Positions 1 through 64,000 of a DNA stretch of 64,000 nucleotides are shown one piece after another. The notes under the pieces were generated by a model. The model ran no database searches. It saw nothing but the letters and a program-made list of their open reading frames with translations, and had not been told where the DNA came from. A program made the position numbers and the translations under genes. This DNA comes from Lacibacter sp. H375 (GTDB lineage: Bacteria; Bacteroidota; Bacteroidia; Chitinophagales; Chitinophagaceae). Positions within the stretch are counted from its first letter, which is position 1. The number at the start of each line of letters is the position of its first letter. The stretch is taken from contig NZ_JBBKTT010000001.1 of the NCBI RefSeq assembly GCF_037892425.1, positions 372,001-436,000 on the forward strand, given 5' to 3'.

Positions 1-202
1 TAAATAAATTTGTGCGCCAAAATTAACACGTAAAGCGCTCTAAAATTCAACTGCTTTTCTAAACATCACTAATACTTCTTACTGCAGAATGAATTGGATT
101 AAACTGTCGGTTTAACCGTGTATATAGAATTCTTTTATCTTTAGCTGAAAAATCAGACACATCAACCACCCATCAGCCAATATAATTGTTGATTGCGAAC
201 GC

Positions 203-1246
203 ATGAAGTACCCCAACACGGGCCTCTATTATTTCTGCAAATATTTAAGCGAAGCAATCCTTGAACAAAAGCCTGCAAACCAGAATTCGCCTGCCTTTTA
301 TATACGTCCCGCTGAAACAGGGTTTCTTCCGGATGGTACAATTTACTACCCCCAAAAATGGTGGCATAAATTTTATCACCCTATACCTTCAAACTATAAA
401 GTATGGCATGGCACTTACCAGGGAAGTAATTATTATCCAACCGGCAGAAAAGTAAAAAAACTGTTGACTATACATGACCTGAACTTTTTGTATGATAGCA
501 GCAAGGATGCAGAAAAGAAGAAGAAATATTTAGAAAGAACACAGGCAATGATTGATCGTTCCGATAAAATTGCCGTAATCTCAGAATTTACGCACCAGTG
601 TATTCGTGAATATCTTGATCTTTCAAATGTATCTGTGCAAACAATTTATAACGGGTGCAATACACCGGAGGACGACTCTGTTTTTCAAAAACCCGCTTTT
701 ATAAATTCGGACAAGCCTTATATTTTTTCAATTGGCACTGTTTTACGAAAGAAAAACTTTCATGTTTTGCCATGCCTGTTAGTTGGTAATGATTATCAAC
801 TCATCATTGCCGGCATTAACCAGGATAAAAGCTATGTTGATGAAATACTTGCAGAAGCAAAAAAGCATGGTGTAGAAGACAGGGTTCTCTTGCCCGGCTC
901 TATAACGGAAAATGAAAAATGGTGGTTGCTGAATAATATGTTAGCAATGGCCTTCCCTTCCATTTCAGAAGGCTTTGGATTACCGGTGGTTGAGGCAATG
1001 CATTTTGGCAAACCCGTCTTGTTATCAACACATACTTGTCTTCCTGAAATTGGAGCAGATGCTGCTTATTATTTCAATTCATTTGATGCTGAAGATATGC
1101 AGCAGACTTTTCAGAATTCGTTGCAACACTTTCACACACATCCTGAAATGGTTAACAAGATAAAAAACAGGTCAGCTTTTTTTAGTTGGGATAAAGCTGC
1201 CAAACAATACTGGCAGTTGTATGAACAGCTGTTGCAGAATAAATAG
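203..1246 (+). CDS. Family 4-type glycosyltransferase (GT-B fold)
   Basis: Retaining glycosyltransferase, probably adding a sugar in surface-polysaccharide assembly at the cytoplasmic side of the inner membrane. The C-terminal Rossmann half has the typical nucleotide-sugar site: an IFSIGTVLRKKN stretch near residues 174-185 and EGFGLPVVEA at 256-265 with the two acidic residues of the E-x7-E motif. The first ATG gives 347 residues, but the frame stays open upstream to a stop at 146-148 and the residues just before the ATG (IIVDCER) look like the first beta strand of this family. No ATG, GTG or TTG start lies there, so the true start is uncertain. It is followed after 27 nt by the FkbM gene on the same strand. 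Donor and acceptor are unknown. Confidence 0.88.
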   Translation: MKYPNTGLYYFCKYLSEAILEQKPANQNSPAFYIRPAETGFLPDGTIYYPQKWWHKFYHPIPSNYKVWHGTYQGSNYYPTGRKVKKLLTIHDLNFLYDSSKDAEKKKKYLERTQAMIDRSDKIAVISEFTHQCIREYLDLSNVSVQTIYNGCNTPEDDSVFQKPAFINSDKPYIFSIGTVLRKKNFHVLPCLLVGNDYQLIIAGINQDKSYVDEILAEAKKHGVEDRVLLPGSITENEKWWLLNNMLAMAFPSISEGFGLPVVEAMHFGKPVLLSTHTCLPEIGADAAYYFNSFDAEDMQQTFQNSLQHFHTHPEMVNKIKNRSAFFSWDKAAKQYWQLYEQLLQNK

Positions 1247-1273
1247 TTCTCCTTCATCCAGAAAATTAATCTT

Positions 1274-2074
1274 ATGCCTGCGAAAGGATTTAAACGATAC
1301 ATCGAGTTATTCAAACATATTCAAAACCCTTTTGAATATGTTTTCCATAAAAATGAAAGGTTCAAGCGATCATTGATCTTTACAACAAAGCCGAACAAGA
1401 TTAAATTTAACGTAGCACTGCCTTTATACCAGGTATTTAAAGAAATATTTCTTGAAGATGTTTACAACATTAAAGCCGTTGTTAATCAAATACCGCAGAA
1501 ACCAGTGATCATTGATATTGGTGCGAATGCCGGTTTTTTTGATGTGTTGATCCTGTCAAAAATAAAAGATGCAAAAATATTTGCGTATGAACCAATTCCC
1601 AGAAATACGCAGCAAATAAAAACGGTACTCGATGCAAACCCAATCATAAAAAATAATGTGATCGTTCACCAGGTGGCCGTAACGGGAACTGCAAGTGGAA
1701 AAATTGATCTCTACATTGAATCCGAAAACGATAACAGCGTTATCGCCAGTATTTTTTCAGACTTTAATTCAAGTAATGCAAAAAAAATATCTGTTGATAC
1801 AATTACATTAACGGATATATTTTTGAAGAATGGACTTACTGAAGTAGATATTATGAAAGTTGATTGCGAAGGAAGTGAATATGATATTTTTTATAACACC
1901 GATCCTGCTTTAATTCGTCGTGCAAAAATGTTACTGCTGGAAGTTCATGACCTGGATGATGACAAGAACAATATAACTGCTATGCATAAATTTCTTGAAG
2001 GTATTGGCTATGATGTAACACATGAGCCGATTAACAACTTTTGCCATGCAGTTGAAGCTGTCTTGAAAAAATAG
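1274..2074 (+). CDS. FkbM family methyltransferase
   Basis: SAM-dependent methyltransferase of the FkbM type, which O-methylates sugars or polyketide-like substrates. The SAM-binding motif I is visible as DIGANAGFF at residues 81-89, followed by an acidic strand end (AYEPIPRN) and the VDIMKVDCEGSEYDIF stretch typical of the family. The length of 266 residues is normal. It lies 27 nt after the glycosyltransferase and is probably co-transcribed, so a glycan substrate is the reasonable inference. The opposite-strand glycosyltransferase ends 13 nt downstream. Confidence 0.88.
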   Translation: MPAKGFKRYIELFKHIQNPFEYVFHKNERFKRSLIFTTKPNKIKFNVALPLYQVFKEIFLEDVYNIKAVVNQIPQKPVIIDIGANAGFFDVLILSKIKDAKIFAYEPIPRNTQQIKTVLDANPIIKNNVIVHQVAVTGTASGKIDLYIESENDNSVIASIFSDFNSSNAKKISVDTITLTDIFLKNGLTEVDIMKVDCEGSEYDIFYNTDPALIRRAKMLLLEVHDLDDDKNNITAMHKFLEGIGYDVTHEPINNFCHAVEAVLKK

Positions 2075-2087
2075 TGAACAGTGTTAC

Positions 2088-2963
2088 TTATACTTTTATT
2101 TTCTTAAAATTCCTGAAATCAAATAGCCTGTACCCTGTCTTTTTTTCAACCCAGTATAACAGCCAGTTCTTCAACGTAAACTTCTTTTGATTTACATCAA
2201 GTTCTACATCCCAGTTTTTTGAGGCGATGCGTTGTTGCATAACAGTTGGATGGGTACCGGTGAATTTCCGCAACGAATCAAATTGACTGAAATCAAAATG
2301 ATCTGCTTTTACAGGTGCAACCTCAATCGATTTATCATCATGGTAAAACCTTGCAGTAATTTTTTGTTTCTGCCGCATCTGTTCCGGGCTTTTTACCCAG
2401 CCATAATGATACACTTCAGCAGCAACGGGTACTACATTCAATTTCACTTCGCCTTTTCTGAAACCCTGCGCATCTTTATATGAGCTTATAGAAGGATCGT
2501 TACGGATAATTCTAACTTCATGTCTGTACCATTTTCGGCTATCACCCACATAATCGTAAGTGCCATAAAAGTGCAGGTATTGAAATAACAATCCTTCTAC
2601 ACGTTTATCAGCTTTGTAACGTTCTGCTGTTTGCCTGATGACTGGATGATATTTTTCATGGATTACTTCATCGGCCTGTATATAAAAGATCCAATCGGTA
2701 TCGGGTGACACATGGCTTTTCACTTTATCGGTTTCAAGTGCATATACCCTTCCGCCTTCACGCAGGTTCATATCCCAGGTGGAGTAAACGATCTTCAACT
2801 TATCCGATTTTATAGATCGAATGAGTCCATCGGTATCATCATCGCCTTTATCAATACTTACGATCATTTCATCTACCACCGGCAATATAGAAGAGATGGC
2901 TTCCACAACGGGAAAGTCATTCAACACTGCATTACGTACGATGGTTATACCGGTAATTTTCAT
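2088..2963 (-). CDS. Family 2-like glycosyltransferase
   Basis: GT-A fold glycosyltransferase. The N-terminus (MKITGITIVRNA) and the acidic strand DWIFYIQADEV, with the metal-binding DxD-like position replaced by QAD, fit the divergent family 2 group found in Bacteroidota polysaccharide loci. I place the start at the ATG complementary to 2961-2963. A longer frame to 3020 adds 19 residues that do not resemble a GT N-terminus. It is transcribed towards the FkbM gene and divergently from the ABC exporter. Donor and acceptor are unknown. Confidence 0.82.
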   Translation of the reverse strand: MKITGITIVRNAVLNDFPVVEAISSILPVVDEMIVSIDKGDDDTDGLIRSIKSDKLKIVYSTWDMNLREGGRVYALETDKVKSHVSPDTDWIFYIQADEVIHEKYHPVIRQTAERYKADKRVEGLLFQYLHFYGTYDYVGDSRKWYRHEVRIIRNDPSISSYKDAQGFRKGEVKLNVVPVAAEVYHYGWVKSPEQMRQKQKITARFYHDDKSIEVAPVKADHFDFSQFDSLRKFTGTHPTVMQQRIASKNWDVELDVNQKKFTLKNWLLYWVEKKTGYRLFDFRNFKKIKV

Positions 2964-3159
2964 GTGCCCAAAGAACCGATTTTTTTTAATACAAAGTAAA
3001 AACCGGTGACTGTTCGTCATGCACTTATGCTGGTGGATATTGGCAGGTTACTGCTGAAAGATGCCAGTAGTCTGCAATTAGCGGCCGGGTTTCCTGCAAA
3101 CTTGTCTTATTTTTAAAGATGGTTCAAACTTTGACCCTTCCTAACCTTTTACATTTATT

Positions 3160-4965
3160 ATGAAACTGCTTTTAAAATATTTAGCGCCTTACAAAGGCCT
3201 AATCTCACTAACGATGGTACTGGCTGCCATCAATATTGGTTTTTCACTAATCGACCCTATTTTGTTTGGTAAGCTGATTAATTTAGCTAACCAGCACCAG
3301 GGAATTGAAAAACCACCTACACATAATTTTGATTGGGACCGTTTCTTCTATTCTTTCAGCTGGAAAGAACCGGGAGTACTTTTTGTACTCACGATGTCAA
3401 TCTCTGTTGCAATGGTGAGTCGCATTGCCAAAGCCTTCCAGGATTATTTTCAAAACCTCACTACACAAAAATTCGGGACAAAGGTTTTTACCGATGGTTT
3501 GAAGCATGCGATGAAATTGCCTTACCAGGATTTTGAAGATCAGCGTAGTGGTGAAACACTTTCTATCTTAACCAAAGTGAGAACAGATACAGAAAAGTTT
3601 GTGTCAGCATTCATCAACATTCTCTTTCCTGTAATTATCGGTATTGTGATCGTATCAGTTTATGCATCATCTATTCATTGGTCGTTACCGTTTATTTATT
3701 TCGGCGGGATTATCTTACTCGTTATTATTTCAAACGCACTCAGCAAAAAAGTAAAAGCCGTACAGAAAACCATCGTGGCACAAACAACACAATTAGCTGG
3801 TGCCACCACTGAATCGCTCCGCAATATTGAGTTGGTAAAAAGTTTGGGATTAACTGAACAGGAAGTAACACGTTTAAATAAAAACACGTTCAAGATACTT
3901 GGGTTAGAATTGACCAAAGTAAAACGCATCCGCAGTATCAGCTTTGTGCAAGGAACTTTTGTAAACACACTGCGCCAGGTAATTTTATTTATGCTGATGT
4001 GGACGATCTTTCACGGACGAATGGATGCGGGGCAGTTAGTAACTATGCAGATATTTTCCTTCTTTGTGTTTGGGCCATTACAGGAAATTGGTAATATTCT
4101 TCTCTCTTATCGTGAAGCCGAAGCTAGTATCACCAACTTTCATATACTTATGGAAAAGAAACCGGAAGCAACACCGGTTAATCCCATGCACCTTGGAAAG
4201 ATTGACACACTCTCATTTAACAAAGTTTCGTTTAAACATCAAACAGCTGGACAAAACGCCATTACTGATATCAACTTTAATGTAAAGGTTGGCGAAACGG
4301 TTGCGTTTGTTGGTCCATCGGGTTCTGGTAAAACAACATTGATGAAATTGTTGGTAGGATTATACCGTCCACAGCAGGGAAATATTTTATACAATGGGAA
4401 AGATGAAAACTCAATCAACTTTGAAGACCTGCGTAACCAGATCGGTTTCGTAACACAGGACACACAGCTGTTCAGCGGTACCATTAAAGAGAACCTGATG
4501 TTTGTGAATCCTACTGCAACCGATGAAGAGTTAACGGATGCACTGCACAAAGCAAGTTGTCAGCGTTTGTTGGCCCGTGCAGAAAAAGGTTTGGATACAA
4601 TGATCGGTGAAGGTGGATTAAAATTAAGTGGTGGAGAAAAACAACGTCTGTCCATTGCACGTGCCCTGCTGCGTAAACCACGCCTGCTCATTTTCGATGA
4701 AGCCACTTCTGCACTTGATTCTATTACTGAAGAAGAGATCACCTCAACTATTCGTGATATTTCTGCGGGTGAAAACCAGATCACTATTTTAATTGCACAC
4801 AGGTTGAGCACCATTATGCATGCTGATCGTATTTATGTATTGGAAGGCGGCGATGTGGTTGAAACCGGAAATCATCAGCAATTGCTGGAAGAAAAAGGTT
4901 TGTATTATGCCATGTGGCGTCAGCAAATTGGTGAACGCAAAAAGTTAGTTGCAACAACAGCTTAA
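3160..4965 (+). CDS. ABC exporter, fused permease and ATPase
   Basis: Half-size exporter of the MsbA/lipid-multidrug type that would work as a homodimer in the inner membrane. Six membrane helices occupy roughly residues 1-310. The nucleotide-binding domain has Walker A GPSGSGKTT from residue 385, the LSGGEKQ signature near 489, Walker B LLIFDEATSALD near 509, and the H-loop AHRLST after it. The length of 601 residues is normal. Substrate cannot be told from sequence; lipid or glycolipid export is plausible because of the glycosyltransferase neighbours. A TACATTTA sequence 4 nt before the ATG resembles the -7 box of this phylum but lacks the final G. Confidence 0.93.
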   Translation: MKLLLKYLAPYKGLISLTMVLAAINIGFSLIDPILFGKLINLANQHQGIEKPPTHNFDWDRFFYSFSWKEPGVLFVLTMSISVAMVSRIAKAFQDYFQNLTTQKFGTKVFTDGLKHAMKLPYQDFEDQRSGETLSILTKVRTDTEKFVSAFINILFPVIIGIVIVSVYASSIHWSLPFIYFGGIILLVIISNALSKKVKAVQKTIVAQTTQLAGATTESLRNIELVKSLGLTEQEVTRLNKNTFKILGLELTKVKRIRSISFVQGTFVNTLRQVILFMLMWTIFHGRMDAGQLVTMQIFSFFVFGPLQEIGNILLSYREAEASITNFHILMEKKPEATPVNPMHLGKIDTLSFNKVSFKHQTAGQNAITDINFNVKVGETVAFVGPSGSGKTTLMKLLVGLYRPQQGNILYNGKDENSINFEDLRNQIGFVTQDTQLFSGTIKENLMFVNPTATDEELTDALHKASCQRLLARAEKGLDTMIGEGGLKLSGGEKQRLSIARALLRKPRLLIFDEATSALDSITEEEITSTIRDISAGENQITILIAHRLSTIMHADRIYVLEGGDVVETGNHQQLLEEKGLYYAMWRQQIGERKKLVATTA

Positions 4966-5094
4966 CGGTAATGTCTGCCAACCTTTTTTGAAACTACCAG
5001 CAATTTTATATTTGCTAAGTAAGTTCGGCATCTAATTTACTGTGATAAATTACTTAAAGGTGTCTTTTGTCACACGCAGTAAATAATCAAGGGT

Positions 5095-5102
5095 TAACTT
5101 TG
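5095..5102 (+). promoter_or_regulatory. -7 element TAACTTTG upstream of the DUF983 gene
   Basis: Exact match to the Bacteroidota -7 consensus TAnnTTTG, 15 nt before the ATG. A TTTG at 5066-5069 lies 25 nt upstream, which is longer than the usual spacing of about 19-21 nt, so the -33 box is uncertain. Confidence 0.5.
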
Positions 5103-5117
5103 CGAAAATTTTAAAGC

Positions 5118-5546
5118 ATGTCTGCCTCCAAGCCCAAGCCGAATTATTTATGGAGTATGTTTTCAATGCATTGTCCACGATGCCGAAGAGGTAAACTGTT
5201 TAAAGATTACAGTGCGTACAATTTCAAACACACGTTCGATATGCACGACGAATGCCCCGTATGCAAACAAAAATTTGATATGGAACCAGGCTTCTGGTAC
5301 GGAACCGGTTATGTGAGCTATGCCTTAACAGTTGCTATTTCTGTGGCAACATTTGTGGCCTGGTGGGTGTTAGTTGGGGTATCGTTCAGCGATAACCGTG
5401 TGTTCTGGTGGTTGGGTTTAAATTCTGTATTCTTATTGATCTTACAACCTTGGCTGATGAGGCTTAGCAGGGCCATGTATCTCTACTTTTTTGTGCGGTA
5501 TAATGAAGACTATGAAACATCGGAACCGCATAGGTTTGATTACTGA
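5118..5546 (+). CDS. DUF983 family membrane protein
   Basis: A 142-residue protein with two CxxC pairs in its N-terminal cytosolic part (CPRC near residue 15 and CPVC near 42), then two hydrophobic helices (about 65-88 and 95-115). This is the DUF983 pattern, a zinc-ribbon-like head on a membrane hairpin. Its function is unknown; in Bacteroidota it is a common single gene. It stands alone between the ABC exporter and carB, with its own predicted -7 element. Confidence 0.88.
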   Translation: MSASKPKPNYLWSMFSMHCPRCRRGKLFKDYSAYNFKHTFDMHDECPVCKQKFDMEPGFWYGTGYVSYALTVAISVATFVAWWVLVGVSFSDNRVFWWLGLNSVFLLILQPWLMRLSRAMYLYFFVRYNEDYETSEPHRFDY

Positions 5547-5550
5547 TGTA

Positions 5551-5654
5551 TGTCTGAACCATGATTCTTAGGATTTGTGAGACGTATGGGATTTACGCTC
5601 AACAACGATGATATATTGTTAATCTATTAATCAACCCAAATCCCGGTTCAGACA
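5551..5654. repeat. Dispersed intergenic repeat with 10-bp inverted termini
   Basis: The segment starts with TGTCTGAACC and ends with GGTTCAGACA, a perfect 10-bp terminal inverted repeat 84 bp apart. The interior has GGATTT/AATCCC-type words. This architecture recurs in intergenic DNA of many Bacteroidota. No ORF is present. It lies between DUF983 and carB. Confidence 0.7.
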
Positions 5655-5677
5655 ATTGCAACATGGCATTTCCGAAC

Positions 5678-5697
5678 GTACAAGAGTGCGACGCAAC
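5678..5697. repeat. 20-bp repeat, left copy (inverted partner at 15898-15917)
   Basis: The sequence GTACAAGAGTGCGACGCAAC is the exact reverse complement of 15898-15917. It lies in the spacer just upstream of the first carB half; the partner lies just downstream of the second half. A perfect 20-bp match is unlikely by chance in 64 kb. Confidence 0.85.
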
Positions 5698-5784
5698 TGG
5701 CGTTGAACAGCATTCCTAACGACCGTTACCAAAAAACCTTGAAAATCGGTTGAAAATTCACGCTCAGGTTAACGCTCAATCCAA

Positions 5785-5792
5785 TACTTTTG
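5785..5792 (+). promoter_or_regulatory. -7 element TACTTTTG of the carB N-terminal-half gene
   Basis: Match to TAnnTTTG, 16 nt before the ATG of the carB N-half. No convincing TTG box was found at the expected distance upstream. Confidence 0.5.
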
Positions 5793-5808
5793 CAGCCAAA
5801 TTCTCCCC

Positions 5809-7455
5809 ATGCCAAAAGATAAATCGATAACCAGTGTGCTGATCGTAGGCAGCGGCCCCATTGTGATTGGCCAGGCCTGTGAGTTTGATTATTCGGGTTC
5901 GCAAGCAGCCCGTAGTTTACGTGAAGAAGGAATTGAAGTAATTCTCATCAACAGCAACCCTGCCACCATCATGACCGACCCAATGATGGCCGACAAAGTG
6001 TACCTGTTGCCCCTCACTATTGAAAGTATTGAAGAAATACTGGAAGAAAATCCACAAATAACTGCTGTGTTGCCAACGATGGGTGGGCAAACAGCCCTCA
6101 ACCTTTGTAAGGAAGCAGATGAGCTGGGTATTTGGGAAAAATACAATGTGAAAATGATCGGGGTTGATGTTAAGGCAATCGATACAGCTGAAGACAGGGA
6201 AAAATTCCGTCAGCTGATGATCGATATTGGAATTGGTGTTGCGCCAAGCCGTGTTGCCAACTCTTTGTTAGAAGGAAAAGAATTTGCTCAGGAGATCGGT
6301 ATTCCTTTGGTGATTCGTCCATCGTTTACACTTGGTGGTACCGGTGGTGGTATCGTTATGCATAAGGATGAATTGGACGCAGCACTCGACAGAGGTTTGA
6401 AAGCAAGCCCGATGCATGAAGTCTTGGTGGAAAAGGCATTGCTCGGTTGGAAAGAGTTTGAATTGGAACTGCTGCGTGATAAGAACGATAATGTGGTGAT
6501 CATTTGTACGGTTGAGAACTTCGATCCGATGGGTGTGCATACCGGTGACAGTATTACAGTTGCTCCGGCCATGACATTGAGCGATACTGCTTTCCAGAAC
6601 ATGCGTAACATGGCAATCAAAATGATGCGTAGCCTTGGCAACTTCGCCGGTGGTTGTAACGTGCAGTTTGCTTTGAATCCCGAAAATGAAGACATTATTT
6701 CGGTTGAGATCAATCCACGTGTGAGTCGTTCATCAGCGTTGGCAAGTAAAGCAACGGGTTATCCTATTGCAAAAATTGCTGCAAAACTGGCCATTGGTTA
6801 TACATTGGATGAGTTGAAGAACCAGATCACTCAAACAACATCTGCTTACTTTGAACCGGCCCTTGACTATGTAATTGTGAAGATGCCACGTTGGAACTTC
6901 GACAAGTTCAAAGGTGCTGATGATCGTTTAGGTTTACAGATGAAGAGTGTGGGTGAAGTAATGGCCATTGGCAGAAGCTTTACTGAAGCTGTTCAGAAAG
7001 CCTGTCAGAGTTTGGAGAACAACGCTGTTGGCTTGGGTTACTATGGCCAAAGTGTAAAACATGCTGAAGAGCTGATCGAATATATTAAGGTGCCGAAATG
7101 GGATCGCATCTTCCGCATTAAAGATGCGTTGATGGCGGGTGTGAGTGTGAAGACGATCGTAGAAGCAACTAAGATCGACCGTTGGTTCATTTACCAGATC
7201 CAGGATATTGTGAACATGGAGAAAGAATTGATGAAGCATGATATGCAATCGCTCACAAAAGAATTACTGACTGAAGCAAAACGTATGGGCTTTGGTGATG
7301 AGCAGATCTGCAGAATTATGAAAGAAGATGCCAGTGAAGACGAACTCTACGAAAAACGTAAGGCCTGGGGCATTACCCGTGTGTACAAAATGGTAGATAC
7401 CTGCAGTGCTGAGTTTGAAGCGAAGACGCCGTATTTCTATAGTACGTTTGAGTAA
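5809..7455 (+). CDS. carB: Carbamoyl-phosphate synthase large subunit, N-terminal half
   Basis: Encodes the carboxyphosphate-forming half of CarB, which uses ATP, bicarbonate and ammonia delivered from CarA for pyrimidine and arginine synthesis. Visible are the preATP-grasp [16 protein letters not shown] (14-29), the ATP-grasp [12 protein letters not shown] (170-181), the metal and ATP site [10 protein letters not shown] (300-309), and the oligomerization region from about 405 to the end. At 548 residues the protein stops at YFYSTFE, exactly at the linker where a one-chain CarB continues into the second synthetase. The second half is a separate gene 7.1 kb downstream. The stop is followed by a strong terminator, so this is an independent transcription unit. 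carA is not in the window. Confidence 0.95.
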
Positions 7456-7483
7456 AACAAGAATATTGAAGATAGAATTTAGA

Positions 7484-7520
7484 AGAAGCATTGATTGATC
7501 GTCAATGCTTCTTTCTTTTT
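7484..7520 (+). terminator. Rho-independent terminator after the carB N-half
   Basis: An 11-bp perfect stem (AGAAGCATTGA at 7484-7494 with TCAATGCTTCT at 7502-7512), a 7-nt loop and a T-rich tail ending at 7520. It separates the carB N-half from the following glycan cassette. Confidence 0.85.
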
Positions 7521-7567
7521 CATGCATCACAACACTTCATCGGAAACGTTTTTTATCTTACATCGCC

Positions 7568-8656
7568 ATGATCAAAAACCTGAAAGCATTATTGTTTGGT
7601 TTACTTGTTGCACTAGTGCTATGCGAAATTGTATTGCGTATTTATAACCCGTTCACCAATTTCACCAAGCAGGGGAAATTAGTACTACCAGCAAGTCAGC
7701 AAACATTATTCGATAACCAATGGATCAAACAACTGGATGCAAAAATCAATTACAGTCGCAATGCATTGGGTTTCCGTGGACCAATGCCAACAGATAGCAT
7801 TTCAAAACTCAATTCCATTATTACGGTTGGTGGAAGTACAACAGAGTGTCGCTTTTTGAGCGACAGTACCACATGGCCTTTTTTGTTGGGTGAAGAACTG
7901 AAAGATTCGATTCCAAATCTGTGGGTGAACAATGCAGGCATTGATGGTCATTCAACATTTGGCCATTTGTTGTTGCTGAAGGAATACATCATTAAACTGA
8001 AGCCGAAGTATGTGGTGTTGCTTACAGGTGTAAATGATGTGGAAACAGAAAAGCCTGAAAGCTTTGATGTGATGAATGAAAACAAATTGCAGTATAGTTC
8101 CGTAAAAGCGTTCTTTAAATCATTACTCAACAAAACAGAAATTGGTGCCACAGTTTTTCAACTATACAATATTCGCTCTGCCTATAAAAAAGGATTGATC
8201 CATAAGGAAGTTAATTACAACCAACTGAAGGATACAACTTACACGCCTGCATATATCCAAGAATCAATCAGCAAGCAGAAAAACTACCTCCATGGCTATC
8301 AGTCAAGGTTACAGGAGATTGTCAATATTTGTGAAGCAAATAGTATAAAACCAATCCTGCTTACGCAACCATCTTTGTATGGAGCTTTTACTGATAGCAT
8401 AAGCGGTGTTCGTATGGATTTGAAATTTCATGAAAGTAATCCCGGTAAAAACAATTTGTTGCAAGAACAGGTGTTGGAGGAATACAACAATGTGGTTCGT
8501 TCGTTTAGCGCACAGGCAACAGTTATTGACCTGGCGAAACTGATGCCGAAGAATACTGCTTACTACTACGACTTTATTCATTTCAATAAACAAGGAGCCG
8601 CTAAGGTAGCAGAGATATTAGCAACCTCTTTGCAACAAACACTTCAACAGCATTAA
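7568..8656 (+). CDS. Membrane-anchored SGNH/GDSL hydrolase-like protein
   Basis: Predicted esterase or acyltransferase-type SGNH enzyme facing the periplasm. A single N-terminal membrane helix spans residues 7-24. The blocks are TVGGSTTEC with the nucleophile Ser90, the glycine in NNAGIDG (124), GVND with Asn156, and DFIH (335-338) supplying Asp and His. The start is the ATG at 7568; an upstream in-frame ATG at 7505 lies inside the terminator stem. It is the first gene of the SGNH, carbamoyltransferase, DUF5989, SxtJ set common in exopolysaccharide loci. A role in acetylating or deacetylating the exported glycan is inferred. Confidence 0.85.
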   Translation: MIKNLKALLFGLLVALVLCEIVLRIYNPFTNFTKQGKLVLPASQQTLFDNQWIKQLDAKINYSRNALGFRGPMPTDSISKLNSIITVGGSTTECRFLSDSTTWPFLLGEELKDSIPNLWVNNAGIDGHSTFGHLLLLKEYIIKLKPKYVVLLTGVNDVETEKPESFDVMNENKLQYSSVKAFFKSLLNKTEIGATVFQLYNIRSAYKKGLIHKEVNYNQLKDTTYTPAYIQESISKQKNYLHGYQSRLQEIVNICEANSIKPILLTQPSLYGAFTDSISGVRMDLKFHESNPGKNNLLQEQVLEEYNNVVRSFSAQATVIDLAKLMPKNTAYYYDFIHFNKQGAAKVAEILATSLQQTLQQH

Positions 8657-8659
8657 CAA

Positions 8660-8692
8660 TCTCAGCAGATCCCCCTTCGTCGGGATGACAAG
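8660..8692. repeat. Short dispersed repeat fragment (CGTCGGGATGACAAG type)
   Basis: The gap between the SGNH and carbamoyltransferase genes contains AGATCCCCCTTCGTCGGGAT followed by GACAAG. This resembles a widespread intergenic repeat ending in CGGGATGACA. Only one copy was seen here, so assignment rests on general recollection of the motif. Confidence 0.35.
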
Positions 8693-8715
8693 TAGAAATC
8701 ATTTATTTTGCACCC

Positions 8716-10578
8716 ATGTACATTCTCGGCATTTCAGCTTTCTATCATGATTCAGCAGCAGCCATCATTAAAGATGGAGAGATCATCGCTGCTGCACAGG
8801 AAGAACGGTTCAGCCGGAAGAAGCATGATGCCGGGTTTCCATCAAAAGCTGTTGAGTATTGTTTAAAAGAATCAGGCATTTCAATCGATCAACTTGAAGC
8901 AGTCGTGTTCTACGATAAACCATTGCTGAAATTTGAGCGCTTGCTTGAAACCTATTATGCATTTGCACCAAAAGGTTTTGCTTCTTTCCTTATGGCCATG
9001 CCGGTTTGGTTGAATGAAAAACTGTTTCTGAAAAAGATGATCCGTGATGAATTGAAGAAAATTCAACTCTACGATAAAAAGAAACTGAAACTGTTGTTCC
9101 CGGAGCATCATCTCAGCCATGCAGCATCTGCATTTTACCCATCGCCTTTTGAAGAAGCGGCGATAGTAACCATTGATGGGGTTGGCGAATGGGCCACCAC
9201 AACCATCTGCAAAGGAAAAGGCAAAGAGATTGAAATACTAAAGCAACTCAACTTCCCCCACTCTGTTGGTTTGTTATACTCTGCGTTTACATACTACTTA
9301 GGTTTTAAAGTAAACAGCGGTGAATATAAATTGATGGGATTAGCTCCATACGGCGATCCGTCATCTGAACAAACAAAGCAGTTTGTTTCGATCATAAAGG
9401 AAAAGCTGGTAAAAATTTATGATGATGGTTCTATTTATTTAGATCAGCAGTATTTCAACTATTCAGTTGGGTTACGAATGGTAAAAGATAAAAAGTTTGA
9501 AGCCTTGTTTAGCTTTAAACGTAGAAGTGAAGAAGAGGAATTAACTCAACAACATTGTAATCTTGCTTTGGCCATTCAACAGGTAACAGAAGAAATTGTA
9601 TTGAAACTGGCAGCACATGCAAAATCATTAACAGGTTTAAACAATATCTGTTTATCGGGTGGCGTAGCACTGAACTGTGTAGCAAATGGTAAGCTGCAGA
9701 ATTCAAATCTGTTTGAGAACATTTTTATTCAACCCGCAAGTGGCGATGCAGGCGGTGCAGTTGGTTCGGCCTTAGCAGCCCATCATATTTATTTTGAGAA
9801 AGAACGCATTGTCAGCTCAGCAATGGATGCGATGAAAGGTTCCTATCTCGGCCCCTCTTTTTCTGCTGATGAAATTGAATCAACTATTCAACAATACAAA
9901 GCAGTTGCAACAACATTCAATAACAGAAATGAATTAAACCAAAAAGTTTCAGCACACATTAATGAAGGGAATGTAGTTGGCTGGTTCCAGGGACGAATGG
10001 AGTTTGGTCCAAGAGCATTGGGTAACAGAAGTATTATTGCTGATCCACGCAACCCGGAGATGCAGAAAAAACTCAACCTGAAGATAAAATACAGAGAAGG
10101 TTTTCGTCCCTTCGCTCCTGCTGTGCTTGCAGAAGATGTACAGGATTATTTTGACTTAGATACGTCATCACCTTACATGTTGTTAGTACAACCGTTGAAG
10201 AAAACATTACAGCATACTGTTCCCGATAATTATCATCAACTCAGCTTAACAGACAAATTGTATTTCCAACGCAGCAGTTTGCCCGCCGTTACGCATATCG
10301 ATTATTCGGCCCGTGTTCAAACAGTACATCAGAAAACTAATGCTGCTTTTCATTCGCTCATCACAGCATTCAAACAACAAACCGGTTGTGCCGTATTGAT
10401 CAACACAAGCTTTAATGTACGTGGCGAACCCGTTGTATGCACACCACAGGAAGCTTATCAATGTTTCATGCGTACAGAAATGGATTATCTTGTTATTGAA
10501 AATTACCTGTTCAGCAAACAGGAGCAACCTGAGTGGAAAGAAAAAGATGATTGGAAGAAAAACCTCCAGGCTGATTAA
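8716..10578 (+). CDS. NodU/CmcH/TobZ-type carbamoyltransferase
   Basis: Transfers the carbamoyl group from carbamoyl phosphate, via carbamoyl-adenylate, to a hydroxyl on a sugar or natural product in the cytoplasm. The N-terminal Kae1-like domain starts at MYILGISAFYHDSAAA and has the metal/adenylate histidines in EHHLSHAASAFYPSP (His131, His132, His135) and the glycine motif LSGGVALNCVANGKL (about 315-330). The C-terminal YrdC-like part has GRMEFGPRALGNRSI and RPFAPAVL. The 620-residue length is normal. A TATTTTG sequence ends 5 nt before the ATG, so it may have its own promoter. DUF5989 and SxtJ follow directly. The substrate, carbamoyl phosphate, is the product of the carB genes on either side. 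Confidence 0.93.
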   Translation: MYILGISAFYHDSAAAIIKDGEIIAAAQEERFSRKKHDAGFPSKAVEYCLKESGISIDQLEAVVFYDKPLLKFERLLETYYAFAPKGFASFLMAMPVWLNEKLFLKKMIRDELKKIQLYDKKKLKLLFPEHHLSHAASAFYPSPFEEAAIVTIDGVGEWATTTICKGKGKEIEILKQLNFPHSVGLLYSAFTYYLGFKVNSGEYKLMGLAPYGDPSSEQTKQFVSIIKEKLVKIYDDGSIYLDQQYFNYSVGLRMVKDKKFEALFSFKRRSEEEELTQQHCNLALAIQQVTEEIVLKLAAHAKSLTGLNNICLSGGVALNCVANGKLQNSNLFENIFIQPASGDAGGAVGSALAAHHIYFEKERIVSSAMDAMKGSYLGPSFSADEIESTIQQYKAVATTFNNRNELNQKVSAHINEGNVVGWFQGRMEFGPRALGNRSIIADPRNPEMQKKLNLKIKYREGFRPFAPAVLAEDVQDYFDLDTSSPYMLLVQPLKKTLQHTVPDNYHQLSLTDKLYFQRSSLPAVTHIDYSARVQTVHQKTNAAFHSLITAFKQQTGCAVLINTSFNVRGEPVVCTPQEAYQCFMRTEMDYLVIENYLFSKQEQPEWKEKDDWKKNLQAD

Positions 10579-10590
10579 CTTTGTAAAACT

Positions 10591-10743
10591 ATGATGGAGT
10601 TTTTAAAAGACATGTGGTCCTTTTTGAAAGAGCGTAAGAAATGGTGGTTAGCCCCCATCATTATTGTTATGCTGGTGCTTGGCGTGTTACTTATTTTCGG
10701 TGGCAGTACATCGGTTGCACCATTTATTTACTCCTTGTTTTAA
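10591..10743 (+). CDS. DUF5989 family small membrane protein
   Basis: A 50-residue protein, MMEFLKDMWSFLKERKKWW then one membrane helix (about 20-38) and the ending SVAPFIYSLF. This is the pattern of the DUF5989 proteins regularly encoded between NodU-type carbamoyltransferases and SxtJ proteins. Translation may begin at either of two consecutive ATGs (10591 or 10594). It begins 12 nt after the carbamoyltransferase, and its stop codon abuts the SxtJ start. Function unknown; its constant neighbours suggest a membrane partner of the carbamoylation or export step. Confidence 0.85.
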   Translation: MMEFLKDMWSFLKERKKWWLAPIIIVMLVLGVLLIFGGSTSVAPFIYSLF

Positions 10744-11097
10744 ATGAGGTGGCAAGCTAAACATACTTCGCTGGTTGTAATAGCCGCAGGCTTTTTCTTA
10801 TTTTATTTACAATTTAATAAGCTATGGTTGCTCGGACCGGTTATTCTTTCTGCCATTGGTTTTGCAATAGCTCCCTTGGGCGAATTTATTCACCGAGGTT
10901 GGATGAAACTGGCAAAAGTATTGGGCTATATAAACAGCCGAGTGTTGCTTTTTTTGATTTTCTATGTAATACTTACACCTCTTGCATTAATACAGAGACT
11001 GTGTCAATCAAAAAAAATAACTGAAAGATTGAAGAAAAACAGATTTCTTACCCGAAACCATATGTTTGCAAAAGACGATTTTATAAAACCATGGTAG
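10744..11097 (+). CDS. SxtJ family membrane protein
   Basis: A 117-residue protein with two N-terminal hydrophobic helices (about 10-25 and 30-45) and another near 60-80, followed by a basic cytosolic tail. The size, helix layout and position directly after DUF5989 match the SxtJ family, named from saxitoxin clusters and widespread in polysaccharide clusters. The start ATG follows the DUF5989 TAA without a gap, implying translational coupling. Biochemical function is not established. Confidence 0.8.
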   Translation: MRWQAKHTSLVVIAAGFFLFYLQFNKLWLLGPVILSAIGFAIAPLGEFIHRGWMKLAKVLGYINSRVLLFLIFYVILTPLALIQRLCQSKKITERLKKNRFLTRNHMFAKDDFIKPW

Positions 11098-11100
11098 TAC

Positions 11101-11823
11101 TTATTTGCCAGAGAAAAATCTTAGTTTAATTAAGCAAATAAACGTATTGAATCCCCCTTTTAGCATTACATATGAAAAGCCAGTAATACTTCGTTTTTTT
11201 CTGAACACCTGGTTAACTGAAATATTTGTCACACGCTGACCAGCTTGGATAAATAAAGCACTCAACAAAACATTAGGAGCAAAACAATTTGTTGGAATTT
11301 TTGGAAGAAAAGAATGAACCGATGTTAATCGCATCAAACGATATGGACAATTACAATCGTTAATCCCTTTACCAAACAAACTCCTTATCATCAAAAATGA
11401 AACTTTAGAAAGCAGTATTCTGAATACACCTTGTTTATTTTCTGCAAAACGTTGACCTAGTAACAAGTCGTACTGTTGTCTACTATTCCAAAATAGTTTA
11501 AACCGATGATGATCAAGCTCGTGATCTGAATCGACTTGGAAAATCCATTCAGCATTTTTAGCCTCGCTATAAGCCTTTATTAGAGTTGATCCATGACCGC
11601 TATTTTGCTTTTCGACAATTTCAATTTCAGAATATTGGTCTGCGTATTCCTTTATTCTGGACTTAGATTCATCTGTCGAACCATCGTTATAGAAACGAAT
11701 AACAAAATCAATATCCAATGTTTTCAGCAGCATTACCCAGTCTGTAATAAAACCAGGCAGATTAGCGGCTTCATTGTAAACAGGTGTCACAAGAAGCAGG
11801 TCAAGGTGTTTAGTTTGCGTCAT
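11101..11823 (-). CDS. Family 2 glycosyltransferase (DPM1-like)
   Basis: Cytosolic GT-A glycosyltransferase of 240 residues, resembling polyprenyl-phosphate sugar transferases. It has the N-terminal TPVYNEAANLPGFI, the NDGSTDES turn, and the metal-binding acidic motif QVDSDHE. No C-terminal membrane helices are seen, unlike many ArnC-type enzymes. Its start overlaps the end of the upstream membrane gene by 14 nt, so the two are co-translated. The obvious hypothesis is that it makes a lipid-linked sugar used by that membrane protein. Confidence 0.85.
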   Translation of the reverse strand: MTQTKHLDLLLVTPVYNEAANLPGFITDWVMLLKTLDIDFVIRFYNDGSTDESKSRIKEYADQYSEIEIVEKQNSGHGSTLIKAYSEAKNAEWIFQVDSDHELDHHRFKLFWNSRQQYDLLLGQRFAENKQGVFRILLSKVSFLMIRSLFGKGINDCNCPYRLMRLTSVHSFLPKIPTNCFAPNVLLSALFIQAGQRVTNISVNQVFRKKRSITGFSYVMLKGGFNTFICLIKLRFFSGK

Positions 11824-13297
11824 TAATTTTACGTTTGAAAAGAATAAAATTATCTTTTTGATATAATTCTGTATAGTTCTTTTTAAGATAATCTTCCCAC
11901 TGTTCTTGAAAATCTTTTTTATCTACAGGTTGTAATTTGTAGAAATCGAGAACATAAGTTGTTCGATACCTATCCAAGCCTGCAATAATTTCTTTAATAA
12001 CTCTTCCATCAGTATCAAAATTTATCAGATGCTGACGGTATTGCGTTGTATATATCCATTTTGTTGGCGAGAGTACGTTCAAGTTATTATTCAGAGCAAG
12101 AAACGGAGTACTACCCATTACATATAATTGCCCATCCTTATTTCGGATCTTTTGCAATTCCTTTGTAAGATCCTCGACCTGTAAACCAATATCCGAATGT
12201 TTTCGCTTTATGATATTATGGAACGAGTTCTTCCACATTACAAAGAACAATCCTGCAGCAAATGTAAATGACAAGGGACTAAGATATCGTTTCGAAAAAA
12301 AAGGTTGCCATTCTTTAAAAACAATAATTGCTGACACTGTAACAATTGCACTAACAGTTAATAGATAATGGAAAGCAGCAAAATGATCAAAAATCCTACC
12401 TGCAAATGTTTTAGAAATCAATGCAAATAATATTGTAAAAAATGATGTAACGTGAAGTGAGACATTTGTGGCTCGGATTATATAATAACCATGAATGATT
12501 AACAATGGAAATACAAGAAACAGGTATCTTGAATGAAATAAAATTTGGAATGCTGCTGTGACTTTATACAGTATCGGCCTTCGGCTCTCATAAACAAGAA
12601 GGTTAAACAGATAGCTTTGTTCCCAATAATCTGCTAAAGCTCCATTTACAGCAATCCACAATAAAAGTGGAATAGTCAATAAAGAAAACCCGATAATCAT
12701 CATCCCAATTCGCTTCAATATAAGTTGCACTGGATTTCGGGATCCTTGCTTTGTCTGATTAAACAAGTGATACATTACAAACGGAAATGCTAACAGCAGT
12801 TCTTCCTGTTGCATGTGAAATATTAACGCACAAATAAAACCAGTAAGTATATATTTTTCCCCTTGATTAAGCAGAATAACGGAAAACAAAATAGCAAGGA
12901 AGCAGGCTGTATACTCTCTGGTGAGTGTTCCGGATATTAAAATGAAAGGGGGCAGCAAACAAATAAGAAAAATGAGTGGGAAAAGCCACACATTTACAAG
13001 CAACATTTTTTGACCTGTCTTGTATAAAAAAAGTGATGCAACCCATTTTGACAGAACCCCTAAACCAAAATATCCCCATGCTTTCAAAGGCCATGCAAGC
13101 GACAATAGTAAAAAAATTAGCGGAGGTTTGTGATCAAAAAAAGTTTTATACGGAATTTGTCCCTTCCATATACTCATGGCACCATAAATGAACACTTGTT
13201 TATCCGGACCAACATTTCCAAATGGCGGAGCATAAGGCATACTCAACACAATTGTGACTAATAACAGTAAAATGGATACAAGCGTGAATCTATTCAC
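11810..13297 (-). CDS. Polytopic membrane protein, probable GT-C (GT39-like) glycosyltransferase
   Basis: A 495-residue protein with about ten hydrophobic helices and a C-terminal soluble stretch. After the first helix it has GPDKQVFIYGAMSIWKGQIP and FFDHKPPLIF, which is the GT-C layout with an acidic residue in the first periplasmic loop and a conserved DHKPP. That points to a lipid-linked sugar transferase facing the periplasm. The start is GTG (complement of 13295-13297), overlapping the glf stop by 8 nt. It sits in a tight operon glf, this gene, family 2 transferase. Confidence 0.72.
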   Translation of the reverse strand: MNRFTLVSILLLLVTIVLSMPYAPPFGNVGPDKQVFIYGAMSIWKGQIPYKTFFDHKPPLIFLLLSLAWPLKAWGYFGLGVLSKWVASLFLYKTGQKMLLVNVWLFPLIFLICLLPPFILISGTLTREYTACFLAILFSVILLNQGEKYILTGFICALIFHMQQEELLLAFPFVMYHLFNQTKQGSRNPVQLILKRIGMMIIGFSLLTIPLLLWIAVNGALADYWEQSYLFNLLVYESRRPILYKVTAAFQILFHSRYLFLVFPLLIIHGYYIIRATNVSLHVTSFFTILFALISKTFAGRIFDHFAAFHYLLTVSAIVTVSAIIVFKEWQPFFSKRYLSPLSFTFAAGLFFVMWKNSFHNIIKRKHSDIGLQVEDLTKELQKIRNKDGQLYVMGSTPFLALNNNLNVLSPTKWIYTTQYRQHLINFDTDGRVIKEIIAGLDRYRTTYVLDFYKLQPVDKKDFQEQWEDYLKKNYTELYQKDNFILFKRKINDAN

Positions 13298-14438
13298 TAG
13301 TTTGTAATTTATTTAGTTGATCATCAAAAATTTCCAACGCCCGGTTTATAGTTTCGTGCATATCATAATACTTGTAGTCGCCCAACCGGCCTGCCACTAT
13401 AAGATTTTTTTCCTGCCCGGCTAATTTTCTATACTCTTTAGCGAGTATTGTATTGTTTGCATCGGGAATGGGATAAAAAGGTTCATTCCCATCATCGGCC
13501 TTTGAATACTCTGTAAATACAAGTGTTCTTTCTATTGTGTAACTACGCTCAGGATGTAGATGTCTTGGTTCGTGCTGTCTTGTAAAAGGAACGGAACTAT
13601 CTGCGAAGTTCATTACACTCGTTCCTTGATAATCTTCAACATCAAATATCTGTTTCTCAAATTGCAGCGTACGCCAATTCAGTTTACCCAGTGAATAATT
13701 AAAATAACGATCGAGTGGTCCGCTGTAAACAATTGTTGCATCAACTGCAAGCTGGCCTTTCACATCAAAAAAATCAGTATTCAATCGCACATCAATCAAA
13801 GGATCACTCAACAGCTTTTCAAAAATGGCTGTATATCCTTTCGATGGTATGCCTTGATATGTTGAGAAATAATAATTCTCATCATAATTTTTCCTGAAAG
13901 GAAGCCTGCTTAAAAGCTCTGCCGGGAGTTTCGCAGGGTCAGTTTGCCATTGCTTGGCTGAATATCCTTTTATAAAAGCCTCATATAACTGTCTTCCTAC
14001 AAGGCTGATCGCTTTTGCTTCGAATGAAGAGGTATCGCTTATCTTTTCCTTGGCTGCCTGTTGTTGTAAAAATTCTGCAACCTCAAATGGCTTTAACGAC
14101 AAGGAAAAAAAGCTATTGATCGTTTCAAGGTTTATTGGCAACTGGTACACCTTACCTTCATGCGTAGTAAGTACCTGATGCCGGTATTGATTAAAGGAAG
14201 TGAACTGGTTGATATAGTTCCATACCCGTTCGTTGGAAGTATGGAAAATATGTGTGCCGTATTTGTGAAATTCGATCCCGGTTTCCGGGTCAATTTCCGA
14301 ATAACAATTTCCTCCAATATGTGCCCTCCTTTCCAGCACAAGCACCGGTTTTTTTAAAACAGAGGCAATTCGTTCCGCCAGAACCGAGCCGAGGAAACCG
14401 CTTCCGGCAATAACATATTTATAGTCAGATAACTGCAT
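13290..14438 (-). CDS. glf: UDP-galactopyranose mutase
   Basis: FAD enzyme interconverting UDP-galactopyranose and UDP-galactofuranose, the donor for galactofuranose-containing glycans. The FAD-binding N-terminus YVIAGSGFLGSVLAERI, the ERRAHIGGNCYSE strand, the substrate region KYGTHIFHTSNERVW and the late VAGRLGDYKYYDMHE motif are all visible. The length of 382 residues is typical. It leads a three-gene - strand operon and is divergent from the carB C-half. A -7 element lies 5 nt from its ATG. Confidence 0.95.
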   Translation of the reverse strand: MQLSDYKYVIAGSGFLGSVLAERIASVLKKPVLVLERRAHIGGNCYSEIDPETGIEFHKYGTHIFHTSNERVWNYINQFTSFNQYRHQVLTTHEGKVYQLPINLETINSFFSLSLKPFEVAEFLQQQAAKEKISDTSSFEAKAISLVGRQLYEAFIKGYSAKQWQTDPAKLPAELLSRLPFRKNYDENYYFSTYQGIPSKGYTAIFEKLLSDPLIDVRLNTDFFDVKGQLAVDATIVYSGPLDRYFNYSLGKLNWRTLQFEKQIFDVEDYQGTSVMNFADSSVPFTRQHEPRHLHPERSYTIERTLVFTEYSKADDGNEPFYPIPDANNTILAKEYRKLAGQEKNLIVAGRLGDYKYYDMHETINRALEIFDDQLNKLQTSE

Positions 14439-14443
14439 CCGTA

Positions 14444-14451
14444 CAAATATA
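14444..14451 (-). promoter_or_regulatory. -7 element TATATTTG of glf, almost at the start codon
   Basis: The complement reads TATATTTG, matching TAnnTTTG, with only 5 nt to the glf ATG. The transcript would begin at or within a few nucleotides of the start codon. Confidence 0.5.
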
Positions 14452-14558
14452 GGGTCTGTATTTTTTCTAATTGCGGCTGGTTGTAACTAAACAAATCACT
14501 GTTAGTTGTGTACTTAGATAAAGTGCAAAAAAATCCCTCAAAATTTTTCCTGTAACCG

Positions 14559-14566
14559 TACATTTG
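14559..14566 (+). promoter_or_regulatory. -7 element TACATTTG of the carB C-half, almost at the start codon
   Basis: Match to TAnnTTTG, 7 nt before the ATG at 14574. It indicates that the C-half has its own promoter and possibly a leaderless mRNA. Confidence 0.55.
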
Positions 14567-14573
14567 CACCGCA

Positions 14574-15767
14574 ATGGCAAATACGATCCTTCACAACGAA
14601 TCCATTCCATCTCAACGTAAAAAAATTATTGTTCTCGGCAGTGGCCCCAACCGCATTGGTCAGGGTATCGAGTTCGACTACTGCTGTGTTCATGGTCTGC
14701 TCGCCATTAAAGAATGTGGCTACGAGGCGATCATGGTGAACTGTAACCCCGAAACGGTTAGTACCGACTTCGATATGGCCGATAAGCTGTATTTCGAACC
14801 GGTTTACTGGGAACATCTCTGGGAAATTATTGAGCTGGAAAAACCATACGGTGTAATTGTACAACTGGGCGGACAAACTGCCCTCAAGCTGGCAAAACGT
14901 CTGCACGAAAGAGGTATCCGCATCATCGGTTCTTCGTTCGACAGTATGGATATTGCCGAAGACCGTGGCCGTTTCAGCGATTTATTGAAAGAACTGGAAA
15001 TTCCTTACCCAAAATATGGCACAGCTTATACCACCGACGATGCCATTGAAGTAGCAAAAACAGTTGGTTACCCAGTGTTGGTTCGTCCCAGCTATGTGTT
15101 GGGCGGACAAAGGATGCGTATCGTTATCAACGAAACCGAACTGGAAAGTGCAGTATTGAGCCTCATCAAACATTTGCCCGGCAACAAGATTCTTATCGAT
15201 CATTTCCTCGATCGCTGCCAGGAAGCGGAGATCGATGCGATTTATGATGGTGAGAATTTTCATATAATGGGTGTTATGGAACATATTGAACCTGCGGGTA
15301 TTCACAGTGGCGATAGTCATGCAGTATTACCTGAGTTCAACCTCACACCATTGGTGGTTGCAACCATGGAAGAATATGCAAAGAAAATTGCGAAAGCATT
15401 GAAAATACAAGGTCTCATCAACATCCAGTTTGCCATTAAAGATGGTAAAGTATTTGTGATCGAAGCCAATCCACGTGCAAGTCGCACTACCCCGTTTATT
15501 GCAAAGGCATACCAAATACCTTATCTCAACATTGCAACTAAAGTAATGATGGGAGTAAATAAACTCACCGACTTTACATTTGAGAAAAAACTAACCGGTT
15601 ATGCTATCAAAGAGCCGGTGTTCAGCTTCAGCAAATTCCCGAATGTAAACAAGGAGCTCGGCCCTGAAATGAAGAGTACCGGTGAGGCCATCCGCTTTAT
15701 TAAAAACCTTCGTGATCCTTACTTCCGCCAGTTGTATAAAGACAGAAGTATGTATCTCAGTAAATAA
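14574..15767 (+). CDS. carB: Carbamoyl-phosphate synthase large subunit, C-terminal half without allosteric domain
   Basis: Encodes the carbamoyl-phosphate-forming synthetase half of CarB. It has preATP-grasp GSGPNRIGQGIEFDYC (22-37), ATP-grasp RPSYVLGGQRM (171-181) and EANPRASRT (297-305). Residues 8-19 (NESIPSQRKKII) look like the interdomain linker of a one-chain CarB, so the chain begins where the N-half ends. At 397 residues it stops after the synthetase domain. The MGS-like allosteric domain that follows in E. coli CarB, where ornithine and UMP bind, is absent. It has its own promoter element and terminator. The two halves must assemble as separate chains. Confidence 0.95.
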   Translation: MANTILHNESIPSQRKKIIVLGSGPNRIGQGIEFDYCCVHGLLAIKECGYEAIMVNCNPETVSTDFDMADKLYFEPVYWEHLWEIIELEKPYGVIVQLGGQTALKLAKRLHERGIRIIGSSFDSMDIAEDRGRFSDLLKELEIPYPKYGTAYTTDDAIEVAKTVGYPVLVRPSYVLGGQRMRIVINETELESAVLSLIKHLPGNKILIDHFLDRCQEAEIDAIYDGENFHIMGVMEHIEPAGIHSGDSHAVLPEFNLTPLVVATMEEYAKKIAKALKIQGLINIQFAIKDGKVFVIEANPRASRTTPFIAKAYQIPYLNIATKVMMGVNKLTDFTFEKKLTGYAIKEPVFSFSKFPNVNKELGPEMKSTGEAIRFIKNLRDPYFRQLYKDRSMYLSK

Positions 15768-15773
15768 ATTTCA

Positions 15774-15801
15774 AACTCCGCACTTGTTGCGGAGTTTTTT
15801 T
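15774..15801 (+). terminator. Rho-independent terminator after the carB C-half
   Basis: 9-bp stem AACTCCGCA (15774-15782) with TGCGGAGTT (15788-15796), 5-nt loop, then a T-run. Confidence 0.9.
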
Positions 15802-15817
15802 ATAGTTGCCAGGAAGG

Positions 15818-15851
15818 CGGAAAGACGAAAAGAAAACTTCCCGTCTTTCCG
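15818..15851. repeat. Palindromic intergenic element
   Basis: Perfect 10-bp inverted repeat CGGAAAGACG (15818-15827) and CGTCTTTCCG (15842-15851) around a 14-nt loop. There is no T-run, so it looks like an intergenic palindrome rather than a terminator. It resembles the element before enolase at 63043-63122. Confidence 0.5.
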
Positions 15852-15897
15852 GCTAAGTATTTTTTGTTACAGGCACTTGCTTTTCACGGCATCAACT

Positions 15898-15917
15898 GTT
15901 GCGTCGCACTCTTGTAC
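15898..15917. repeat. 20-bp repeat, right copy (inverted partner at 5678-5697)
   Basis: Exact reverse complement of 5678-5697, located between the terminator of the carB C-half and the DinB-like gene. The flanking bases differ, so the identical core is 20 bp. Confidence 0.85.
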
Positions 15918-15956
15918 TGCATTGCAGAGTGGGGCTAATCTTCTTAACTTAGAAGA

Positions 15957-16427
15957 ATGAAAAGCGAAGTACAATCGATCATCAGCAATCTCGAACGAGT
16001 GTTAACCGGTCAGCCATGGTATGGTGAAGCAGTAATGCCCATGCTGCGCAAAATTCATCCGGCAGTAGTGTACATCAATCCAAAGAATTCACATGCAGCC
16101 ATTGAAATATTGTATCACATGATCAATTGGGCTCAGTTTACATTAAATCGTTTGCAACGAATCCGGGAAGAAGACCTTATTGATTCAGAAGAATCGGATT
16201 GGCGTACCATTGATCCCAAAAAACATACCTGGGAAAAAGGATTGAAAGAATTTGAACAACTGCACAAACAGATCGTAACTGAATTACAAACCAAAGACGA
16301 TTCGTTTTTAAAAGAAATGGTTGATTACCGGGAATATAACTTCCGCTTTCTCCTCAATGGATTGATACAACATAATATTTACCACCTCGGTCAGATCGCC
16401 TACCTGAAAAATCTATTAGGCGAATAA
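15957..16427 (+). CDS. DinB family protein
   Basis: A 156-residue all-helical protein of the DinB/YfiT group, which forms a four-helix bundle with a metal site of three histidines. Candidate ligands are in YHMINW (near residue 49-54) and HNIYHLGQI near the C-terminus. DinB-like proteins act in thiol-dependent detoxification or remain unassigned; the substrate here is unknown. It is a single gene between repeat-rich spacers. Confidence 0.8.
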   Translation: MKSEVQSIISNLERVLTGQPWYGEAVMPMLRKIHPAVVYINPKNSHAAIEILYHMINWAQFTLNRLQRIREEDLIDSEESDWRTIDPKKHTWEKGLKEFEQLHKQIVTELQTKDDSFLKEMVDYREYNFRFLLNGLIQHNIYHLGQIAYLKNLLGE

Positions 16428-16431
16428 TATA

Positions 16432-16499
16432 GCTCACAGATTGCACAGATGTTTACAGATTTTGGTATCTCATCCGTGTTTGCTGTGAAATCAGTGAGC
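16432..16499. repeat. Dispersed repeat of the CACAGATT type with inverted ends
   Basis: A 68-bp element beginning GCTCACAGATTGCACAG and ending CTGTGAAATCAGTGAGC. The ends form an imperfect inverted repeat (15 of 17 positions pair). The interior repeats TTACAGATTT-like words. It fills the gap between the DinB-like gene and comEC. Confidence 0.65.
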
Positions 16500-16576
16500 A
16501 ACTCTCTTGCAAAAAAGGGTTAAATCCCCCTGTCCTTTCGAAATGTCAGTTGCTATTTTGCCGGAAATAGTTGCTA

Positions 16577-18640
16577 ATGATCCCTGTCTGGAAAAACATC
16601 CCCTTCCTACGCATTATCATTCCATTTAGTGCCGGCATTTTAGCAGGCTGGTATTTTTCGTTGCATTGGCAAATTGCTTTGATCGCAGCAGTAGTTGCTC
16701 TCCCATTCTTTCTTTACCTGCAGTTCAGCGGCGAACGAAGCCGCTTTTATAACAGTTGGCTTGATGGTCTTTCCTTCAACATCATTTTCATTTCACTTGG
16801 CATTGCACTTGTTTGGTTACAACAAAAACCACATCAACCAAACTGGACAGGGCATTTTTATAAAGAAGGGGATGCTGTGCAACTGCGTTTACTGGAACCA
16901 TTAAGTGAACGGGAGAAAACGTATAAAGCACTTAGTGAGATAACCGTTGTTTATCATCAGCAAAAAGCAAGAAAGGTAACAGGCAGGGCAATGATCTATT
17001 TTCGAAAAGATAGCATTGCCCCTTCTTTACAATATGGTGATGTAATTCTTGTGCGCAGCAATTTGCAGGAAATAAAAAATGCTGGCAATCCAGGCGGGTT
17101 CGATTATAAACGATATGCATTGTTCAATGGCATCACCCATCAACTGTTTGTAAAATCAAACGAGTATAAAAAATTACCGCAACAACAAACATCCCTCTTC
17201 TATAAAAAAATGTATGAGTTCAGAAGTTATATTCTGCAAACCATCCGTAGGTATGTAAAAGGCGATATGGAAAGCAGTATTGCAGAAGCGTTACTCATCG
17301 GCTACCGTGATGATCTAGACAGGGACCTAGTGCAGGCATACAGCAACACAGGTGTTGTACATATCATTGCTGTTAGTGGAATGCATCTTGGTTTGATCTA
17401 TGGCTTATTGATGTTTCTTTTAAAAGGTTTGAACAGAAACAAAAGGCTGAAAATAATAAAAGCTGTTTTGATCATTACATTGTTGTGGCTGTTCAGTTTA
17501 TTGACCGGGGCAAGTGCATCTGTGTTAAGAGCTGTTCTTATGTTTACTGCGATCGTTGGTGCAGAAGTAATCGACCGCAAAGGAACTATTTACAATAGCA
17601 TGGCAGCATCAGCAGTTGTATTATTACTCTTTAATCCGTTTTTGTTGTGGGATGTAGGTTTTCAATTATCATACGCTGCTGTGTTAAGTATTGTTCTTTT
17701 CATGAAATCCATTTACAACTGGTTTGCCATTCAAAATAAATTATTAGATGGGCTCTGGAAATTAAATGCATTGACGCTCTCTGCACAAATATTAACCTTG
17801 CCTCTTTGTATGTATCATTTTCACCAGGCTCCAACATTATTTCTTATTACGAATCTTGTAGCAGTTCCATTATCAAGTCTAGTGTTATATGCTTTGATCT
17901 TATTGATGGTTGTTTCTCCATTCGTCGCACTTGCAAATGCAGTTGGTTGGCTCATTACAAAAATGCTTTGGCTCATGAATCAATTCATTCTTTGGGTCGA
18001 TCATTTTACGTTTGCCGTAGTGGATGGTATTGAGCACTCGCCTGTTCAAACCATTTTGCTATACCTCATTATTGCAGGATTGGGTATCTGGCTTATTCAA
18101 AAGAAAAAAGCAGCATTAAAATTTACGCTTTTCTTCATCGCAGTTTTCTTCGCTGTTCAATTCTATTATCAGTATGCAACTTCAAAGCAACAAAAATTGG
18201 TGGTGTATAATTTATCGCAACACACGGCCATTGATTTTATGTTGGGGAAACGATATTACTTTAACGGAGATTCAGTTTTGCTACAAGATGGTTTTCTTCG
18301 AAACTTTCACCTCAAACCCTCCCGCATTGCTCATCGTACCTATGAGCAGCCCAACATCAACTCAAATAATGCATGGACGATCAACAATAAAACCATCATA
18401 CACATCAACCAATCGTACCGCTACGATTCTACTGTAAAGATCACTGCCGATGTGGTCATCGTTTCCAACAATCCCAAACTTTACCTCAATCAATTGCAAA
18501 AAACGATCAACTGTAAGTTGCTTGTGTTCGACAGTTCTAACCCGCAATGGAAGCTCAAGTACTGGAAAACCGATTGCGAAAAGCTCGGCATCCACTATTT
18601 CTGCACAAGTGAGCAGGGCGCTTTTGTGATGAACCTGTAG
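16577..18640 (+). CDS. comEC: ComEC/Rec2 family DNA-uptake channel protein
   Basis: Inner-membrane channel that carries single-stranded DNA into the cytoplasm during natural transformation. About 687 residues: an N-terminal DUF4131-like region with membrane helices and a soluble OB-fold-like part (to about 200), then the Competence domain with the hallmark AVSGMHLGLIYG near residue 265 and many helices to about 515. The C-terminal remainder shows no metallo-beta-lactamase motifs (no HxHxDH), so the nuclease-like domain present in longer homologues is missing. I use the ATG at 16577; a TTG two codons upstream is less likely. Confidence 0.88.
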   Translation: MIPVWKNIPFLRIIIPFSAGILAGWYFSLHWQIALIAAVVALPFFLYLQFSGERSRFYNSWLDGLSFNIIFISLGIALVWLQQKPHQPNWTGHFYKEGDAVQLRLLEPLSEREKTYKALSEITVVYHQQKARKVTGRAMIYFRKDSIAPSLQYGDVILVRSNLQEIKNAGNPGGFDYKRYALFNGITHQLFVKSNEYKKLPQQQTSLFYKKMYEFRSYILQTIRRYVKGDMESSIAEALLIGYRDDLDRDLVQAYSNTGVVHIIAVSGMHLGLIYGLLMFLLKGLNRNKRLKIIKAVLIITLLWLFSLLTGASASVLRAVLMFTAIVGAEVIDRKGTIYNSMAASAVVLLLFNPFLLWDVGFQLSYAAVLSIVLFMKSIYNWFAIQNKLLDGLWKLNALTLSAQILTLPLCMYHFHQAPTLFLITNLVAVPLSSLVLYALILLMVVSPFVALANAVGWLITKMLWLMNQFILWVDHFTFAVVDGIEHSPVQTILLYLIIAGLGIWLIQKKKAALKFTLFFIAVFFAVQFYYQYATSKQQKLVVYNLSQHTAIDFMLGKRYYFNGDSVLLQDGFLRNFHLKPSRIAHRTYEQPNINSNNAWTINNKTIIHINQSYRYDSTVKITADVVIVSNNPKLYLNQLQKTINCKLLVFDSSNPQWKLKYWKTDCEKLGIHYFCTSEQGAFVMNL

Positions 18641-18653
18641 AGGCTTACCTTTG
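18623..18653 (+). promoter_or_regulatory. purH promoter, TTTG-N19-TACCTTTG
   Basis: The best promoter in the window: -33 box TTTG at 18623-18626, 19-nt spacer, and -7 box TACCTTTG at 18646-18653, exactly the Bacteroidota arrangement. It overlaps the end of comEC and lies 52 nt before the purH ATG. Confidence 0.7.
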
Positions 18654-18705
18654 CCGCTTCTAAAACAGCACGCCACCTCTGTGGCCCAAAAACTCTCTCC
18701 TCGTT

Positions 18706-20208
18706 ATGAAGAAAATTCAATCGGCACTCATTTCAGTTTTTTACAAAGACGGACTCGATTCATTGGTAAAGCTCCTGCACGAGCAAAACGTAACCATCTA
18801 CTCTACCGGTGGTACACAACAGTTTATTGAAAAACTCGGCGTTCCTGTAGTGCCTGTTGAAAATTTGACGAGCTACCCATCTATTTTGGGTGGTCGTGTA
18901 AAAACATTACATCCTTCAGTGTTTGGCGGTATTCTTGGCAAACGTGACGATGAACAGCATTTGGCTGAAATGAAGCAATACAATATTCCTGAAATGGATC
19001 TCGTGATCGTTGATCTTTATCCTTTTGAAGAAACCGTTGCTTCAACTACTGATGAAAAAGCAATCATTGAAAAAATAGATATTGGCGGACCATCGATGAT
19101 CCGTGCCGGTGCAAAAAATCATAAAGACGTAGTAGTATTAGCAGCGAAGAAAGAATATGCAGTATTGGAAGGTATTCTTCGTGAACAGAATGGCGAAACA
19201 AGTTATGAGCAACGTCGTGCGTTTGCCATCAAAGCATTTGATGTGTGTACAGCATACGACACCGCAATTTCTAATTACTTTCATCAATCAGCTGTTGAAA
19301 CACCTTTTAACAAAGAAGAAAAGATCATGCGTTATGGTGAGAATCCGCACCAATCTGCACGCTTCTTCGGCAATCTTGATGAACTTTTTACACAATTAAA
19401 CGGCAAAGAACTTTCTTATAATAATCTGGTTGATGTGGATGCTGCAGTGCAACTCATCAAAGAATTTACCGATACAACCTTCGCCATCATCAAACATACC
19501 AATGTATGTGGTGTTGCACAACGTGCAACAGTGAAAGACAGTTGGGATACTGCACTTGCTGGTGATAATGAAAGTGCATTTGGTGGTGTATTGGTTTGCA
19601 ACGGCGAAATTGATAAAGCAACTGCCGAAGCCATCAATGAAATTTTCTTTGAAGTGTTGATCGCTCCTTCATTTGCAGCTGATGCATTGGAAGTATTAAA
19701 GTCGAAGAAGAACCGCATCCTGTTGCAACTGAAACAACAACCGAACGTAAAAGAACAATACAAATCATTATTGAACGGCGTGTTGGTACAAGGCTTAGAT
19801 GAAGGCAACTATACCGAATGGAAAGAAGCTGGTGGCAGGGAAACAACTGCTGCTGAAAAAGATGATCTCACTTTTGCCAACCTCATCTGCAAACATTTAA
19901 AATCGAATGCCATTGCATTGGTGAAGAATAAACAACTGGTTGGTAAAGGTTGCGGACAAACAAGTCGCATTGATTCACTTCGTCAGTCTGTTGAGAAAGC
20001 AAAACAGTTCAACTTTGATCTCACAGGTGCAGTTATGGCAAGTGATGCATTCTTCCCGTTCAATGATTGTGTGCAGTTAGGTCATGCAGCAGGTATTGTT
20101 GCATTTATTCAACCGGGTGGTTCTATCCGTGACAATGATTCAATTGAATATTGTAAACAAAATAACCTGGCGATGGTAATCACAGGTATGCGTCACTTTA
20201 AACATTAA
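18706..20208 (+). CDS. purH: Bifunctional AICAR formyltransferase / IMP cyclohydrolase
   Basis: Catalyses the last two steps of purine synthesis, AICAR to FAICAR with 10-formyl-THF and FAICAR to IMP. The N-terminal MGS-like cyclohydrolase domain (about 1-125) includes YSTGGTQQFIEKLGV and GGRVKTLHPSVFGGIL. The transformylase domain follows, with YGENPHQSA, the catalytic KHTNVCG and SDAFFPFND. The length of 500 residues is normal for the Bacteroidota form. Its TAA overlaps the next ATG by one base. Confidence 0.97.
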   Translation: MKKIQSALISVFYKDGLDSLVKLLHEQNVTIYSTGGTQQFIEKLGVPVVPVENLTSYPSILGGRVKTLHPSVFGGILGKRDDEQHLAEMKQYNIPEMDLVIVDLYPFEETVASTTDEKAIIEKIDIGGPSMIRAGAKNHKDVVVLAAKKEYAVLEGILREQNGETSYEQRRAFAIKAFDVCTAYDTAISNYFHQSAVETPFNKEEKIMRYGENPHQSARFFGNLDELFTQLNGKELSYNNLVDVDAAVQLIKEFTDTTFAIIKHTNVCGVAQRATVKDSWDTALAGDNESAFGGVLVCNGEIDKATAEAINEIFFEVLIAPSFAADALEVLKSKKNRILLQLKQQPNVKEQYKSLLNGVLVQGLDEGNYTEWKEAGGRETTAAEKDDLTFANLICKHLKSNAIALVKNKQLVGKGCGQTSRIDSLRQSVEKAKQFNFDLTGAVMASDAFFPFNDCVQLGHAAGIVAFIQPGGSIRDNDSIEYCKQNNLAMVITGMRHFKH

Positions 20209-21212
20209 TGCCCAAGCTCGACATCAATAAAGCATTCAACTATTCTGCTGATACAATAAAAAGTCTATCAGTATTTAATCCTTTGACTATTCATAAAAAA
20301 GGAACCAAAGCAAAAGCTGTTTTTGCTTTGGCGGTTGTTTGCATTTTGTGGGGCACTACATGGATCGCTTCAAAAGAAGGCGTTCGACATATGCCTGCAA
20401 TACAGTTAGCAGGTATTCGTCAGTTACTTGGTGGTATCTGTTACATGATCTTCTTTTTGATCAAAGGAGCAAGTTGGCCAAAAGCAAAAGATCTGTTACC
20501 GTTATTCTTACTTTCTTTTTTAAATTTTGTGATGAGTAACGGGCTCAGTACATGGGGTCTGAAATATATTTCATCGGGCCTTGGTGCGATCATGGGCGCT
20601 ATCTTTCCTTTGTGGTTGGTGATCATTGGCTTGTTTTCTTCAAAAAGTAAAATTCCATCCAATGCAGTACTTGGGTTAATGATTGGCTTTGGTGGTGTTT
20701 GCATTATTTTCTATGAACACCTGGCTGATTTCTTTAACCCTGATTTCCGCTTTGGTATTTTTCTTTCACTGATCGCTACTTGGACATGGGCCTTCGGTTC
20801 ACTTTATACCAAGAAACATGCGGCGCAGTTCAATCCTTATTTTGGGTTAGGTTTTCAAATGCTCATTGGTGGCGCAGCATTATTAGGCGTATCAACTTTT
20901 GATAAAAGCTTTTTACCCTTTACAGAAATTCCAACTGCTTCATGGCTTGCAATCGGCTACCTGGTAGTGTTTGGTTCCATCATTGCCTTTGTATGTTATT
21001 TGTATTCATTGCAACGCTTGCCAACAGAGCAGGCAAGTATTTATGCTTACATTAACCCAATTGTTGCTGTGCTTCTGGGTGCGTTGATCTTTGATGAAAA
21101 ACTTACACTCACATTAACAATTGGCGGGTTGGTAACATTGCTGGGTGTTTATCTTGTAAACAAAGCATTTAAACGCACGGCTGAAGAGCAACGTGAAGTG
21201 CTCGACAATTAA
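20208..21212 (+). CDS. EamA/DMT family transporter
   Basis: Inner-membrane metabolite exporter of the drug/metabolite transporter superfamily. Two EamA repeats with about ten helices span residues 40-315; the first begins AVVCILWGTTWIASKEGVR and the second near ATWTWAFGSLYTKKHA. The late motif EQASIYAYINPIVAVLLG is typical. The roughly 35-residue hydrophilic N-terminus is longer than usual, so translation could start downstream, but the TAATG overlap with purH supports coupling at 20208. Substrate unknown. Confidence 0.87.
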   Translation: MPKLDINKAFNYSADTIKSLSVFNPLTIHKKGTKAKAVFALAVVCILWGTTWIASKEGVRHMPAIQLAGIRQLLGGICYMIFFLIKGASWPKAKDLLPLFLLSFLNFVMSNGLSTWGLKYISSGLGAIMGAIFPLWLVIIGLFSSKSKIPSNAVLGLMIGFGGVCIIFYEHLADFFNPDFRFGIFLSLIATWTWAFGSLYTKKHAAQFNPYFGLGFQMLIGGAALLGVSTFDKSFLPFTEIPTASWLAIGYLVVFGSIIAFVCYLYSLQRLPTEQASIYAYINPIVAVLLGALIFDEKLTLTLTIGGLVTLLGVYLVNKAFKRTAEEQREVLDN

Positions 21213-21231
21213 TCCTGCTTACATTTACTCT

Positions 21232-21966
21232 ATGGCCGAAGAAAAGATCAGTTTAAATAAATACATCAGTGCAACAGGTTACTGCTCACGCCGTGAAGCA
21301 GATAAACTGATCGACCAGGCACGTGTAGTAGTGAATGGCAATATTGCTTTAGCAGGCACAAGGGTTTCGTCTAAAGACAAAGTTTATATTGATGATGAAT
21401 TGCTGAAGGTAAAATCAACAGCCAAGCAGGATCAGTTTATTATTGCTTTCAACAAACCGTTAAATATTACTTCTACTACTGATGAGAAAGACCGCACAAA
21501 TATTATCCGCTTCATCAATCACCCTAAACGCATTTTTCCAATTGGAAGATTAGATAAAGATTCAGAAGGATTGATCTTCCTTACCAACAATGGCGATATC
21601 GTTAATAAGATTTTACGTGCAGGGAACGAACATGAAAAAGAATACATCGTTACGGTCAATAAAAAATTAACGCCCGACTTTGCTGCAAAGATGAGCAACG
21701 GTGTACATATTCTCAATACTGTAACACTACCTTGTAAAGTACGTACATTAAGCGGCAAAAGCTTTTCCATCATTCTCAAGCAAGGATTGAACCGTCAGAT
21801 CAGGCGCATGTGTGAAGCATTTGATTATGAAGTAGTGAGTTTACGACGTGTACGCATCATGAATATTCAACTCGGGAATATTGCAGTTGGCAAATGGCGT
21901 TACTTAAGTGATCCGGAAATGAAAGAGTTGATGCAAATGCTGGAAGGTTCGAAGAATGAGCAGTGA
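21232..21966 (+). CDS. RluF/RsuA-type 23S rRNA pseudouridine synthase
   Basis: Isomerises uridine to pseudouridine in rRNA. An S4 RNA-binding domain occupies residues 1-60 (ISLNKYISATGYCSRREADKL). The catalytic domain follows with GRLDKDSEGL carrying the active-site Asp and the late GLNRQIRRMCEAF. The RluF subgroup assignment rests on these motifs. The start is the ATG at 21232; an upstream GTG frame adds 13 residues overlapping the EamA gene. The stop lies inside a TGATGAG-type repeat. Confidence 0.9.
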   Translation: MAEEKISLNKYISATGYCSRREADKLIDQARVVVNGNIALAGTRVSSKDKVYIDDELLKVKSTAKQDQFIIAFNKPLNITSTTDEKDRTNIIRFINHPKRIFPIGRLDKDSEGLIFLTNNGDIVNKILRAGNEHEKEYIVTVNKKLTPDFAAKMSNGVHILNTVTLPCKVRTLSGKSFSIILKQGLNRQIRRMCEAFDYEVVSLRRVRIMNIQLGNIAVGKWRYLSDPEMKELMQMLEGSKNEQ

Positions 21967-21991
21967 TGAGTGATGAATAATCAGTGATGAG
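21964..21991. repeat. TGATGAG repeats at the 3' end of the pseudouridine synthase gene
   Basis: TGATGAG at 21964-21970, TGATGAA directly after it and TGATGAG at 21985-21991. The same heptamer forms a perfect four-copy array inside the neighbouring gene at 22809-22836. The first copy supplies the stop codon of the pseudouridine synthase. Confidence 0.75.
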
Positions 21992-22000
21992 TTTGTTAGC

Positions 22001-22028
22001 GTACTTCTTACTTAGTACCTCGTACTTC
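22001..22028. repeat. GTACTT/TACTTAGTACC repeat encoding the deacetylase C-terminus
   Basis: Alternating GTACTTC, TACTTAG and TACCTCGTACTTC words. This repeat overlaps the last codons and the stop of the - strand deacetylase. Related words (GTATCTCATACTTTGTATCTC on the complement) occur in the gldD start region. Confidence 0.5.
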
Positions 22029-23297
22029 TGCTAAAAACATTTCATACATCTCCCTCCATCCTTTAAACATCGGATCTGTTCCCAGCATGTGATTATGAAA
22101 GATGGGGATGAATGTGCCGTTTACCTTTTGCACTTCACTGCAAAGATTTTTCATTTCCTCTAATGCTTCTTCAGGTGAATGATGTAATTCATAGAATGAA
22201 TTTGCTTCCATGTATGCAAACGGATGAACACACAATGCAGTTGTTTCTCCTTTTTCCAGATCGTACCATAAAAACGATTGCGAAGTTGATGCTCGAAAAC
22301 CATTCACTGTTCCATAGCCCATGCTGTATTCATCTTTAAATCCATTTGCAAATAATGTACGATAGGAATGTGGCAAATGAAAATGGATATAATGATTGCG
22401 TGTTGCAGTAATTGCTTTCCTGCTGATGATTTGTAAAGTTGCTTTCTCCTTTTTAAGTAACGTTACATTCACAGCGCTTTGTTTGGATGGATGTAAAGCA
22501 ACTTCTGCCTTAGCAGCTGTTGAATGAATCAGTTGCCGTAATGCTGTCTTCTTTGGTAAAATGTTTTTATCGTATTCGCTGTTACGTTCTGCCAATAAGA
22601 AAAAGTAGATCGGCTCTAATGCATACTGCTCATGCAATTGCTGCAACCAGTCATATGAATCAAATGGATCTTTTTCTTTACCACTAAAAACATGTAACCG
22701 TTTTGTAATTGTTGACGGATGAGTTATTGCGGCAGCAATACTTCGCAACCAGCCTTTGTGTTTGTAACTCCAGGCTATATCAATATCGTAAGTGGGGAGG
22801 AAGCGGAATGATGAGTGATGAGTGATGAGTGATGAGTTGTGCTCCTTGAGTTTTGCTTCAAGCTTCATCAACCATACATCAATAATCGGCTGATGTAAGA
22901 ATCCTTCTTTCCAAGCTAATGAATTCCAATGTGCATAGCGTCCGTATTCATCCGGTTCGTATTCAAGATATTCTTCGTAACGGGAAATGAGATAGAAGAT
23001 TGCCGAGAAAATATCAAAACCTACATCATCATTTGTTTCATAAAATGCCTTTACACCTTCCCATTCAAAACAATTGATCCGTTGTTTTCGGATATCGTGT
23101 TGCTGTAATAAACCTGTTGATTGGATAAAGAAAGAAGTCGTATCAATACGATCACCTGCATAAACAACCTTCACATCATTGCTTTGTTGAAACAACTCTT
23201 TATCATCTGTTACAGCTACTTCAATCTGCCAACGCTCATTCAGCAGTTGAAGAATGTAACTGATGCGGGGCCTGATATGCGGAGTGTAAACAAGCAT
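22008..23297 (-). CDS. Polysaccharide deacetylase-like protein (DUF7033 type)
   Basis: A 429-residue protein whose N-terminus (MLVYTPHIRPRISYILQLLN) and FDIFSAIFYLISRYEEYL match the DUF7033 region found before polysaccharide deacetylase domains in Bacteroidota. The C-terminal half carries EVALHPSKQSA, FHLPHSYRTLFANGFKDEYS and a late HNHMLG, consistent with an NodB-like barrel, but I could not confirm a full catalytic HxxxH set. The region around residue 160 (SSLITHHSSF) is encoded by a heptamer tandem array and the last residues by another repeat. The likely substrate is a cell-surface glycan. Confidence 0.75.
   Translation of the reverse strand: MLVYTPHIRPRISYILQLLNERWQIEVAVTDDKELFQQSNDVKVVYAGDRIDTTSFFIQSTGLLQQHDIRKQRINCFEWEGVKAFYETNDDVGFDIFSAIFYLISRYEEYLEYEPDEYGRYAHWNSLAWKEGFLHQPIIDVWLMKLEAKLKEHNSSLITHHSSFRFLPTYDIDIAWSYKHKGWLRSIAAAITHPSTITKRLHVFSGKEKDPFDSYDWLQQLHEQYALEPIYFFLLAERNSEYDKNILPKKTALRQLIHSTAAKAEVALHPSKQSAVNVTLLKKEKATLQIISRKAITATRNHYIHFHLPHSYRTLFANGFKDEYSMGYGTVNGFRASTSQSFLWYDLEKGETTALCVHPFAYMEANSFYELHHSPEEALEEMKNLCSEVQKVNGTFIPIFHNHMLGTDPMFKGWREMYEMFLAEVRGTK
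22809..22836. repeat. Four perfect TGATGAG heptamers inside a coding sequence
   Basis: Four uninterrupted 7-bp units (28 bp) lie within the deacetylase gene. On the coding strand the unit is CTCATCA. The unit length is not a multiple of three, so gain or loss of one unit shifts the frame. Confidence 0.95.
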
Positions 23298-23305
23298 GTT
23301 TGAAT

Positions 23306-24682
23306 TTACTGCCCGTTTCGTTCACGCCAAAGTTGATTGAAACTTTTTTCAGGGAAATGCATTTCGCCACGGTGGCGTGTCCAATCTTTCACAAATTTAT
23401 TGATCATCCAGCTACGCATTTTACTGCTACCGGTGTTCATGAGCTTACGACTGAGCGATACTCTTTTCCAAACCTTCCATGCCATGCGTTCGCCAAAAGA
23501 TGCATAACCTTCTTCCACAGCTTCGTACCTGTTCTCTAATAATAATTCGTGCAGGTTGATACGCATCGGACAAACTTCAGTACAGTTACCACATAACGAT
23601 GACGCATAACTGAGATGTTTGTATTCTTCCAAGCCACTGAGATGCGGTGTTAATACTTTACCGATAGGGCCACTATAGGTTGTACCATAACTATGCCCGC
23701 CAATATTTTTATACACAGGGCAAGCATTTAAACAGGCGCCACAACGAATGCAGTATAAGCTTTCTCTTGTCTTTGGATTCTTCAATACGTTTGTTCGTCC
23801 ATTATCCAGCAGGATCACAATCATTTCTTCCGGACCATCCTTCTCTCCCGGTTGTTTCGGACCCAGCACAATACTGTTGTACACTGTCACATTTTGCCCG
23901 GTACCATACGTTGAAAGTAATGGCCAGAACAAACCAAGATCGTTCATGCTGGGTAATACTTTTTCAATGCCAACAATTACGATATGTGTTTTTGGAAATG
24001 CACAACTCAATCTTGCATTGCCTTCGTTTTCTGTAACAGCAATGCCACCCACATCTGCTAAAATAAAATTGGCACCTGTTACACCAACTTCGGCTTGTAC
24101 ATATTTTTCACGGAGAATTTTGCGTGCAACCAATGTCAGTTGTTCTGGTGTTGCTTTTGGATCGGTTCCCAATTTATCTGCAAACAACTTTGCTACATCT
24201 TCCTTGCTTTTATGCATAGCGGGTGTAACAATATGATACGGCGGTTCATCATCCAGTTGTTGAATGTATTCGCCGAGATCAGTTTCTACACTTTCTATAT
24301 TATGTTTGGTAAGGAAATCGTTGAGATGAATTTCTTCCGTTACCATACTCTTGCTCTTCACCAAAGTTTTGCAGCTACGTGCTTCACAGATCTTTAAAAT
24401 TTCATCACATGCCTGCTTTGCATTTTCAGCCCAGATTACTTTACCACCCCTGCGTGAAAATTGCGATTCAAATTCTTCCAGTTGTTGATCAAGAGTTTCT
24501 AATGCACGCCACTTTACATTCTTGGCTCGTTCACGTGCTGTGAGTAATTGTGTGAACTGCAGTTTACCTTCCGGCACTTTTGCATTATACTTTCCAATAT
24601 TAAAATTGATTGTACGACGATGATCAAGGTCAGCAGCCTTAATGGTGCTCTTTGCAATAAATTTATCTGCAGTCTGGCTCAT
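23306..24682 (-). CDS. lutB: LutB-type iron-sulfur protein of lactate utilization
   Basis: Subunit of the LutABC L-lactate dehydrogenase complex. It has an N-terminal LUD domain (about 60-300) and a ferredoxin-like domain with two 4Fe-4S sites, CIRCGACLNACP and CGNCTEVCP, the latter followed by a short C-terminal domain. The length of 458 residues is normal. lutA and lutC are not adjacent here. It is 8 nt upstream of the deacetylase on the same strand and 10 nt downstream of the DUF3109 gene, so the three may share a transcript. Confidence 0.9.
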   Translation of the reverse strand: MSQTADKFIAKSTIKAADLDHRRTINFNIGKYNAKVPEGKLQFTQLLTARERAKNVKWRALETLDQQLEEFESQFSRRGGKVIWAENAKQACDEILKICEARSCKTLVKSKSMVTEEIHLNDFLTKHNIESVETDLGEYIQQLDDEPPYHIVTPAMHKSKEDVAKLFADKLGTDPKATPEQLTLVARKILREKYVQAEVGVTGANFILADVGGIAVTENEGNARLSCAFPKTHIVIVGIEKVLPSMNDLGLFWPLLSTYGTGQNVTVYNSIVLGPKQPGEKDGPEEMIVILLDNGRTNVLKNPKTRESLYCIRCGACLNACPVYKNIGGHSYGTTYSGPIGKVLTPHLSGLEEYKHLSYASSLCGNCTEVCPMRINLHELLLENRYEAVEEGYASFGERMAWKVWKRVSLSRKLMNTGSSKMRSWMINKFVKDWTRHRGEMHFPEKSFNQLWRERNGQ

Positions 24683-24692
24683 TTGATTAAAG

Positions 24693-25289
24693 TTACTTCT
24701 TTGCTTCCTTCGATGTATAATACTGATCTGCTATTTGTGTTAGCACTTCATAAAAATCTTCGCCGTATTTGCGAATGATGGCTTCTTTCAAAAACACGTA
24801 GACGGGTACTTTCAGTTTTTGTCCGTTCAAACAACCGGGGTTACACATCTGGTCTCTCGGTTCATAATTCACATACTGCTGTTCTGTGTTTTTACTCTTA
24901 CTGATTTTGATGGGATAAAGATGACAGGAAATGGGCTTCTTCCATTTTAATTCACCGGCATAGTATTGTTGTTCAAATGAACACTTCACAATTCCTTTTT
25001 CATCTACCAAACCATACGCACACATACCATTACTGATGGTGGGTGTTACCCAGCCAAATTCCTGGTCGTATTGATAAAGACCATCACGCTCAATTACTTT
25101 TCGTCCTTCTTCTGTGAGCAAGTGTTTTACTTTTTCAAACCCTACAATCACTTCTTTCAACTCATCGTTTGTGAGCGGTGCGCCTGCATCACCATCTACG
25201 CAGCAGCCACCTTTACACTTGTTAAGGTCGCATACAAACTGTTCCTCCACCACTTCATCACTGATGTAGATATCATCAATTACAATCAT
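24693..25289 (-). CDS. DUF3109 family cysteine-rich protein
   Basis: A 198-residue soluble protein of the DUF3109 family with a metal-binding cysteine pattern: CDLNKCKGGCC near residues 20-30, then MCAYG, KCSFE, SCHLYP and CNPGC. This resembles the YkgJ-type CxxxCxxCC zinc or iron-sulfur site. Its function is not known. A -7 element begins 4 nt upstream of its ATG, so it probably heads the operon with lutB. Confidence 0.85.
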   Translation of the reverse strand: MIVIDDIYISDEVVEEQFVCDLNKCKGGCCVDGDAGAPLTNDELKEVIVGFEKVKHLLTEEGRKVIERDGLYQYDQEFGWVTPTISNGMCAYGLVDEKGIVKCSFEQQYYAGELKWKKPISCHLYPIKISKSKNTEQQYVNYEPRDQMCNPGCLNGQKLKVPVYVFLKEAIIRKYGEDFYEVLTQIADQYYTSKEAKK

Positions 25290-25293
25290 GGCA

Positions 25294-25301
25294 CAAAGAT
25301 A
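25294..25301 (-). promoter_or_regulatory. -7 element TATCTTTG of the DUF3109 gene
   Basis: The complement reads TATCTTTG, a TAnnTTTG match, 4 nt from the start codon; a leaderless transcript is implied. Confidence 0.5.
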
Positions 25302-25351
25302 CGGCCGTACAGCAGAAACTTATTAGAGAGAATTCAAGAGAGAGGGATAGG

Positions 25352-25972
25352 TCAATTTCTCCATTTCAATGTCTGAATCAGATGTTGCATATCCTTATAC
25401 AGGAATTGCTCTACCGGTTGAATAGAATCGTAGTTTGGTGTTGCGTCAAAGTACAAGGCACCACGTAAGAAATGCTTGCTGCTGTCGGTTACAAAAAACT
25501 GTTTACCGGTTGCAGCATTTCCACCCACGTCAAATATAAATCCGTTTACACCAGCTTGGCCTTTCACCGGAATTTCATCAATGGAAGTTGCTTTTAAACT
25601 GTGCTTGCTGGTCATCTTAAATGCATCCTGCACAAGTGCATCAAATTTATTTTCCCCACCAATCAATTTGTAACTGATGTGAATACGCCCTGCCAGTTCA
25701 GGAAAGTCAAGATTCACCCAGTAAGGATTTTCTGCCTTTGCTTCAAAGAAAGTGCTATCCTTCAACACTTTTCCATACGCAGGGTATTCGAAAGTGTAGG
25801 GATAACCCGGTTCATCAAATAACACATATTTCTTTTCGGGAAAATCAATTTGAAAATATCCCTTTGGCCTCGGACGTGGATCGGAGTTGCAGGCAATTAA
25901 AACAAGAACAGAAAGAAGAAGATAAAAAGCACGAGATACAAAGTATGAGATACGCAAATGCATTTGTTTCAT
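25352..25972 (-). CDS. gldD: Gliding motility lipoprotein GldD
   Basis: Lipoprotein needed for gliding motility and type IX secretion in Flavobacterium. It has a signal peptide ending in the lipobox LIAC, then GYFQIDFPEKKYVLFDEPGYPYTFEYP, which is characteristic of GldD. The 206-residue length fits. The signal-peptide stretch RISYFVSRAF is encoded by a CGTATCTC-type repeat. Translation could start at the first ATG or at MHLR three codons later. It lies 5 nt downstream of gldE on the same strand, the conserved gldE-gldD order. Confidence 0.92.
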   Translation of the reverse strand: MKQMHLRISYFVSRAFYLLLSVLVLIACNSDPRPRPKGYFQIDFPEKKYVLFDEPGYPYTFEYPAYGKVLKDSTFFEAKAENPYWVNLDFPELAGRIHISYKLIGGENKFDALVQDAFKMTSKHSLKATSIDEIPVKGQAGVNGFIFDVGGNAATGKQFFVTDSSKHFLRGALYFDATPNYDSIQPVEQFLYKDMQHLIQTLKWRN

Positions 25973-25977
25973 CTTGA

Positions 25978-27375
25978 TCAGTCAAGGGGTTTAATGGTCA
26001 CTTTTACTTTTTCAATACGGTTACGGCTTACTTCCTGAATAGTAAATTGGAAATCGCCCGTTTCAAGTACGTCACCAACTCTTGGTAAACGCTCTGCCAG
26101 TTCTAACACAAGCCCGGCCAGCGATTCACTCTCACCTTTCACTTTATCAAACGTATCGGCAGGAAGATTCATTGTGCGGCACATATCATGCACAATGGTT
26201 CTGCCTTCAAAAATGTAGTTATTCTCATCAATCTTTTTGTTCACGCTTTCATCATCATCAAACTCATCTTTTATTTCACCAATAATTTCTTCCACCACAT
26301 CTTCCATTGTTACAATGCCGCTGGTGCCGCCAAATTCATCAACCACAACTGCAAAGTGAATACGTTTCTGTTGAAATTCTTTCATCAGATCATCAATGAG
26401 TTTTTGCTCAGGCACAAAGAACGGAGTACGCATCAGTTGCTGCCAATGAAAATCATCAGCATCATTAAGATGTTGCAACAGATCTTTTGTTTGAAGAATA
26501 CCAACTACTTCGTCTAGATTATTTTTATAGATCGGCACACGACTGTAATGCAACTCCTGCACACGTTTCACTACATCCTGGAATGGAGTTTTATATTCAA
26601 TGCCACTCACATCAAGTCGTGAACGCATCACCTGTTTCACCGTGATGTTGCTGAAATTCTGAATGCCCTTTAAAATCTGTTTTTCTTCAACCGTAGCTTC
26701 ATCTTCACTCATCAGGTCAATGGCATAATCAAGTTCTTCTGATTTTAAAGAAGATTTTTTCTGATACTTCGATATTCTTTTTTCAATGCCATCAGTATAA
26801 CCGGCTAACCATCCACCTGTTGATTTAAAAATGGGATAAACAATTGCATCGATCCACCAACTTGCGAAATAAGCAAAGAAAATATTGTTTTGCGATGCCC
26901 ATACTTTCGGCAATGTTTCACAAAACAAAAGTATTAATGCAGTAATGGCTGTTGCTTTTAAAATAAACTCAACCCACCATAAATTGTGACGGAGGCTAAG
27001 TGCTTCATCAATTAAAAAGTTGGTGAGAAAAATAATTCCCAGGTTGAATATCACATTTGCAGCCATCAAACTTGCCATCAACACTTTTGGTTCTTCAAGC
27101 AGGTTTACGATACGGCGTGCAGGTGCATCGGGTTTTGTTTTTATTACATTCAAATCTTTATAACGAAGCGAAAAGAATGCTACTTCTGCACCACTTACAA
27201 CAAATGAGAAAAAGAGCAGGATGAGAAAAAGGATAACCAGTAATGTTAACCCCTGGCTGTTAATTGCCAGTAACACAGGCTTAATCGACAATACAAAAGA
27301 AGTGCTGACGTGCTGATAATCCAAAGCATCAAAATTAAGTGAACAATGTACCGCTGTACCGGCAAAAATAAACAA
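25978..27375 (-). CDS. gldE: GldE, CNNM/CorC-type membrane protein
   Basis: Gliding-motility-associated membrane protein of the HlyC/CorC family. A DUF21 (CNNM) domain with four helices occupies about residues 45-220 (including SGAEVAFFSLR). A CBS pair follows at about 235-355 (MRSRLDVSGIEYKT, GTSGIVTMEDVVEEIIGEI), then a CorC_HlyC C-terminal domain. No ATG precedes the first helix. The frame begins at a TTG (27375), and another TTG at 27324 would give LDYQHVS, which may be the real start. ssb is encoded 14 nt upstream. Confidence 0.9.
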   Translation of the reverse strand: MFIFAGTAVHCSLNFDALDYQHVSTSFVLSIKPVLLAINSQGLTLLVILFLILLFFSFVVSGAEVAFFSLRYKDLNVIKTKPDAPARRIVNLLEEPKVLMASLMAANVIFNLGIIFLTNFLIDEALSLRHNLWWVEFILKATAITALILLFCETLPKVWASQNNIFFAYFASWWIDAIVYPIFKSTGGWLAGYTDGIEKRISKYQKKSSLKSEELDYAIDLMSEDEATVEEKQILKGIQNFSNITVKQVMRSRLDVSGIEYKTPFQDVVKRVQELHYSRVPIYKNNLDEVVGILQTKDLLQHLNDADDFHWQQLMRTPFFVPEQKLIDDLMKEFQQKRIHFAVVVDEFGGTSGIVTMEDVVEEIIGEIKDEFDDDESVNKKIDENNYIFEGRTIVHDMCRTMNLPADTFDKVKGESESLAGLVLELAERLPRVGDVLETGDFQFTIQEVSRNRIEKVKVTIKPLD

Positions 27376-27389
27376 CGCAACGGTATTTC

Positions 27390-27821
27390 CTAAAATGGAA
27401 GGTCGGCACTTGGTTCTCCAATTGGTGGCAAATCGTCGCCATGATAACCACCTATTTGTTCCGGCGAATCGGGTTTTCCCATACCATCAGCTCTCTTATC
27501 AAGCATGATGAGATTGTCACCCACAACTTCAGTTGCATATTTCTTAACGCCTTCTTTGTCTTCCCAACTACGTGTTTTCAAACGTCCTTCAATATAAACA
27601 AGGCTTCCTTTGTGCAGGTATTTCTGTGCTAACTCTGCAAGCCCTCTCCAGAGAACTACAGTGTGCCATTCTGTTTGGCTCACCAGTTTTCCGGTGCGGT
27701 CTTTAAACGTTTCAGTTGTAGCTAATGGAAATTTAGCAACGGCAATGTTACCTTCTAAAACCTGAACGTCAGGTTCTTTTCCAAGGTTGCCAATAAGCAT
27801 CACACGGTTAACTCCTCGCAT
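27390..27821 (-). CDS. ssb: Single-stranded DNA-binding protein
   Basis: OB-fold protein that coats single-stranded DNA in replication and repair. The N-terminus MRGVNRVMLIGNLGKEPDV and the AVAKFPLAT and TEWHTVVLWRGLAE stretches are typical, and the acidic C-terminal tip ends SADLPF, the partner-docking peptide. Length 143 residues. It sits between mutY and gldE, a cluster (mutY, ssb, gldE, gldD) conserved in Bacteroidota. Confidence 0.95.
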   Translation of the reverse strand: MRGVNRVMLIGNLGKEPDVQVLEGNIAVAKFPLATTETFKDRTGKLVSQTEWHTVVLWRGLAELAQKYLHKGSLVYIEGRLKTRSWEDKEGVKKYATEVVGDNLIMLDKRADGMGKPDSPEQIGGYHGDDLPPIGEPSADLPF

Positions 27822-27884
27822 ACGTATAAATTTTAGTTCTGAATGATTAGATCATGGCCAGACCCGTCTGTCACTCCTTCTAAA

Positions 27885-29000
27885 TTACGTTTTTTGCTTT
27901 ACTGTTGTATGCTTCGCTGCAAATAATTCAAGAACACCTGCTTTTAAAAAATCATTTAACAATTTGGGAAAAGGTAACTGTTTTAATTGGCTTGCCGTTT
28001 TCCATTCCCAATCCTGCGGTATTGTTTGCTTTCCTTTTAACTGAACCAATACAGTATTCCCATAAATGAGTTGATGACTTAATTGTTGTTTGATGGGTTT
28101 GCTGGCAGATAAAACTGTAAATGATTGTTTGATGTTACAGCTTTTGAACCATGCTTCTATTGATGAAGTATCCGCCTTCTTCCATTCTTTCTCCGTTTTA
28201 TATTCTTCGTTTGGAAATTCATAGAGGTTCCCCCACACATCTTTCCCAATTCTTTTTTGCACTGCAAATGCTCCGTTCAATTCCAGGATATAAAACCTGA
28301 ACCACCTGTTGCGAATTTTATTCTTCTTTTCTTTTACCGGCAATTCATTCACAATACCTTTTTCGAAAGCAATGCATTTGGGTTTCAGATTACAATTGCT
28401 GCAATCGGGAAGATCGGGTTTGCAAACTGTTGCACCAAAATCCATGATAGCCTGATTGTAAGCAGCCGGATCAATTGTATCAAGACATTGTGTTGCCAGC
28501 AGCTGAAACTGCTTCTTCCCTTCTGTGCTGTCAATTGGCGTATCAATGCCAAAAAAACGGCTTAAAACTCGAAACACATTTCCATCAACAACAGCGTGCG
28601 GCAAACCAAACCCAAATGAAGCAATGGCAGCAGCGGTGTATGGACCAACGCCCTTTAACTCAATGATGGTTTCGAATGAATCAGGAAACTTTCCATTTAA
28701 TTCAAAAGCAATGAATTGGGCAGTGCTGTGCAGGTTACGACAACGGTTATAATAACCAAGTCCCTCCCACAGCTTATACACTTCTTCCAAGGGAGCATTG
28801 GCCAGATTTTGAACAGTTGGATAATGATGTACAAAGCGTTCGTAATATTTCCAACCCTGTTCTGCACGTGTTTGCTGCAGAATAATTTCGCTCAGCCAAA
28901 TGCGGTAAACATCTTTTTCGCCTTTCCAGGGAAGTTGCCTTTTGTTTACTGAATCATGCCAGTGAAGTAATTTTTGTCGAAAATAATTTGATCTGTTCAT
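27885..29000 (-). CDS. mutY: A/G-specific adenine glycosylase
   Basis: Base-excision repair enzyme removing adenine paired with 8-oxoguanine. Features include the QLPWKG and WLSEIILQQTRA N-terminus, the helix-hairpin-helix LKGVGPYTAAAIASFGF followed by VVDGNVFRVL with the catalytic Asp, the 4Fe-4S ligands C-x6-C-x2-C-x5-C in CKPDLPDCSNCNLKPKC, and a C-terminal NUDIX-like recognition domain (about 230-350). The ATG at 29000 gives MNRSNYFRQ. A TTG-initiated frame to 29048 adds 16 unlikely residues. Confidence 0.95.
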   Translation of the reverse strand: MNRSNYFRQKLLHWHDSVNKRQLPWKGEKDVYRIWLSEIILQQTRAEQGWKYYERFVHHYPTVQNLANAPLEEVYKLWEGLGYYNRCRNLHSTAQFIAFELNGKFPDSFETIIELKGVGPYTAAAIASFGFGLPHAVVDGNVFRVLSRFFGIDTPIDSTEGKKQFQLLATQCLDTIDPAAYNQAIMDFGATVCKPDLPDCSNCNLKPKCIAFEKGIVNELPVKEKKNKIRNRWFRFYILELNGAFAVQKRIGKDVWGNLYEFPNEEYKTEKEWKKADTSSIEAWFKSCNIKQSFTVLSASKPIKQQLSHQLIYGNTVLVQLKGKQTIPQDWEWKTASQLKQLPFPKLLNDFLKAGVLELFAAKHTTVKQKT

Positions 29001-29184
29001 ATCATTTTTATTCCTCAAATACCCAGTACGCCTGCAAAATAACAGCAATAAGCCCTAACAACAGCCAGCCATTTTTTGTTCATAATCAACCAGTTACTAA
29101 AAAAAAATGGCCGATATGTTTCATTTTTTGGAATTTATTCAGGATATTAGACCAATAATAACCAGAACCCTTAAATTTTTACGC

Positions 29185-29511
29185 ATGCGAAAAGCAGATC
29201 TTGTGAACCAAATCTCAGAAAAAACAGGCATTCCAAAGGTGGATGTTCTCGTTACTCTTGAAACAATGTTCAAAGAGGTAAAGGATTCTCTTTCTGCGGG
29301 TCAGAATATTTATATCCGTGGCTTTGGGAGTTTTATTACGAAGAAACGTGCAGCCAAAATTGGCCGCAACATTAAGCGTAACACGGCTGTTCATATCCCT
29401 GAACATTATATTCCTGCTTTTAAGCCAGCAAAAGAATTTGTGCAGGAAGTTAAGACCAGTTATAAAGGTGGGGCAGTGAGTGACGATGGCGGGGACGATG
29501 ACGAAAGTTAA
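29185..29511 (+). CDS. HU/IHF family DNA-binding protein
   Basis: Nucleoid-associated protein that bends DNA as a dimer. MRKADLVNQISEKTGIPK and the beta-arm region IYIRGFGSFITKKRAAKIGR are clear HU/IHF signatures. The tail after residue 90 is acidic (DDGGDDDES), unlike classical HU. The ATG at 29185 matches the family N-terminus; the open frame to 29107 adds 26 residues without similarity. Length 108 residues. Confidence 0.93.
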   Translation: MRKADLVNQISEKTGIPKVDVLVTLETMFKEVKDSLSAGQNIYIRGFGSFITKKRAAKIGRNIKRNTAVHIPEHYIPAFKPAKEFVQEVKTSYKGGAVSDDGGDDDES

Positions 29512-29548
29512 ATACGCAATGGTAAGGTATTTAATGCCTTACTTCCTG

Positions 29549-29556
29549 TAGCTTTG
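29549..29556 (+). promoter_or_regulatory. -7 element TAGCTTTG before the TPR gene
   Basis: TAnnTTTG match 20 nt before the GTG start; no clear -33 box was found. Confidence 0.4.
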
Positions 29557-29576
29557 CACTTCAATTTTTCTGAAGC

Positions 29577-30482
29577 GTGAACAGGCAACAAATTATTTAT
29601 GTAACTGCTGCAATCACAGCAGTTTTTCTTTTGTATTTTTTCGGACGTACCGTTCCAAAAAAGGTAGAAGATGATCATGCTGGCCATGATCATTCTAATA
29701 CCGCTGCGCCGGCAACTGCCCCTAACACTCAGGCTGTTACTCTCGACTTCCCCACTATGCTTGGTCTTGCCAAGAAACGTTTGAATGCCCAGCAGTTACA
29801 AAAAGTAACCGAATGGGAAAACTCAGTGGTGAGGGGCGATGTAAAAAATCAACAGATCCAGGTTTATCGCAAGCTTTCTGCCTTTTGGATGGATACCATT
29901 GGTGCATTTGTGCCTTACGCCAAATACATTGCAGAGGCTGCTAAGTTGGAAAATTCAGAGAAAAACCTCACCTTTGCAGCCCATTTGTTTTTAAGGGAGC
30001 TGCAAACAGTATCGGAACAACCGTTGCAGGTTTGGATGGCCAAAGAAGCAAAAGAGTTATTTGAAAAGGCATTAGCATTAAATCCTTCGAACGATTCAAC
30101 CAAAATTGGTCTCGGCAGCACTTACTTTTTCGGTGGTGCTGGTGATGAGCCTCCAATGCGTGGAATTGCTTTGATTCGTGAAGCTGCGGAAAAAGATCCG
30201 CAGAATGCATTTGCCCAATATATGATGGGGGTTGGTTCAACCATCAGCGGACAATGGCCAAAAGCGATTGAACGATTCGAAAAAGTGCTTGCACTTGAAC
30301 CACAGAACCTGGAAGTGATCCTTCGTTTGGCCGATGCTTATAAAACCAGTGGTGATAAAGTAAATGCCAAAAAGAAATACGAGATGTTTTTACAAACTGT
30401 AAGATCACTTGAAACACAGGGGAAATTCAGGAGCAGTCCTGAAATGATGAAACAGATAGAAGAACAGATAAAGTTATTATAA
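29577..30482 (+). CDS. Membrane-anchored TPR protein
   Basis: A 301-residue protein starting with GTG. One membrane helix (about 7-22) is followed by a linker with HAGHDHSN and an Ala/Pro-rich stretch, then TPR-like helical repeats, clearest at LGLGSTYFFGGAGDEPPMRG to the end (EKVLALEPQNLEVILRLADAYKTSGD). A scaffold role at the cell envelope is plausible, but the partner is unknown. The COX24-like gene follows after 34 nt. Confidence 0.82.
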   Translation: MNRQQIIYVTAAITAVFLLYFFGRTVPKKVEDDHAGHDHSNTAAPATAPNTQAVTLDFPTMLGLAKKRLNAQQLQKVTEWENSVVRGDVKNQQIQVYRKLSAFWMDTIGAFVPYAKYIAEAAKLENSEKNLTFAAHLFLRELQTVSEQPLQVWMAKEAKELFEKALALNPSNDSTKIGLGSTYFFGGAGDEPPMRGIALIREAAEKDPQNAFAQYMMGVGSTISGQWPKAIERFEKVLALEPQNLEVILRLADAYKTSGDKVNAKKKYEMFLQTVRSLETQGKFRSSPEMMKQIEEQIKLL

Positions 30483-30516
30483 CCATATTTTTTAAAAAAC
30501 GTAAAACGTATTAAAC

Positions 30517-30612
30517 ATGCCTTGCGGAAAAAAGAGAAAGCGTCATAAAATTGCGACGCACAAGCGTAAGAAACGTCTTAGAAAGAACCGTCATAAGAAG
30601 AAGAATAAATAA
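30517..30612 (+). CDS. 31-residue basic protein, COX24/AURKAIP1-like
   Basis: The ORF encodes MPCGKKRKRHKIATHKRKKR then LRKNRHKKKNK, about two-thirds Lys, Arg or His. This matches the short Bacteroidota proteins that carry the COX24_C/AURKAIP1 domain, the family of the mitoribosomal protein mS38. A ribosomal role is therefore likely; I recall a family member being reported in a Bacteroidota ribosome but cannot verify it here. It is followed by a short stem at 30629-30652. Confidence 0.8.
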   Translation: MPCGKKRKRHKIATHKRKKRLRKNRHKKKNK

Positions 30613-30628
30613 TCTTCTGAATTGAACG

Positions 30629-30652
30629 GAGTCCCGCTTGTAAACGGGACTC
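30629..30652 (+). terminator. Possible weak terminator after the COX24-like gene
   Basis: 8-bp stem GAGTCCCG (30629-30636) with CGGGACTC (30645-30652) and an 8-nt loop. There is no T-run, so termination is uncertain. Confidence 0.4.
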
Positions 30653-30769
30653 TGCTTCGCTATGGCCATTGCAGAAATTTGTCTGCTTGCTTGTATACAT
30701 CTGCTGTACAGTGGCCTCCTTCCTTCTGATCAGGTGAAGTAGCATAGTTCAATTTAAAAGACGTTTTGA

Positions 30770-32317
30770 GTGAATAAGGAACTGATCATTAATTCTGCCC
30801 CAACCGGGGTGGAAATAGCATTGTTAGAAGACAAGAAGCTGGTAGAGCTGCATCAGGAAAGTCATGATGCCAGTTTTACTGTTGGTGATTTATACCTCGG
30901 TAAAGTAAAAAAACTTGTACCAGGTATGAATGCCGCATTTGTGGATGTTGGTTTTGAGAAAGACGGCTTTCTTCATTACACCGACCTGAGTCCCTATGTA
31001 CGCTCCCTCCTCAAGTTTACCACACAATCAATCAACGACAAAGGTGAAAGCATCAGTGATTTTGGCAAGTTTCAAACAGAGGCCGAGATCATTAAAACAG
31101 GAAAAATTGGTGAAGTGCTTAACGGCAAACCCAATATCCTGGTGCAAATCCTGAAAGAACCCATTGCAGCAAAAGGCCCACGCCTTAGTTGTGAAATTTC
31201 TTTGCCGGGTCGTTTTGTTGTACTTACTCCGTTCAATGATATTGTAGCTGTATCACGCAAAATCCACTCTAGTGATGAGCGTAAGCGTTTACAAAAGATC
31301 GTTGAATCGATACGCACCAAAAACTTTGGTGTGATTGTGCGTACTGCTGCTGAAGGAAAAAATACAGCAGAACTACACGAAGATCTCAACAACCTCATAA
31401 ATATGTGGCAGCAGATTCAAAAGAATCTGAAGAATGGAGTTGCACCTTCTAAAATTTTAGGCGAGACTGATAAAACAACCAGCATTCTCCGTGATTTATT
31501 GAGCGCTGATTTCAACCGTATTGTTGTGAATGATAAAAACATTTACAATGATGCCCGCACTTATATTCAAAAAGTAGCACCTGATAAAACCGAGATCGTA
31601 ACCTTTTACCAAAACGGCTCTCCCATCTTCGATAATTTTGGCGTGACCAAGCAAGTAAAAGGATCATTTGGTAAAACAGTGAACCTTGCCAGCGGTGCAT
31701 ATTTGATTATTGAGCATACAGAAGCATTACACGTTATTGATGTAAACAGTGGATATAAAAGTGTAAGTGCAAACCAGGAAGAAAATGCATTGCAAACAAA
31801 CCTGGAAGCTGCTGAAGAAATTGCCCGCCAATTACGTTTGCGTGATATTGGTGGTATAATCGTGGTTGATTTCATTGATATGAAATTGCCGGATAACAAA
31901 CGTCGTTTGGCAGAAGCGATGGAAGAATTTATGCGTGCCGACAGAGCAAAGCATGCAATCCTTCCCATTTCTAAGTTTGGTTTGATGCAGATCACACGTC
32001 AGCGCATGAAACCTGAAGTGAACATCAACACACAGGAAGTTTGTCCGAGCTGTAATGGCACAGGTAAAGTTTCAGCAACCTTGATACTGGAAGATGAGAT
32101 TGAAAAGAACATCAGTTATCTTGTTATGCAGAAGCATAAAGAATTAATGATAGCTGTACACCCAATCATGGAAGCATACCTGAAAAAAGGTTTCATCTCG
32201 AAGCGTATGAGGTGGAGCTGGAAATACAAACAAAAAATTAAGGTGAGAGCAAATACTTCTTATCACCTCACTGAATATCACTTCTTCGATAGCCACGACG
32301 AAGAAATAAGACTCTAA
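30770..32317 (+). CDS. rng: Ribonuclease G/E family protein
   Basis: Endoribonuclease acting in rRNA maturation and mRNA decay. An S1-like RNA-binding region lies at about residues 38-125 (VGDLYLGKVKKLVPGMNAAF). The catalytic DNase I-like domain has HVIDVNSG and IGGIIVVDFIDM with the metal-binding aspartates, followed by the zinc-link CPSCNGTGK. The length of 515 residues fits RNase G rather than full RNase E. The start codon is GTG at 30770. Confidence 0.93.
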   Translation: MNKELIINSAPTGVEIALLEDKKLVELHQESHDASFTVGDLYLGKVKKLVPGMNAAFVDVGFEKDGFLHYTDLSPYVRSLLKFTTQSINDKGESISDFGKFQTEAEIIKTGKIGEVLNGKPNILVQILKEPIAAKGPRLSCEISLPGRFVVLTPFNDIVAVSRKIHSSDERKRLQKIVESIRTKNFGVIVRTAAEGKNTAELHEDLNNLINMWQQIQKNLKNGVAPSKILGETDKTTSILRDLLSADFNRIVVNDKNIYNDARTYIQKVAPDKTEIVTFYQNGSPIFDNFGVTKQVKGSFGKTVNLASGAYLIIEHTEALHVIDVNSGYKSVSANQEENALQTNLEAAEEIARQLRLRDIGGIIVVDFIDMKLPDNKRRLAEAMEEFMRADRAKHAILPISKFGLMQITRQRMKPEVNINTQEVCPSCNGTGKVSATLILEDEIEKNISYLVMQKHKELMIAVHPIMEAYLKKGFISKRMRWSWKYKQKIKVRANTSYHLTEYHFFDSHDEEIRL

Positions 32318-32320
32318 CGA

Positions 32321-32350
32321 AAAACGGTTGATCAAAAGATCAACCGTTTT
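32321..32350. terminator. Bidirectional terminator between rng and ridA
   Basis: Perfect 12-bp stem AAAACGGTTGAT (32321-32332) with ATCAACCGTTTT (32339-32350) around CAAAAG. The T-run follows on both strands, serving the convergent rng and ridA-like genes. Confidence 0.92.
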
Positions 32351-32357
32351 TTATTTT

Positions 32358-32741
32358 TTATCCCGCAGCGATCATACTGATCTCTACATTCACATTTTTC
32401 GGCAACCCTTTTACCGCAACCGTTTCCCTTGCAGGAAAACCACCATCGAAGTACTTACCATAAATTTCATTCACCTCACTAAACAAAGCCATATCGCTGA
32501 GAAAGATCGTTGTCTTTACTATATTACTGAAGTCTAAGCCTGCTTCCTGCAAAACAGCTTTCAGGTTATGCATCACCTGGTGTGTTTCTGCCTGTATATC
32601 TGTATTGTTCATTTCTCCTGTATCAGGCTTAATGCATATTTGTCCTGATATAAATAAAAAACCTCCAGCCGCTACAGCCTGGTTGTATGGACCGATCGGT
32701 GCAGGTGCATGATCGGTTTGTATAATTTTCTTTTCCATCAT
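32358..32741 (-). CDS. RidA family enamine/imine deaminase
   Basis: Trimeric YjgF/YER057c/UK114 protein that hydrolyses reactive enamine or imine intermediates from PLP enzymes. Motifs are APAPIGPYNQAV, FISGQI, the conserved Arg in GGFPARETVAV, and the C-terminal NVNVEISMIAA. Length 127 residues from the first of two adjacent ATGs. A -7 element lies 4 nt upstream. Confidence 0.95.
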   Translation of the reverse strand: MMEKKIIQTDHAPAPIGPYNQAVAAGGFLFISGQICIKPDTGEMNNTDIQAETHQVMHNLKAVLQEAGLDFSNIVKTTIFLSDMALFSEVNEIYGKYFDGGFPARETVAVKGLPKNVNVEISMIAAG

Positions 32742-32745
32742 GCGG

Positions 32746-32753
32746 CAAACTTA
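32746..32753 (-). promoter_or_regulatory. -7 element TAAGTTTG of ridA
   Basis: The complement matches TAnnTTTG and ends 4 nt before the outer ATG. Confidence 0.5.
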
Positions 32754-32796
32754 CTTTATTAGCCGAAGAAATAAGCGTGTTTACTTTGCTTCCCTG

Positions 32797-32804
32797 TAAA
32801 TTTG
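32797..32804 (+). promoter_or_regulatory. -7 element TAAATTTG of the dehydrogenase-like gene
   Basis: TAnnTTTG match ending 5 nt before the ATG at 32810, diverging from the ridA promoter. Confidence 0.5.
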
Positions 32805-32809
32805 CTTGT

Positions 32810-33445
32810 ATGCGTTTGGTCCTAATCAGTTCTCAACCTGTAACAGATTTATTTGGAAAGGAATTTCCTTTTTCAGACATTGATTGCATTAGAAGAGAAG
32901 AATTCTCATCTGAAGATTTGACAACAGCCGATTGCATCATTGATCTAACAATTGAAGACCATCCTACAACTATCGATCAATATCGAACAGCTACCATACC
33001 CATCCTCATAGGTTCAGTAACATTTACTTTAAAGGAATTAACGACCGATTCACAATTACCCATTGCACGCTTTAATCACTGGCCAACTTTCATCAACAGG
33101 AACTGTATTGAGTTCGCAGTAGTTGATAATCACATAGAGAAATTTCAGCAGCTTTTTCATACACTCAATATCCCTGCATTAAGAACTGAAGACGAGCCCG
33201 GTTTTGTAAGCGCAAGAACAGTATGTATGATCGTGAATGAAGCATTTCTTGCAAGGGAAGAAGCCGTTTCAACTGAGTCAGAAATTGATACAGCTATGAA
33301 ATTGGGCACCAGCTATCCAATAGGGCCATTTGAGTGGTGTAACAATATTGGGGCTGATCGTATAATCCGGCTTCTACACAAACTGGCAGAAAAAGATAAA
33401 CGCTATCAACCCGCTTCTTCTTTCACCGAAACCATCAAAAACTGA
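32810..33445 (+). CDS. 3-hydroxyacyl-CoA dehydrogenase-related protein
   Basis: A 211-residue protein whose C-terminal half matches the 3HCDH C-terminal domain: PGFVSARTVCMIVNEAFLAREE and AMKLGTSYPIGPFEWCNNIGAD. The N-terminal part is short and lacks the GxGxxG NAD-binding loop, so it is unlikely to be a full dehydrogenase. The same shortened form occurs in other Bacteroidota as far as I recall. Start is the ATG at 32810 rather than the GTG at 32777. The tsaB gene begins 1 nt after its stop. Confidence 0.8.
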   Translation: MRLVLISSQPVTDLFGKEFPFSDIDCIRREEFSSEDLTTADCIIDLTIEDHPTTIDQYRTATIPILIGSVTFTLKELTTDSQLPIARFNHWPTFINRNCIEFAVVDNHIEKFQQLFHTLNIPALRTEDEPGFVSARTVCMIVNEAFLAREEAVSTESEIDTAMKLGTSYPIGPFEWCNNIGADRIIRLLHKLAEKDKRYQPASSFTETIKN

Positions 33446-33446
33446 T

Positions 33447-34121
33447 ATGGCATTGTTGCTTTGCATTGATACTTCTACCACCCATGCTTCAGTTGCCTTG
33501 GCAAAGGATGGGATTTTGATAGGTTTAAAGACCAACCATTACCAGCGGGATCATGCTTCGTTTCTTCAACCTGCCATTCATTCTTTATTGCATGAATCAA
33601 ATCAAACACTCAAAGATCTTGAAGCAATAGCCGTAACATCCGGTCCAGGATCATATACTGGCCTCCGGGTAGGATTTGCATCGGCTAAAGGCTTGGCTTA
33701 TGCGTTAGATATTCCATTGATCAGTATTGAAACTACGCTTGTAATGAGTGCTTCGGCCTCATCTATTCTTAAAAATGAAGCAGATTCATGGTTTTGCCCA
33801 ATGATCGATGCCCGCCGGATGGAAGTATTCGCCGCTCTTTATTCCGCAGATTTGCAGCAGGTTGCTCCCGTTTCTGCCCTAATTCTTACCGCCGACTCTT
33901 TTGCCAAGCAGCTTGAAAGCTCCCGTATTTTCTTTTTTGGTGATGGTGCTCCTAAGTGGCAAACTATTTGCGCCCACCCAAATGCAGCTTTTATAGATGT
34001 GAAGTGGAATGCCGGTGATATGATAACATTGGCCGATAAACAATTTGAACAAAAAAACTTCAGTTCACTCGCTTATTCGGTTCCTGTGTACGGTAAAGAG
34101 TTCCATTCCACGCAGATATGA
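33447..34121 (+). CDS. tsaB: tRNA t6A threonylcarbamoyl transferase subunit TsaB
   Basis: Partner of TsaD in making N6-threonylcarbamoyladenosine at position 37 of tRNAs reading ANN codons. The ASKHA-fold N-terminus LLCIDTSTTHASVAL and the conserved GPGSYTGLRVGFASAKGLAYA identify it. Length 224 residues. It is separated from the dehydrogenase-like gene by one base, implying co-transcription. Confidence 0.94.
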   Translation: MALLLCIDTSTTHASVALAKDGILIGLKTNHYQRDHASFLQPAIHSLLHESNQTLKDLEAIAVTSGPGSYTGLRVGFASAKGLAYALDIPLISIETTLVMSASASSILKNEADSWFCPMIDARRMEVFAALYSADLQQVAPVSALILTADSFAKQLESSRIFFFGDGAPKWQTICAHPNAAFIDVKWNAGDMITLADKQFEQKNFSSLAYSVPVYGKEFHSTQI

Positions 34122-34220
34122 ATTATGTCTTTTACGACTATTAAATGCGTAAATTTACTGTTAGTTTTACAATAGTTAGATTTAGCACCCGAAATTACCC
34201 AACCACTAAACTACCCTTAG

Positions 34221-34544
34221 ATGGCAACCACTAAGAAAAAAGAGAGCAATGTTCCTATTCCTCTCGATTATCATGCGGTGAAGAAGGCTTCACTCATTCT
34301 TCGTTCTGTAAACCACAAACTAAGACAGCAAATTATTCAACTCATCAATGAAAATGGTCAAATGACCGTAACTGAAATCTATGTAAAGCTTCGGCTTGAA
34401 CAATCAGTTGCATCACAACATTTAGCCATTTTGCGCCGCAGCAACATTGTGAAAACCACCAGGGAAGGCAAATTCATCTGGTACACAGTTAATCATGAAC
34501 GACTGCAGGAAGTAAATGAGTTTGTAACACAACTTCTCGCCTGA
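34221..34544 (+). CDS. ArsR/SmtB family regulator without cysteines
   Basis: A 107-residue winged-helix repressor-like protein. The recognition region is EIYVKLRLEQSVASQHLAIL, followed by wing residues VKTTREGKFIWYTVN. The metal-binding ELCVCD motif of classic ArsR proteins is replaced by EIYVKL, and the protein has no cysteine at all, so it cannot sense through a thiol or a Cys-metal site. It is encoded 78 nt upstream of the persulfide-dioxygenase/rhodanese gene, with a palindrome between them. Confidence 0.9.
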   Translation: MATTKKKESNVPIPLDYHAVKKASLILRSVNHKLRQQIIQLINENGQMTVTEIYVKLRLEQSVASQHLAILRRSNIVKTTREGKFIWYTVNHERLQEVNEFVTQLLA

Positions 34545-34575
34545 CCTTTTCCCACACCTATACGCACTCCTGAGG

Positions 34576-34587
34576 CTGTTTAAACAG
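34576..34587. promoter_or_regulatory. Candidate operator palindrome CTGTTTAAACAG
   Basis: Perfect 12-bp palindrome, 7 nt upstream of the predicted -7 element of the MBL/rhodanese gene and directly after the ArsR-type gene. It is well placed to be the binding site of that regulator. Confidence 0.5.
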
Positions 34588-34594
34588 ACTAACG

Positions 34595-34602
34595 TACTTT
34601 TG
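34595..34602 (+). promoter_or_regulatory. -7 element TACTTTTG of the MBL/rhodanese gene
   Basis: TAnnTTTG match 20 nt before the ATG. No -33 TTG was seen at the normal distance; the palindrome occupies part of that spacer. Confidence 0.5.
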
Positions 34603-34622
34603 CAAAAAAAGCAGAGAAGATT

Positions 34623-36029
34623 ATGTACGTACAACAGCTGTATACAAACTGTTTGAGTGAAGCAGCCTATTATATTGAAAGTAATGGCGAATGTGCCATT
34701 ATTGACCCGTTAAGGGATGTAGAGGTTTACATTAAACTGGCTAAGGAAAGAAATGCCACGATCAAGTATATCTTTGAAACGCATTTCCATGCCGATTTTG
34801 TAAGCGGTCATCTTGATCTTTCACAACAATCAAATGCGCCAATCGTTTACGGGCCACAAACGGAAACATCATTCCCCGTTCATGTAGCAAAAGATGGCGA
34901 ACAATTCAAGGTTGGGGATTTAACCATTGAAGTTTTACATACCCCCGGTCATACACTTGAAAGTTCCTGTTACTTATTGAAAGATGAAACAGGTAAAGAT
35001 CATTGTGTTTTTACCGGCGATACTTTGTTTGTAGGAGATGTTGGCCGTCCCGATCTTGCACAAGGTGGCGATCTTTCTATGAGTGAGCTTGCAGGTAAAT
35101 TGTATGATTCGTTGCAGCAGAAGATAATGCCCTTGGCAGATGATGTGATCGTTTATCCTGCACATGGCCCCGGCAGCTCATGTGGTAAAAGTCTCGGACC
35201 CGAAACCTCCAGCACAATTGGTGAACAGAAGCAAACAAATTATGCATTGCAGCCATCAACCAAAGAAGAATTTATGAAAGCAGTAACTGATGGGCTTGAT
35301 GCTCCACCGAAATATTTTCCCGTGAATGCACGAATCAACAAAGAAGGTTATGGATCATTAGAGGCTGTTTTGAAGAAAGGTCTTATTGCATTAGATATTG
35401 ATTCGTTTAAACAAAAAGCCAACGAACCGAAAACACTTATACTTGATACCCGCAATGCAGACATATTCACCATAGGATTTGTTCCGGGATCGATCAGCAT
35501 TGGGCTTGAAGGACGGTTTGCTGAATGGGCAGGTGCTTTATTGCCGTTTGATGAAACTATTCTGTTGGTGAGTGAAGAAGGAAAAGAAGAAGAAACTATT
35601 GTGCGTTTGGCGAGAGTTGGTTTTGATAAAGTGGGTGGTTATTTAAAAGGTGGTTTTGACGCATGGGCCAATGCCGGTGAACAAGTTGATATTATTATTG
35701 ATGTTGAAGCCGATGAACTGGCCATGGATCTTCCATTTGATGATAATCTTGTTGTAGTTGATGTGCGCAAGGAAACTGAATATGCCGATGGTCATGTGAA
35801 AGATGCAGTGAACCTTCCTTTGGGAGAGATAACTGACCCCGGTTTAATCGCAAACATTGAAGAAAGAGATAACCTGTATGTGCATTGTCAAAGTGGTTAT
35901 AGAAGTGTAATTGCTTCTTCAATTCTTAAACGTCAAGGATTCCATAACCTGCGCAATGTAGTAGGTGGGTTCAATAAAATAAAAGAACAGAAAATTAAAA
36001 TAGAGAAAGAGAAAAGTGTTTTGAACTAA
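34623..36029 (+). CDS. Metallo-hydrolase with two rhodanese domains (persulfide dioxygenase-like)
   Basis: A 468-residue protein. An ETHE1-like metallo-beta-lactamase domain occupies about residues 1-245, with HFHADF (His54, His56, Asp58), HTPGHT and GDTLFVGDVGRPDL. Two rhodanese domains follow. The first (about 265-360) lacks the active-site cysteine, having LLVSEEGKEEE in that place. The second (about 370-460) keeps it in YVHCQSGYRS. ETHE1-like enzymes oxidise glutathione persulfide or similar thiols to sulfite; the rhodanese would supply or remove sulfane sulfur. The preceding ArsR-type gene suggests sulfide-responsive control. Confidence 0.9.
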   Translation: MYVQQLYTNCLSEAAYYIESNGECAIIDPLRDVEVYIKLAKERNATIKYIFETHFHADFVSGHLDLSQQSNAPIVYGPQTETSFPVHVAKDGEQFKVGDLTIEVLHTPGHTLESSCYLLKDETGKDHCVFTGDTLFVGDVGRPDLAQGGDLSMSELAGKLYDSLQQKIMPLADDVIVYPAHGPGSSCGKSLGPETSSTIGEQKQTNYALQPSTKEEFMKAVTDGLDAPPKYFPVNARINKEGYGSLEAVLKKGLIALDIDSFKQKANEPKTLILDTRNADIFTIGFVPGSISIGLEGRFAEWAGALLPFDETILLVSEEGKEEETIVRLARVGFDKVGGYLKGGFDAWANAGEQVDIIIDVEADELAMDLPFDDNLVVVDVRKETEYADGHVKDAVNLPLGEITDPGLIANIEERDNLYVHCQSGYRSVIASSILKRQGFHNLRNVVGGFNKIKEQKIKIEKEKSVLN

Positions 36030-36032
36030 ATG

Positions 36033-36061
36033 AAAAGTCCCGCAATTTAAGCGGGACTTTT
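36033..36061. terminator. Bidirectional terminator
   Basis: 11-bp stem AAAAGTCCCGC (36033-36043) with GCGGGACTTTT (36051-36061), 7-nt loop, T-run on both strands. It separates the convergent MBL/rhodanese gene and the response regulator, whose stop lies at its edge. Confidence 0.9.
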
Positions 36062-36727
36062 TTATACCGATACAATACCATTTTTAATTGCGTACATCAC
36101 CAGCCCCACCCTTGTTTTAATTTCAAGTTTTTCAAATAATGCATCACGATAACCGTCAATTGTTCTGGGGCTAAGAAACATTTTTTCAGCAATTTCTTTG
36201 TACGTCATTTCCGTACATGCATGTTTCAGAAATTCAACTTCACGATCATTTAACTCGTTGAGAATTTTTATTTCGCTTTTATTATCATCCATTTGGTTGA
36301 TGGAATGAATCAACCGTCCCGTTACCAACTCAGAATAATAATACCCTTTTTGATGAACAGAATCTAATGCGTTCTGTAATTCGGGTGGCTCACTGTCCTT
36401 AAGAATATATCCTTTTGCTCCGGCTTTAAACATTCTGATAATAGCGTTTTCGTTGTCATACATGGATAACGCTATCACATTTACTAAAGGATAATGCTGC
36501 TTTAGCCATTGAGCAGTTGCATAACCATCCATCTCCGGCATGTTGATATCCATCAGTACAATATCAGGCTCTCCATGTTTTTTTATCTGCTGTGTAAAAT
36601 GCTGGCCATTGTCAGCTTCAAATAAAACCGAGTAGTTCCCAAAGCTGTCTACCACTCCTGCCAAACCTTTTCGCAGCAAAATGTGGTCATCAGCCAATGC
36701 TACTTTAATTTTTTCTGCCTGCTTCAT
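36062..36727 (-). CDS. NarL/FixJ-type response regulator
   Basis: Receiver domain with the acidic pair in LADDH, phospho-acceptor Asp60 in VLMDINMPEMDG and Lys110 in YILKD. The C-terminal LuxR-type helix-turn-helix is NDREVEFLKHACTEMTYKEI then AEKMFLSPRTIDGYR. It overlaps the histidine-kinase gene by 23 nt. Target genes are unknown; none can be assigned from the sequence. Confidence 0.93.
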   Translation of the reverse strand: MKQAEKIKVALADDHILLRKGLAGVVDSFGNYSVLFEADNGQHFTQQIKKHGEPDIVLMDINMPEMDGYATAQWLKQHYPLVNVIALSMYDNENAIIRMFKAGAKGYILKDSEPPELQNALDSVHQKGYYYSELVTGRLIHSINQMDDNKSEIKILNELNDREVEFLKHACTEMTYKEIAEKMFLSPRTIDGYRDALFEKLEIKTRVGLVMYAIKNGIVSV

Positions 36728-37520
36728 CCATCGTTTCGTTTAAAGGTACCTGAAGATAAAGTTTTGTTCCTGATCCCGGTTCACTGTTAATGGAAAACCG
36801 TGTTCCAATTAATGTAGCCCGTTCGTGCATATTACGAATGCCAAGACCAAACGATTTACCTCCGGAATTTGTTATTGGTTTTATATCGAACCCTTTACCA
36901 TTATCCTCAATACAAATTTCCATTGCATGATTACTAAATACAACTGTTGTATTTATTTTGCCCGCCTCTGCATGACGTATTACATTGTGTATTGCTTCCT
37001 GAACAATACGAAACAATATGAGTTCTTTGTGCTTGTCAAGCTTTTCAACAGTTCCGGTAATGAGGAAACTTGTTTGAATGCTACCCGTTTTCTTCAGTAA
37101 CTCGAGCTCATATTCGATAGAGCGCAGAAGGCCCATCTGCTCTACATAGTCAGTATTCAGGCTGCGGCTCAAATCACGCAAATCCTGGATAGCTTTACCT
37201 ATGAGTTGCTGACTTGTTTTAATTTTCTCCCTTGCACCCGAGTCATCAACAGCAGTAGTTGCAAGATTCAGTTTGGCAAGTGTTAAAACTTGCCCCACGT
37301 TGTCATGAATTTCCTGCGAGATGTTTTTGAGTGTTTGTTCCTGTATCTCAAGTTGGGTTTGCAAAAGTGTTTGCTCATAAAGAAGCCTTGTTTGCTCCTT
37401 TTCTTTGAGGTAGTTATTCATACGTAAGCGATAAATGATGACAAAGACGATCAAGAAAATACCCAATAACAAAATTGCTATTGTAAAATAAAAAAGTAGT
37501 TGTGCTATTTCTGAATCCAT
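36705..37520 (-). CDS. Sensor histidine kinase (HisKA_3 type)
   Basis: A 271-residue kinase with one membrane helix (about 8-30) and no extracytoplasmic sensor domain. A coiled-coil leads to the H-box EIHDNVGQVL with His72, and the ATPase domain has DNGKGFDI and GLGIRNMHERA. Its start overlaps the upstream membrane-protein gene by 16 nt and its end overlaps the response regulator. The lack of its own sensor suggests that the neighbouring 7-TM protein provides the input. Confidence 0.92.
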   Translation of the reverse strand: MDSEIAQLLFYFTIAILLLGIFLIVFVIIYRLRMNNYLKEKEQTRLLYEQTLLQTQLEIQEQTLKNISQEIHDNVGQVLTLAKLNLATTAVDDSGAREKIKTSQQLIGKAIQDLRDLSRSLNTDYVEQMGLLRSIEYELELLKKTGSIQTSFLITGTVEKLDKHKELILFRIVQEAIHNVIRHAEAGKINTTVVFSNHAMEICIEDNGKGFDIKPITNSGGKSFGLGIRNMHERATLIGTRFSINSEPGSGTKLYLQVPLNETMDEAGRKN

Positions 37521-38158
37521 TGTTTACGTGCCATTGTTATGATACCGATTGAAATAGTGGCATATAAAAGTATAACCAGGTTGTTATTGATTTTACTGAT
37601 AACAGTGCTCCACTTTTGCCAATCGCTGAATAATATACTCGATAATGAAACATACAAAAACTCCCCGGCATTGAACAGAAATAAACCAGATGCGATCCAA
37701 AACATGGGCTCACTCACAGGATTCACAGGCACTTCTTCCCGCATAAAATCGATAAAATAAAAACAACAAAAGACGATCATTGCAAGACTACCGATCTTGA
37801 AAAAAATGGGATTGAAGGTAGCCAGTTCTCCAAATACAAATAGTTGCAACCCTGCAAAAACAAAAAAGCCAATTAAAAATACTCTTGCAATCTTAATAAA
37901 AACATTGCTTTTGAAGTATTGGCTTAGCAACCAACCGTAGAACAAATACTCAATTGGTACGGAGAAATTATAAAGCCATGCATTGGATTGATGTAAAACC
38001 GTTCTGTAATATCTGCCCGTTAACTCAACCAGTACAATAAAGAGCATAAAGAATGCTAACCAGCGTAATGGCGTTTTTTTGATGGAACGCCAACAAATTA
38101 TGCTGGTTAGCAGTGCGAAAATTTCAAAATAGCTATGTAATGTGAGAAATGAAAACAT
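37505..38158 (-). CDS. Seven-helix membrane protein of unknown function
   Basis: A 217-residue protein with seven predicted helices (about 8-25, 33-49, 63-80, 90-109, 119-137, 152-172, 190-208) and very short loops. I do not recognise a named family. Overlap with the kinase gene and the absence of a sensor in that kinase suggest it detects a membrane or small-molecule signal. The unknown soluble protein gene lies 11 nt upstream. Confidence 0.82.
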   Translation of the reverse strand: MFSFLTLHSYFEIFALLTSIICWRSIKKTPLRWLAFFMLFIVLVELTGRYYRTVLHQSNAWLYNFSVPIEYLFYGWLLSQYFKSNVFIKIARVFLIGFFVFAGLQLFVFGELATFNPIFFKIGSLAMIVFCCFYFIDFMREEVPVNPVSEPMFWIASGLFLFNAGEFLYVSLSSILFSDWQKWSTVISKINNNLVILLYATISIGIITMARKQWIQK

Positions 38159-38169
38159 TCAGATTAAAA

Positions 38170-38631
38170 TTAAGCACCACCTACCGTACCTCCCTCACAA
38201 TTGCTTGGACAAAGTTCGGCATGGTTAAAGCCAAGTTCACCCTCCTCTTCTTCAACACTTCTCAATGATTCTACCTGGCTTTCAGTATCCGGATCACCAA
38301 TTTCTTCAGAAAGCTTTTTTACTTCTTCAGCCGAAATATAATCATGATGCGTACTACCTCCATGTAAACTATAGGTTGGCACAAATACAACGGTGTTTTT
38401 GTCTTGTTTTTCCGGATCACTTACGTTATTTGGATAACGGCTGAAATACACTCGCACACCATCACCTGTTTTACCTGTTGCAGAATCATTCAAATCTCCA
38501 ATCAGCTTAACAATTTCCTGCATATTGGCTAAAGAAAACCAGGCAGAAATGCTGTTTTTCTTCTCCCCACTTTTTTTATACTTTTTTACTAAGCGAACAA
38601 CTTCTTTTTTAGAAATTTTTCTTCCTGGCAT
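38170..38631 (-). CDS. Unknown soluble protein at the head of a two-component operon
   Basis: A 153-residue protein starting MPGRKISKKEVV (ATG complement of 38629-38631; a longer frame to 38694 adds 21 unlikely residues). It has a basic N-terminus (VKKYKKSGEKK), SAWFSLANMQEIVKLIGDL, GVRVYFSRYP, TVVFVPTYSLHGGSTHHDYI and a C-terminal tail HAELCPSNCEGGTVGGA with a Cys-x3-Cys pair. No family is recognised. Its position ahead of the membrane protein, kinase and regulator suggests a signal-processing or effector role, which is inference only. Confidence 0.75.
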   Translation of the reverse strand: MPGRKISKKEVVRLVKKYKKSGEKKNSISAWFSLANMQEIVKLIGDLNDSATGKTGDGVRVYFSRYPNNVSDPEKQDKNTVVFVPTYSLHGGSTHHDYISAEEVKKLSEEIGDPDTESQVESLRSVEEEEGELGFNHAELCPSNCEGGTVGGA

Positions 38632-38757
38632 GACGTAGTAGTTTACAATTAAATGAATTGGGTTTGCTGTTAAAACTAATAAGTTTGTAAACACAAAACA
38701 TTCAACCAGTCATAAACCGTGAAATCATTTTTTATTTACCGTTAAAACACGGTACGA

Positions 38758-39642
38758 TCATTTATCGATCCACATCTTTTTATATTCATCCCTCCATTCA
38801 TGCTTCCACCTTCTGTGGCTCCATAAATAATTAGCAGGGCGTTGACGAATAGAGTTTTCAATTTTATCAACGATCAAACGGGTGAGTTCGCCGTCCTTAT
38901 AATTATTTGGACTAGATGTCAACAATTCAAACTCGCATTTATAATAACCACGTTTTACTTTATAAAAATCCGCATAAATAACTATAGTATTACCTCTTCG
39001 TGCTCCTTTCTCAGGTCCTCTTGGGAAAGGTGCCGGCTTTGTGAAGAAATTAGTCCAATATGCTTTTGCCGGGTTTCCGGGGTTTTGATCTCCAACTAAA
39101 ATTAATGCGTGTTGATTTTTTGTATGCTCACGCACCTGGTTTTGAAAATCTGTAGCCGGCACTAAAACCACACCCGTCTTTCGCCTTAAATCATACACAA
39201 CTTTGTCGATGGCTTTATTACGTATAGGCATGTACACAACAACGAATGGCATTTTTGACAGAGCCCCTAATCCAAGATTGGCCATTTCCCAATTAAAGTA
39301 ATGGCCAGACACGATTAGTACGTTCTGATCTTTGCCAACAAAATCATTCATCACTTCAATATTGCAGACAAACCTTCTTTTAATTTCTTCGGTATTCCAT
39401 GAAAACATTTTGATCATTTCAAGAAACGTGTCACAAAAGTTATGATAGAATGTTTTCATAATCTTCTTTCGTTCTTCTTCTGTTTTTTCGGGAAAAGCAG
39501 TTAAGAGATTATTCATCACCACTTCTTTTCGATAGCCAAGCACATAGAAAATAATTACATAAGCAAGATCGGCAAGCAAGTAAAGCACTGCCATTGGAAG
39601 AAAGGAAAGTAAACGAAGGAAACCGTAAACGATATAATACAT
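38758..39642 (-). CDS. LpxL/HtrB-type lysophospholipid acyltransferase
   Basis: Inner-membrane acyltransferase probably adding a secondary acyl chain to lipid A or a related lipid. It has an N-terminal helix, the catalytic SGHYFNWEMANLG (His-x4-Glu), VVVYMPIRNKAID and LVGDQNP with FFTKPAPFPRGPEKGARRGN. Length 294 residues is typical. Confidence 0.9.
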   Translation of the reverse strand: MYYIVYGFLRLLSFLPMAVLYLLADLAYVIIFYVLGYRKEVVMNNLLTAFPEKTEEERKKIMKTFYHNFCDTFLEMIKMFSWNTEEIKRRFVCNIEVMNDFVGKDQNVLIVSGHYFNWEMANLGLGALSKMPFVVVYMPIRNKAIDKVVYDLRRKTGVVLVPATDFQNQVREHTKNQHALILVGDQNPGNPAKAYWTNFFTKPAPFPRGPEKGARRGNTIVIYADFYKVKRGYYKCEFELLTSSPNNYKDGELTRLIVDKIENSIRQRPANYLWSHRRWKHEWRDEYKKMWIDK

Positions 39643-39679
39643 GCCGTGAAATTAACGATTAAGCTTTTTTGCACAAAGC

Positions 39680-41281
39680 CTACAGTACAATGTTCTGAAG
39701 CAATGGATGCTTGTTTGGATAATCGGTATTGAAGTGCAATCCCCTGCTCTCTTTCCTGAACGATGCTCCTTTAGTAATGAGATAACCAACAGAGATCATG
39801 TTACGCAACTCCATGATCTGCGGAGAAATTGAACTGCTACGGTAAAGATTTTCAGTTTCTTCCCACAACAGATCTAAACGACGCATGGCCCTTTGTAAAC
39901 GTATATCGTTGCGCACAATACCAACATAATCACTCATCACCTGTTGCAACTCTTTTAAGCTTTGGGTGATAAGGATCATCTCTTTGGGTTGACTTGTTCC
40001 TTTTGCATTCCATTCCGGCAATACGGGTTGTTCTGCATCCAAGAGCTTGATTTTTTCAACAGCATCCATATAACTACGATGAGCAAATACCATTGCTTCC
40101 AATAAAGAATTACTGGCCAAACGATTTGCGCCATGTAAACCTGTGCTTGCACATTCGCCGGCTGCATATAAATGTTTAATGGATGTACGTCCCCACTCAT
40201 CTGTTTTAATACCACCACAACTGTAGTGCGCAGCAGGAGCAACTGGTATCATATGTTGTGTTACATCTATTCCAAGGCTTTTACATTTTTCATAAATATT
40301 CGGAAAGTGATGAATGAACTTTTCAATATCCATATGCCTGCAATCGAGCCACACATGTTCAGTACCGCTGATCTTCATTTCACTATCAATTGCTCTTGCA
40401 ACAATATCACGGGGAGCAAGATCTTTACGTTCGTCATAGTTCTCCATGAATGCTTCGCCTTTATGATTACGAAGAATACCACCATCGCCACGTACTGCTT
40501 CTGTAATTAAAAATGCTTGCCCTTTTTGTCCTGCCTGGTATAATGCTGTTGGGTGAAACTGGATGAACTCCATATTTTCAATACGGCCTTTTGCACGATA
40601 GACCATTGCCACACCATCACCACTTGCAATTACTGGATTGGTTGTTGTTCGGTAAACCTGTCCGTTTCCTCCGGCAGCCAATAAAGTAATCTTTGCCTGG
40701 ATGATCTCAATTGTATTTGTTTTCAGGTTCAGTGCATACACACCATAGCATTGTACATCTGGTGTTGATTTGGTAACAAGAAAACCAAGATGATGCTGGG
40801 TAATAAGATCAACTACAAAATAATGATTCACCAATGTAATGTTCTTGCTGCGTCGAATGGTTTCAAGCAAAGCTCTTTCCATTTCTGCACCTGTTACATC
40901 TTTATGATGAAGGATGCGGTGCTCACTATGCCCGCCTTCTTTTCCTAACGAATAATCACCATCTTTTTCTTTATCGAACCTGGCACCCCATTCAATAATT
41001 TCATTTACACGCAAAGCTCCTTCTTTCACTACTATCTCAACGATCTGTTGATCACACAATCCATCTCCAGCAATTAACGTGTCTTCAATATGTTTATCGA
41101 AACTATCATTCTCCAGATCATTTACCACGGCGATGCCGCCTTGCGCATACTTGGTATTGGTTTCGTCTGCATTGGACTTGGTTACTACCAATATCTGTTT
41201 ATCAGGGCATGCTTCCGCAACTTTAATGGCATATGTTAATCCAGCTATGCCCGATCCTATTACGAGAAAATCTGTCTGCAT
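39680..41281 (-). CDS. nadB: L-aspartate oxidase
   Basis: FAD enzyme oxidising L-aspartate to iminoaspartate, first step of de novo NAD synthesis. The dinucleotide-binding N-terminus VIGSGIAGLTYAIKVAE, the active-site region NTKYAQGGIAVV, EFIQFHPTALYQ and HYSCGGIKTDEWGRTS with the catalytic Arg are visible. The C-terminal helical domain ends near RKESRGLHFNTDYP. Length 533 residues is normal. nadA and nadC are not adjacent. Confidence 0.96.
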   Translation of the reverse strand: MQTDFLVIGSGIAGLTYAIKVAEACPDKQILVVTKSNADETNTKYAQGGIAVVNDLENDSFDKHIEDTLIAGDGLCDQQIVEIVVKEGALRVNEIIEWGARFDKEKDGDYSLGKEGGHSEHRILHHKDVTGAEMERALLETIRRSKNITLVNHYFVVDLITQHHLGFLVTKSTPDVQCYGVYALNLKTNTIEIIQAKITLLAAGGNGQVYRTTTNPVIASGDGVAMVYRAKGRIENMEFIQFHPTALYQAGQKGQAFLITEAVRGDGGILRNHKGEAFMENYDERKDLAPRDIVARAIDSEMKISGTEHVWLDCRHMDIEKFIHHFPNIYEKCKSLGIDVTQHMIPVAPAAHYSCGGIKTDEWGRTSIKHLYAAGECASTGLHGANRLASNSLLEAMVFAHRSYMDAVEKIKLLDAEQPVLPEWNAKGTSQPKEMILITQSLKELQQVMSDYVGIVRNDIRLQRAMRRLDLLWEETENLYRSSSISPQIMELRNMISVGYLITKGASFRKESRGLHFNTDYPNKHPLLQNIVL

Positions 41282-41585
41282 CTATTATTTCAGTTAAAGC
41301 AATAAAGATAAAGAAACCAAATCAGCTTAATTTACGGTTTGTTATAGTAGATATCCTAAGTATTAAATTACCAGTACTTAGCTATTTAGGGTATTGATAA
41401 ATGTATTTTGAATACATAATTTTACATCCATAACACATAATAAAGTGTTTACATGTAAGCAGATCCTTCCCAGTAAGACGCCCAATCTTTACTTCGTAAA
41501 TCCATCAACGTATCTCAGACCTTCTGTAAGTATTTGCTTGCCGCAAATACAACACAGTTATTATTTATTATTAAACCTTATTAAG

Positions 41586-41744
41586 ATGTTAACCAAACAC
41601 GAAAAATCGCTTGTTCACTGCTGCCCTGAACTGATGGAAGATGATCATCACGCTGAAATTAGTTTCAGCAGAATGCTTACTTACCAACAGCAATTTCAGC
41701 AAATAACTGGGAAGAATAAATGTGGAAGTAATTCTACATTCTAA
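41586..41744 (+). CDS. Doubtful 52-residue ORF
   Basis: An ORF from ATG 41586 encodes MLTKHEKSLVHCCPELMEDD and ends KNKCGSNSTF. It lies in the nadB-lipoprotein spacer. Composition is protein-like (charged and aromatic residues), but I recognise no family, no promoter element is evident, and the upstream extension to 41445 looks random. It may be spurious or a remnant. Confidence 0.25.
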   Translation: MLTKHEKSLVHCCPELMEDDHHAEISFSRMLTYQQQFQQITGKNKCGSNSTF

Positions 41745-42005
41745 ATTCAGTCGGCAAAAACGAGATGTCTTTTTGTGATAGGTGGAGAAAAAGCAAATTT
41801 ATTAACAACAAAAACTACTTCAATGAAGAGCCAAAATATTAAAATCATCTGGAAATGTAGATGACCGTTTTTGCATTCGTCACAATTGGGTCATGGTAAA
41901 TTCAATCTGATTTTTTGGCACGGCGTTGGATAATAAAATAAAAGAATATGTACTGACGACTGATCACCAAACGGAGATTAAGATCAGTTTCAAAAAATAA
42001 TTTCT

Positions 42006-42062
42006 GCACTGGCTCTAGCTTATCAGCTTAATGCAATGATGGGGGCCAGTGCAAAATTTTTC
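42006..42062 (+). ncRNA. Possible small RNA end or terminator-like hairpin
   Basis: Stem GCACTGGC (42006-42013) and GCCAGTGC (42045-42052) with a 31-nt internal segment and a following AAAATTTTT tract. A second hairpin (41959-41988) lies just upstream. No coding gene precedes it on the + strand for over 5 kb, so it would end an unannotated transcript if functional. Confidence 0.3.
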
Positions 42063-42217
42063 TTCTCTAATTCACCTCCATTTCAAAATTTTTATGAGTT
42101 GATTTTGCGCTGTGGCAATTTGATAGCGTGTAGGAGCAGGTCAGGAAACAAATATTGTTTTCTGAATAAACGCAACCGTACCGAACCTTTACTGGAAAAA
42201 GTAAATCCCCTCTGAAC

Positions 42218-43000
42218 TTAAAACACAATAAGGAAACTTCCGTTTTCAGGATCTTCCATCATTTCAGCCATGGAAGCAGTAAAGAAAACGGTCTTTTTAT
42301 CATCAAGCAGTTTTGCACTTTTGCCCTCAAGTCTTTTTACAATTCGTGGTAGTTTTATGGTAACACTCATCACCATCTGGCTCATGAACATTTCAGCACC
42401 TTTCATTTTATCGCCATAGGTTTCTGTCATTGATTCTTTGGTAAGTGCAATACGTTGTATGCTTGTATCTGTAATGATATAAGGTGATGCTGTTGATGGC
42501 ATGTTGCCCATCACGTTTGCCAGGCCACCCATACCTGCGCCCGGTGCTCCTTCTTCCGGTGCTTCTTCACCAGGCTGCGGTGTTTTCTTTTTTGATTTAT
42601 TTACTGAATCAACATAGTAGTAAGCTTTAAAAAACTTTTGCAGGTCCTTAATATCCTTCACCGGATATTTTGTTTCCATGTTGAATTTATTATCATCCAT
42701 ACTCATCACCATGTGAAGAGTTCCATTTTTAAAGTAAGCCTGCTCTTCTGCCGAGAGTGGTTTATCTAATGAATCAAGTTGTGATGCCAGCGACATTGTG
42801 GTATCGATTTTTTTCCCTTTTAAACTGTCGGGCATTTGTCCGCCACCCATGCTCTTCATCATTTCCAAAGCCTGGCTCATATCGGTGGCCAACATATATT
42901 GACCTTTGCCTGCAGTGCTCAAATCTATTTCTTCATTGATAGTGCAACTGGCAAAGGATGCAACAACTAAAATACCTGCAATGATCTTTACAATTTTCAT
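42218..43000 (-). CDS. Lipoprotein of unknown function
   Basis: A 260-residue protein with signal peptide and lipobox (VVASFASC). The mature part has a Met-rich segment (MMKSMGGGQMP), an acidic Pro-rich linker (QPGEEAPEEGAPGAG) near the middle, and alternating strands. I do not recognise a family. The ATG complement of 42998-43000 gives a standard signal peptide; the frame extends 11 residues further but that part overlaps the end of ispG. It lies immediately downstream of ispG on the same strand. Confidence 0.8.
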   Translation of the reverse strand: MKIVKIIAGILVVASFASCTINEEIDLSTAGKGQYMLATDMSQALEMMKSMGGGQMPDSLKGKKIDTTMSLASQLDSLDKPLSAEEQAYFKNGTLHMVMSMDDNKFNMETKYPVKDIKDLQKFFKAYYYVDSVNKSKKKTPQPGEEAPEEGAPGAGMGGLANVMGNMPSTASPYIITDTSIQRIALTKESMTETYGDKMKGAEMFMSQMVMSVTIKLPRIVKRLEGKSAKLLDDKKTVFFTASMAEMMEDPENGSFLIVF

Positions 43001-43010
43001 ACTTCTTGTT

Positions 43011-45041
43011 TTACGCCGGTTCAACCCAGGCACTGTTTTCTTTTAATAAATTAATGAGTTCGTCAACTGCCACTTCACTATCTACACTTCGTTTCACCAC
43101 TTCCTTTCCTTTGTACAATGTGATCTTTCCCGGACCACTGCCTACGTAACCAAAATCTGCATCCGCCATTTCACCGGGGCCATTTACAATACATCCCATG
43201 ATAGCGATCTTCACACCTTTCAAATGATTGGTGACAGAACGGATCTTTGCTGTCGTTTCCTGCAGATCAAATAATGTTCTTCCACAACTCGGGCATGAAA
43301 TATACTCCGTTTTTGAAATTCGTGTACGTGTTGCCTGTAAAATACTGAAAGCCGTGTTATTGATGAACTGTTCGGGTGATTGGTTACTTAGATAATTTCT
43401 ACCAGCTGTATTTTGCGAATAGTTGGCGGCTTGCAGCGAATAACTTTTTGTACTCATTCCCAAACAAATTCCATCGCCCATACCATCGAGCAACAATGCA
43501 CCGCACTCAGTTGAATAATGAATGAGATGTTCATCGGCAGTTTGCCAGTTACTGTCTGTAATTAATACAACAGGATTTTTGATCTTACGATTCATCAGTT
43601 CAATAAACATGCGACGCACACTCTGCATTGCATTTTTATTGGTGCTGCTTAAACACAATACAACAGTTGGATCGTTTGCCAATACGTCGAGATAAGTATA
43701 ATCATTAAGCGTTGTATCATCGTTATAACAATCGATCATAACAAAATTCAACAGATCATTTTTTACCTCAGCTTCTGCATAACCACTATCTGCAAAAATG
43801 GGAAAGTATTTCTGTTCGCCTGAAACAGTAGCAACAGATGCTTTCCATGTTTCAGGGTAAACGATCACTTTCAACGTGCCGGGCAATTCAAAATTTAATG
43901 TTTGATTGGCAATGAAAATATAATCAGCAGCCATATCACCTATACTCCACTTGTCAGTTGCTTCATCATATTTATACCCCACACGTTCCAATTCTTTTGG
44001 TGTGATAGAATCAAGTTTACTCAAATCAGCTATTACAACAGGCACTTGCTTTCCACCAATATTGCCGATTGCAAAACTTTCTCTGCGTTTGTATTCAAAA
44101 GGAGAATAAGGTAATCCGGAAGTAGAAATAGCCGGAATCTTTGCTGTCGGCTTTTCAGTTTGCTGATAACGTTTTACCAGGTCTCTGCAAACGGGAATTT
44201 CAAACTCGGGATCTTCGGTTAAGCTTACACGCACCGTATCACCAATACCATCTTCGAGTAATGTGCCGATACCCGCAGCACTTTTTACACGGCCATCTTC
44301 ACCATCACCCGCCTCAGTAACGCCAAGATGCAACGGGTAACATTCGTTGAATTCATCCATCATGTGATTGATGAGCATACGATATGCCTGCACCATCACC
44401 TGTGGATTACTGCTCTTCATGCTCAGCATAATATTGTGAAAACTTTCTGCACGTGCTATGCGCAAAAATTCCATGGCACTTTCCACCATACCAATCGCAG
44501 TATCGCCATAGCGGCTCATAATACGATCGCTAAGTGAACCATGATTGGTACCAATACGCATTGCAGTTCCGTACTCTTTACAAATTTTCACCAACGGAGT
44601 AAAACGTTCACGAATACGATCGATCTCTTCGAGATATTCCGCATCAGTATATTCGATCTGTTCAAATTTTTTCTTGTCAACATAGTTGCCGGGGTTAACA
44701 CGCACTTTCTCCACAATACGTGCAGCGATCTCGGCAGCGTTTGGTGTAAAATGAATATCTGCCACTAACGGTGTGTTGTAACCTCTTTTGCGTAATTCAT
44801 CTTTGATGTTCTGTAAATTCTCCGCTTCTTTTTTTGAAGGTGCAGTAATACGAACCAACTCTGCGCCGGCTTCAATACAGCGGATGCTTTGCTCTACCGT
44901 GCCAATGGTATCCATTGTATCAGTAGTGGTCATTGTTTGCAAACGGATGGGATGGAAATTACCCAGCAGCAAATCGCCGATCTTTACCTCTTTTGTTGCC
45001 AGTCGTTTATAATCAGTTAAGGAAGCGCTATATAAAAACAT
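43011..45041 (-). CDS. ispG: 4-hydroxy-3-methylbut-2-enyl diphosphate synthase, long Bacteroidota form
   Basis: Iron-sulfur enzyme converting MEcPP to HMBPP in the MEP isoprenoid pathway. The N-terminal barrel (MTTTDTMDTIGTVEQSIRCI, GTNHGSLSDRIM) and the C-terminal iron-sulfur domain are separated by a large insertion (about residues 270-560), as in plants and Bacteroidota. Cluster ligands are CPSCGRTLFDLQ and GCIVNGPGEMADADFG. Length is 676 residues from the ATG at 45041; a TTG one codon upstream is unlikely. Confidence 0.95.
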   Translation of the reverse strand: MFLYSASLTDYKRLATKEVKIGDLLLGNFHPIRLQTMTTTDTMDTIGTVEQSIRCIEAGAELVRITAPSKKEAENLQNIKDELRKRGYNTPLVADIHFTPNAAEIAARIVEKVRVNPGNYVDKKKFEQIEYTDAEYLEEIDRIRERFTPLVKICKEYGTAMRIGTNHGSLSDRIMSRYGDTAIGMVESAMEFLRIARAESFHNIMLSMKSSNPQVMVQAYRMLINHMMDEFNECYPLHLGVTEAGDGEDGRVKSAAGIGTLLEDGIGDTVRVSLTEDPEFEIPVCRDLVKRYQQTEKPTAKIPAISTSGLPYSPFEYKRRESFAIGNIGGKQVPVVIADLSKLDSITPKELERVGYKYDEATDKWSIGDMAADYIFIANQTLNFELPGTLKVIVYPETWKASVATVSGEQKYFPIFADSGYAEAEVKNDLLNFVMIDCYNDDTTLNDYTYLDVLANDPTVVLCLSSTNKNAMQSVRRMFIELMNRKIKNPVVLITDSNWQTADEHLIHYSTECGALLLDGMGDGICLGMSTKSYSLQAANYSQNTAGRNYLSNQSPEQFINNTAFSILQATRTRISKTEYISCPSCGRTLFDLQETTAKIRSVTNHLKGVKIAIMGCIVNGPGEMADADFGYVGSGPGKITLYKGKEVVKRSVDSEVAVDELINLLKENSAWVEPA

Positions 45042-45197
45042 CAATTTGAAAATTTGAAAATGGCTTAATTTGAAAATTCACAAGAATCCGCTCTACGAAA
45101 TTTCAGCACAAATGTAACAAAGAAAGGGCTCTAAGGTTTAGGGAAGATGCACTTCCCTGCATTTTCAAATTGTCAAACTAGGAAATCTTCAAATTGC
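45042..45197. repeat. Inverted copies of a CAATTTGAAAATTTG-type repeat
   Basis: The spacer between ispG and the TPR gene has AATTTGAAAA three times near 45043-45078 and the complement TTTTCAAATTG and CTTCAAATTG near 45162-45197. The repeats face each other and could form a long imperfect hairpin. This resembles a short repeat family seen in intergenic DNA of related bacteria. Confidence 0.6.
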
Positions 45198-45836
45198 CTA
45201 CCAGTCTTTCTCCGGTTGGTTGGGAACAGCGGTTTTCTTCCGCACTTTTTCCTGTAATTCACGCTCTTTTTGCTCCAGCGCTTTGAGGTATTGCTCAGCC
45301 TGCTTTTTGGTAAGCTTGCTTTTTTGAGGTTTGGGTTGTTGCGGCTTGGGTTCTTCCTTCTTTTTTTCCTGTTTTTGCTTTTGCTCCTTTTGTTCTTTCT
45401 TTTGATCCTTTTTAGGTTCCTGTTGCTTTTTCTGTTGAAGAGCCAGTTGCAGATTTTTTCTTACTTCTTCATCATCAGGATTTAAACGCAATGCCTGTTT
45501 GTACGCATCAATTGCTTCGGTTAAGCGATTGCCTTTGTGTAATAAAACTCCTTTGTTGTAAAGTGCCTTTGTTTTTAATTCAGGATCATCGGTAGCGTTG
45601 ATCACGCCATCAAACGATTTTACCGCATCATCAATGCTCTCTTTTTTATAAAGTGTGTTGCCGAGATTATAACGTGCAATCAGGTTTTCTTTTTTGCTCA
45701 ATGCTTTTTGGTAAGCTTCCTCCGCTTTATCATAATTACCTTCTTTGTAGTAACGATTGCCCTTCATTACTTCCCCTTCCTGTGCATGGGTAAGCAACGC
45801 AGCAAATAAAACAAATATGGTTAAGAAAATCTTCAT
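45198..45836 (-). CDS. TPR protein of the Bat (aerotolerance) type
   Basis: A 212-residue protein with a signal peptide (cleavage near LLTHAQ), three TPR-like units at about 22-130 (NRYYKEGNYDKAEEAYQKAL, ARYNLGNTLYKKESIDDAVK, ALYNKGVLLHKGNRLTEAID), and a Lys/Glu/Gln/Pro-rich tail. This layout matches BatC/BatE proteins of Bacteroidota bat operons. Its start overlaps the end of the VWA gene by 4 nt. It presumably works with that protein in the periplasm. Confidence 0.85.
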   Translation of the reverse strand: MKIFLTIFVLFAALLTHAQEGEVMKGNRYYKEGNYDKAEEAYQKALSKKENLIARYNLGNTLYKKESIDDAVKSFDGVINATDDPELKTKALYNKGVLLHKGNRLTEAIDAYKQALRLNPDDEEVRKNLQLALQQKKQQEPKKDQKKEQKEQKQKQEKKKEEPKPQQPKPQKSKLTKKQAEQYLKALEQKERELQEKVRKKTAVPNQPEKDW

Positions 45837-46828
45837 ACCTTCTTTCGTTCATGAATAAACAATTCAACAATCAACAGCAATAATGCTGCCGTTAAAAACC
45901 AGAAGAAGAAGTTGTTATAATTGGTATTGCTCACTTCGCCTTCCACACCTTTCTTTTCCAATTGGTTGATGATGGTTGTTACTTCCTTCAGCATTTCATC
46001 GGTATTCTCAAGATTACCATACAAGCCACCATTCACAGCAGCAAGTTGACGAAGCAATGGTTCATTCAACTTCGATACAACTGTTTGCCCCAGGTTATCT
46101 TTCTTGAATTCTTTTGTTTCAGGATCAGTAATGGGCGAACCTTCTGGTGTTCCCAAACCAATGCTGAGTAATAAAACACCACGGTTCTTCAGTTCTCGGG
46201 CCATGTTCTCTGCTGCTTCATCATGATCTTCGCCATCTGTTATCAGGAGCAATACTTTGTAACGTTTACTTTCCTGCGGAAAACTTTCTGCTGCCAATCG
46301 CATGGCTTCACCAATAACAGTTCCTTGCGTTGGCACTGCATCAGGACCAGCCGATTGCACATATAATTTAGCAGCACCTTGATCTGCTGTTAACGGCATA
46401 GGCAAATAAGCTTTACCTGCAAACCAAATAAGTCCGATACGATCATCAGGCAATTGATCGAGAAGTTTATTGATGAATTGTTTTGCCTTATCTAAACGGG
46501 TAGGTTTTACATCATCAGCCAACATACTTTTACTTACATCCATGGCAATGATAATGTCACGACCTTTTCGGTTTACATTTTCTGCTTTACCTGCTGTTCG
46601 GAGATTAGCTGCACCAACTGCTGTTAATGCAATTGCGGCGAGAAAAATATAAAACTTAGCAGCAAATTTTTTCGTGGAATGATTGACAGTTAAAAGATTT
46701 ACCAACTGCTCGTCACCAATTTTCTTTTTTGTTTTCTTTTTCCAACGTTTGTTGAATACAAATAATAAAACCACTGGTATTAGTACTACCAGCAAGAGTA
46801 AATATTCTATATGTGCGAAGGAGAACAA
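45833..46828 (-). CDS. batB: BatB-like von Willebrand factor A membrane protein
   Basis: A 331-residue membrane protein: two N-terminal helices (about 8-24 and 56-75), a VWA domain (about 90-280) with the MIDAS motif MDVSKS in IIIAMDVSKSMLADD, and a C-terminal helix (about 305-323). It belongs to the Bat operon family, named for Bacteroides aerotolerance. The start is TTG, giving an N-terminus L/M-FSFAHIEYLLLL like other Bat proteins. BatA, BatD and the MoxR ATPase of a complete operon are absent here. Confidence 0.85.
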   Translation of the reverse strand: MFSFAHIEYLLLLVVLIPVVLLFVFNKRWKKKTKKKIGDEQLVNLLTVNHSTKKFAAKFYIFLAAIALTAVGAANLRTAGKAENVNRKGRDIIIAMDVSKSMLADDVKPTRLDKAKQFINKLLDQLPDDRIGLIWFAGKAYLPMPLTADQGAAKLYVQSAGPDAVPTQGTVIGEAMRLAAESFPQESKRYKVLLLITDGEDHDEAAENMARELKNRGVLLLSIGLGTPEGSPITDPETKEFKKDNLGQTVVSKLNEPLLRQLAAVNGGLYGNLENTDEMLKEVTTIINQLEKKGVEGEVSNTNYNNFFFWFLTAALLLLIVELFIHERKKV

Positions 46829-46895
46829 GGATAATTGTGATTAAGGTACAAGATACAGGTTTACAGAATGAAACAAAAGTTAAGCCAGTTTTTTG

Positions 46896-46935
46896 ATTTT
46901 CACGCAAAGAGCGCAAAGGAGCAATGGGGCAAAGG
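46896..46935. repeat. CACGCAAAGAGCGCAAAG-type dispersed repeat
   Basis: TTTTCACGCAAAGAGCGCAA followed by AGGAGCAATGGGGCAAAGG shows a recurring GCAAAG word. This is the pattern of a very common intergenic repeat of Bacteroidota and other phyla. It lies between batB and the beta-lactamase gene. Confidence 0.5.
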
Positions 46936-46981
46936 AAACCGATTGTTCCACTATCAAAAATTAAATATCAGATATTCCTTG

Positions 46982-47791
46982 TTATTTTTTCCCTTGCATA
47001 AAATCGTAGTGCTTCAAAATATCTTTTAACAAAGCAAGACGATTATTGCGCATATCATAGTTCTGATCGGGAGATTGTACCAGTAACACAAAAAAGTATG
47101 GATGACGGTTCTCTTCTATCCAGCCAACGATCCAGCCAATGTTTTCTCCTTTTTCATCAAAGCCCCAACCGGTTTTGTAAGCAAGTTTGTACAACGAATT
47201 TTCTTCCTGCATCATCACTTTACGAACGATCTGCTGTGTACGTTTTTGAAAAGGAAGTTGCTCAAAATACAGGCGCTTTACCAAACCCAATTGTTCATCG
47301 GGCGAAATCTTAATGGTATTGTTGAGCCAGAAAGAATCAATAACACTGCCTAATTTCATATTACCGTACTTGATCGAATCGATCCAGAATTGCATGGTAT
47401 CTCTTCCAATATTCCGTGCCAGTTGTTGGTAGTAAGGGACATATGAATTTTTAAAAGCTTGCTCCATAGTTATATCAGCAATAACCTCAGTTTTTTGCTC
47501 TGGAATTATACCGTCGTACTTGATAATCATCTTTTCATCAAAGAGCTTACCCGTTTCCAAACCAATAAGTGAGTTCACAATTTTGAACGTGGAAGCGGGT
47601 GTAAAACGTTTTCGGAAATTAGCTGAATCGTAAATGGTAAACTGTGCCTGCGCATTATCAAACAACGAAAAAGAACCCGTTGCTTTGTATTTATCGAAAT
47701 ACTGTTTCAGGTCGTTATCAATTGAAAAATTATTGATAGAACAAGAGTTAAATAGCACAACCAGGAAGAACAAAACAGGAACAAACCGCAT
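46982..47791 (-). CDS. Class D (OXA-type) beta-lactamase, predicted lipoprotein
   Basis: A 269-residue serine beta-lactamase of class D. The catalytic motifs are complete: STFK (67-70), SYV (116-118), YGN (142-144) and KTGWG (206-210), plus the QFWIDSIKYGN helix typical of OXA enzymes. A lipobox LFNSC (Cys17) predicts outer-membrane anchoring rather than a free periplasmic enzyme. Start at the ATG complement of 47789-47791 gives a normal signal peptide; a longer frame to 47836 is less likely and crosses the -7 element. No mobile element is nearby, so it looks chromosomal. Confidence 0.93.
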   Translation of the reverse strand: MRFVPVLFFLVVLFNSCSINNFSIDNDLKQYFDKYKATGSFSLFDNAQAQFTIYDSANFRKRFTPASTFKIVNSLIGLETGKLFDEKMIIKYDGIIPEQKTEVIADITMEQAFKNSYVPYYQQLARNIGRDTMQFWIDSIKYGNMKLGSVIDSFWLNNTIKISPDEQLGLVKRLYFEQLPFQKRTQQIVRKVMMQEENSLYKLAYKTGWGFDEKGENIGWIVGWIEENRHPYFFVLLVQSPDQNYDMRNNRLALLKDILKHYDFMQGKK

Positions 47792-47806
47792 GTTTAAAAT
47801 TTTGCA

Positions 47807-47814
47807 CAAAAGTA
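47807..47814 (-). promoter_or_regulatory. -7 element TACTTTTG of the beta-lactamase gene
   Basis: The complement reads TACTTTTG, a TAnnTTTG match, 15 nt upstream of the chosen ATG. It supports that start. Confidence 0.5.
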
Positions 47815-47901
47815 AAGTGAGAATGTGAATGGCCACTTAAAACTTTCCGAAAAGCAATAAGCATCTTTTCAATGCGTTTTAGAGTCTCAAAACCAGCCAC
47901 C

Positions 47902-48813
47902 ATGTCCCGTACACTCCTTCTGCTGTTGATCAGTGTTACTTTTTTTGCACTAAGCTGTAAGAAAAATGAAACTGGCACCAGTTCTGCAAAAGTCATCTTC
48001 AAATTCAAATTTGATTCCACGCAGGTAAGGCTGAACAATATTGGCCAGCCATCAACCATACCTGCAGGAAATGCAGCCCAAAGTGGCGTGATGAATAAGA
48101 TGAGTGCGCATTATATTGAGATTGCTCCCGGTCCTCTTACTTTATTGGGAAAGGGCGCAGTTCTGTATCATGCAGCAGAAACAACAGCAGGTGGCAGTAA
48201 AGCCATTGATTTTGAAAAAGCACCACAAGCCGGTAATAACGAAGTGTTTTATGAAGTGCCGATCAACCAGATCGCAATTGGTGAATATGAATGGTTACGT
48301 ATTTCGCTCGCCTATCAAAATGGAGATGTGAAAATAAGAGTTGATACAAGCATCAACGGTGTTTCCATTAACCAGGATCGTACGGCAACCATTGCGTCCT
48401 TCATCGGTTTCAACAGCTATATCAAATCATTTACCGTAAAAACACAAAGCATTCCGGTAAATGGCAACCGCACTCAGGGTTTCTGGGGTTTGGAAACAAG
48501 TGTTCCTGTGCTGGGAACAAATATTCCTATTACACAAAACGGACAGGCACCGGCCGGGGCAACAACAGTTGTAAATCCACTGTTCAATACATCGCCTATC
48601 CCTGCAGGAAGTTGTGTGGTAACTGCTGCATTTGCCAATGGAAAACTGAAGATCACCGGAAATGAAACAAAAGATATTGTTGTGGAATGCAGTTTCAGCA
48701 TTAACAAAAGTGTGGAATGGAAAGACCTGAACCCAAATGGTAAATGGGAACCGCTGAAAGGCGAAACATTGGTTGATATGGGCATCCGTGGTTTGATCCC
48801 TACCATTAAATAA
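47902..48813 (+). CDS. Putative lipoprotein of unknown function
   Basis: A 303-residue predicted lipoprotein: hydrophobic signal LLLLLISVTFFALSC, then a mature domain rich in beta-strand residues with VRLNNIGQPSTIPAGNAAQ, GNRTQGFWGLET and a late CSFSINKSVEWKDLNPNGKW. No family is recognised. The fold could be an all-beta secreted module. The ATG at 47902 gives a standard signal peptide; an ATG at 47872 adds ten charged residues. Confidence 0.8.
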   Translation: MSRTLLLLLISVTFFALSCKKNETGTSSAKVIFKFKFDSTQVRLNNIGQPSTIPAGNAAQSGVMNKMSAHYIEIAPGPLTLLGKGAVLYHAAETTAGGSKAIDFEKAPQAGNNEVFYEVPINQIAIGEYEWLRISLAYQNGDVKIRVDTSINGVSINQDRTATIASFIGFNSYIKSFTVKTQSIPVNGNRTQGFWGLETSVPVLGTNIPITQNGQAPAGATTVVNPLFNTSPIPAGSCVVTAAFANGKLKITGNETKDIVVECSFSINKSVEWKDLNPNGKWEPLKGETLVDMGIRGLIPTIK

Positions 48814-48900
48814 AAGCACTTAAAACCTATTAACAACAGAGGCTAACTTCAAATAAAAATTGCATCTTGCAGTACTTATTTTAAGCAAAAAATCAGATAG

Positions 48901-49476
48901 ATGAAAAAGAATCAACTCTATGTACTAACACTTCTCTTTGCAATTATTTCCTTCGGGCTAAACTCCTGTTCAAAAGAAAAATCTTTCAGCAGTGGCGGCA
49001 GCGGGGGAACCGGTGGAACAGGTGGCAGCGGAGGCGGTGGTGGAAACAGCAGCTATTTCGTGAAATTTAAAATTGATGGTGTACAAAAAGATTTCAGCGG
49101 ATCAACAAACGCTCTTTTAACATCGTTCGATGCTGGCGGAACAATGATCTATACAGGGGCATTCCAGGGAATGCAAAATGCAACAAATCCGCAAGTAAAC
49201 CTGATGGGAATAAACATTAATGATGTTACCGCAATTGTTACAAATAAGACTTATACAGATGCAATGGTTGGTGTAACTATACAGGGTGCACTGATCTACT
49301 TTAATGCAAGCGGCGAACAGTTAAGTTCACTTTTTGTTACAACTGATGCAAATGTTGCGATTCGTCTTTCTGAGATCACAACAACAAGCATAAGCGGAAC
49401 ATTTAGTGGGAAAGTACAGTCGATGACAGGTGCTCCTTTAGCAATAACTGAAGGAAGTTTCCGGGTAAAACGATAA
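48901..49476 (+). CDS. Small lipoprotein with glycine linker (DUF6252-like)
   Basis: A 191-residue lipoprotein with lipobox LNSC, followed by a Gly/Ser-rich linker (about 30-50) and a compact beta-rich domain with YFVKFKIDGVQKDFSG and SGTFSGKVQS. The KFKIDG...SGTFSG pattern resembles DUF6252-type lipoproteins of Bacteroidota, but the assignment is tentative. It probably sits on the outer membrane. Confidence 0.75.
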   Translation: MKKNQLYVLTLLFAIISFGLNSCSKEKSFSSGGSGGTGGTGGSGGGGGNSSYFVKFKIDGVQKDFSGSTNALLTSFDAGGTMIYTGAFQGMQNATNPQVNLMGININDVTAIVTNKTYTDAMVGVTIQGALIYFNASGEQLSSLFVTTDANVAIRLSEITTTSISGTFSGKVQSMTGAPLAITEGSFRVKR

Positions 49477-49481
49477 TAAAT

Positions 49482-50021
49482 TCATTTCTCCAGCTTCAGC
49501 AATCCTTGCTGCTGTCCAACTACTTTATAACTATCAACGGGTGGTATTTCTTTTGAAGTACCACCCGTTTTTTTAATAGGATTTGTTGCGTACGTAGTAA
49601 ATGAAACGATCAAACCGTCAGCTGTTAATTCGTACTTGCTCACAATTGTACTTCCGGAAACAGAAAACACTGAGGTAAACGTATTGCCGATAAAATATCC
49701 ATCCAGCACAATTGTATTTCGTTCATCAATTTGCCAATGGCCTTTTGAAGTATCAACCGGCAATAATACATACGGACGATCATCAACCTTGTTTCCAGTG
49801 GAAGGATTATCATCACCATAAATTATCTGCCAGGTATAACGACCGCTGTCAACAGCTTGAATATTCAACCGCATGGTAAATTGCTGTGGCGCTTTTTCAG
49901 CCCTGTTCCATGCAAGTGTACCCTTCCAGTTGCCAACAAAAGATTGTGGGAATGAAAGTTTTTGTGCTGATGAAACCAAACAGATCAGCATCAATGCATG
50001 TGCAATCAAGAGTTTCCTCAT
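49482..50021 (-). CDS. Secreted protein of unknown function
   Basis: A 179-residue protein with signal peptide (MRKLLIAHALMLICLVSSAQ). The mature part begins KLSFPQSFVGNWKGTL, an up-and-down beta pattern with GNWKGTL as in lipocalin-like folds, though no family is certain. It is encoded directly downstream of kbl with a 4-nt overlap, so it may be co-translated with it. Confidence 0.75.
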   Translation of the reverse strand: MRKLLIAHALMLICLVSSAQKLSFPQSFVGNWKGTLAWNRAEKAPQQFTMRLNIQAVDSGRYTWQIIYGDDNPSTGNKVDDRPYVLLPVDTSKGHWQIDERNTIVLDGYFIGNTFTSVFSVSGSTIVSKYELTADGLIVSFTTYATNPIKKTGGTSKEIPPVDSYKVVGQQQGLLKLEK

Positions 50022-51217
50022 GCAGTTACTTCTTTCAATACACCCAACTCCTTACCTACTTTGGTAAACGCTGCAATGGCTTTATCCAAATGTTGTTGAT
50101 CGTGCGCCGCACTCAGTTGTACACGGATACGAGCTTGCCCTTTCGGCACAACGGGGAAGAAAAATCCGATCACATAGATTCCTTCCTTCAACAATTTGGC
50201 CGCAAAATCCTGCGCCACCACCGCATCGTATAACATGATGGGAACAATTGGATGATCACCGGGTTTAATATCAAAACCGGCGGCGGTCATTTTACTACGG
50301 AAGTATTTTGTATTTGCCTCGAGTTTATCACGGAGTTCAGTTGTTTCGCTTAACAGATCCATCACTGCAATAGATGCACCCACAATACTTGGGGCAAGCG
50401 TATTGCTGAAAAGATAAGGGCGTGAACGTTGGCGCAACATTTCAATTACTTCTTTACGTCCGCTGGTGAAGCCACCACTTGCACCGCCGAGTGCTTTACC
50501 CAAAGTGCCGGTAATGATATCGATCTTACCCATCACGCCACGGTATTCATGTGTACCTCGACCAGTCTTTCCGAGAAAGCCACTTGAATGACACTCATCT
50601 ACCATAATTGCCGCATCATATTTTTCTGCGAGTTCAGCAATTTTATCAAGTTGGGCAATAGTACCATCCATGCTGAAACTTCCATCGGTAACAATCACAC
50701 GGTTACGGGCATCCGCAGCTTCCTGAAGTTTTGCTTCCAGATCGGCCATGTTGTTATGCTCATAACGGAAACGCTGGGCTTTACACAAACGAACGCCATC
50801 AATAATACTGGCATGGTTCAATGCATCGCTGATGATGGCATCCTGCTCACCAAACAATGGTTCAAATACACCTCCATTGGCATCGAAAGCTGCTGCATAT
50901 AAAATGGTATCTTCTGTACCGAGGAATTTCGAAATTTTCGCTTCCAGCTCTTTATGGATATCCTGTGTGCCGCAGATAAAACGCACACTGCTCATCCCAA
51001 ATCCACGCAAATCGATGTATTTTTTTGCTGCCTCAATAACTTTCGGATGAGAGGACAACCCAAGATAATTGTTGGCGCAGAAATTCAGCACAATCTTCCC
51101 GTTGACCATGATCTCAGGACCTTGGGCGCTCTCAATGATTCGCTCGGTTTTAAAAAGCCCGTTGGTCTTGATCTCATCCAATTCATTTGCAATGCGTTGC
51201 ACTAATTTCTCATTCAT
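50018..51217 (-). CDS. kbl: Glycine C-acetyltransferase (2-amino-3-ketobutyrate CoA ligase)
   Basis: PLP enzyme of threonine catabolism that forms glycine and acetyl-CoA from 2-amino-3-ketobutyrate. It has NFCANNYLGLSSHP, the PLP-lysine region TGTLGKALGGASGGF, and the substrate motif VDECHSSGFLG. From the ATG at 51217 it has 399 residues; a TTG-initiated frame to 51238 adds seven residues and lies over the -7 element. tdh is not adjacent. Other alpha-oxoamine synthases are related, but the sequence is closest to Kbl. Confidence 0.93.
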   Translation of the reverse strand: MNEKLVQRIANELDEIKTNGLFKTERIIESAQGPEIMVNGKIVLNFCANNYLGLSSHPKVIEAAKKYIDLRGFGMSSVRFICGTQDIHKELEAKISKFLGTEDTILYAAAFDANGGVFEPLFGEQDAIISDALNHASIIDGVRLCKAQRFRYEHNNMADLEAKLQEAADARNRVIVTDGSFSMDGTIAQLDKIAELAEKYDAAIMVDECHSSGFLGKTGRGTHEYRGVMGKIDIITGTLGKALGGASGGFTSGRKEVIEMLRQRSRPYLFSNTLAPSIVGASIAVMDLLSETTELRDKLEANTKYFRSKMTAAGFDIKPGDHPIVPIMLYDAVVAQDFAAKLLKEGIYVIGFFFPVVPKGQARIRVQLSAAHDQQHLDKAIAAFTKVGKELGVLKEVTA

Positions 51218-51235
51218 AACAATAAGTTTAAGCGA

Positions 51236-51243
51236 CAAAAATA
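51236..51243 (-). promoter_or_regulatory. -7 element TATTTTTG of kbl
   Basis: The complement matches TAnnTTTG, 18 nt upstream of the kbl ATG. Confidence 0.45.
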
Positions 51244-51362
51244 AGAGGATTCAGAGGTTCTTTTATGCGTAACCGATTGCATGTTCAAGAAATTCACACA
51301 AATATGTGGTGCAACTGTAACATTTTCCTTCTACCTTCGTCTTATCCTTCAAACAGGTGTTT

Positions 51363-51560
51363 ATGAAAAAGCAAATCATCCTTCTTGGCGCTGTGGTATT
51401 AGTTACCGTTTCTGCATGGGCATTGCTTAACATTACACCTAACAAGAAATCAGCTGCTACTTCTCCCAAATGCAGCAAAACCTGCCAGGAAAAACCGGCG
51501 CCTAACTCGGCCCCGCAAACCGGCTTTTTCATTTTCGATTCTTTTTCGGGTACGCTTTAA
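51363..51560 (+). CDS. Small membrane-anchored protein of unknown function
   Basis: A 65-residue protein starting MKKQIILLGAVVLVTVSAWA, one N-terminal membrane helix, then KCSKTCQEKPAPNSAPQTGF and a hydrophobic end. No family recognised. The signal-anchor, a Cys-x3-Cys pair and a regular start codon suggest it is real. It precedes the ECF sigma gene by 86 nt and is transcribed in the same direction. Confidence 0.55.
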   Translation: MKKQIILLGAVVLVTVSAWALLNITPNKKSAATSPKCSKTCQEKPAPNSAPQTGFFIFDSFSGTL

Positions 51561-51646
51561 AAATATTTTTATTTTCCTGTAACTTTTATTTTCGGTGTCC
51601 GTAATACTGATAGTTAAACTTATCATCACGGATCACTAACTGATTT

Positions 51647-52132
51647 ATGACCGCCAGAGAATATAATGAATGTGTGACCCGGTATGCCGACAACGTATAC
51701 CGTTTTATCCTCAAGAATTTGGGGCACGAAGAAGATGCACGGGATGTTGTGCAAAGTGCTTTCGAAAAATTGTGGGTGAATAAAGACAATGTAGATAATG
51801 AACGCAGCAAATCATACCTGTTTACCATTGCCTACAACCAGATGATCGATCACATTCGCAAACACAAACGGATGACCTTGCGGGATGAATTTGCAGAAGA
51901 AGTGAGAATACAGGACCGGCCGCAACATAATATGAAGAAAGTGTTGGAAGAAGCACTGGCCCGGTTAAGTGAAACAGCAAGAAGCCTTGTTTTATTAAAA
52001 GATTACGAAGGATATAGTTACGACGAGATTGGTGAAATAACGGGATTGAACGAGAGCCAGGTAAAAGTTTATTTGCACCGAGCAAGATTACAGTTGAAAA
52101 ATTATTTAGTGAGTATTGAAAATGTAATGTAG
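51647..52132 (+). CDS. ECF-type RNA polymerase sigma factor
   Basis: A 161-residue sigma-70 family factor with region 2 (NLGHEEDARDVVQSAFEKLW and YLFTIAYNQMIDHIRKHKR) and region 4 (YSYDEIGEITGLNESQVKVY), lacking regions 1 and 3. Such factors direct envelope or stress regulons. An anti-sigma-like gene and an outer-membrane protein gene follow, the normal layout for a membrane-signalled ECF system. Confidence 0.92.
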   Translation: MTAREYNECVTRYADNVYRFILKNLGHEEDARDVVQSAFEKLWVNKDNVDNERSKSYLFTIAYNQMIDHIRKHKRMTLRDEFAEEVRIQDRPQHNMKKVLEEALARLSETARSLVLLKDYEGYSYDEIGEITGLNESQVKVYLHRARLQLKNYLVSIENVM

Positions 52133-52182
52133 TTGAAAGAACCAAGGCACATATCCTGGGTTCAAGAAAATAAACACAAACA

Positions 52183-53262
52183 ATGAATATTAACCGCCAT
52201 AATTACGAAGAGTTTTTCCTCCTGTATGTCGACAATGAGTTGACAGCCGGGCAGCGGAAAATTGTGGAAGCATTTGTGGCGACCAATCCGGATCTGCAGG
52301 AAGAATTTGATTTGATCCGGCAGTCTGTTTTTACAGATGATGTAAAACTGGATACTTCATTCATCAACTCTTTATTGAAACCGGTTGATGAAGAAAGCAA
52401 CATCAATGAAGAGCAATTGTTACTTTATGTTGATGATGAATTAAGAGCTGATGAAAAAGCACAAGTTGAAAAAGAACTTGTAGCTAACACAACACTTCAA
52501 AAAGAATTACAATGGCTTCGTCGAAGCCAGTTAACAGCTGACACTTCTATTGTATTCCCCGATAAATCTTTACTGTACAAACAAGCTGAACCTGCACGTG
52601 TGTTCTCGCTGAGCATAACAGCCAGGAGATGGAGCGCTGCAGCTGCAGTTGTTGTGTTGCTGGGTAGTGCTATGTGGCTGATGTTGGATAAAACGAAAAC
52701 AACAGATAAACAAGAATCTATTGCTGTAGTTGATCAACAACAACCAGTAAAGAAAAATACAGAAGAAACAAGCAGGCCTTCTTCAGTAAAAGATTTAGTG
52801 AAAGAGACATTGGATGAACAAACCAGCGAGTTTAATCAGTCTACAGCATCTACTGAATCTACAGAAAAAACAAAAACATCTACAACTGGTAATGTTTCTG
52901 CTCCTGCAGTTAACACAACTGAACAAACAGAAACAACAATTACTACGCCTGTTGTTGAACAACCAATAGATATTGTGAAGACTGATGTGCCAGAAAAAAT
53001 ATTTGAAGAAAAAAATGACGCTCCCAGTAACATTCCACAAACTTCAACCGTACAACCTATAGCAAACAACATCAGCTATGCTGCTTACAACAATGATGTT
53101 GCCGACAATGACGAGGATGCACTCCTTAACGAAGAAAGGCAACGCAGAAGTGGAATAGCAGGGTTGATAAAAAAAGCAAAACGGACGCTTGAACGTAAAA
53201 CCGGTATTCAATCAAGTTCTTCCGAAGTACGCTTTGCAGTGTTTGCAGTAAACACCCAATAA
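52183..53262 (+). CDS. Anti-sigma-like membrane protein with duplicated N-terminal domain
   Basis: A 359-residue single-span protein. The cytosolic part has two tandem copies of a helical module: residues 10-53 (LLYVDNELTAGQRKIVEAFV) and 77-120 (LLYVDDELRADEKAQVEKEL), aligned at LYVD[ND]EL, then a membrane helix (150-167). A Thr/Glu/Gln-rich periplasmic segment and a basic C-terminus follow. It lies 50 nt after the ECF sigma gene and may sequester it. The CHCC zinc motif of ZAS anti-sigma domains is absent. Confidence 0.78.
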   Translation: MNINRHNYEEFFLLYVDNELTAGQRKIVEAFVATNPDLQEEFDLIRQSVFTDDVKLDTSFINSLLKPVDEESNINEEQLLLYVDDELRADEKAQVEKELVANTTLQKELQWLRRSQLTADTSIVFPDKSLLYKQAEPARVFSLSITARRWSAAAAVVVLLGSAMWLMLDKTKTTDKQESIAVVDQQQPVKKNTEETSRPSSVKDLVKETLDEQTSEFNQSTASTESTEKTKTSTTGNVSAPAVNTTEQTETTITTPVVEQPIDIVKTDVPEKIFEEKNDAPSNIPQTSTVQPIANNISYAAYNNDVADNDEDALLNEERQRRSGIAGLIKKAKRTLERKTGIQSSSSEVRFAVFAVNTQ

Positions 53263-53286
53263 CAAAAACTTTAAACGGAAATTTTT

Positions 53287-54147
53287 ATGAAGCAGTTTTT
53301 ATTCTCATTGCTAGGTCTAGTACTATGCCTCGGACTCAACGCACAATCTGACACCACAAAACCACAAAGTGCCGATACCATTAAAGTCGGTAACATGATC
53401 ATCATCAAAAAACATGATGGTAAAGAAAAGAAAACAGAAAAAGATGAAAAAGACGGTGACGACGATGATGATGGCGTATCGGTTGAAATCAAAAAACGTA
53501 AAGACTACAAAAAATCAAACGTAAGCACCAACTGGCTTATTCTTGATCTTGGTTTCTCAAATGTAAATGATCAAACAAATTATGCATCCCCTGAAGCACA
53601 GGCTTTTTTTCCAGCAGGAACAAAAGATCAAATGGGTTTGCGTAACGGTCGATCCATTAATGTAAATGTCTGGTTCTTCATGCAACGTGTTAACATTATC
53701 AAACACGTAGTAAATCTGAAATACGGTTTAGGTGTGGAAATGAACAATTACAGCTTTGAAAAAAGTATTCGGTACAATACTGAACCAGTTACAAATATTA
53801 CCGTTGATAACTTCAAATACAAGAAAAACAAACTGGCAGCCGATTATTTAACAGTGCCAGTTATGCTCGACTTCAATTTTGCTCCAAAGCGCAAAAAAGG
53901 TTATGGCTTCAGCGCAGGTGTTAGCGCAGGTTACATGTATGCAGCCCGCCAAAAAATGAAGAGTGAACAAAATGGCAAAGAAAAAGTAAGAAGCGATTTC
54001 AACCTTGAACCATGGAAGCTTTCTGCAATTGGCGAATTGAACCTTGGTGCGGTTCGCTTGTACGGTAGCTATGCACTTAACAACTTACATAAAAACGGAC
54101 TGGAACAAACACCTTACAACTTTGGTATAAGATTTAGCAGCTGGTAA
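53287..54147 (+). CDS. Outer-membrane beta-barrel protein
   Basis: A 286-residue protein with signal peptide (LFSLLGLVLCLGLNAQ). An acidic low-complexity segment (KDEKDGDDDDDGVSVEIKK) is followed by strands typical of OmpW/PorT-like barrels, ending with a terminal aromatic YNFGIRFSSW. It is encoded 24 nt downstream of the anti-sigma-like gene and ends with a terminator, so the three genes form an operon. Confidence 0.85.
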   Translation: MKQFLFSLLGLVLCLGLNAQSDTTKPQSADTIKVGNMIIIKKHDGKEKKTEKDEKDGDDDDDGVSVEIKKRKDYKKSNVSTNWLILDLGFSNVNDQTNYASPEAQAFFPAGTKDQMGLRNGRSINVNVWFFMQRVNIIKHVVNLKYGLGVEMNNYSFEKSIRYNTEPVTNITVDNFKYKKNKLAADYLTVPVMLDFNFAPKRKKGYGFSAGVSAGYMYAARQKMKSEQNGKEKVRSDFNLEPWKLSAIGELNLGAVRLYGSYALNNLHKNGLEQTPYNFGIRFSSW

Positions 54148-54174
54148 TACAGCTCACGCTGTATTCTCTGGCTT

Positions 54175-54207
54175 AACCGCTCTTCAATTTTGAGGAGCGG
54201 TTTTTTT
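54175..54207 (+). terminator. Terminator of the ECF sigma operon
   Basis: 13-bp stem AACCGCTCTTCAA (54175-54187) with TTGAGGAGCGGTT (54190-54202), one G-U pair, followed by T5. Confidence 0.9.
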
Positions 54208-54290
54208 ATTCCTCCGTGAAGAGCCTGTCCGGATTTTTTCGGCAGGTTGGGTGGGTTTTTTCTTTACATTGCCGAACTAAAAAAAGAATC

Positions 54291-54698
54291 ATGAGTTATA
54301 AAGTGATCGATATTGAAGGCATCGGGCCAAACTATGCAGCACGTTTGGAAACTATGGCCATTTTTACAACAGACGATCTGTTGATACAAGGCGGAACAAA
54401 AAAAGGAAGGGTAGCTATTCATGAAGTAACCCAGATTCCGGAAAACCTGGTCCTTACCTGGGTGAACCATGCCGATCTGCATCGTATAAATGGCGTTGCC
54501 GGACAAACAGCAGAATTGCTCGAAGCTGCAGGTGTTGATACCGTTAAAGAACTTGCAACACGTAATGCCGAAAACCTGCACACTAAACTCCTTGAAACAA
54601 ATGAAAAGTTTGGTTTGACCGGCAAAGTTCCTTCAGCAGAAAAACTGGCAGCCATGATTTCCGAAGCAAAAACACTGGATCAAAAAGTTTTTCACTAA
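54291..54698 (+). CDS. DUF4332 domain protein
   Basis: A 135-residue protein made of two helix-hairpin-helix modules (IEGIGPNYAARLETMAIFTT and HRINGVAGQTAELLEAAGVD). This is the DUF4332 fold, which is related to DNA-binding HhH domains. Function is unknown. The start at 54291 gives MSYKVIDIEG; the longer frame to 54216 adds 25 unlikely residues overlapping the terminator region. Confidence 0.85.
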   Translation: MSYKVIDIEGIGPNYAARLETMAIFTTDDLLIQGGTKKGRVAIHEVTQIPENLVLTWVNHADLHRINGVAGQTAELLEAAGVDTVKELATRNAENLHTKLLETNEKFGLTGKVPSAEKLAAMISEAKTLDQKVFH

Positions 54699-54720
54699 GC
54701 ATTCTTACGAATAAGAAATT

Positions 54721-54748
54721 AAAGCCGCCGTCTTTACAAGGCGGCTTT
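54721..54748 (+). terminator. Terminator after the DUF4332 gene
   Basis: 9-bp stem AAAGCCGCC (54721-54729) with GGCGGCTTT (54740-54748); the T-run is short. Confidence 0.7.
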
Positions 54749-54870
54749 ATTGTTTGTATCAAACAAGGTTATCCATCAGTTCTCCATAAAGGGATTGTTA
54801 ATTAAATTCACACTCATACTATAGCATAATTATTGCCCGTTAATTCTGTACTGTTGAAAACAACGTGTAA

Positions 54871-55428
54871 ATGAAGAACCGATCAACCCCACTTATTTTT
54901 TGTTGTGTGCTGATGCTGCTGTTATCCGGGTTTAGTTTTTTCAGCCGGAGTAAAACAGCACTTCAAAAACCAGCTGTAAGAAAATCAGCTTTTTACAAAG
55001 TAGTTATCGATAAAAGCAACTACGAGCTGAAAGTGTATGATGAAGAAGGATGGTTGTTTACCTACCCGGTTGTGTTTGGTTCAAGTGAACTGACCGATAA
55101 GATGATGGAAGGCGACCGCCGCACACCCGAAGGCACTTACCACATCATTGCTAAAAAACTCCACGCTGAATGGGGCCATTTCTTATTACTTGATTATCCC
55201 ACGCAAAGTGATATTGAAAAATTCAATGCCCGGAAATCGAGAGGGATGATTCCCTATAATGCGAGACCTGGCGGCGGCATTGGTATCCATGCCACACGCC
55301 GTAACGAAGACCGCTTTGTAGATTACTATTACAACTGGACGCTGGGTTGCATTTCCACAAAGCGTGAATATGCCAAAGAATTATATACGCTGCTTCCTGT
55401 TGGCACAGAAGTAACCATACTTAGATAA
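54871..55428 (+). CDS. L,D-transpeptidase family (YkuD) protein
   Basis: A 185-residue periplasmic protein with N-terminal signal anchor (PLIFCCVLMLLLSGFSFF). The YkuD domain has YKVVIDKSNYELKVYDEEG, GIGIHAT with the conserved His and WTLGCIST with the catalytic Cys. The usual SHGC box is TLGC here, as in YafK-related members. It would cross-link peptidoglycan or attach proteins to it. Confidence 0.85.
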   Translation: MKNRSTPLIFCCVLMLLLSGFSFFSRSKTALQKPAVRKSAFYKVVIDKSNYELKVYDEEGWLFTYPVVFGSSELTDKMMEGDRRTPEGTYHIIAKKLHAEWGHFLLLDYPTQSDIEKFNARKSRGMIPYNARPGGGIGIHATRRNEDRFVDYYYNWTLGCISTKREYAKELYTLLPVGTEVTILR

Positions 55429-55497
55429 TAAAATACCGTCTCAAGGGTATGAAAAGAACAAACAGGAATTGCTTTTTTTGGTTTCAAACTCCACAAC

Positions 55498-57162
55498 ATG
55501 AAACCGATTTATGTTCTGCTGCTTCTTTTTGCAGGCAGCAGTCTTGCAACACAAGCCCAAAAACTTTCCCAAGAAGGAACACACGAAATTTCAAAAAAAG
55601 CAAACAAAGGCTACCTGTATGAGCCAACGGTAGATGAAGCAAAGAATGAGGTTGTAATGACCTATGTTACTAAAGCATCAGGCCGTAAAGCAAAGTTTGA
55701 AACTTACAAATTTGACCTTGAATTTAATTTCAAGGGAATGGAAGAAAGTGAAGTTCCATTAGAAAAAATTAAAGGCTTTAAAGCCGATAAAGGTGAAGAA
55801 TATTCTGTTGAAGCCGTTACTGTGGAGCCGAATCTTTTAGGCACACTAATTCTTAAAAGTAAAACCTACAAACGCAAATGGAACTGGTTTTGGGGTGGCT
55901 ATGATACTAAAGTGAGTTTCGGCGAAAAAATAAAACCAAAAAGCGACGATGGAGGCAAGTTTCAATACATCGCTCATTCTGAACAACAGGAAAGCGGCAA
56001 CATTCTGATCTTTGCCGGCGATAAAGGAACAGGGCTTGGCAATGCGTTAAAGATGACCACCGAAATTCATATTCTACGTTTTGATCATGACTTGAATAAG
56101 ATAAGCGACAATCTGTTGAAGTTTGACTATCCGCAAACTGTGGTTGCAGTTAACACAGACGACCAAGATGATGATAATGATACAGACAATGATGTATTGC
56201 TTCTTTTTGCACCGATGGGTGGGAAGGCTTATAAAAAATCTGCCGACCCGGTTGCCACCAACTACACATTTGTTCGAGTGGGAAAAGATGGCACTGTAAA
56301 AGAACGTGTAAGTGTTGCATCAAAAGCAGGCATTTTCAATGGCAATATGTTTGTGACAATTGGAGATGATGTACTGATCATGGGAGCTACCGGAGAAAAG
56401 ACAGATGATTATTTCGATGAAAAATTTGCTGCACCCGTAAACATGCGTGATGATGAAGTAGAAAAATTTAAAGCAAAAGGTTTCCAGGTTGTAAAGATCT
56501 CAAAAGGCAAAACAGAATTTGTGAGTAACAATACGTTGGAAGATTTCGATAAAAAATCACAATCGCCCCCGTCACAAAAAAAGAACCCTGAGTATACCGG
56601 CCGAAAATTCAAAGTTGCAGATATAAAACTTTTAAGTAACGGTGACATTTTATTGGCTGGACAGAAATATACCAAAGCAAAAGGCGGAGGACATGTGATG
56701 AAGTTTGGTAATCTTGGTTCTCTTGGCGGCGGCAGTGGCGGTGGTGCTGAATATGAAGATATTATCATGATGCATTTTGGAGGCAACGGTGTGTTAAAAG
56801 CTTCTTACGGAGTACGTAGAGAAGAAAATGACAAAGACGCAAAATCGTCGCCCAATAACCAACTGATCATGGAAAGCAAAGATGGAAAATCTGTTTACTG
56901 GACCATTATGGAAATGAAAGGCTGGAGACAGGAAAAAGAATTGGGTGAAAGCAAATATAAATTCCTGATGTATCCCAATGTTACCAAAATCGATGTTGCT
57001 AATGCAAAAATTGGTGACTTCGTGCAGATGGGCCAAGGCAAATCAGATTATTACGTCAACAACAAATACCCATCGCTCCCAATTGGTAAGGGGCAAATTG
57101 TTTTCTTAGGTGAAAATAAAAGTGGAAAAACATTATGGTTTGCAAAGATGCCGCTGGAATAA
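55498..57162 (+). CDS. Large secreted protein of unknown function
   Basis: A 554-residue protein with signal peptide (MKPIYVLLLLFAGSSLATQAQ). The mature chain is rich in beta strands with charged loops, an Asp-rich stretch (DDQDDDNDTDNDV) and a Gly-rich stretch (GSLGGGSGGGAEYED). No family is recognised; a beta-propeller is possible. No C-terminal T9SS signal or membrane segment is seen. Confidence 0.8.
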   Translation: MKPIYVLLLLFAGSSLATQAQKLSQEGTHEISKKANKGYLYEPTVDEAKNEVVMTYVTKASGRKAKFETYKFDLEFNFKGMEESEVPLEKIKGFKADKGEEYSVEAVTVEPNLLGTLILKSKTYKRKWNWFWGGYDTKVSFGEKIKPKSDDGGKFQYIAHSEQQESGNILIFAGDKGTGLGNALKMTTEIHILRFDHDLNKISDNLLKFDYPQTVVAVNTDDQDDDNDTDNDVLLLFAPMGGKAYKKSADPVATNYTFVRVGKDGTVKERVSVASKAGIFNGNMFVTIGDDVLIMGATGEKTDDYFDEKFAAPVNMRDDEVEKFKAKGFQVVKISKGKTEFVSNNTLEDFDKKSQSPPSQKKNPEYTGRKFKVADIKLLSNGDILLAGQKYTKAKGGGHVMKFGNLGSLGGGSGGGAEYEDIIMMHFGGNGVLKASYGVRREENDKDAKSSPNNQLIMESKDGKSVYWTIMEMKGWRQEKELGESKYKFLMYPNVTKIDVANAKIGDFVQMGQGKSDYYVNNKYPSLPIGKGQIVFLGENKSGKTLWFAKMPLE

Positions 57163-57224
57163 AATTCTTCAGCGACTTTAAAAAACTTACACGGATCGAT
57201 ACCCAAAATCCTCTTGTAAGAAAG

Positions 57225-57252
57225 AGCCCCGACGTAGGTTTCGGGGCTTCTC
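57225..57252. terminator. Bidirectional terminator between the secreted-protein gene and acs
   Basis: 8-bp stem AGCCCCGA (57225-57232) with TCGGGGCT (57241-57248), 8-nt loop, T-rich flank. It lies between convergent genes. Confidence 0.8.
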
Positions 57253-57255
57253 TTT

Positions 57256-59199
57256 TTATAACTTTCCGTTTTTTATTTCATCTACAACTGTTGGATCAAG
57301 CAATGCCGATGTGTCACCAAGATTTGAAATTTCGCCTTCGGCAATTTTCCGAAGAATGCGCCGCATGATCTTACCACTTCTTGTTTTTGGTAAGCCGCTT
57401 ACAAACTGGATCTTATCAGGCTTTGCAATGGGGCCGATAACACGTGTTACCGTTTGCAAAATATCCTTTCGTGTAAGTTCTTCATCATTGTTATGCATAT
57501 GCCCATAGATCACGTACGCATAAATGCCTTGCCCTTTTACATCATGCGGATAGCCAACCACTGCACTTTCCACAACACCTGCATGCATGTTGATCGCATT
57601 CTCTACCTCCGCAGTACCAATACGATGACCACTTACATTCAACACATCATCTACCCTTCCTGTAATTCGATAGAATCCATTTTCATCTTTTAATGCGCCA
57701 TCACCGGTGAAGTATAAATTTTCATACGTTGCAAAATAGTTCTGCCGGCAACGTTCATGATCACCGAAGGTTGTGCGGAGAATTGCAGGCCAAGGTGCTT
57801 TAATGCACAGGTTTCCTTTTAAATGACCATACTCATCTTTCTCAGTAACTTCTTTTCCATTTTCATCAACCAAAATTGGTTGCACACCCGGCATCGGTAA
57901 AGTTGCCCAACTTGGTTTTGCCGGTGTAACACCAGCCATGTTTGAAATTAAACAACCACCAGTTTCTGTTTGCCACCAAGTATCAACAATAGGACATTTA
58001 CCCTTGCCTACATGTTCATCATACCAATGCCATGCTTCTTCATTGATGGGTTCACCAACAGTGCCCAATATTTTTAACGAGGAAAGATCCTTTCCTTTCA
58101 ATGGATCTAACCCAAAACCCATTAAACTGCGGATGGCTGTTGGTGCGGTGTAAAGAATATTTACTTTATGCTTATCAACAATGTCCCAAAAACGACCTGC
58201 ATCGGGCCATGTAGGAATACCTTCAAACATCATTGAAGTAGCACCAGCACTTAACGGACCGTATAAAATGTAACTGTGTCCTGTGATCCAACCAATATCA
58301 GCAGTGCAAAAATGCACATCACCTTTATTGTATTGAAATGTATTCACGAATGTGTAGTTCGTCCACACCATATAACCTGCACTGCTATGCACCACACCTT
58401 TTGGTTTACCTGTTGAACCACTAGTATATAAAATGAACAAAGGATCTTCGGCATCCATTTCCTGTGCAGGAAAACTTACCTCACCATTTTTTTCCACCTG
58501 GTGTTCAGCAAATTCCATTTCATCTTCCCACCACACATCTCTTCCTTTTAACATGGAAACAGGAGTGCGTGTGCGTGTATAAACAATTACTTTTTTAATT
58601 GTGCGGTTGCCGATCAATGCATCATCGATCACACTCTTCAATGGAATATCTTTATTGCCACGGTAAGCACCATCGCAGGTAACAATAAATTCTGCTTGTG
58701 CATCATACAAACGGTCAGCAATACTTTGTGCAGAGAAACCACCAAAGATCACACTATGTATAGCACCAATGCGGGCACAACCTAACACGGCATAAGCCAA
58801 CTCAGGAACCATGCCCATGTAAATACAAACACGATCACCTTTTTTAACGCCATTGTTAATGAGCACCTGTGCAAACTGACAAACACGTTTATGCAAACGG
58901 TTATATGTTACTACACGAACTCTTTCTTCAGGATTGTTTGGCTCCCATATAATGGCGGGTTTATCACCCATTGTTTCTAAATGGCGATCAATACAATTTT
59001 CAGTGATGTTGAGCTTAGCACCTTTGAACCATTCTACTTTTGGTTCTTTAAAATTCCATTCAAGAACCTTATCCCATTTTTTTCGAAAATGAAAATGTTC
59101 AGCAATTGAACCCCAGAACTCTTCGGGTTGTTCAACACTTTTTTGATAAGCTTCTTTATACTCGTCGTAAGATTTGATCTGGTAAGGATATGACATCAT
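57256..59199 (-). CDS. acs: Acetyl-CoA synthetase
   Basis: Activates acetate to acetyl-CoA through acetyl-AMP. It has the N-terminal ACS region, the P-loop YTSGSTGKPKGVVHS, the WWQTETGGCLISN motif, GRVDDVLNVSGHRIGTAEVE and the C-terminal catalytic Lys in PKTRSGKIMRR, the site of regulatory acetylation. Length 647 residues. Either of the two first Met codons may start translation. It is a single - strand gene. Confidence 0.97.
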   Translation of the reverse strand: MMSYPYQIKSYDEYKEAYQKSVEQPEEFWGSIAEHFHFRKKWDKVLEWNFKEPKVEWFKGAKLNITENCIDRHLETMGDKPAIIWEPNNPEERVRVVTYNRLHKRVCQFAQVLINNGVKKGDRVCIYMGMVPELAYAVLGCARIGAIHSVIFGGFSAQSIADRLYDAQAEFIVTCDGAYRGNKDIPLKSVIDDALIGNRTIKKVIVYTRTRTPVSMLKGRDVWWEDEMEFAEHQVEKNGEVSFPAQEMDAEDPLFILYTSGSTGKPKGVVHSSAGYMVWTNYTFVNTFQYNKGDVHFCTADIGWITGHSYILYGPLSAGATSMMFEGIPTWPDAGRFWDIVDKHKVNILYTAPTAIRSLMGFGLDPLKGKDLSSLKILGTVGEPINEEAWHWYDEHVGKGKCPIVDTWWQTETGGCLISNMAGVTPAKPSWATLPMPGVQPILVDENGKEVTEKDEYGHLKGNLCIKAPWPAILRTTFGDHERCRQNYFATYENLYFTGDGALKDENGFYRITGRVDDVLNVSGHRIGTAEVENAINMHAGVVESAVVGYPHDVKGQGIYAYVIYGHMHNNDEELTRKDILQTVTRVIGPIAKPDKIQFVSGLPKTRSGKIMRRILRKIAEGEISNLGDTSALLDPTVVDEIKNGKL

Positions 59200-59278
59200 T
59201 CGTTCTTTGGGCGGTAAATATAAAAATATTGCAGCCTTATGCAGCGAATTTTATTCGGCATCAGTCTTTTTATTGAAA

Positions 59279-59368
59279 GAACACAGACAATACCCTATTG
59301 ATCTGTTTGATGTCTGTTCATATGGTTGGTTTTTTATGAAAGCCTTTGTTGTTTAGCAAGGGCTTTTT
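59279..59368 (+). ncRNA. Tandem terminator-like hairpins upstream of the sorted surface protein
   Basis: Hairpin 1: GAACACAGACA (59279-59289) with TGTCTGTTC (59311-59319), then TTTTTT at 59330-59335. Hairpin 2: AAAGCCTTTG (59339-59348) with CAAGGGCTTT (59357-59366) and a T-rich tail. They precede the surface-protein ATG at 59414 and no + strand gene lies just upstream, so this is a leader attenuator or a small RNA terminator. Confidence 0.35.
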
Positions 59369-59413
59369 GTTTGTTGTAAATGAATGTTTACATTTAAGCT
59401 TCTTAAGCAACCG

Positions 59414-61318
59414 ATGTACAACCTGAAGCCATTTTGTATTTTAATAGCGATTGTTAGTCTATGCCTGTCGATGGTTCAATCGTATGCGCAATGCTCAAGC
59501 AACGTATTATTTTATGAAAATTTTGGCGGCGGAGTCGGATCTCCCCTAACTGGCGCAAGACTTCCCGCCGGTGTTACAACTTATGCATTTGATTCGCTTG
59601 GTGCTATTGATGATGGACAATATGGAATACGTAAAACAACAGCTGACATTGCAAGCGGTCAACGGCAATTTGGTGTATGGCATATTGGTAGTGATCGTTC
59701 CGGCGGCAATATGATGATCGTGAATGCTGATTACACCGCAGGAAAGTTTTACGAAACAAGTGTCAGCAATCTCTGCTCTGGCTCGCAATTGTATTTTTCT
59801 GCGTGGTTGGCAAATCTCATTCCTTCCGGAAGCACCAATCCTCTAGACCCGATATTACGTTTTGAAATTGCAAGTGCTTCTACCGGTACTGTATTATCAA
59901 GTTTTGTAACTGCAGCTATCCCACGTTTTAGTTCACTTACATGGACACAATATGGATTTAATTTTTCTTTGCCTGCTGGTGAAACTTCAGTTATACTTCG
60001 CATTTTTAATAACCAGGTTGGTGGTTTAGGGAATGATCTTGCTCTTGATGATATTGAATTCACATTATGCGGCGCAACAATTGCACCCGTTGTGAGCGGA
60101 ACCCAGTTAAATACAAATGATGCTTGTGTTGGAAGCACAATCAACATCAGTGGAAATGTATCAGGCATATTCTATACAAATCCTGCATACCAATGGCAAT
60201 TTAACAATGGTAGTGGCTGGGTGAATGTTCCTGCCGCCAACACTCCTAACTTAACCATCAATAATATTCAGAAAGCAGATAGCGGTAATTACCGTTTGCT
60301 GGTTGCAGAAGCGGCAAACATCAATTCAAATAATTGTCGTTCTGTTTCAGCACCAATTCCTGTGCATGTATTTGCACCTGTTGCACCAATGCTGCAAAGC
60401 AATGCTCCCGTTTGTGAAGGCAAAGATCTTTTACTGATCGTTCCTGTTAATGCCATTGCTTATATATGGACCATAAACGGCATGAACTTAAATATGAGCA
60501 GCGATACCTTGCGTAGAAGAAATGTAACGGCAGCCAACAATGGAATGTACCATGTGCGGCTGATCACAAAAGGTGGCTGTTCAAGCATGGATTCAATTGC
60601 TGTTACTATTCAATCGAATCCATTGCAACGTCTTCTCCCATTTGATACACTACTGTGCGATGCTCAAACATTAGACGTGGATGCAGAACAACCAACTGCC
60701 GCAACCTATTTGTGGAATGATGGAACAACATCGGCACAACGAACACTTTCAGCAGAAGGCACTTATTCATTACTTACAAGTGATGGTGTTTGCGACCGTA
60801 CAGATAGTTTTGCCATCACCAGAAATTATACTCCTTCTGTTCAGCTTATCAGCGATACTACGCTTTGCGTAAATGAGCCCTTACTGTTGAATGCAACGCA
60901 TCCCTTAGCTGAATTTTACTTGTGGAGTACAAATGAAACAGACAGCAGTATTGTTGTTACATTTCCCGGTACATATTCTGTTACAGTTGGTAATGGTTGC
61001 GGCATTGCTGTTGATGATGTTACAATTGATTACAAAGATTGTGCAGACATGATCTTTGTACCAAATGCATTTACGCCAAACGATGACAGGTTAAATGATG
61101 TTTTGTACGCAAAGGCTTATTTCGTTATTGAAGCATTTGATTTTAAAATTTATAATCGGTGGGGGCAACAGATATTTTCAACCAACTCATTGTTTACAGG
61201 TTGGGATGGTCGAATGAAGGGCAGTAAAGCTCCACCCGGTCTTTACACCTGGACGGTGAGTTACAAACGCAACGGTAAGCTGTATACACAAAAAGGAACG
61301 GTTCTTCTTATTCCCTGA
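59414..61318 (+). CDS. Surface protein with gliding-motility-type C-terminal sorting domain (T9SS type B)
   Basis: A 634-residue secreted protein: signal peptide ending at SYAQC, an N-terminal lectin-like region with GDLALDDIEFTLC, a middle with two Ig-like repeats (including GNYRLLVAEA, NNGMYHVRLITKGGC), and a C-terminal type B sorting domain (about 555-634) with PNAFTPNDDRLNDVL, FKIYNRWGQQIF, WDGR and PPGLYTW. It should leave by the type IX system and attach to or pass the outer membrane. The ATG at 59414 fits the signal peptide. Confidence 0.88.
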   Translation: MYNLKPFCILIAIVSLCLSMVQSYAQCSSNVLFYENFGGGVGSPLTGARLPAGVTTYAFDSLGAIDDGQYGIRKTTADIASGQRQFGVWHIGSDRSGGNMMIVNADYTAGKFYETSVSNLCSGSQLYFSAWLANLIPSGSTNPLDPILRFEIASASTGTVLSSFVTAAIPRFSSLTWTQYGFNFSLPAGETSVILRIFNNQVGGLGNDLALDDIEFTLCGATIAPVVSGTQLNTNDACVGSTINISGNVSGIFYTNPAYQWQFNNGSGWVNVPAANTPNLTINNIQKADSGNYRLLVAEAANINSNNCRSVSAPIPVHVFAPVAPMLQSNAPVCEGKDLLLIVPVNAIAYIWTINGMNLNMSSDTLRRRNVTAANNGMYHVRLITKGGCSSMDSIAVTIQSNPLQRLLPFDTLLCDAQTLDVDAEQPTAATYLWNDGTTSAQRTLSAEGTYSLLTSDGVCDRTDSFAITRNYTPSVQLISDTTLCVNEPLLLNATHPLAEFYLWSTNETDSSIVVTFPGTYSVTVGNGCGIAVDDVTIDYKDCADMIFVPNAFTPNDDRLNDVLYAKAYFVIEAFDFKIYNRWGQQIFSTNSLFTGWDGRMKGSKAPPGLYTWTVSYKRNGKLYTQKGTVLLIP

Positions 61319-61436
61319 TGATGTCCTGCATTTTATGCGTTAGTTTTTCATTTTATTTTGGCCACATAGTATATCCACAAAAATTATTATCGCTGTTTGT
61401 TTAAGTTAGCTCAATAATTTTTATGGATATTTCATC

Positions 61437-61444
61437 TATTTTTG
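61437..61444 (+). promoter_or_regulatory. -7 element TATTTTTG of gldA
   Basis: TAnnTTTG match 15 nt before the ATG at 61460; no -33 TTG was seen at normal spacing. Confidence 0.45.
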
Positions 61445-61459
61445 AAGCAAACACAGCAC

Positions 61460-62353
61460 ATGTCAATTGAGGTCAACAACCTGGTGAAACTTTATGGTGA
61501 GCAAAAAGCGGTGAACAATATTTCCTTTAAAGTAAACAAAGGAGAGATCGTTGGTTTTCTTGGGCCGAATGGAGCAGGAAAAAGTACCACTATGAAAATG
61601 ATCACGGGTTACCTGCAACCAACAAGTGGTACTGCTGTTGTGTGTGATATAAAGGTGAATGACAATCCGATGGGCAGCAAACAAAAGATCGGCTACTTAC
61701 CTGAGAGCAATGCGTTATATTACGATATGTATGTGAAAGAGTATTTAGCTTTTGTTGCTGAAGTGCATCAAATACAAAATCCAAAGAACAAAATCCAAAC
61801 AACAATTGAGCAGGTTGGTTTAACACCTGAAGCACATAAAAAGATCGGACAGTTGTCAAAAGGTTATAAGCAGCGTGTTGGTTTGGCTGCTGCACTCATT
61901 CATGATCCTGAAGTATTGATCTTAGATGAACCAACAAGCGGACTTGATCCCAACCAGATCATTGAGATAAGAGATGTGATCAAACAACTTGGATTAAACA
62001 AAACAGTTTTATTCTCTTCGCACATCTTACAGGAAGTGCAAGCCATTTGCGACCGTGTGATCATTATCAACAAAGGAACCATTGTCGCAGATGATCAGTT
62101 ATCTAACCTCTTGAAGAAAGTTCATGCTGGAGAAGTAATTCTTGAATTAAAAGAAGAAGTAGATGAATCGCTCTTCAGTTCAATTCAAAATTGTATTCGC
62201 ATTAACAACACTACCTGGAAATTTAAAACAGATAATCCGGATGCAGTGAAGAAACAATTGCTGCAATTATCCATCGAAAAAAATCTCAATGTGCTTTCTT
62301 TGAAGAGCGATGAGAATTCACTGGAAGATGTGTTCAGGAGTTTGACTAATTAA
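61460..62353 (+). CDS. gldA: GldA-like ABC transporter ATPase
   Basis: ATP-binding subunit of an ABC transporter, resembling GldA of the gliding/type IX apparatus. The sequence has MSIEVNNLVKLYGEQKAVNN, Walker A GPNGAGKST (about 38), signature LSKGYKQR, Walker B VLILDEPTSGLDP and a C-terminal domain beyond residue 220. The permease GldF and the substrate protein GldG are not in the window, so the assignment as GldA rests on sequence resemblance. 297 residues from the ATG at 61460. Confidence 0.8.
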   Translation: MSIEVNNLVKLYGEQKAVNNISFKVNKGEIVGFLGPNGAGKSTTMKMITGYLQPTSGTAVVCDIKVNDNPMGSKQKIGYLPESNALYYDMYVKEYLAFVAEVHQIQNPKNKIQTTIEQVGLTPEAHKKIGQLSKGYKQRVGLAAALIHDPEVLILDEPTSGLDPNQIIEIRDVIKQLGLNKTVLFSSHILQEVQAICDRVIIINKGTIVADDQLSNLLKKVHAGEVILELKEEVDESLFSSIQNCIRINNTTWKFKTDNPDAVKKQLLQLSIEKNLNVLSLKSDENSLEDVFRSLTN

Positions 62354-62922
62354 TTTTTTCTCACCACTCGCCCTACTCGCTTCACCAATATCCATCCCAC
62401 CAAAAACAACATCAGTACTGCAATTAAAATAGGTGCAGTAAAACTCAACGCAGTGCCGCCAATTGCAGCTGCATTCTCACCTGTTGAAACAACAGCATTT
62501 CCTACACCTGCAGTTGTCTTTGAAGAAAACAAACGCAGCAAGCCTGTGCCTGCATGCACAGTTCCTGCCGCTCCGCCACCTGCAATAATAGCCATGATCC
62601 ATTTCAACAACGGACTGAATTCTGCAATGGGCAAAAACGATGCAGCCAGTACAGTTCCTGCTGCTACGGCTAACGGCGTAGCAATTGCATCCAGCAGGTT
62701 ATCAACAAAAGGAATATAATAAGCGCCAATTTCAAGAATGGCGGCAGTACCAAAACAAATCAACGCAGGCAGGCTTCCCATCCATTGCATATCCGCCGGC
62801 AATGCAAACCATTGCTGGTATGCTGCAAAGCTGGCTCCAAGCATGGGCACAAATACCCGGAAACCACAGCAGGCACTCAGGGCAATGCCCATTGCAATGG
62901 AAGTAAGTAAAGCTGTGTCCAT
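62350..62922 (-). CDS. DUF4126 family membrane protein
   Basis: A 190-residue protein with about five to six hydrophobic helices, motif ALSACCGFRVFVPML and Gly/Ala-rich later helices (AIIAGGGAAGTVHAGTG). DUF4126 proteins are unassigned. The 3' end overlaps the gldA-like stop by 4 nt on the opposite strand. Confidence 0.85.
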   Translation of the reverse strand: MDTALLTSIAMGIALSACCGFRVFVPMLGASFAAYQQWFALPADMQWMGSLPALICFGTAAILEIGAYYIPFVDNLLDAIATPLAVAAGTVLAASFLPIAEFSPLLKWIMAIIAGGGAAGTVHAGTGLLRLFSSKTTAGVGNAVVSTGENAAAIGGTALSFTAPILIAVLMLFLVGWILVKRVGRVVRKN

Positions 62923-63042
62923 ACAATCGTTTGTTGTACTTAAAAATAATCAATTTCACTGCCTTTTATCCTTTGTTGCTGCCTTTGAATGTCTTTTCTT
63001 TGCAGCGCAAACAAAAAAAGTCAGAAAAGAGAGAAGTTAGAA

Positions 63043-63122
63043 AGTCCGAAAGAACAACTCTGCTGATCTCCATCTTCGGAACGAACAATCTTCCGGTATT
63101 TTCTCTTCACGACTTCCGGACT
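63043..63122. repeat. Inverted AGTCCGAAAG / CTTCCGGACT element before eno
   Basis: AGTCCGAAAG (63043-63052) and CTTCCGGACT (63113-63122) form a 10-bp inverted repeat with one mismatch. The spacer between them is purine- then pyrimidine-rich. It lies in the eno leader. It resembles the palindrome at 15818-15851. Confidence 0.5.
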
Positions 63123-63124
63123 AA

Positions 63125-64000
<876 letters not shown>

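Follow-up and report, generated by a model that had tools for sequence, protein, structure and literature searches.

Recurrent splitting of carB at one linker in Chitinophagaceae, with a carbamoyltransferase cassette in the gap in Lacibacter

How did carB come to lie in two pieces several kilobases apart, do both pieces still serve one enzyme, and what are the genes between them? Only a few organisms are known to have a split carbamoyl phosphate synthetase. The question is raised here by a locus of Lacibacter sp. H375, found within a stretch of 64,000 nucleotides (contig NZ_JBBKTT010000001.1, positions 372,001 to 436,000) that was analysed as a whole and is called the window throughout. Our search of titles and abstract openings, with subscription papers mostly outside its reach, yielded no report of a split carB in Chitinophagaceae or of a carbamoyltransferase inside carB. 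New are the genus-wide and family-recurrent split at one linker and the cargo in the gap.

Results

Two carB genes in the window

The two carB genes are located on the same strand, 7118 nt apart (Table 1), and add up to 945 amino acid residues. Pfam domains CPSase_L_D1, D2 and the D3 oligomerisation domain were matched in carB-N, and D1 and D2 in carB-C. Aligned to E. coli CarB, carB-N corresponds to residues 1-548 and carB-C to residues 557-924, the cut falling between positions 548 and 557. Both ATP-grasp cores are kept in this alignment, for which we assumed the catalytic residue numbers of the E. coli protein. The tandem pre-ATP-grasp and ATP-grasp units with D3 between them are present, divided over two ORFs. 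The synthetase halves are thus colinear with those of E. coli CarB (PDB 1bxr and others), which is, however, one chain of 1073 residues with an allosteric domain, whereas the window has two chains without it. The initial annotation, made from the sequence of the window, had described two ORFs tiling one chain of about 945 residues, each with complete ATP-grasp motifs; sizes and alignment agree with it on both points.

Table 1. Features of the split carB locus (positions within the window)
Feature	Position	Strand	Remarks
Promoter-like TAnnTTTG element of carB-N, TACTTTTGC	5785..5793	+	-24 from ATG
carB-N, carboxyphosphate synthetase half with oligomerisation domain	5809..7455	+	548 aa; ORF, Pfam, E. 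coli CarB alignment
Terminator-like hairpin after carB-N	7482..7514	+	14 pairs, T-run
SGNH/GDSL hydrolase-like gene, cassette gene 1	7505..8656	+	Listed start 7505; true start likely near 7568
NodU/CmcH-type carbamoyltransferase, cassette gene 2	8716..10578	+	620 aa
SxtJ-family small membrane protein, cassette gene 3	10744..11097	+	
Glycosyltransferase family 2, extra insert	11101..11823	-	Among genus genomes examined, only in the window genome and G003
Hydrophobic protein, extra insert	11810..13297	-	495 aa; without Pfam match
UDP-galactopyranose mutase (Glf), extra insert	13290..14438	-	
Promoter-like TAnnTTTG element of carB-C, TACATTTGC	14559..14567	+	-15 from ATG
carB-C, carbamoyl phosphate synthetase half, without MGS domain	14574..15767	+	397 aa; ORF, Pfam, E. 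coli CarB alignment
Terminator-like hairpin after carB-C	15773..15797	+	10 pairs, T-run

Scored against the CarB family NF003671 (cut-off 599), carB-N passes with 847 and carB-C fails with 556; both remain below the cut-off of TIGR01369 (1027), scoring 820 and 493, respectively. The window carB is not a single chain passing the family cut-offs. A search of the whole genome (assembly 100% complete, 3 contigs) returned one N-type and one C-type match and no second carB; carA is present in a single copy 1.9 Mb from the halves. The defects named beforehand as fatal to a reading of two working halves, namely a second complete carB, a frameshift or a lost catalytic stretch, were all absent from the window genome. 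Judging from sequence divergence, both halves are under strong purifying selection, dN/dS against six congeners being 0.009-0.074, with the two most distant pairs near silent-site saturation.

No Pfam match to the MGS domain was found in carB-N or carB-C. The domain is indeed absent from the C-half, as first noticed, but the accompanying claim that control by UMP or ornithine was lost through the split has to be abandoned, because the fused CarB of the window's family likewise lacks MGS. So does the phylum sample in large part: among the matches listed, a single CarB chain of about 940 residues that leaves no space for MGS is more frequent than any other form (62 of 138 genomes). Loss of MGS as part of the carB split was rejected on the same grounds. 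MGS domains of the window genome reside in the purH of the window and in a reading frame of 156 aa at a distance of 3.9 Mb.

Signals flanking the two halves

Each half was initially credited with its own promoter-like element and terminator, and corresponding TAnnTTTG elements and T-run hairpins were located (Table 1). TAnnTTTG, which we take to match the Bacteroidetes -7 consensus, stands at an identical distance before carB-C in every one of the 13 genus members that have both halves, the window genome among them. Terminator-like sites numbered 15 against 8.7 expected, the two carB hairpins having the longest stems on the plus strand, and of 12 further members of the genus tested, 9 likewise had a T-run hairpin 3' of carB-N. 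A sigma-70 promoter scan gave 25 sites against 29 expected, and no known structured RNA reached the gathering threshold within 4900-16600. These putative hairpins and separate promoter-like elements in the window genus speak against one simple operon.

The split recurs in the family at one linker

Split carB is common to the window genus and, with one genome sampled per genus, occurs in 36 of 90 genera of the family. When relatives were searched for a one-gene carB and for the site of the split, both forms were found, and within the family it was invariably this one linker that had been cut. Across the 71 split genomes compared, the N chain stops no more than 15 residues downstream of YFYSTF (or a variant of it), the start of the C chain lies shortly before NES or NDS, and fused relatives carry matching sequence on both sides of the joint. 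Within the window genus, all 13 members with both halves, one of them a single-contig assembly, share the junction, and no half contains a stop.

On CarB trees, the split or fused state needs 13 changes, 7 to 9 of them forced by well-supported (starred) branches. The tree set comprised 136 genomes (133 of the family) chosen partly for mixed genera, so that its 71:65 proportion of split to fused is not a frequency. Some of these changes may be re-fusions. The smallest splits consist of an in-frame stop with 36-39 nt (G205, G276 and G374); the halves are 155 nt apart in G006, and further stages show gene-sized inserts between the halves and then distances of megabases.

Genes between the halves

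The initial annotation recognised the split but overlooked two things, that it recurs within the family and that the gap holds a carbamoyltransferase cassette also found in other lineages. Assigned by homology, the cargo genes of the window include a putative NodU/CmcH-type carbamoyltransferase (Carbam_trans_N, E 1.4e-93; Carbam_trans_C, E 1.8e-74), the sole full-length copy in the genome. As in NodU/CmcH and SxtI-SxtJ neighbourhoods, where the SxtI gene adjoins SxtJ, PF02543 and PF16861 here adjoin PF19588; unlike in those neighbourhoods, the pair sits inside a split carB. Members of the NodU/CmcH family transfer carbamoyl from carbamoyl phosphate, and the cassette enzyme most likely consumes the carbamoyl phosphate made by the split synthetase. 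This use of the product we infer, as we do any benefit of the arrangement.

A carbamoyltransferase adjoins a carB half in 11 of 14 genomes of the window genus and also in G063 and G400. In genus g108 it lies no more than 6 kb from a carB half in all nine genomes carrying it, among the matches listed. The cassette type is thus found at split carB in four lineages that do not form one CarB clade: such a clade was rejected with p-AU 2e-58, in a test on a group that also contained three genus members lacking the gene at carB and that was defined once the tree was known. A single clade of the carbamoyltransferases at carB was not rejected (p-AU 0.17), and the cassette may therefore have moved between lineages as a unit. 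As to possible transfer of the cassette by recombination together with its carB flanks, the last 60 carB-N residues of G063 match the window at 88% versus 71-83% for five fused relatives, but segments of 40 residues point to no consistent donor.

Fused carB presents a different picture. Among the matches listed, none of 33 genomes combining a carbamoyltransferase match of at least 50% identity with a fused carB at known coordinates had the two within 20 kb on the same contig; in 30 of them they were on different contigs. The fused carB of G071 has a carbamoyltransferase of lower identity (44%) at a distance of 6.8 kb, again among the matches listed. These placement counts leave out six genomes that carry the gene, namely G252, G188, G066, G207, G187 and G408. 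Since at least seven split genomes (G007, G339, G392, G404, G415, G175 and G086) hold a carbamoyltransferase of the same class away from carB, the coupling is not obligatory.

Other cargo was detected as well: an ORF6N gene between the halves in G171 and G282, ORF6N-like genes, identified by resemblance, that are truncated in G112 and disrupted in G217, a PIN-domain gene in G300 and SGNH alone in G339. Altogether, seven cargo-bearing lineages were counted (g1, g50, g57, g108, g58, g99 and g67), four of which hold the carbamoyltransferase.

Discussion

We consider it likely that the locus encodes a three-chain carbamoyl phosphate synthetase which arose by recurrent fission at a linker, and that the opened linker then became a repeated target of gene insertion, frequently of a gene whose enzyme is likely to use the product. 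The ancestor would have been a one-chain CarB of about 940 residues without MGS, whose non-conserved linker between the synthetase halves opened in place, between YFYSTFE and xNES, several times within the family. Other genes would then have entered, the core cargo of the window genus being SGNH, carbamoyltransferase and SxtJ; the probable order is fission, acquisition of an own promoter, cargo and dispersal. The promoter-like and terminator-like elements suggest that the genes of the two CarB chains are transcribed separately. That fission at the linker left two working halves, as initially proposed, is supported by intact conserved ORFs, their low dN/dS and fused relatives matching both sides of the joint.

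An assembly artefact or a decaying carB is a negligible prospect. In G033, G069 and G074 carB does look broken only through contig ends or frame shifts, but against this stand the junction shared across the window genus, the lack of a stop inside any half and the strong purifying selection on both halves. It is also improbable that carB split once, in the ancestor of the family, and then re-fused repeatedly, with the cassette in the gap from the start and lost many times. The deep split groups (the window genus, two large groups, G106 and G169) can form one clade (p-AU 0.5), and the unrejected single clade of carbamoyltransferases at carB fits this history too. Yet young splits are nested in the fused groups g67, g99, g58, g57 and g108, and those of g67, g99 and g58 consist of a stop codon or of gaps between 36 nt and 1.4 kb, with no TAnnTTTG before the C-half. 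Re-fusion would moreover demand exact in-frame repair many times, and none of the 33 fused genomes keeps the carbamoyltransferase at carB among the matches listed.

Recurrent fission leaves the meaning of the cargo to be weighed. The linker could be merely a tolerant insertion point, reached by the carbamoyltransferase through chance or the habits of mobile elements and without metabolic coupling; the ORF6N, PIN-domain and lone SGNH cargo and the cassettes away from carB agree with this. We nevertheless regard it as rather unlikely, as four of seven cargo-bearing lineages share an uncommon gene whose likely donor substrate is made by carB, which is unexpected by chance at an assumed 4000 or so genes per genome. 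The boldest form of the coupling idea, which we judge less likely than not, is that splitting at the domain joint makes the carB linker a recurrent docking site, in at least four lineages, for the gene of the enzyme consuming its unstable product, the supply and use of carbamoyl phosphate forming a single coding and perhaps also physical unit.

In Aquifex aeolicus, CPS.A, CPS.B and the glutaminase are encoded by separate genes, and their products combine into a single functional complex (Ahuja et al. 2001, as described in PMC6022934). Going by that description, the window is alike in encoding its CPS.A and CPS.B parts separately, its own cut lying at the A/B boundary. It differs in its phylum, in recurrent independent fission and in the carbamoyltransferase cassette between the halves, and it has no allosteric domain. 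By analogy, carB-N and carB-C would assemble with CarA into a working three-chain, glutamine-dependent synthetase.

In this family, fission of a core channelled enzyme can be followed through every stage, beginning with a single stop codon and ending with halves separated by megabases, and closely related fused forms serve as controls. One can therefore test why fission of a protein is tolerated, how the carbamate tunnel between subunits persists despite it and whether genes inserted between the halves link the producer of a metabolite to its consumer.

Outside the family, the phylum also has a second type of split, exemplified by G476 (494 + 618 aa), likewise with two carB genes far apart. 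Its cut falls some 70 residues earlier, within the D3 oligomerisation domain, and its C chain, unlike that of the window, keeps MGS. The sizes of the split CarB of Methanocaldococcus resemble those of this second type.

The two halves of carB in the window genome and genus

The initial annotation described carB as divided into two genes, and the length, order, spacing and linker-like ends of the two ORFs were all found as described. Matches in Pfam and NCBIfam show that one is the N and the other the C synthetase half of CarB, residues 1-548 of the N-half aligning to E. coli CarB 1-548 and residues 13-379 of the C-half to 557-924. According to motifs read from these alignments, both halves have indeed kept the ATP-grasp stretches with the catalytic residues. 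A second complete carB elsewhere had been named as evidence against the proposed fission; no further carB half is present in the window genome. It has one carA, 1.9 Mb away.

Among 13 window-genus genomes with both halves (window counted), neither half is interrupted by a stop codon; in G004 the C-half runs off the contig, and in G008 the C-half alone was found. Comparison of the window with six congeners gives dN/dS values of 0.012-0.074 (N-half) and 0.009-0.067 (C-half), with silent sites close to saturation in the most distant pairs. As far as sequence can tell, both halves work. In 13/13 genomes the promoter-like element TAnnTTTG lies exactly 15 nt upstream of the C-half ATG, and 10/13 have a strong hairpin with T-run downstream of the N-half, so that, as already guessed, each half looks like a transcription unit of its own. 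Two congeners (G011, G012) contain a second, fused carB beside the split one, which represents either an acquired copy or contamination.

Split carbamoyl phosphate synthetase is already known. CarB comprises two homologous synthetase halves joined by a linker. In Aquifex, as summarised in section 3.1 of PMC6022934, the halves are separate chains binding each other and the glutaminase; by analogy, the halves described here would do the same.

Recurrence of split carB

Relatives with one-gene carB were sought, as the annotation had proposed, and both fused and split genera exist in the family. With one genome per genus, 36 of 90 genera are split and 50 fused, three have a fused gene interrupted by the end of a contig or by a change of frame (G033, G069, G074), and G077 has a free C-half and no complete N-half; a 91st genus, g13, is too incomplete to be classed. 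Both states even occur within single genera (g67, g99, g58, g108, g57). The CarB tree of 136 genomes (71 split, 65 fused) needs 13 split/fused changes, seven of them forced by well-supported branches; a tree of 93 genomes (46 split, 47 fused) also needs 13, with nine forced. A single event may account for the deep split groups, the window genus among them (as one clade, p-AU 0.5), and later splits in the 93-genome tree are those of g67, g57 (G400), g58 (G339), g99, g50 (G063), g12, g2/g113 and g108. Among the matches listed, G101 has two carB-N copies and one carB-C.

The break always falls between YFYSTF and NES, a segment whose length in fused proteins ranges between about 3 and 20 residues. 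Split genomes display graded distances. In G205, G276 and G374 the halves share one frame, interrupted by a stop codon, and the C match begins 36-39 nt further on; in G080 and G155 about 40 nt separate them, out of frame. Gaps then widen to 78 nt (G245), 120 nt (G024), 155 nt (G006, window genus, where the gap includes a terminator-like hairpin and an own promoter-like element), 354-799 nt (G388, G300, g99), 1.4 kb (G339), 3.6 kb (G063) and 7.1 kb (window); the remaining split genomes have the halves on separate contigs or at distances of tens of kb up to Mb. In 49/71 split genomes TAnnTTTG precedes the ATG of the C-half, at -35 to -12; the element is absent from g2, from G024 and from every young adjacent split in g67, g99 and g58, and also from some old splits (G028, G097, G106, G125). 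These snapshots suggest that a stop codon would arise first, followed by an own promoter, cargo and finally dispersal. In the titles and abstract openings searched, which take in few subscription papers, we found no report of recurrent carB fission with graded stages.

Genes placed between the halves

The core cargo of the window (see table) recurs in the genus. Eight genomes (G000, G003, G009, G001, G002, G012, G011, G010) show, in one stretch and co-directionally, carBN-SGNH-carbamoyltransferase-SxtJ-...-carBC. Partial views come from G013 (N side), G004 (carbamoyltransferase adjoining carB-N) and G008 (C side); G007 has kept an SGNH gene and a 517-aa ORF, and G006 and G005 have no cassette genes. 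The order in G006 is carBN-carBC-ComEC-purH-EamA. Since ComEC-purH-EamA also follows carB-C in the window (with a DinB-like gene added), is found in G400 and follows the fused carB of L073, the C-half has remained at the original locus. Several congeners carry, along with the cassette, a gene for a hydrophobic protein of about 515-535 aa; neither of the two copies scanned (L304, L314) matched a Pfam family.

Similar cargo is present in other lineages: G063 (g50) has carBN-SGNH-carbamoyltransferase-SxtJ-carBC, and G400, whose eight other examined g57 relatives are all fused, has carBN-carbamoyltransferase-SGNH-like-SxtJ-like-carBC, with its first two genes 6 nt apart and the SGNH-like and SxtJ-like genes scoring below Pfam cut-offs. 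In g108, a carbamoyltransferase (>=50% identity) lies <6 kb from a carB half in 9/9 genomes with the gene among the matches listed, and in G288, G329 and G365 one stretch covers both halves; in G121 carB is fused and no carbamoyltransferase is among the matches listed. Of 33 genomes having such a carbamoyltransferase (>=50%) and fused carB at known coordinates, none has them within 20 kb on one contig, and 30 have them on different contigs (matches listed). No carB was found about 4-8 kb to each side of the carbamoyltransferase in G417, G174, G362, G284, G219, G368, G396, G394 and G257, and at least seven split genomes hold the gene away from carB among the matches listed. These placement counts leave out six genomes with a carbamoyltransferase. 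A more distant one lies 6.8 kb from fused carB in G071, among the matches listed.

CarB of cassette-bearing lineages as one clade is clearly rejected (p-AU 2e-58; five window-genus members were included, three of them without carbamoyltransferase at carB). The carbamoyltransferases at carB occupy three places in their tree, where the AU test does not reject a single clade of them (p-AU 0.17). The cassette has either inserted at carB on several occasions or passed from lineage to lineage with the resident carB left in place. Carbamoyl phosphate, an unstable compound, serves as donor for the NodU/CmcH-type family. Because glycosyltransferases and Glf surround the window enzyme, its putative substrate is perhaps a surface glycan or small molecule. 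The same titles and abstract openings gave no report of a gene for a likely consumer being placed repeatedly in the carB cut.

Other gaps contain an ORF6N-domain gene (g99: L202 of G171, L204 of G282), a small ORF with a PIN-domain gene, toxin-antitoxin-like (G300, L212), a small ORF (G327) or SGNH alone (G339). On both sides of the ORF6N gene of G282 lies a near-identical sequence of about 22 nt, and the gap of G388 (L191) holds sequence resembling a broken gene.

Locations of carB genes and associated features
Feature	Location	Strand	Remark
carB-N	window 5809-7455	+	548 aa
SGNH hydrolase, NodU/CmcH-type carbamoyltransferase, SxtJ	window carB gap	+	core cargo
Glycosyltransferase family 2, hydrophobic 495-aa protein, Glf	window carB gap, after SxtJ	-	among genus genomes examined, otherwise G003 only
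carB-C	window 14574-15767	+	397 aa
Second, fused carB	G011:C3:175389-178199; G012:C74:3488-6298		940 aa, 66-69% identity
Two carB-N copies	G101 C67:83737-85383, C77:24508-26151
Distant carbamoyltransferase	G071:C90:131072-132799		44%
Hydrophobic cassette companion	L304:4112-5713; L305:8900-10465; L307:3832-5403; L312:5357-6946; L314:7195-8748

The MGS domain and a second kind of split

The annotation's claim that the C-half lacks the MGS domain holds, and its loss as part of the split does not, for within the family fused CarB terminates at the same point. The only MGS domains in the window genome are in the window's purH and a distant 156-aa frame. The 43 best loci in named records (L069-L111) all carry Bacteroidetes-group titles; 42 of them end right where the C match does, and L081 a single residue further on. 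Of the others (L112-L148), 36/37 extend 140-169 aa past it, L135 being cut by a contig end. MGS loss is older than the carB split and unrelated to it.

Among the matches listed for 138 genomes of the phylum (G475 without a row), a single-chain CarB is present in 62 (open frame of 941-1021 aa, matched to its end) and in a further 31 (1056-1219 aa); two show the window-type split, and 42 match in the N part only, from residue 1 to about 475-485. The last class points to another split type, with C-chain matches in at least nine genomes. G476, the one such genome examined in full, is an example of this second kind in other families: its N chain of 494 aa (L369) and C chain of 618 aa (L370) are 1.1 Mb apart, carB is cut inside the D3 domain, and MGS is kept.
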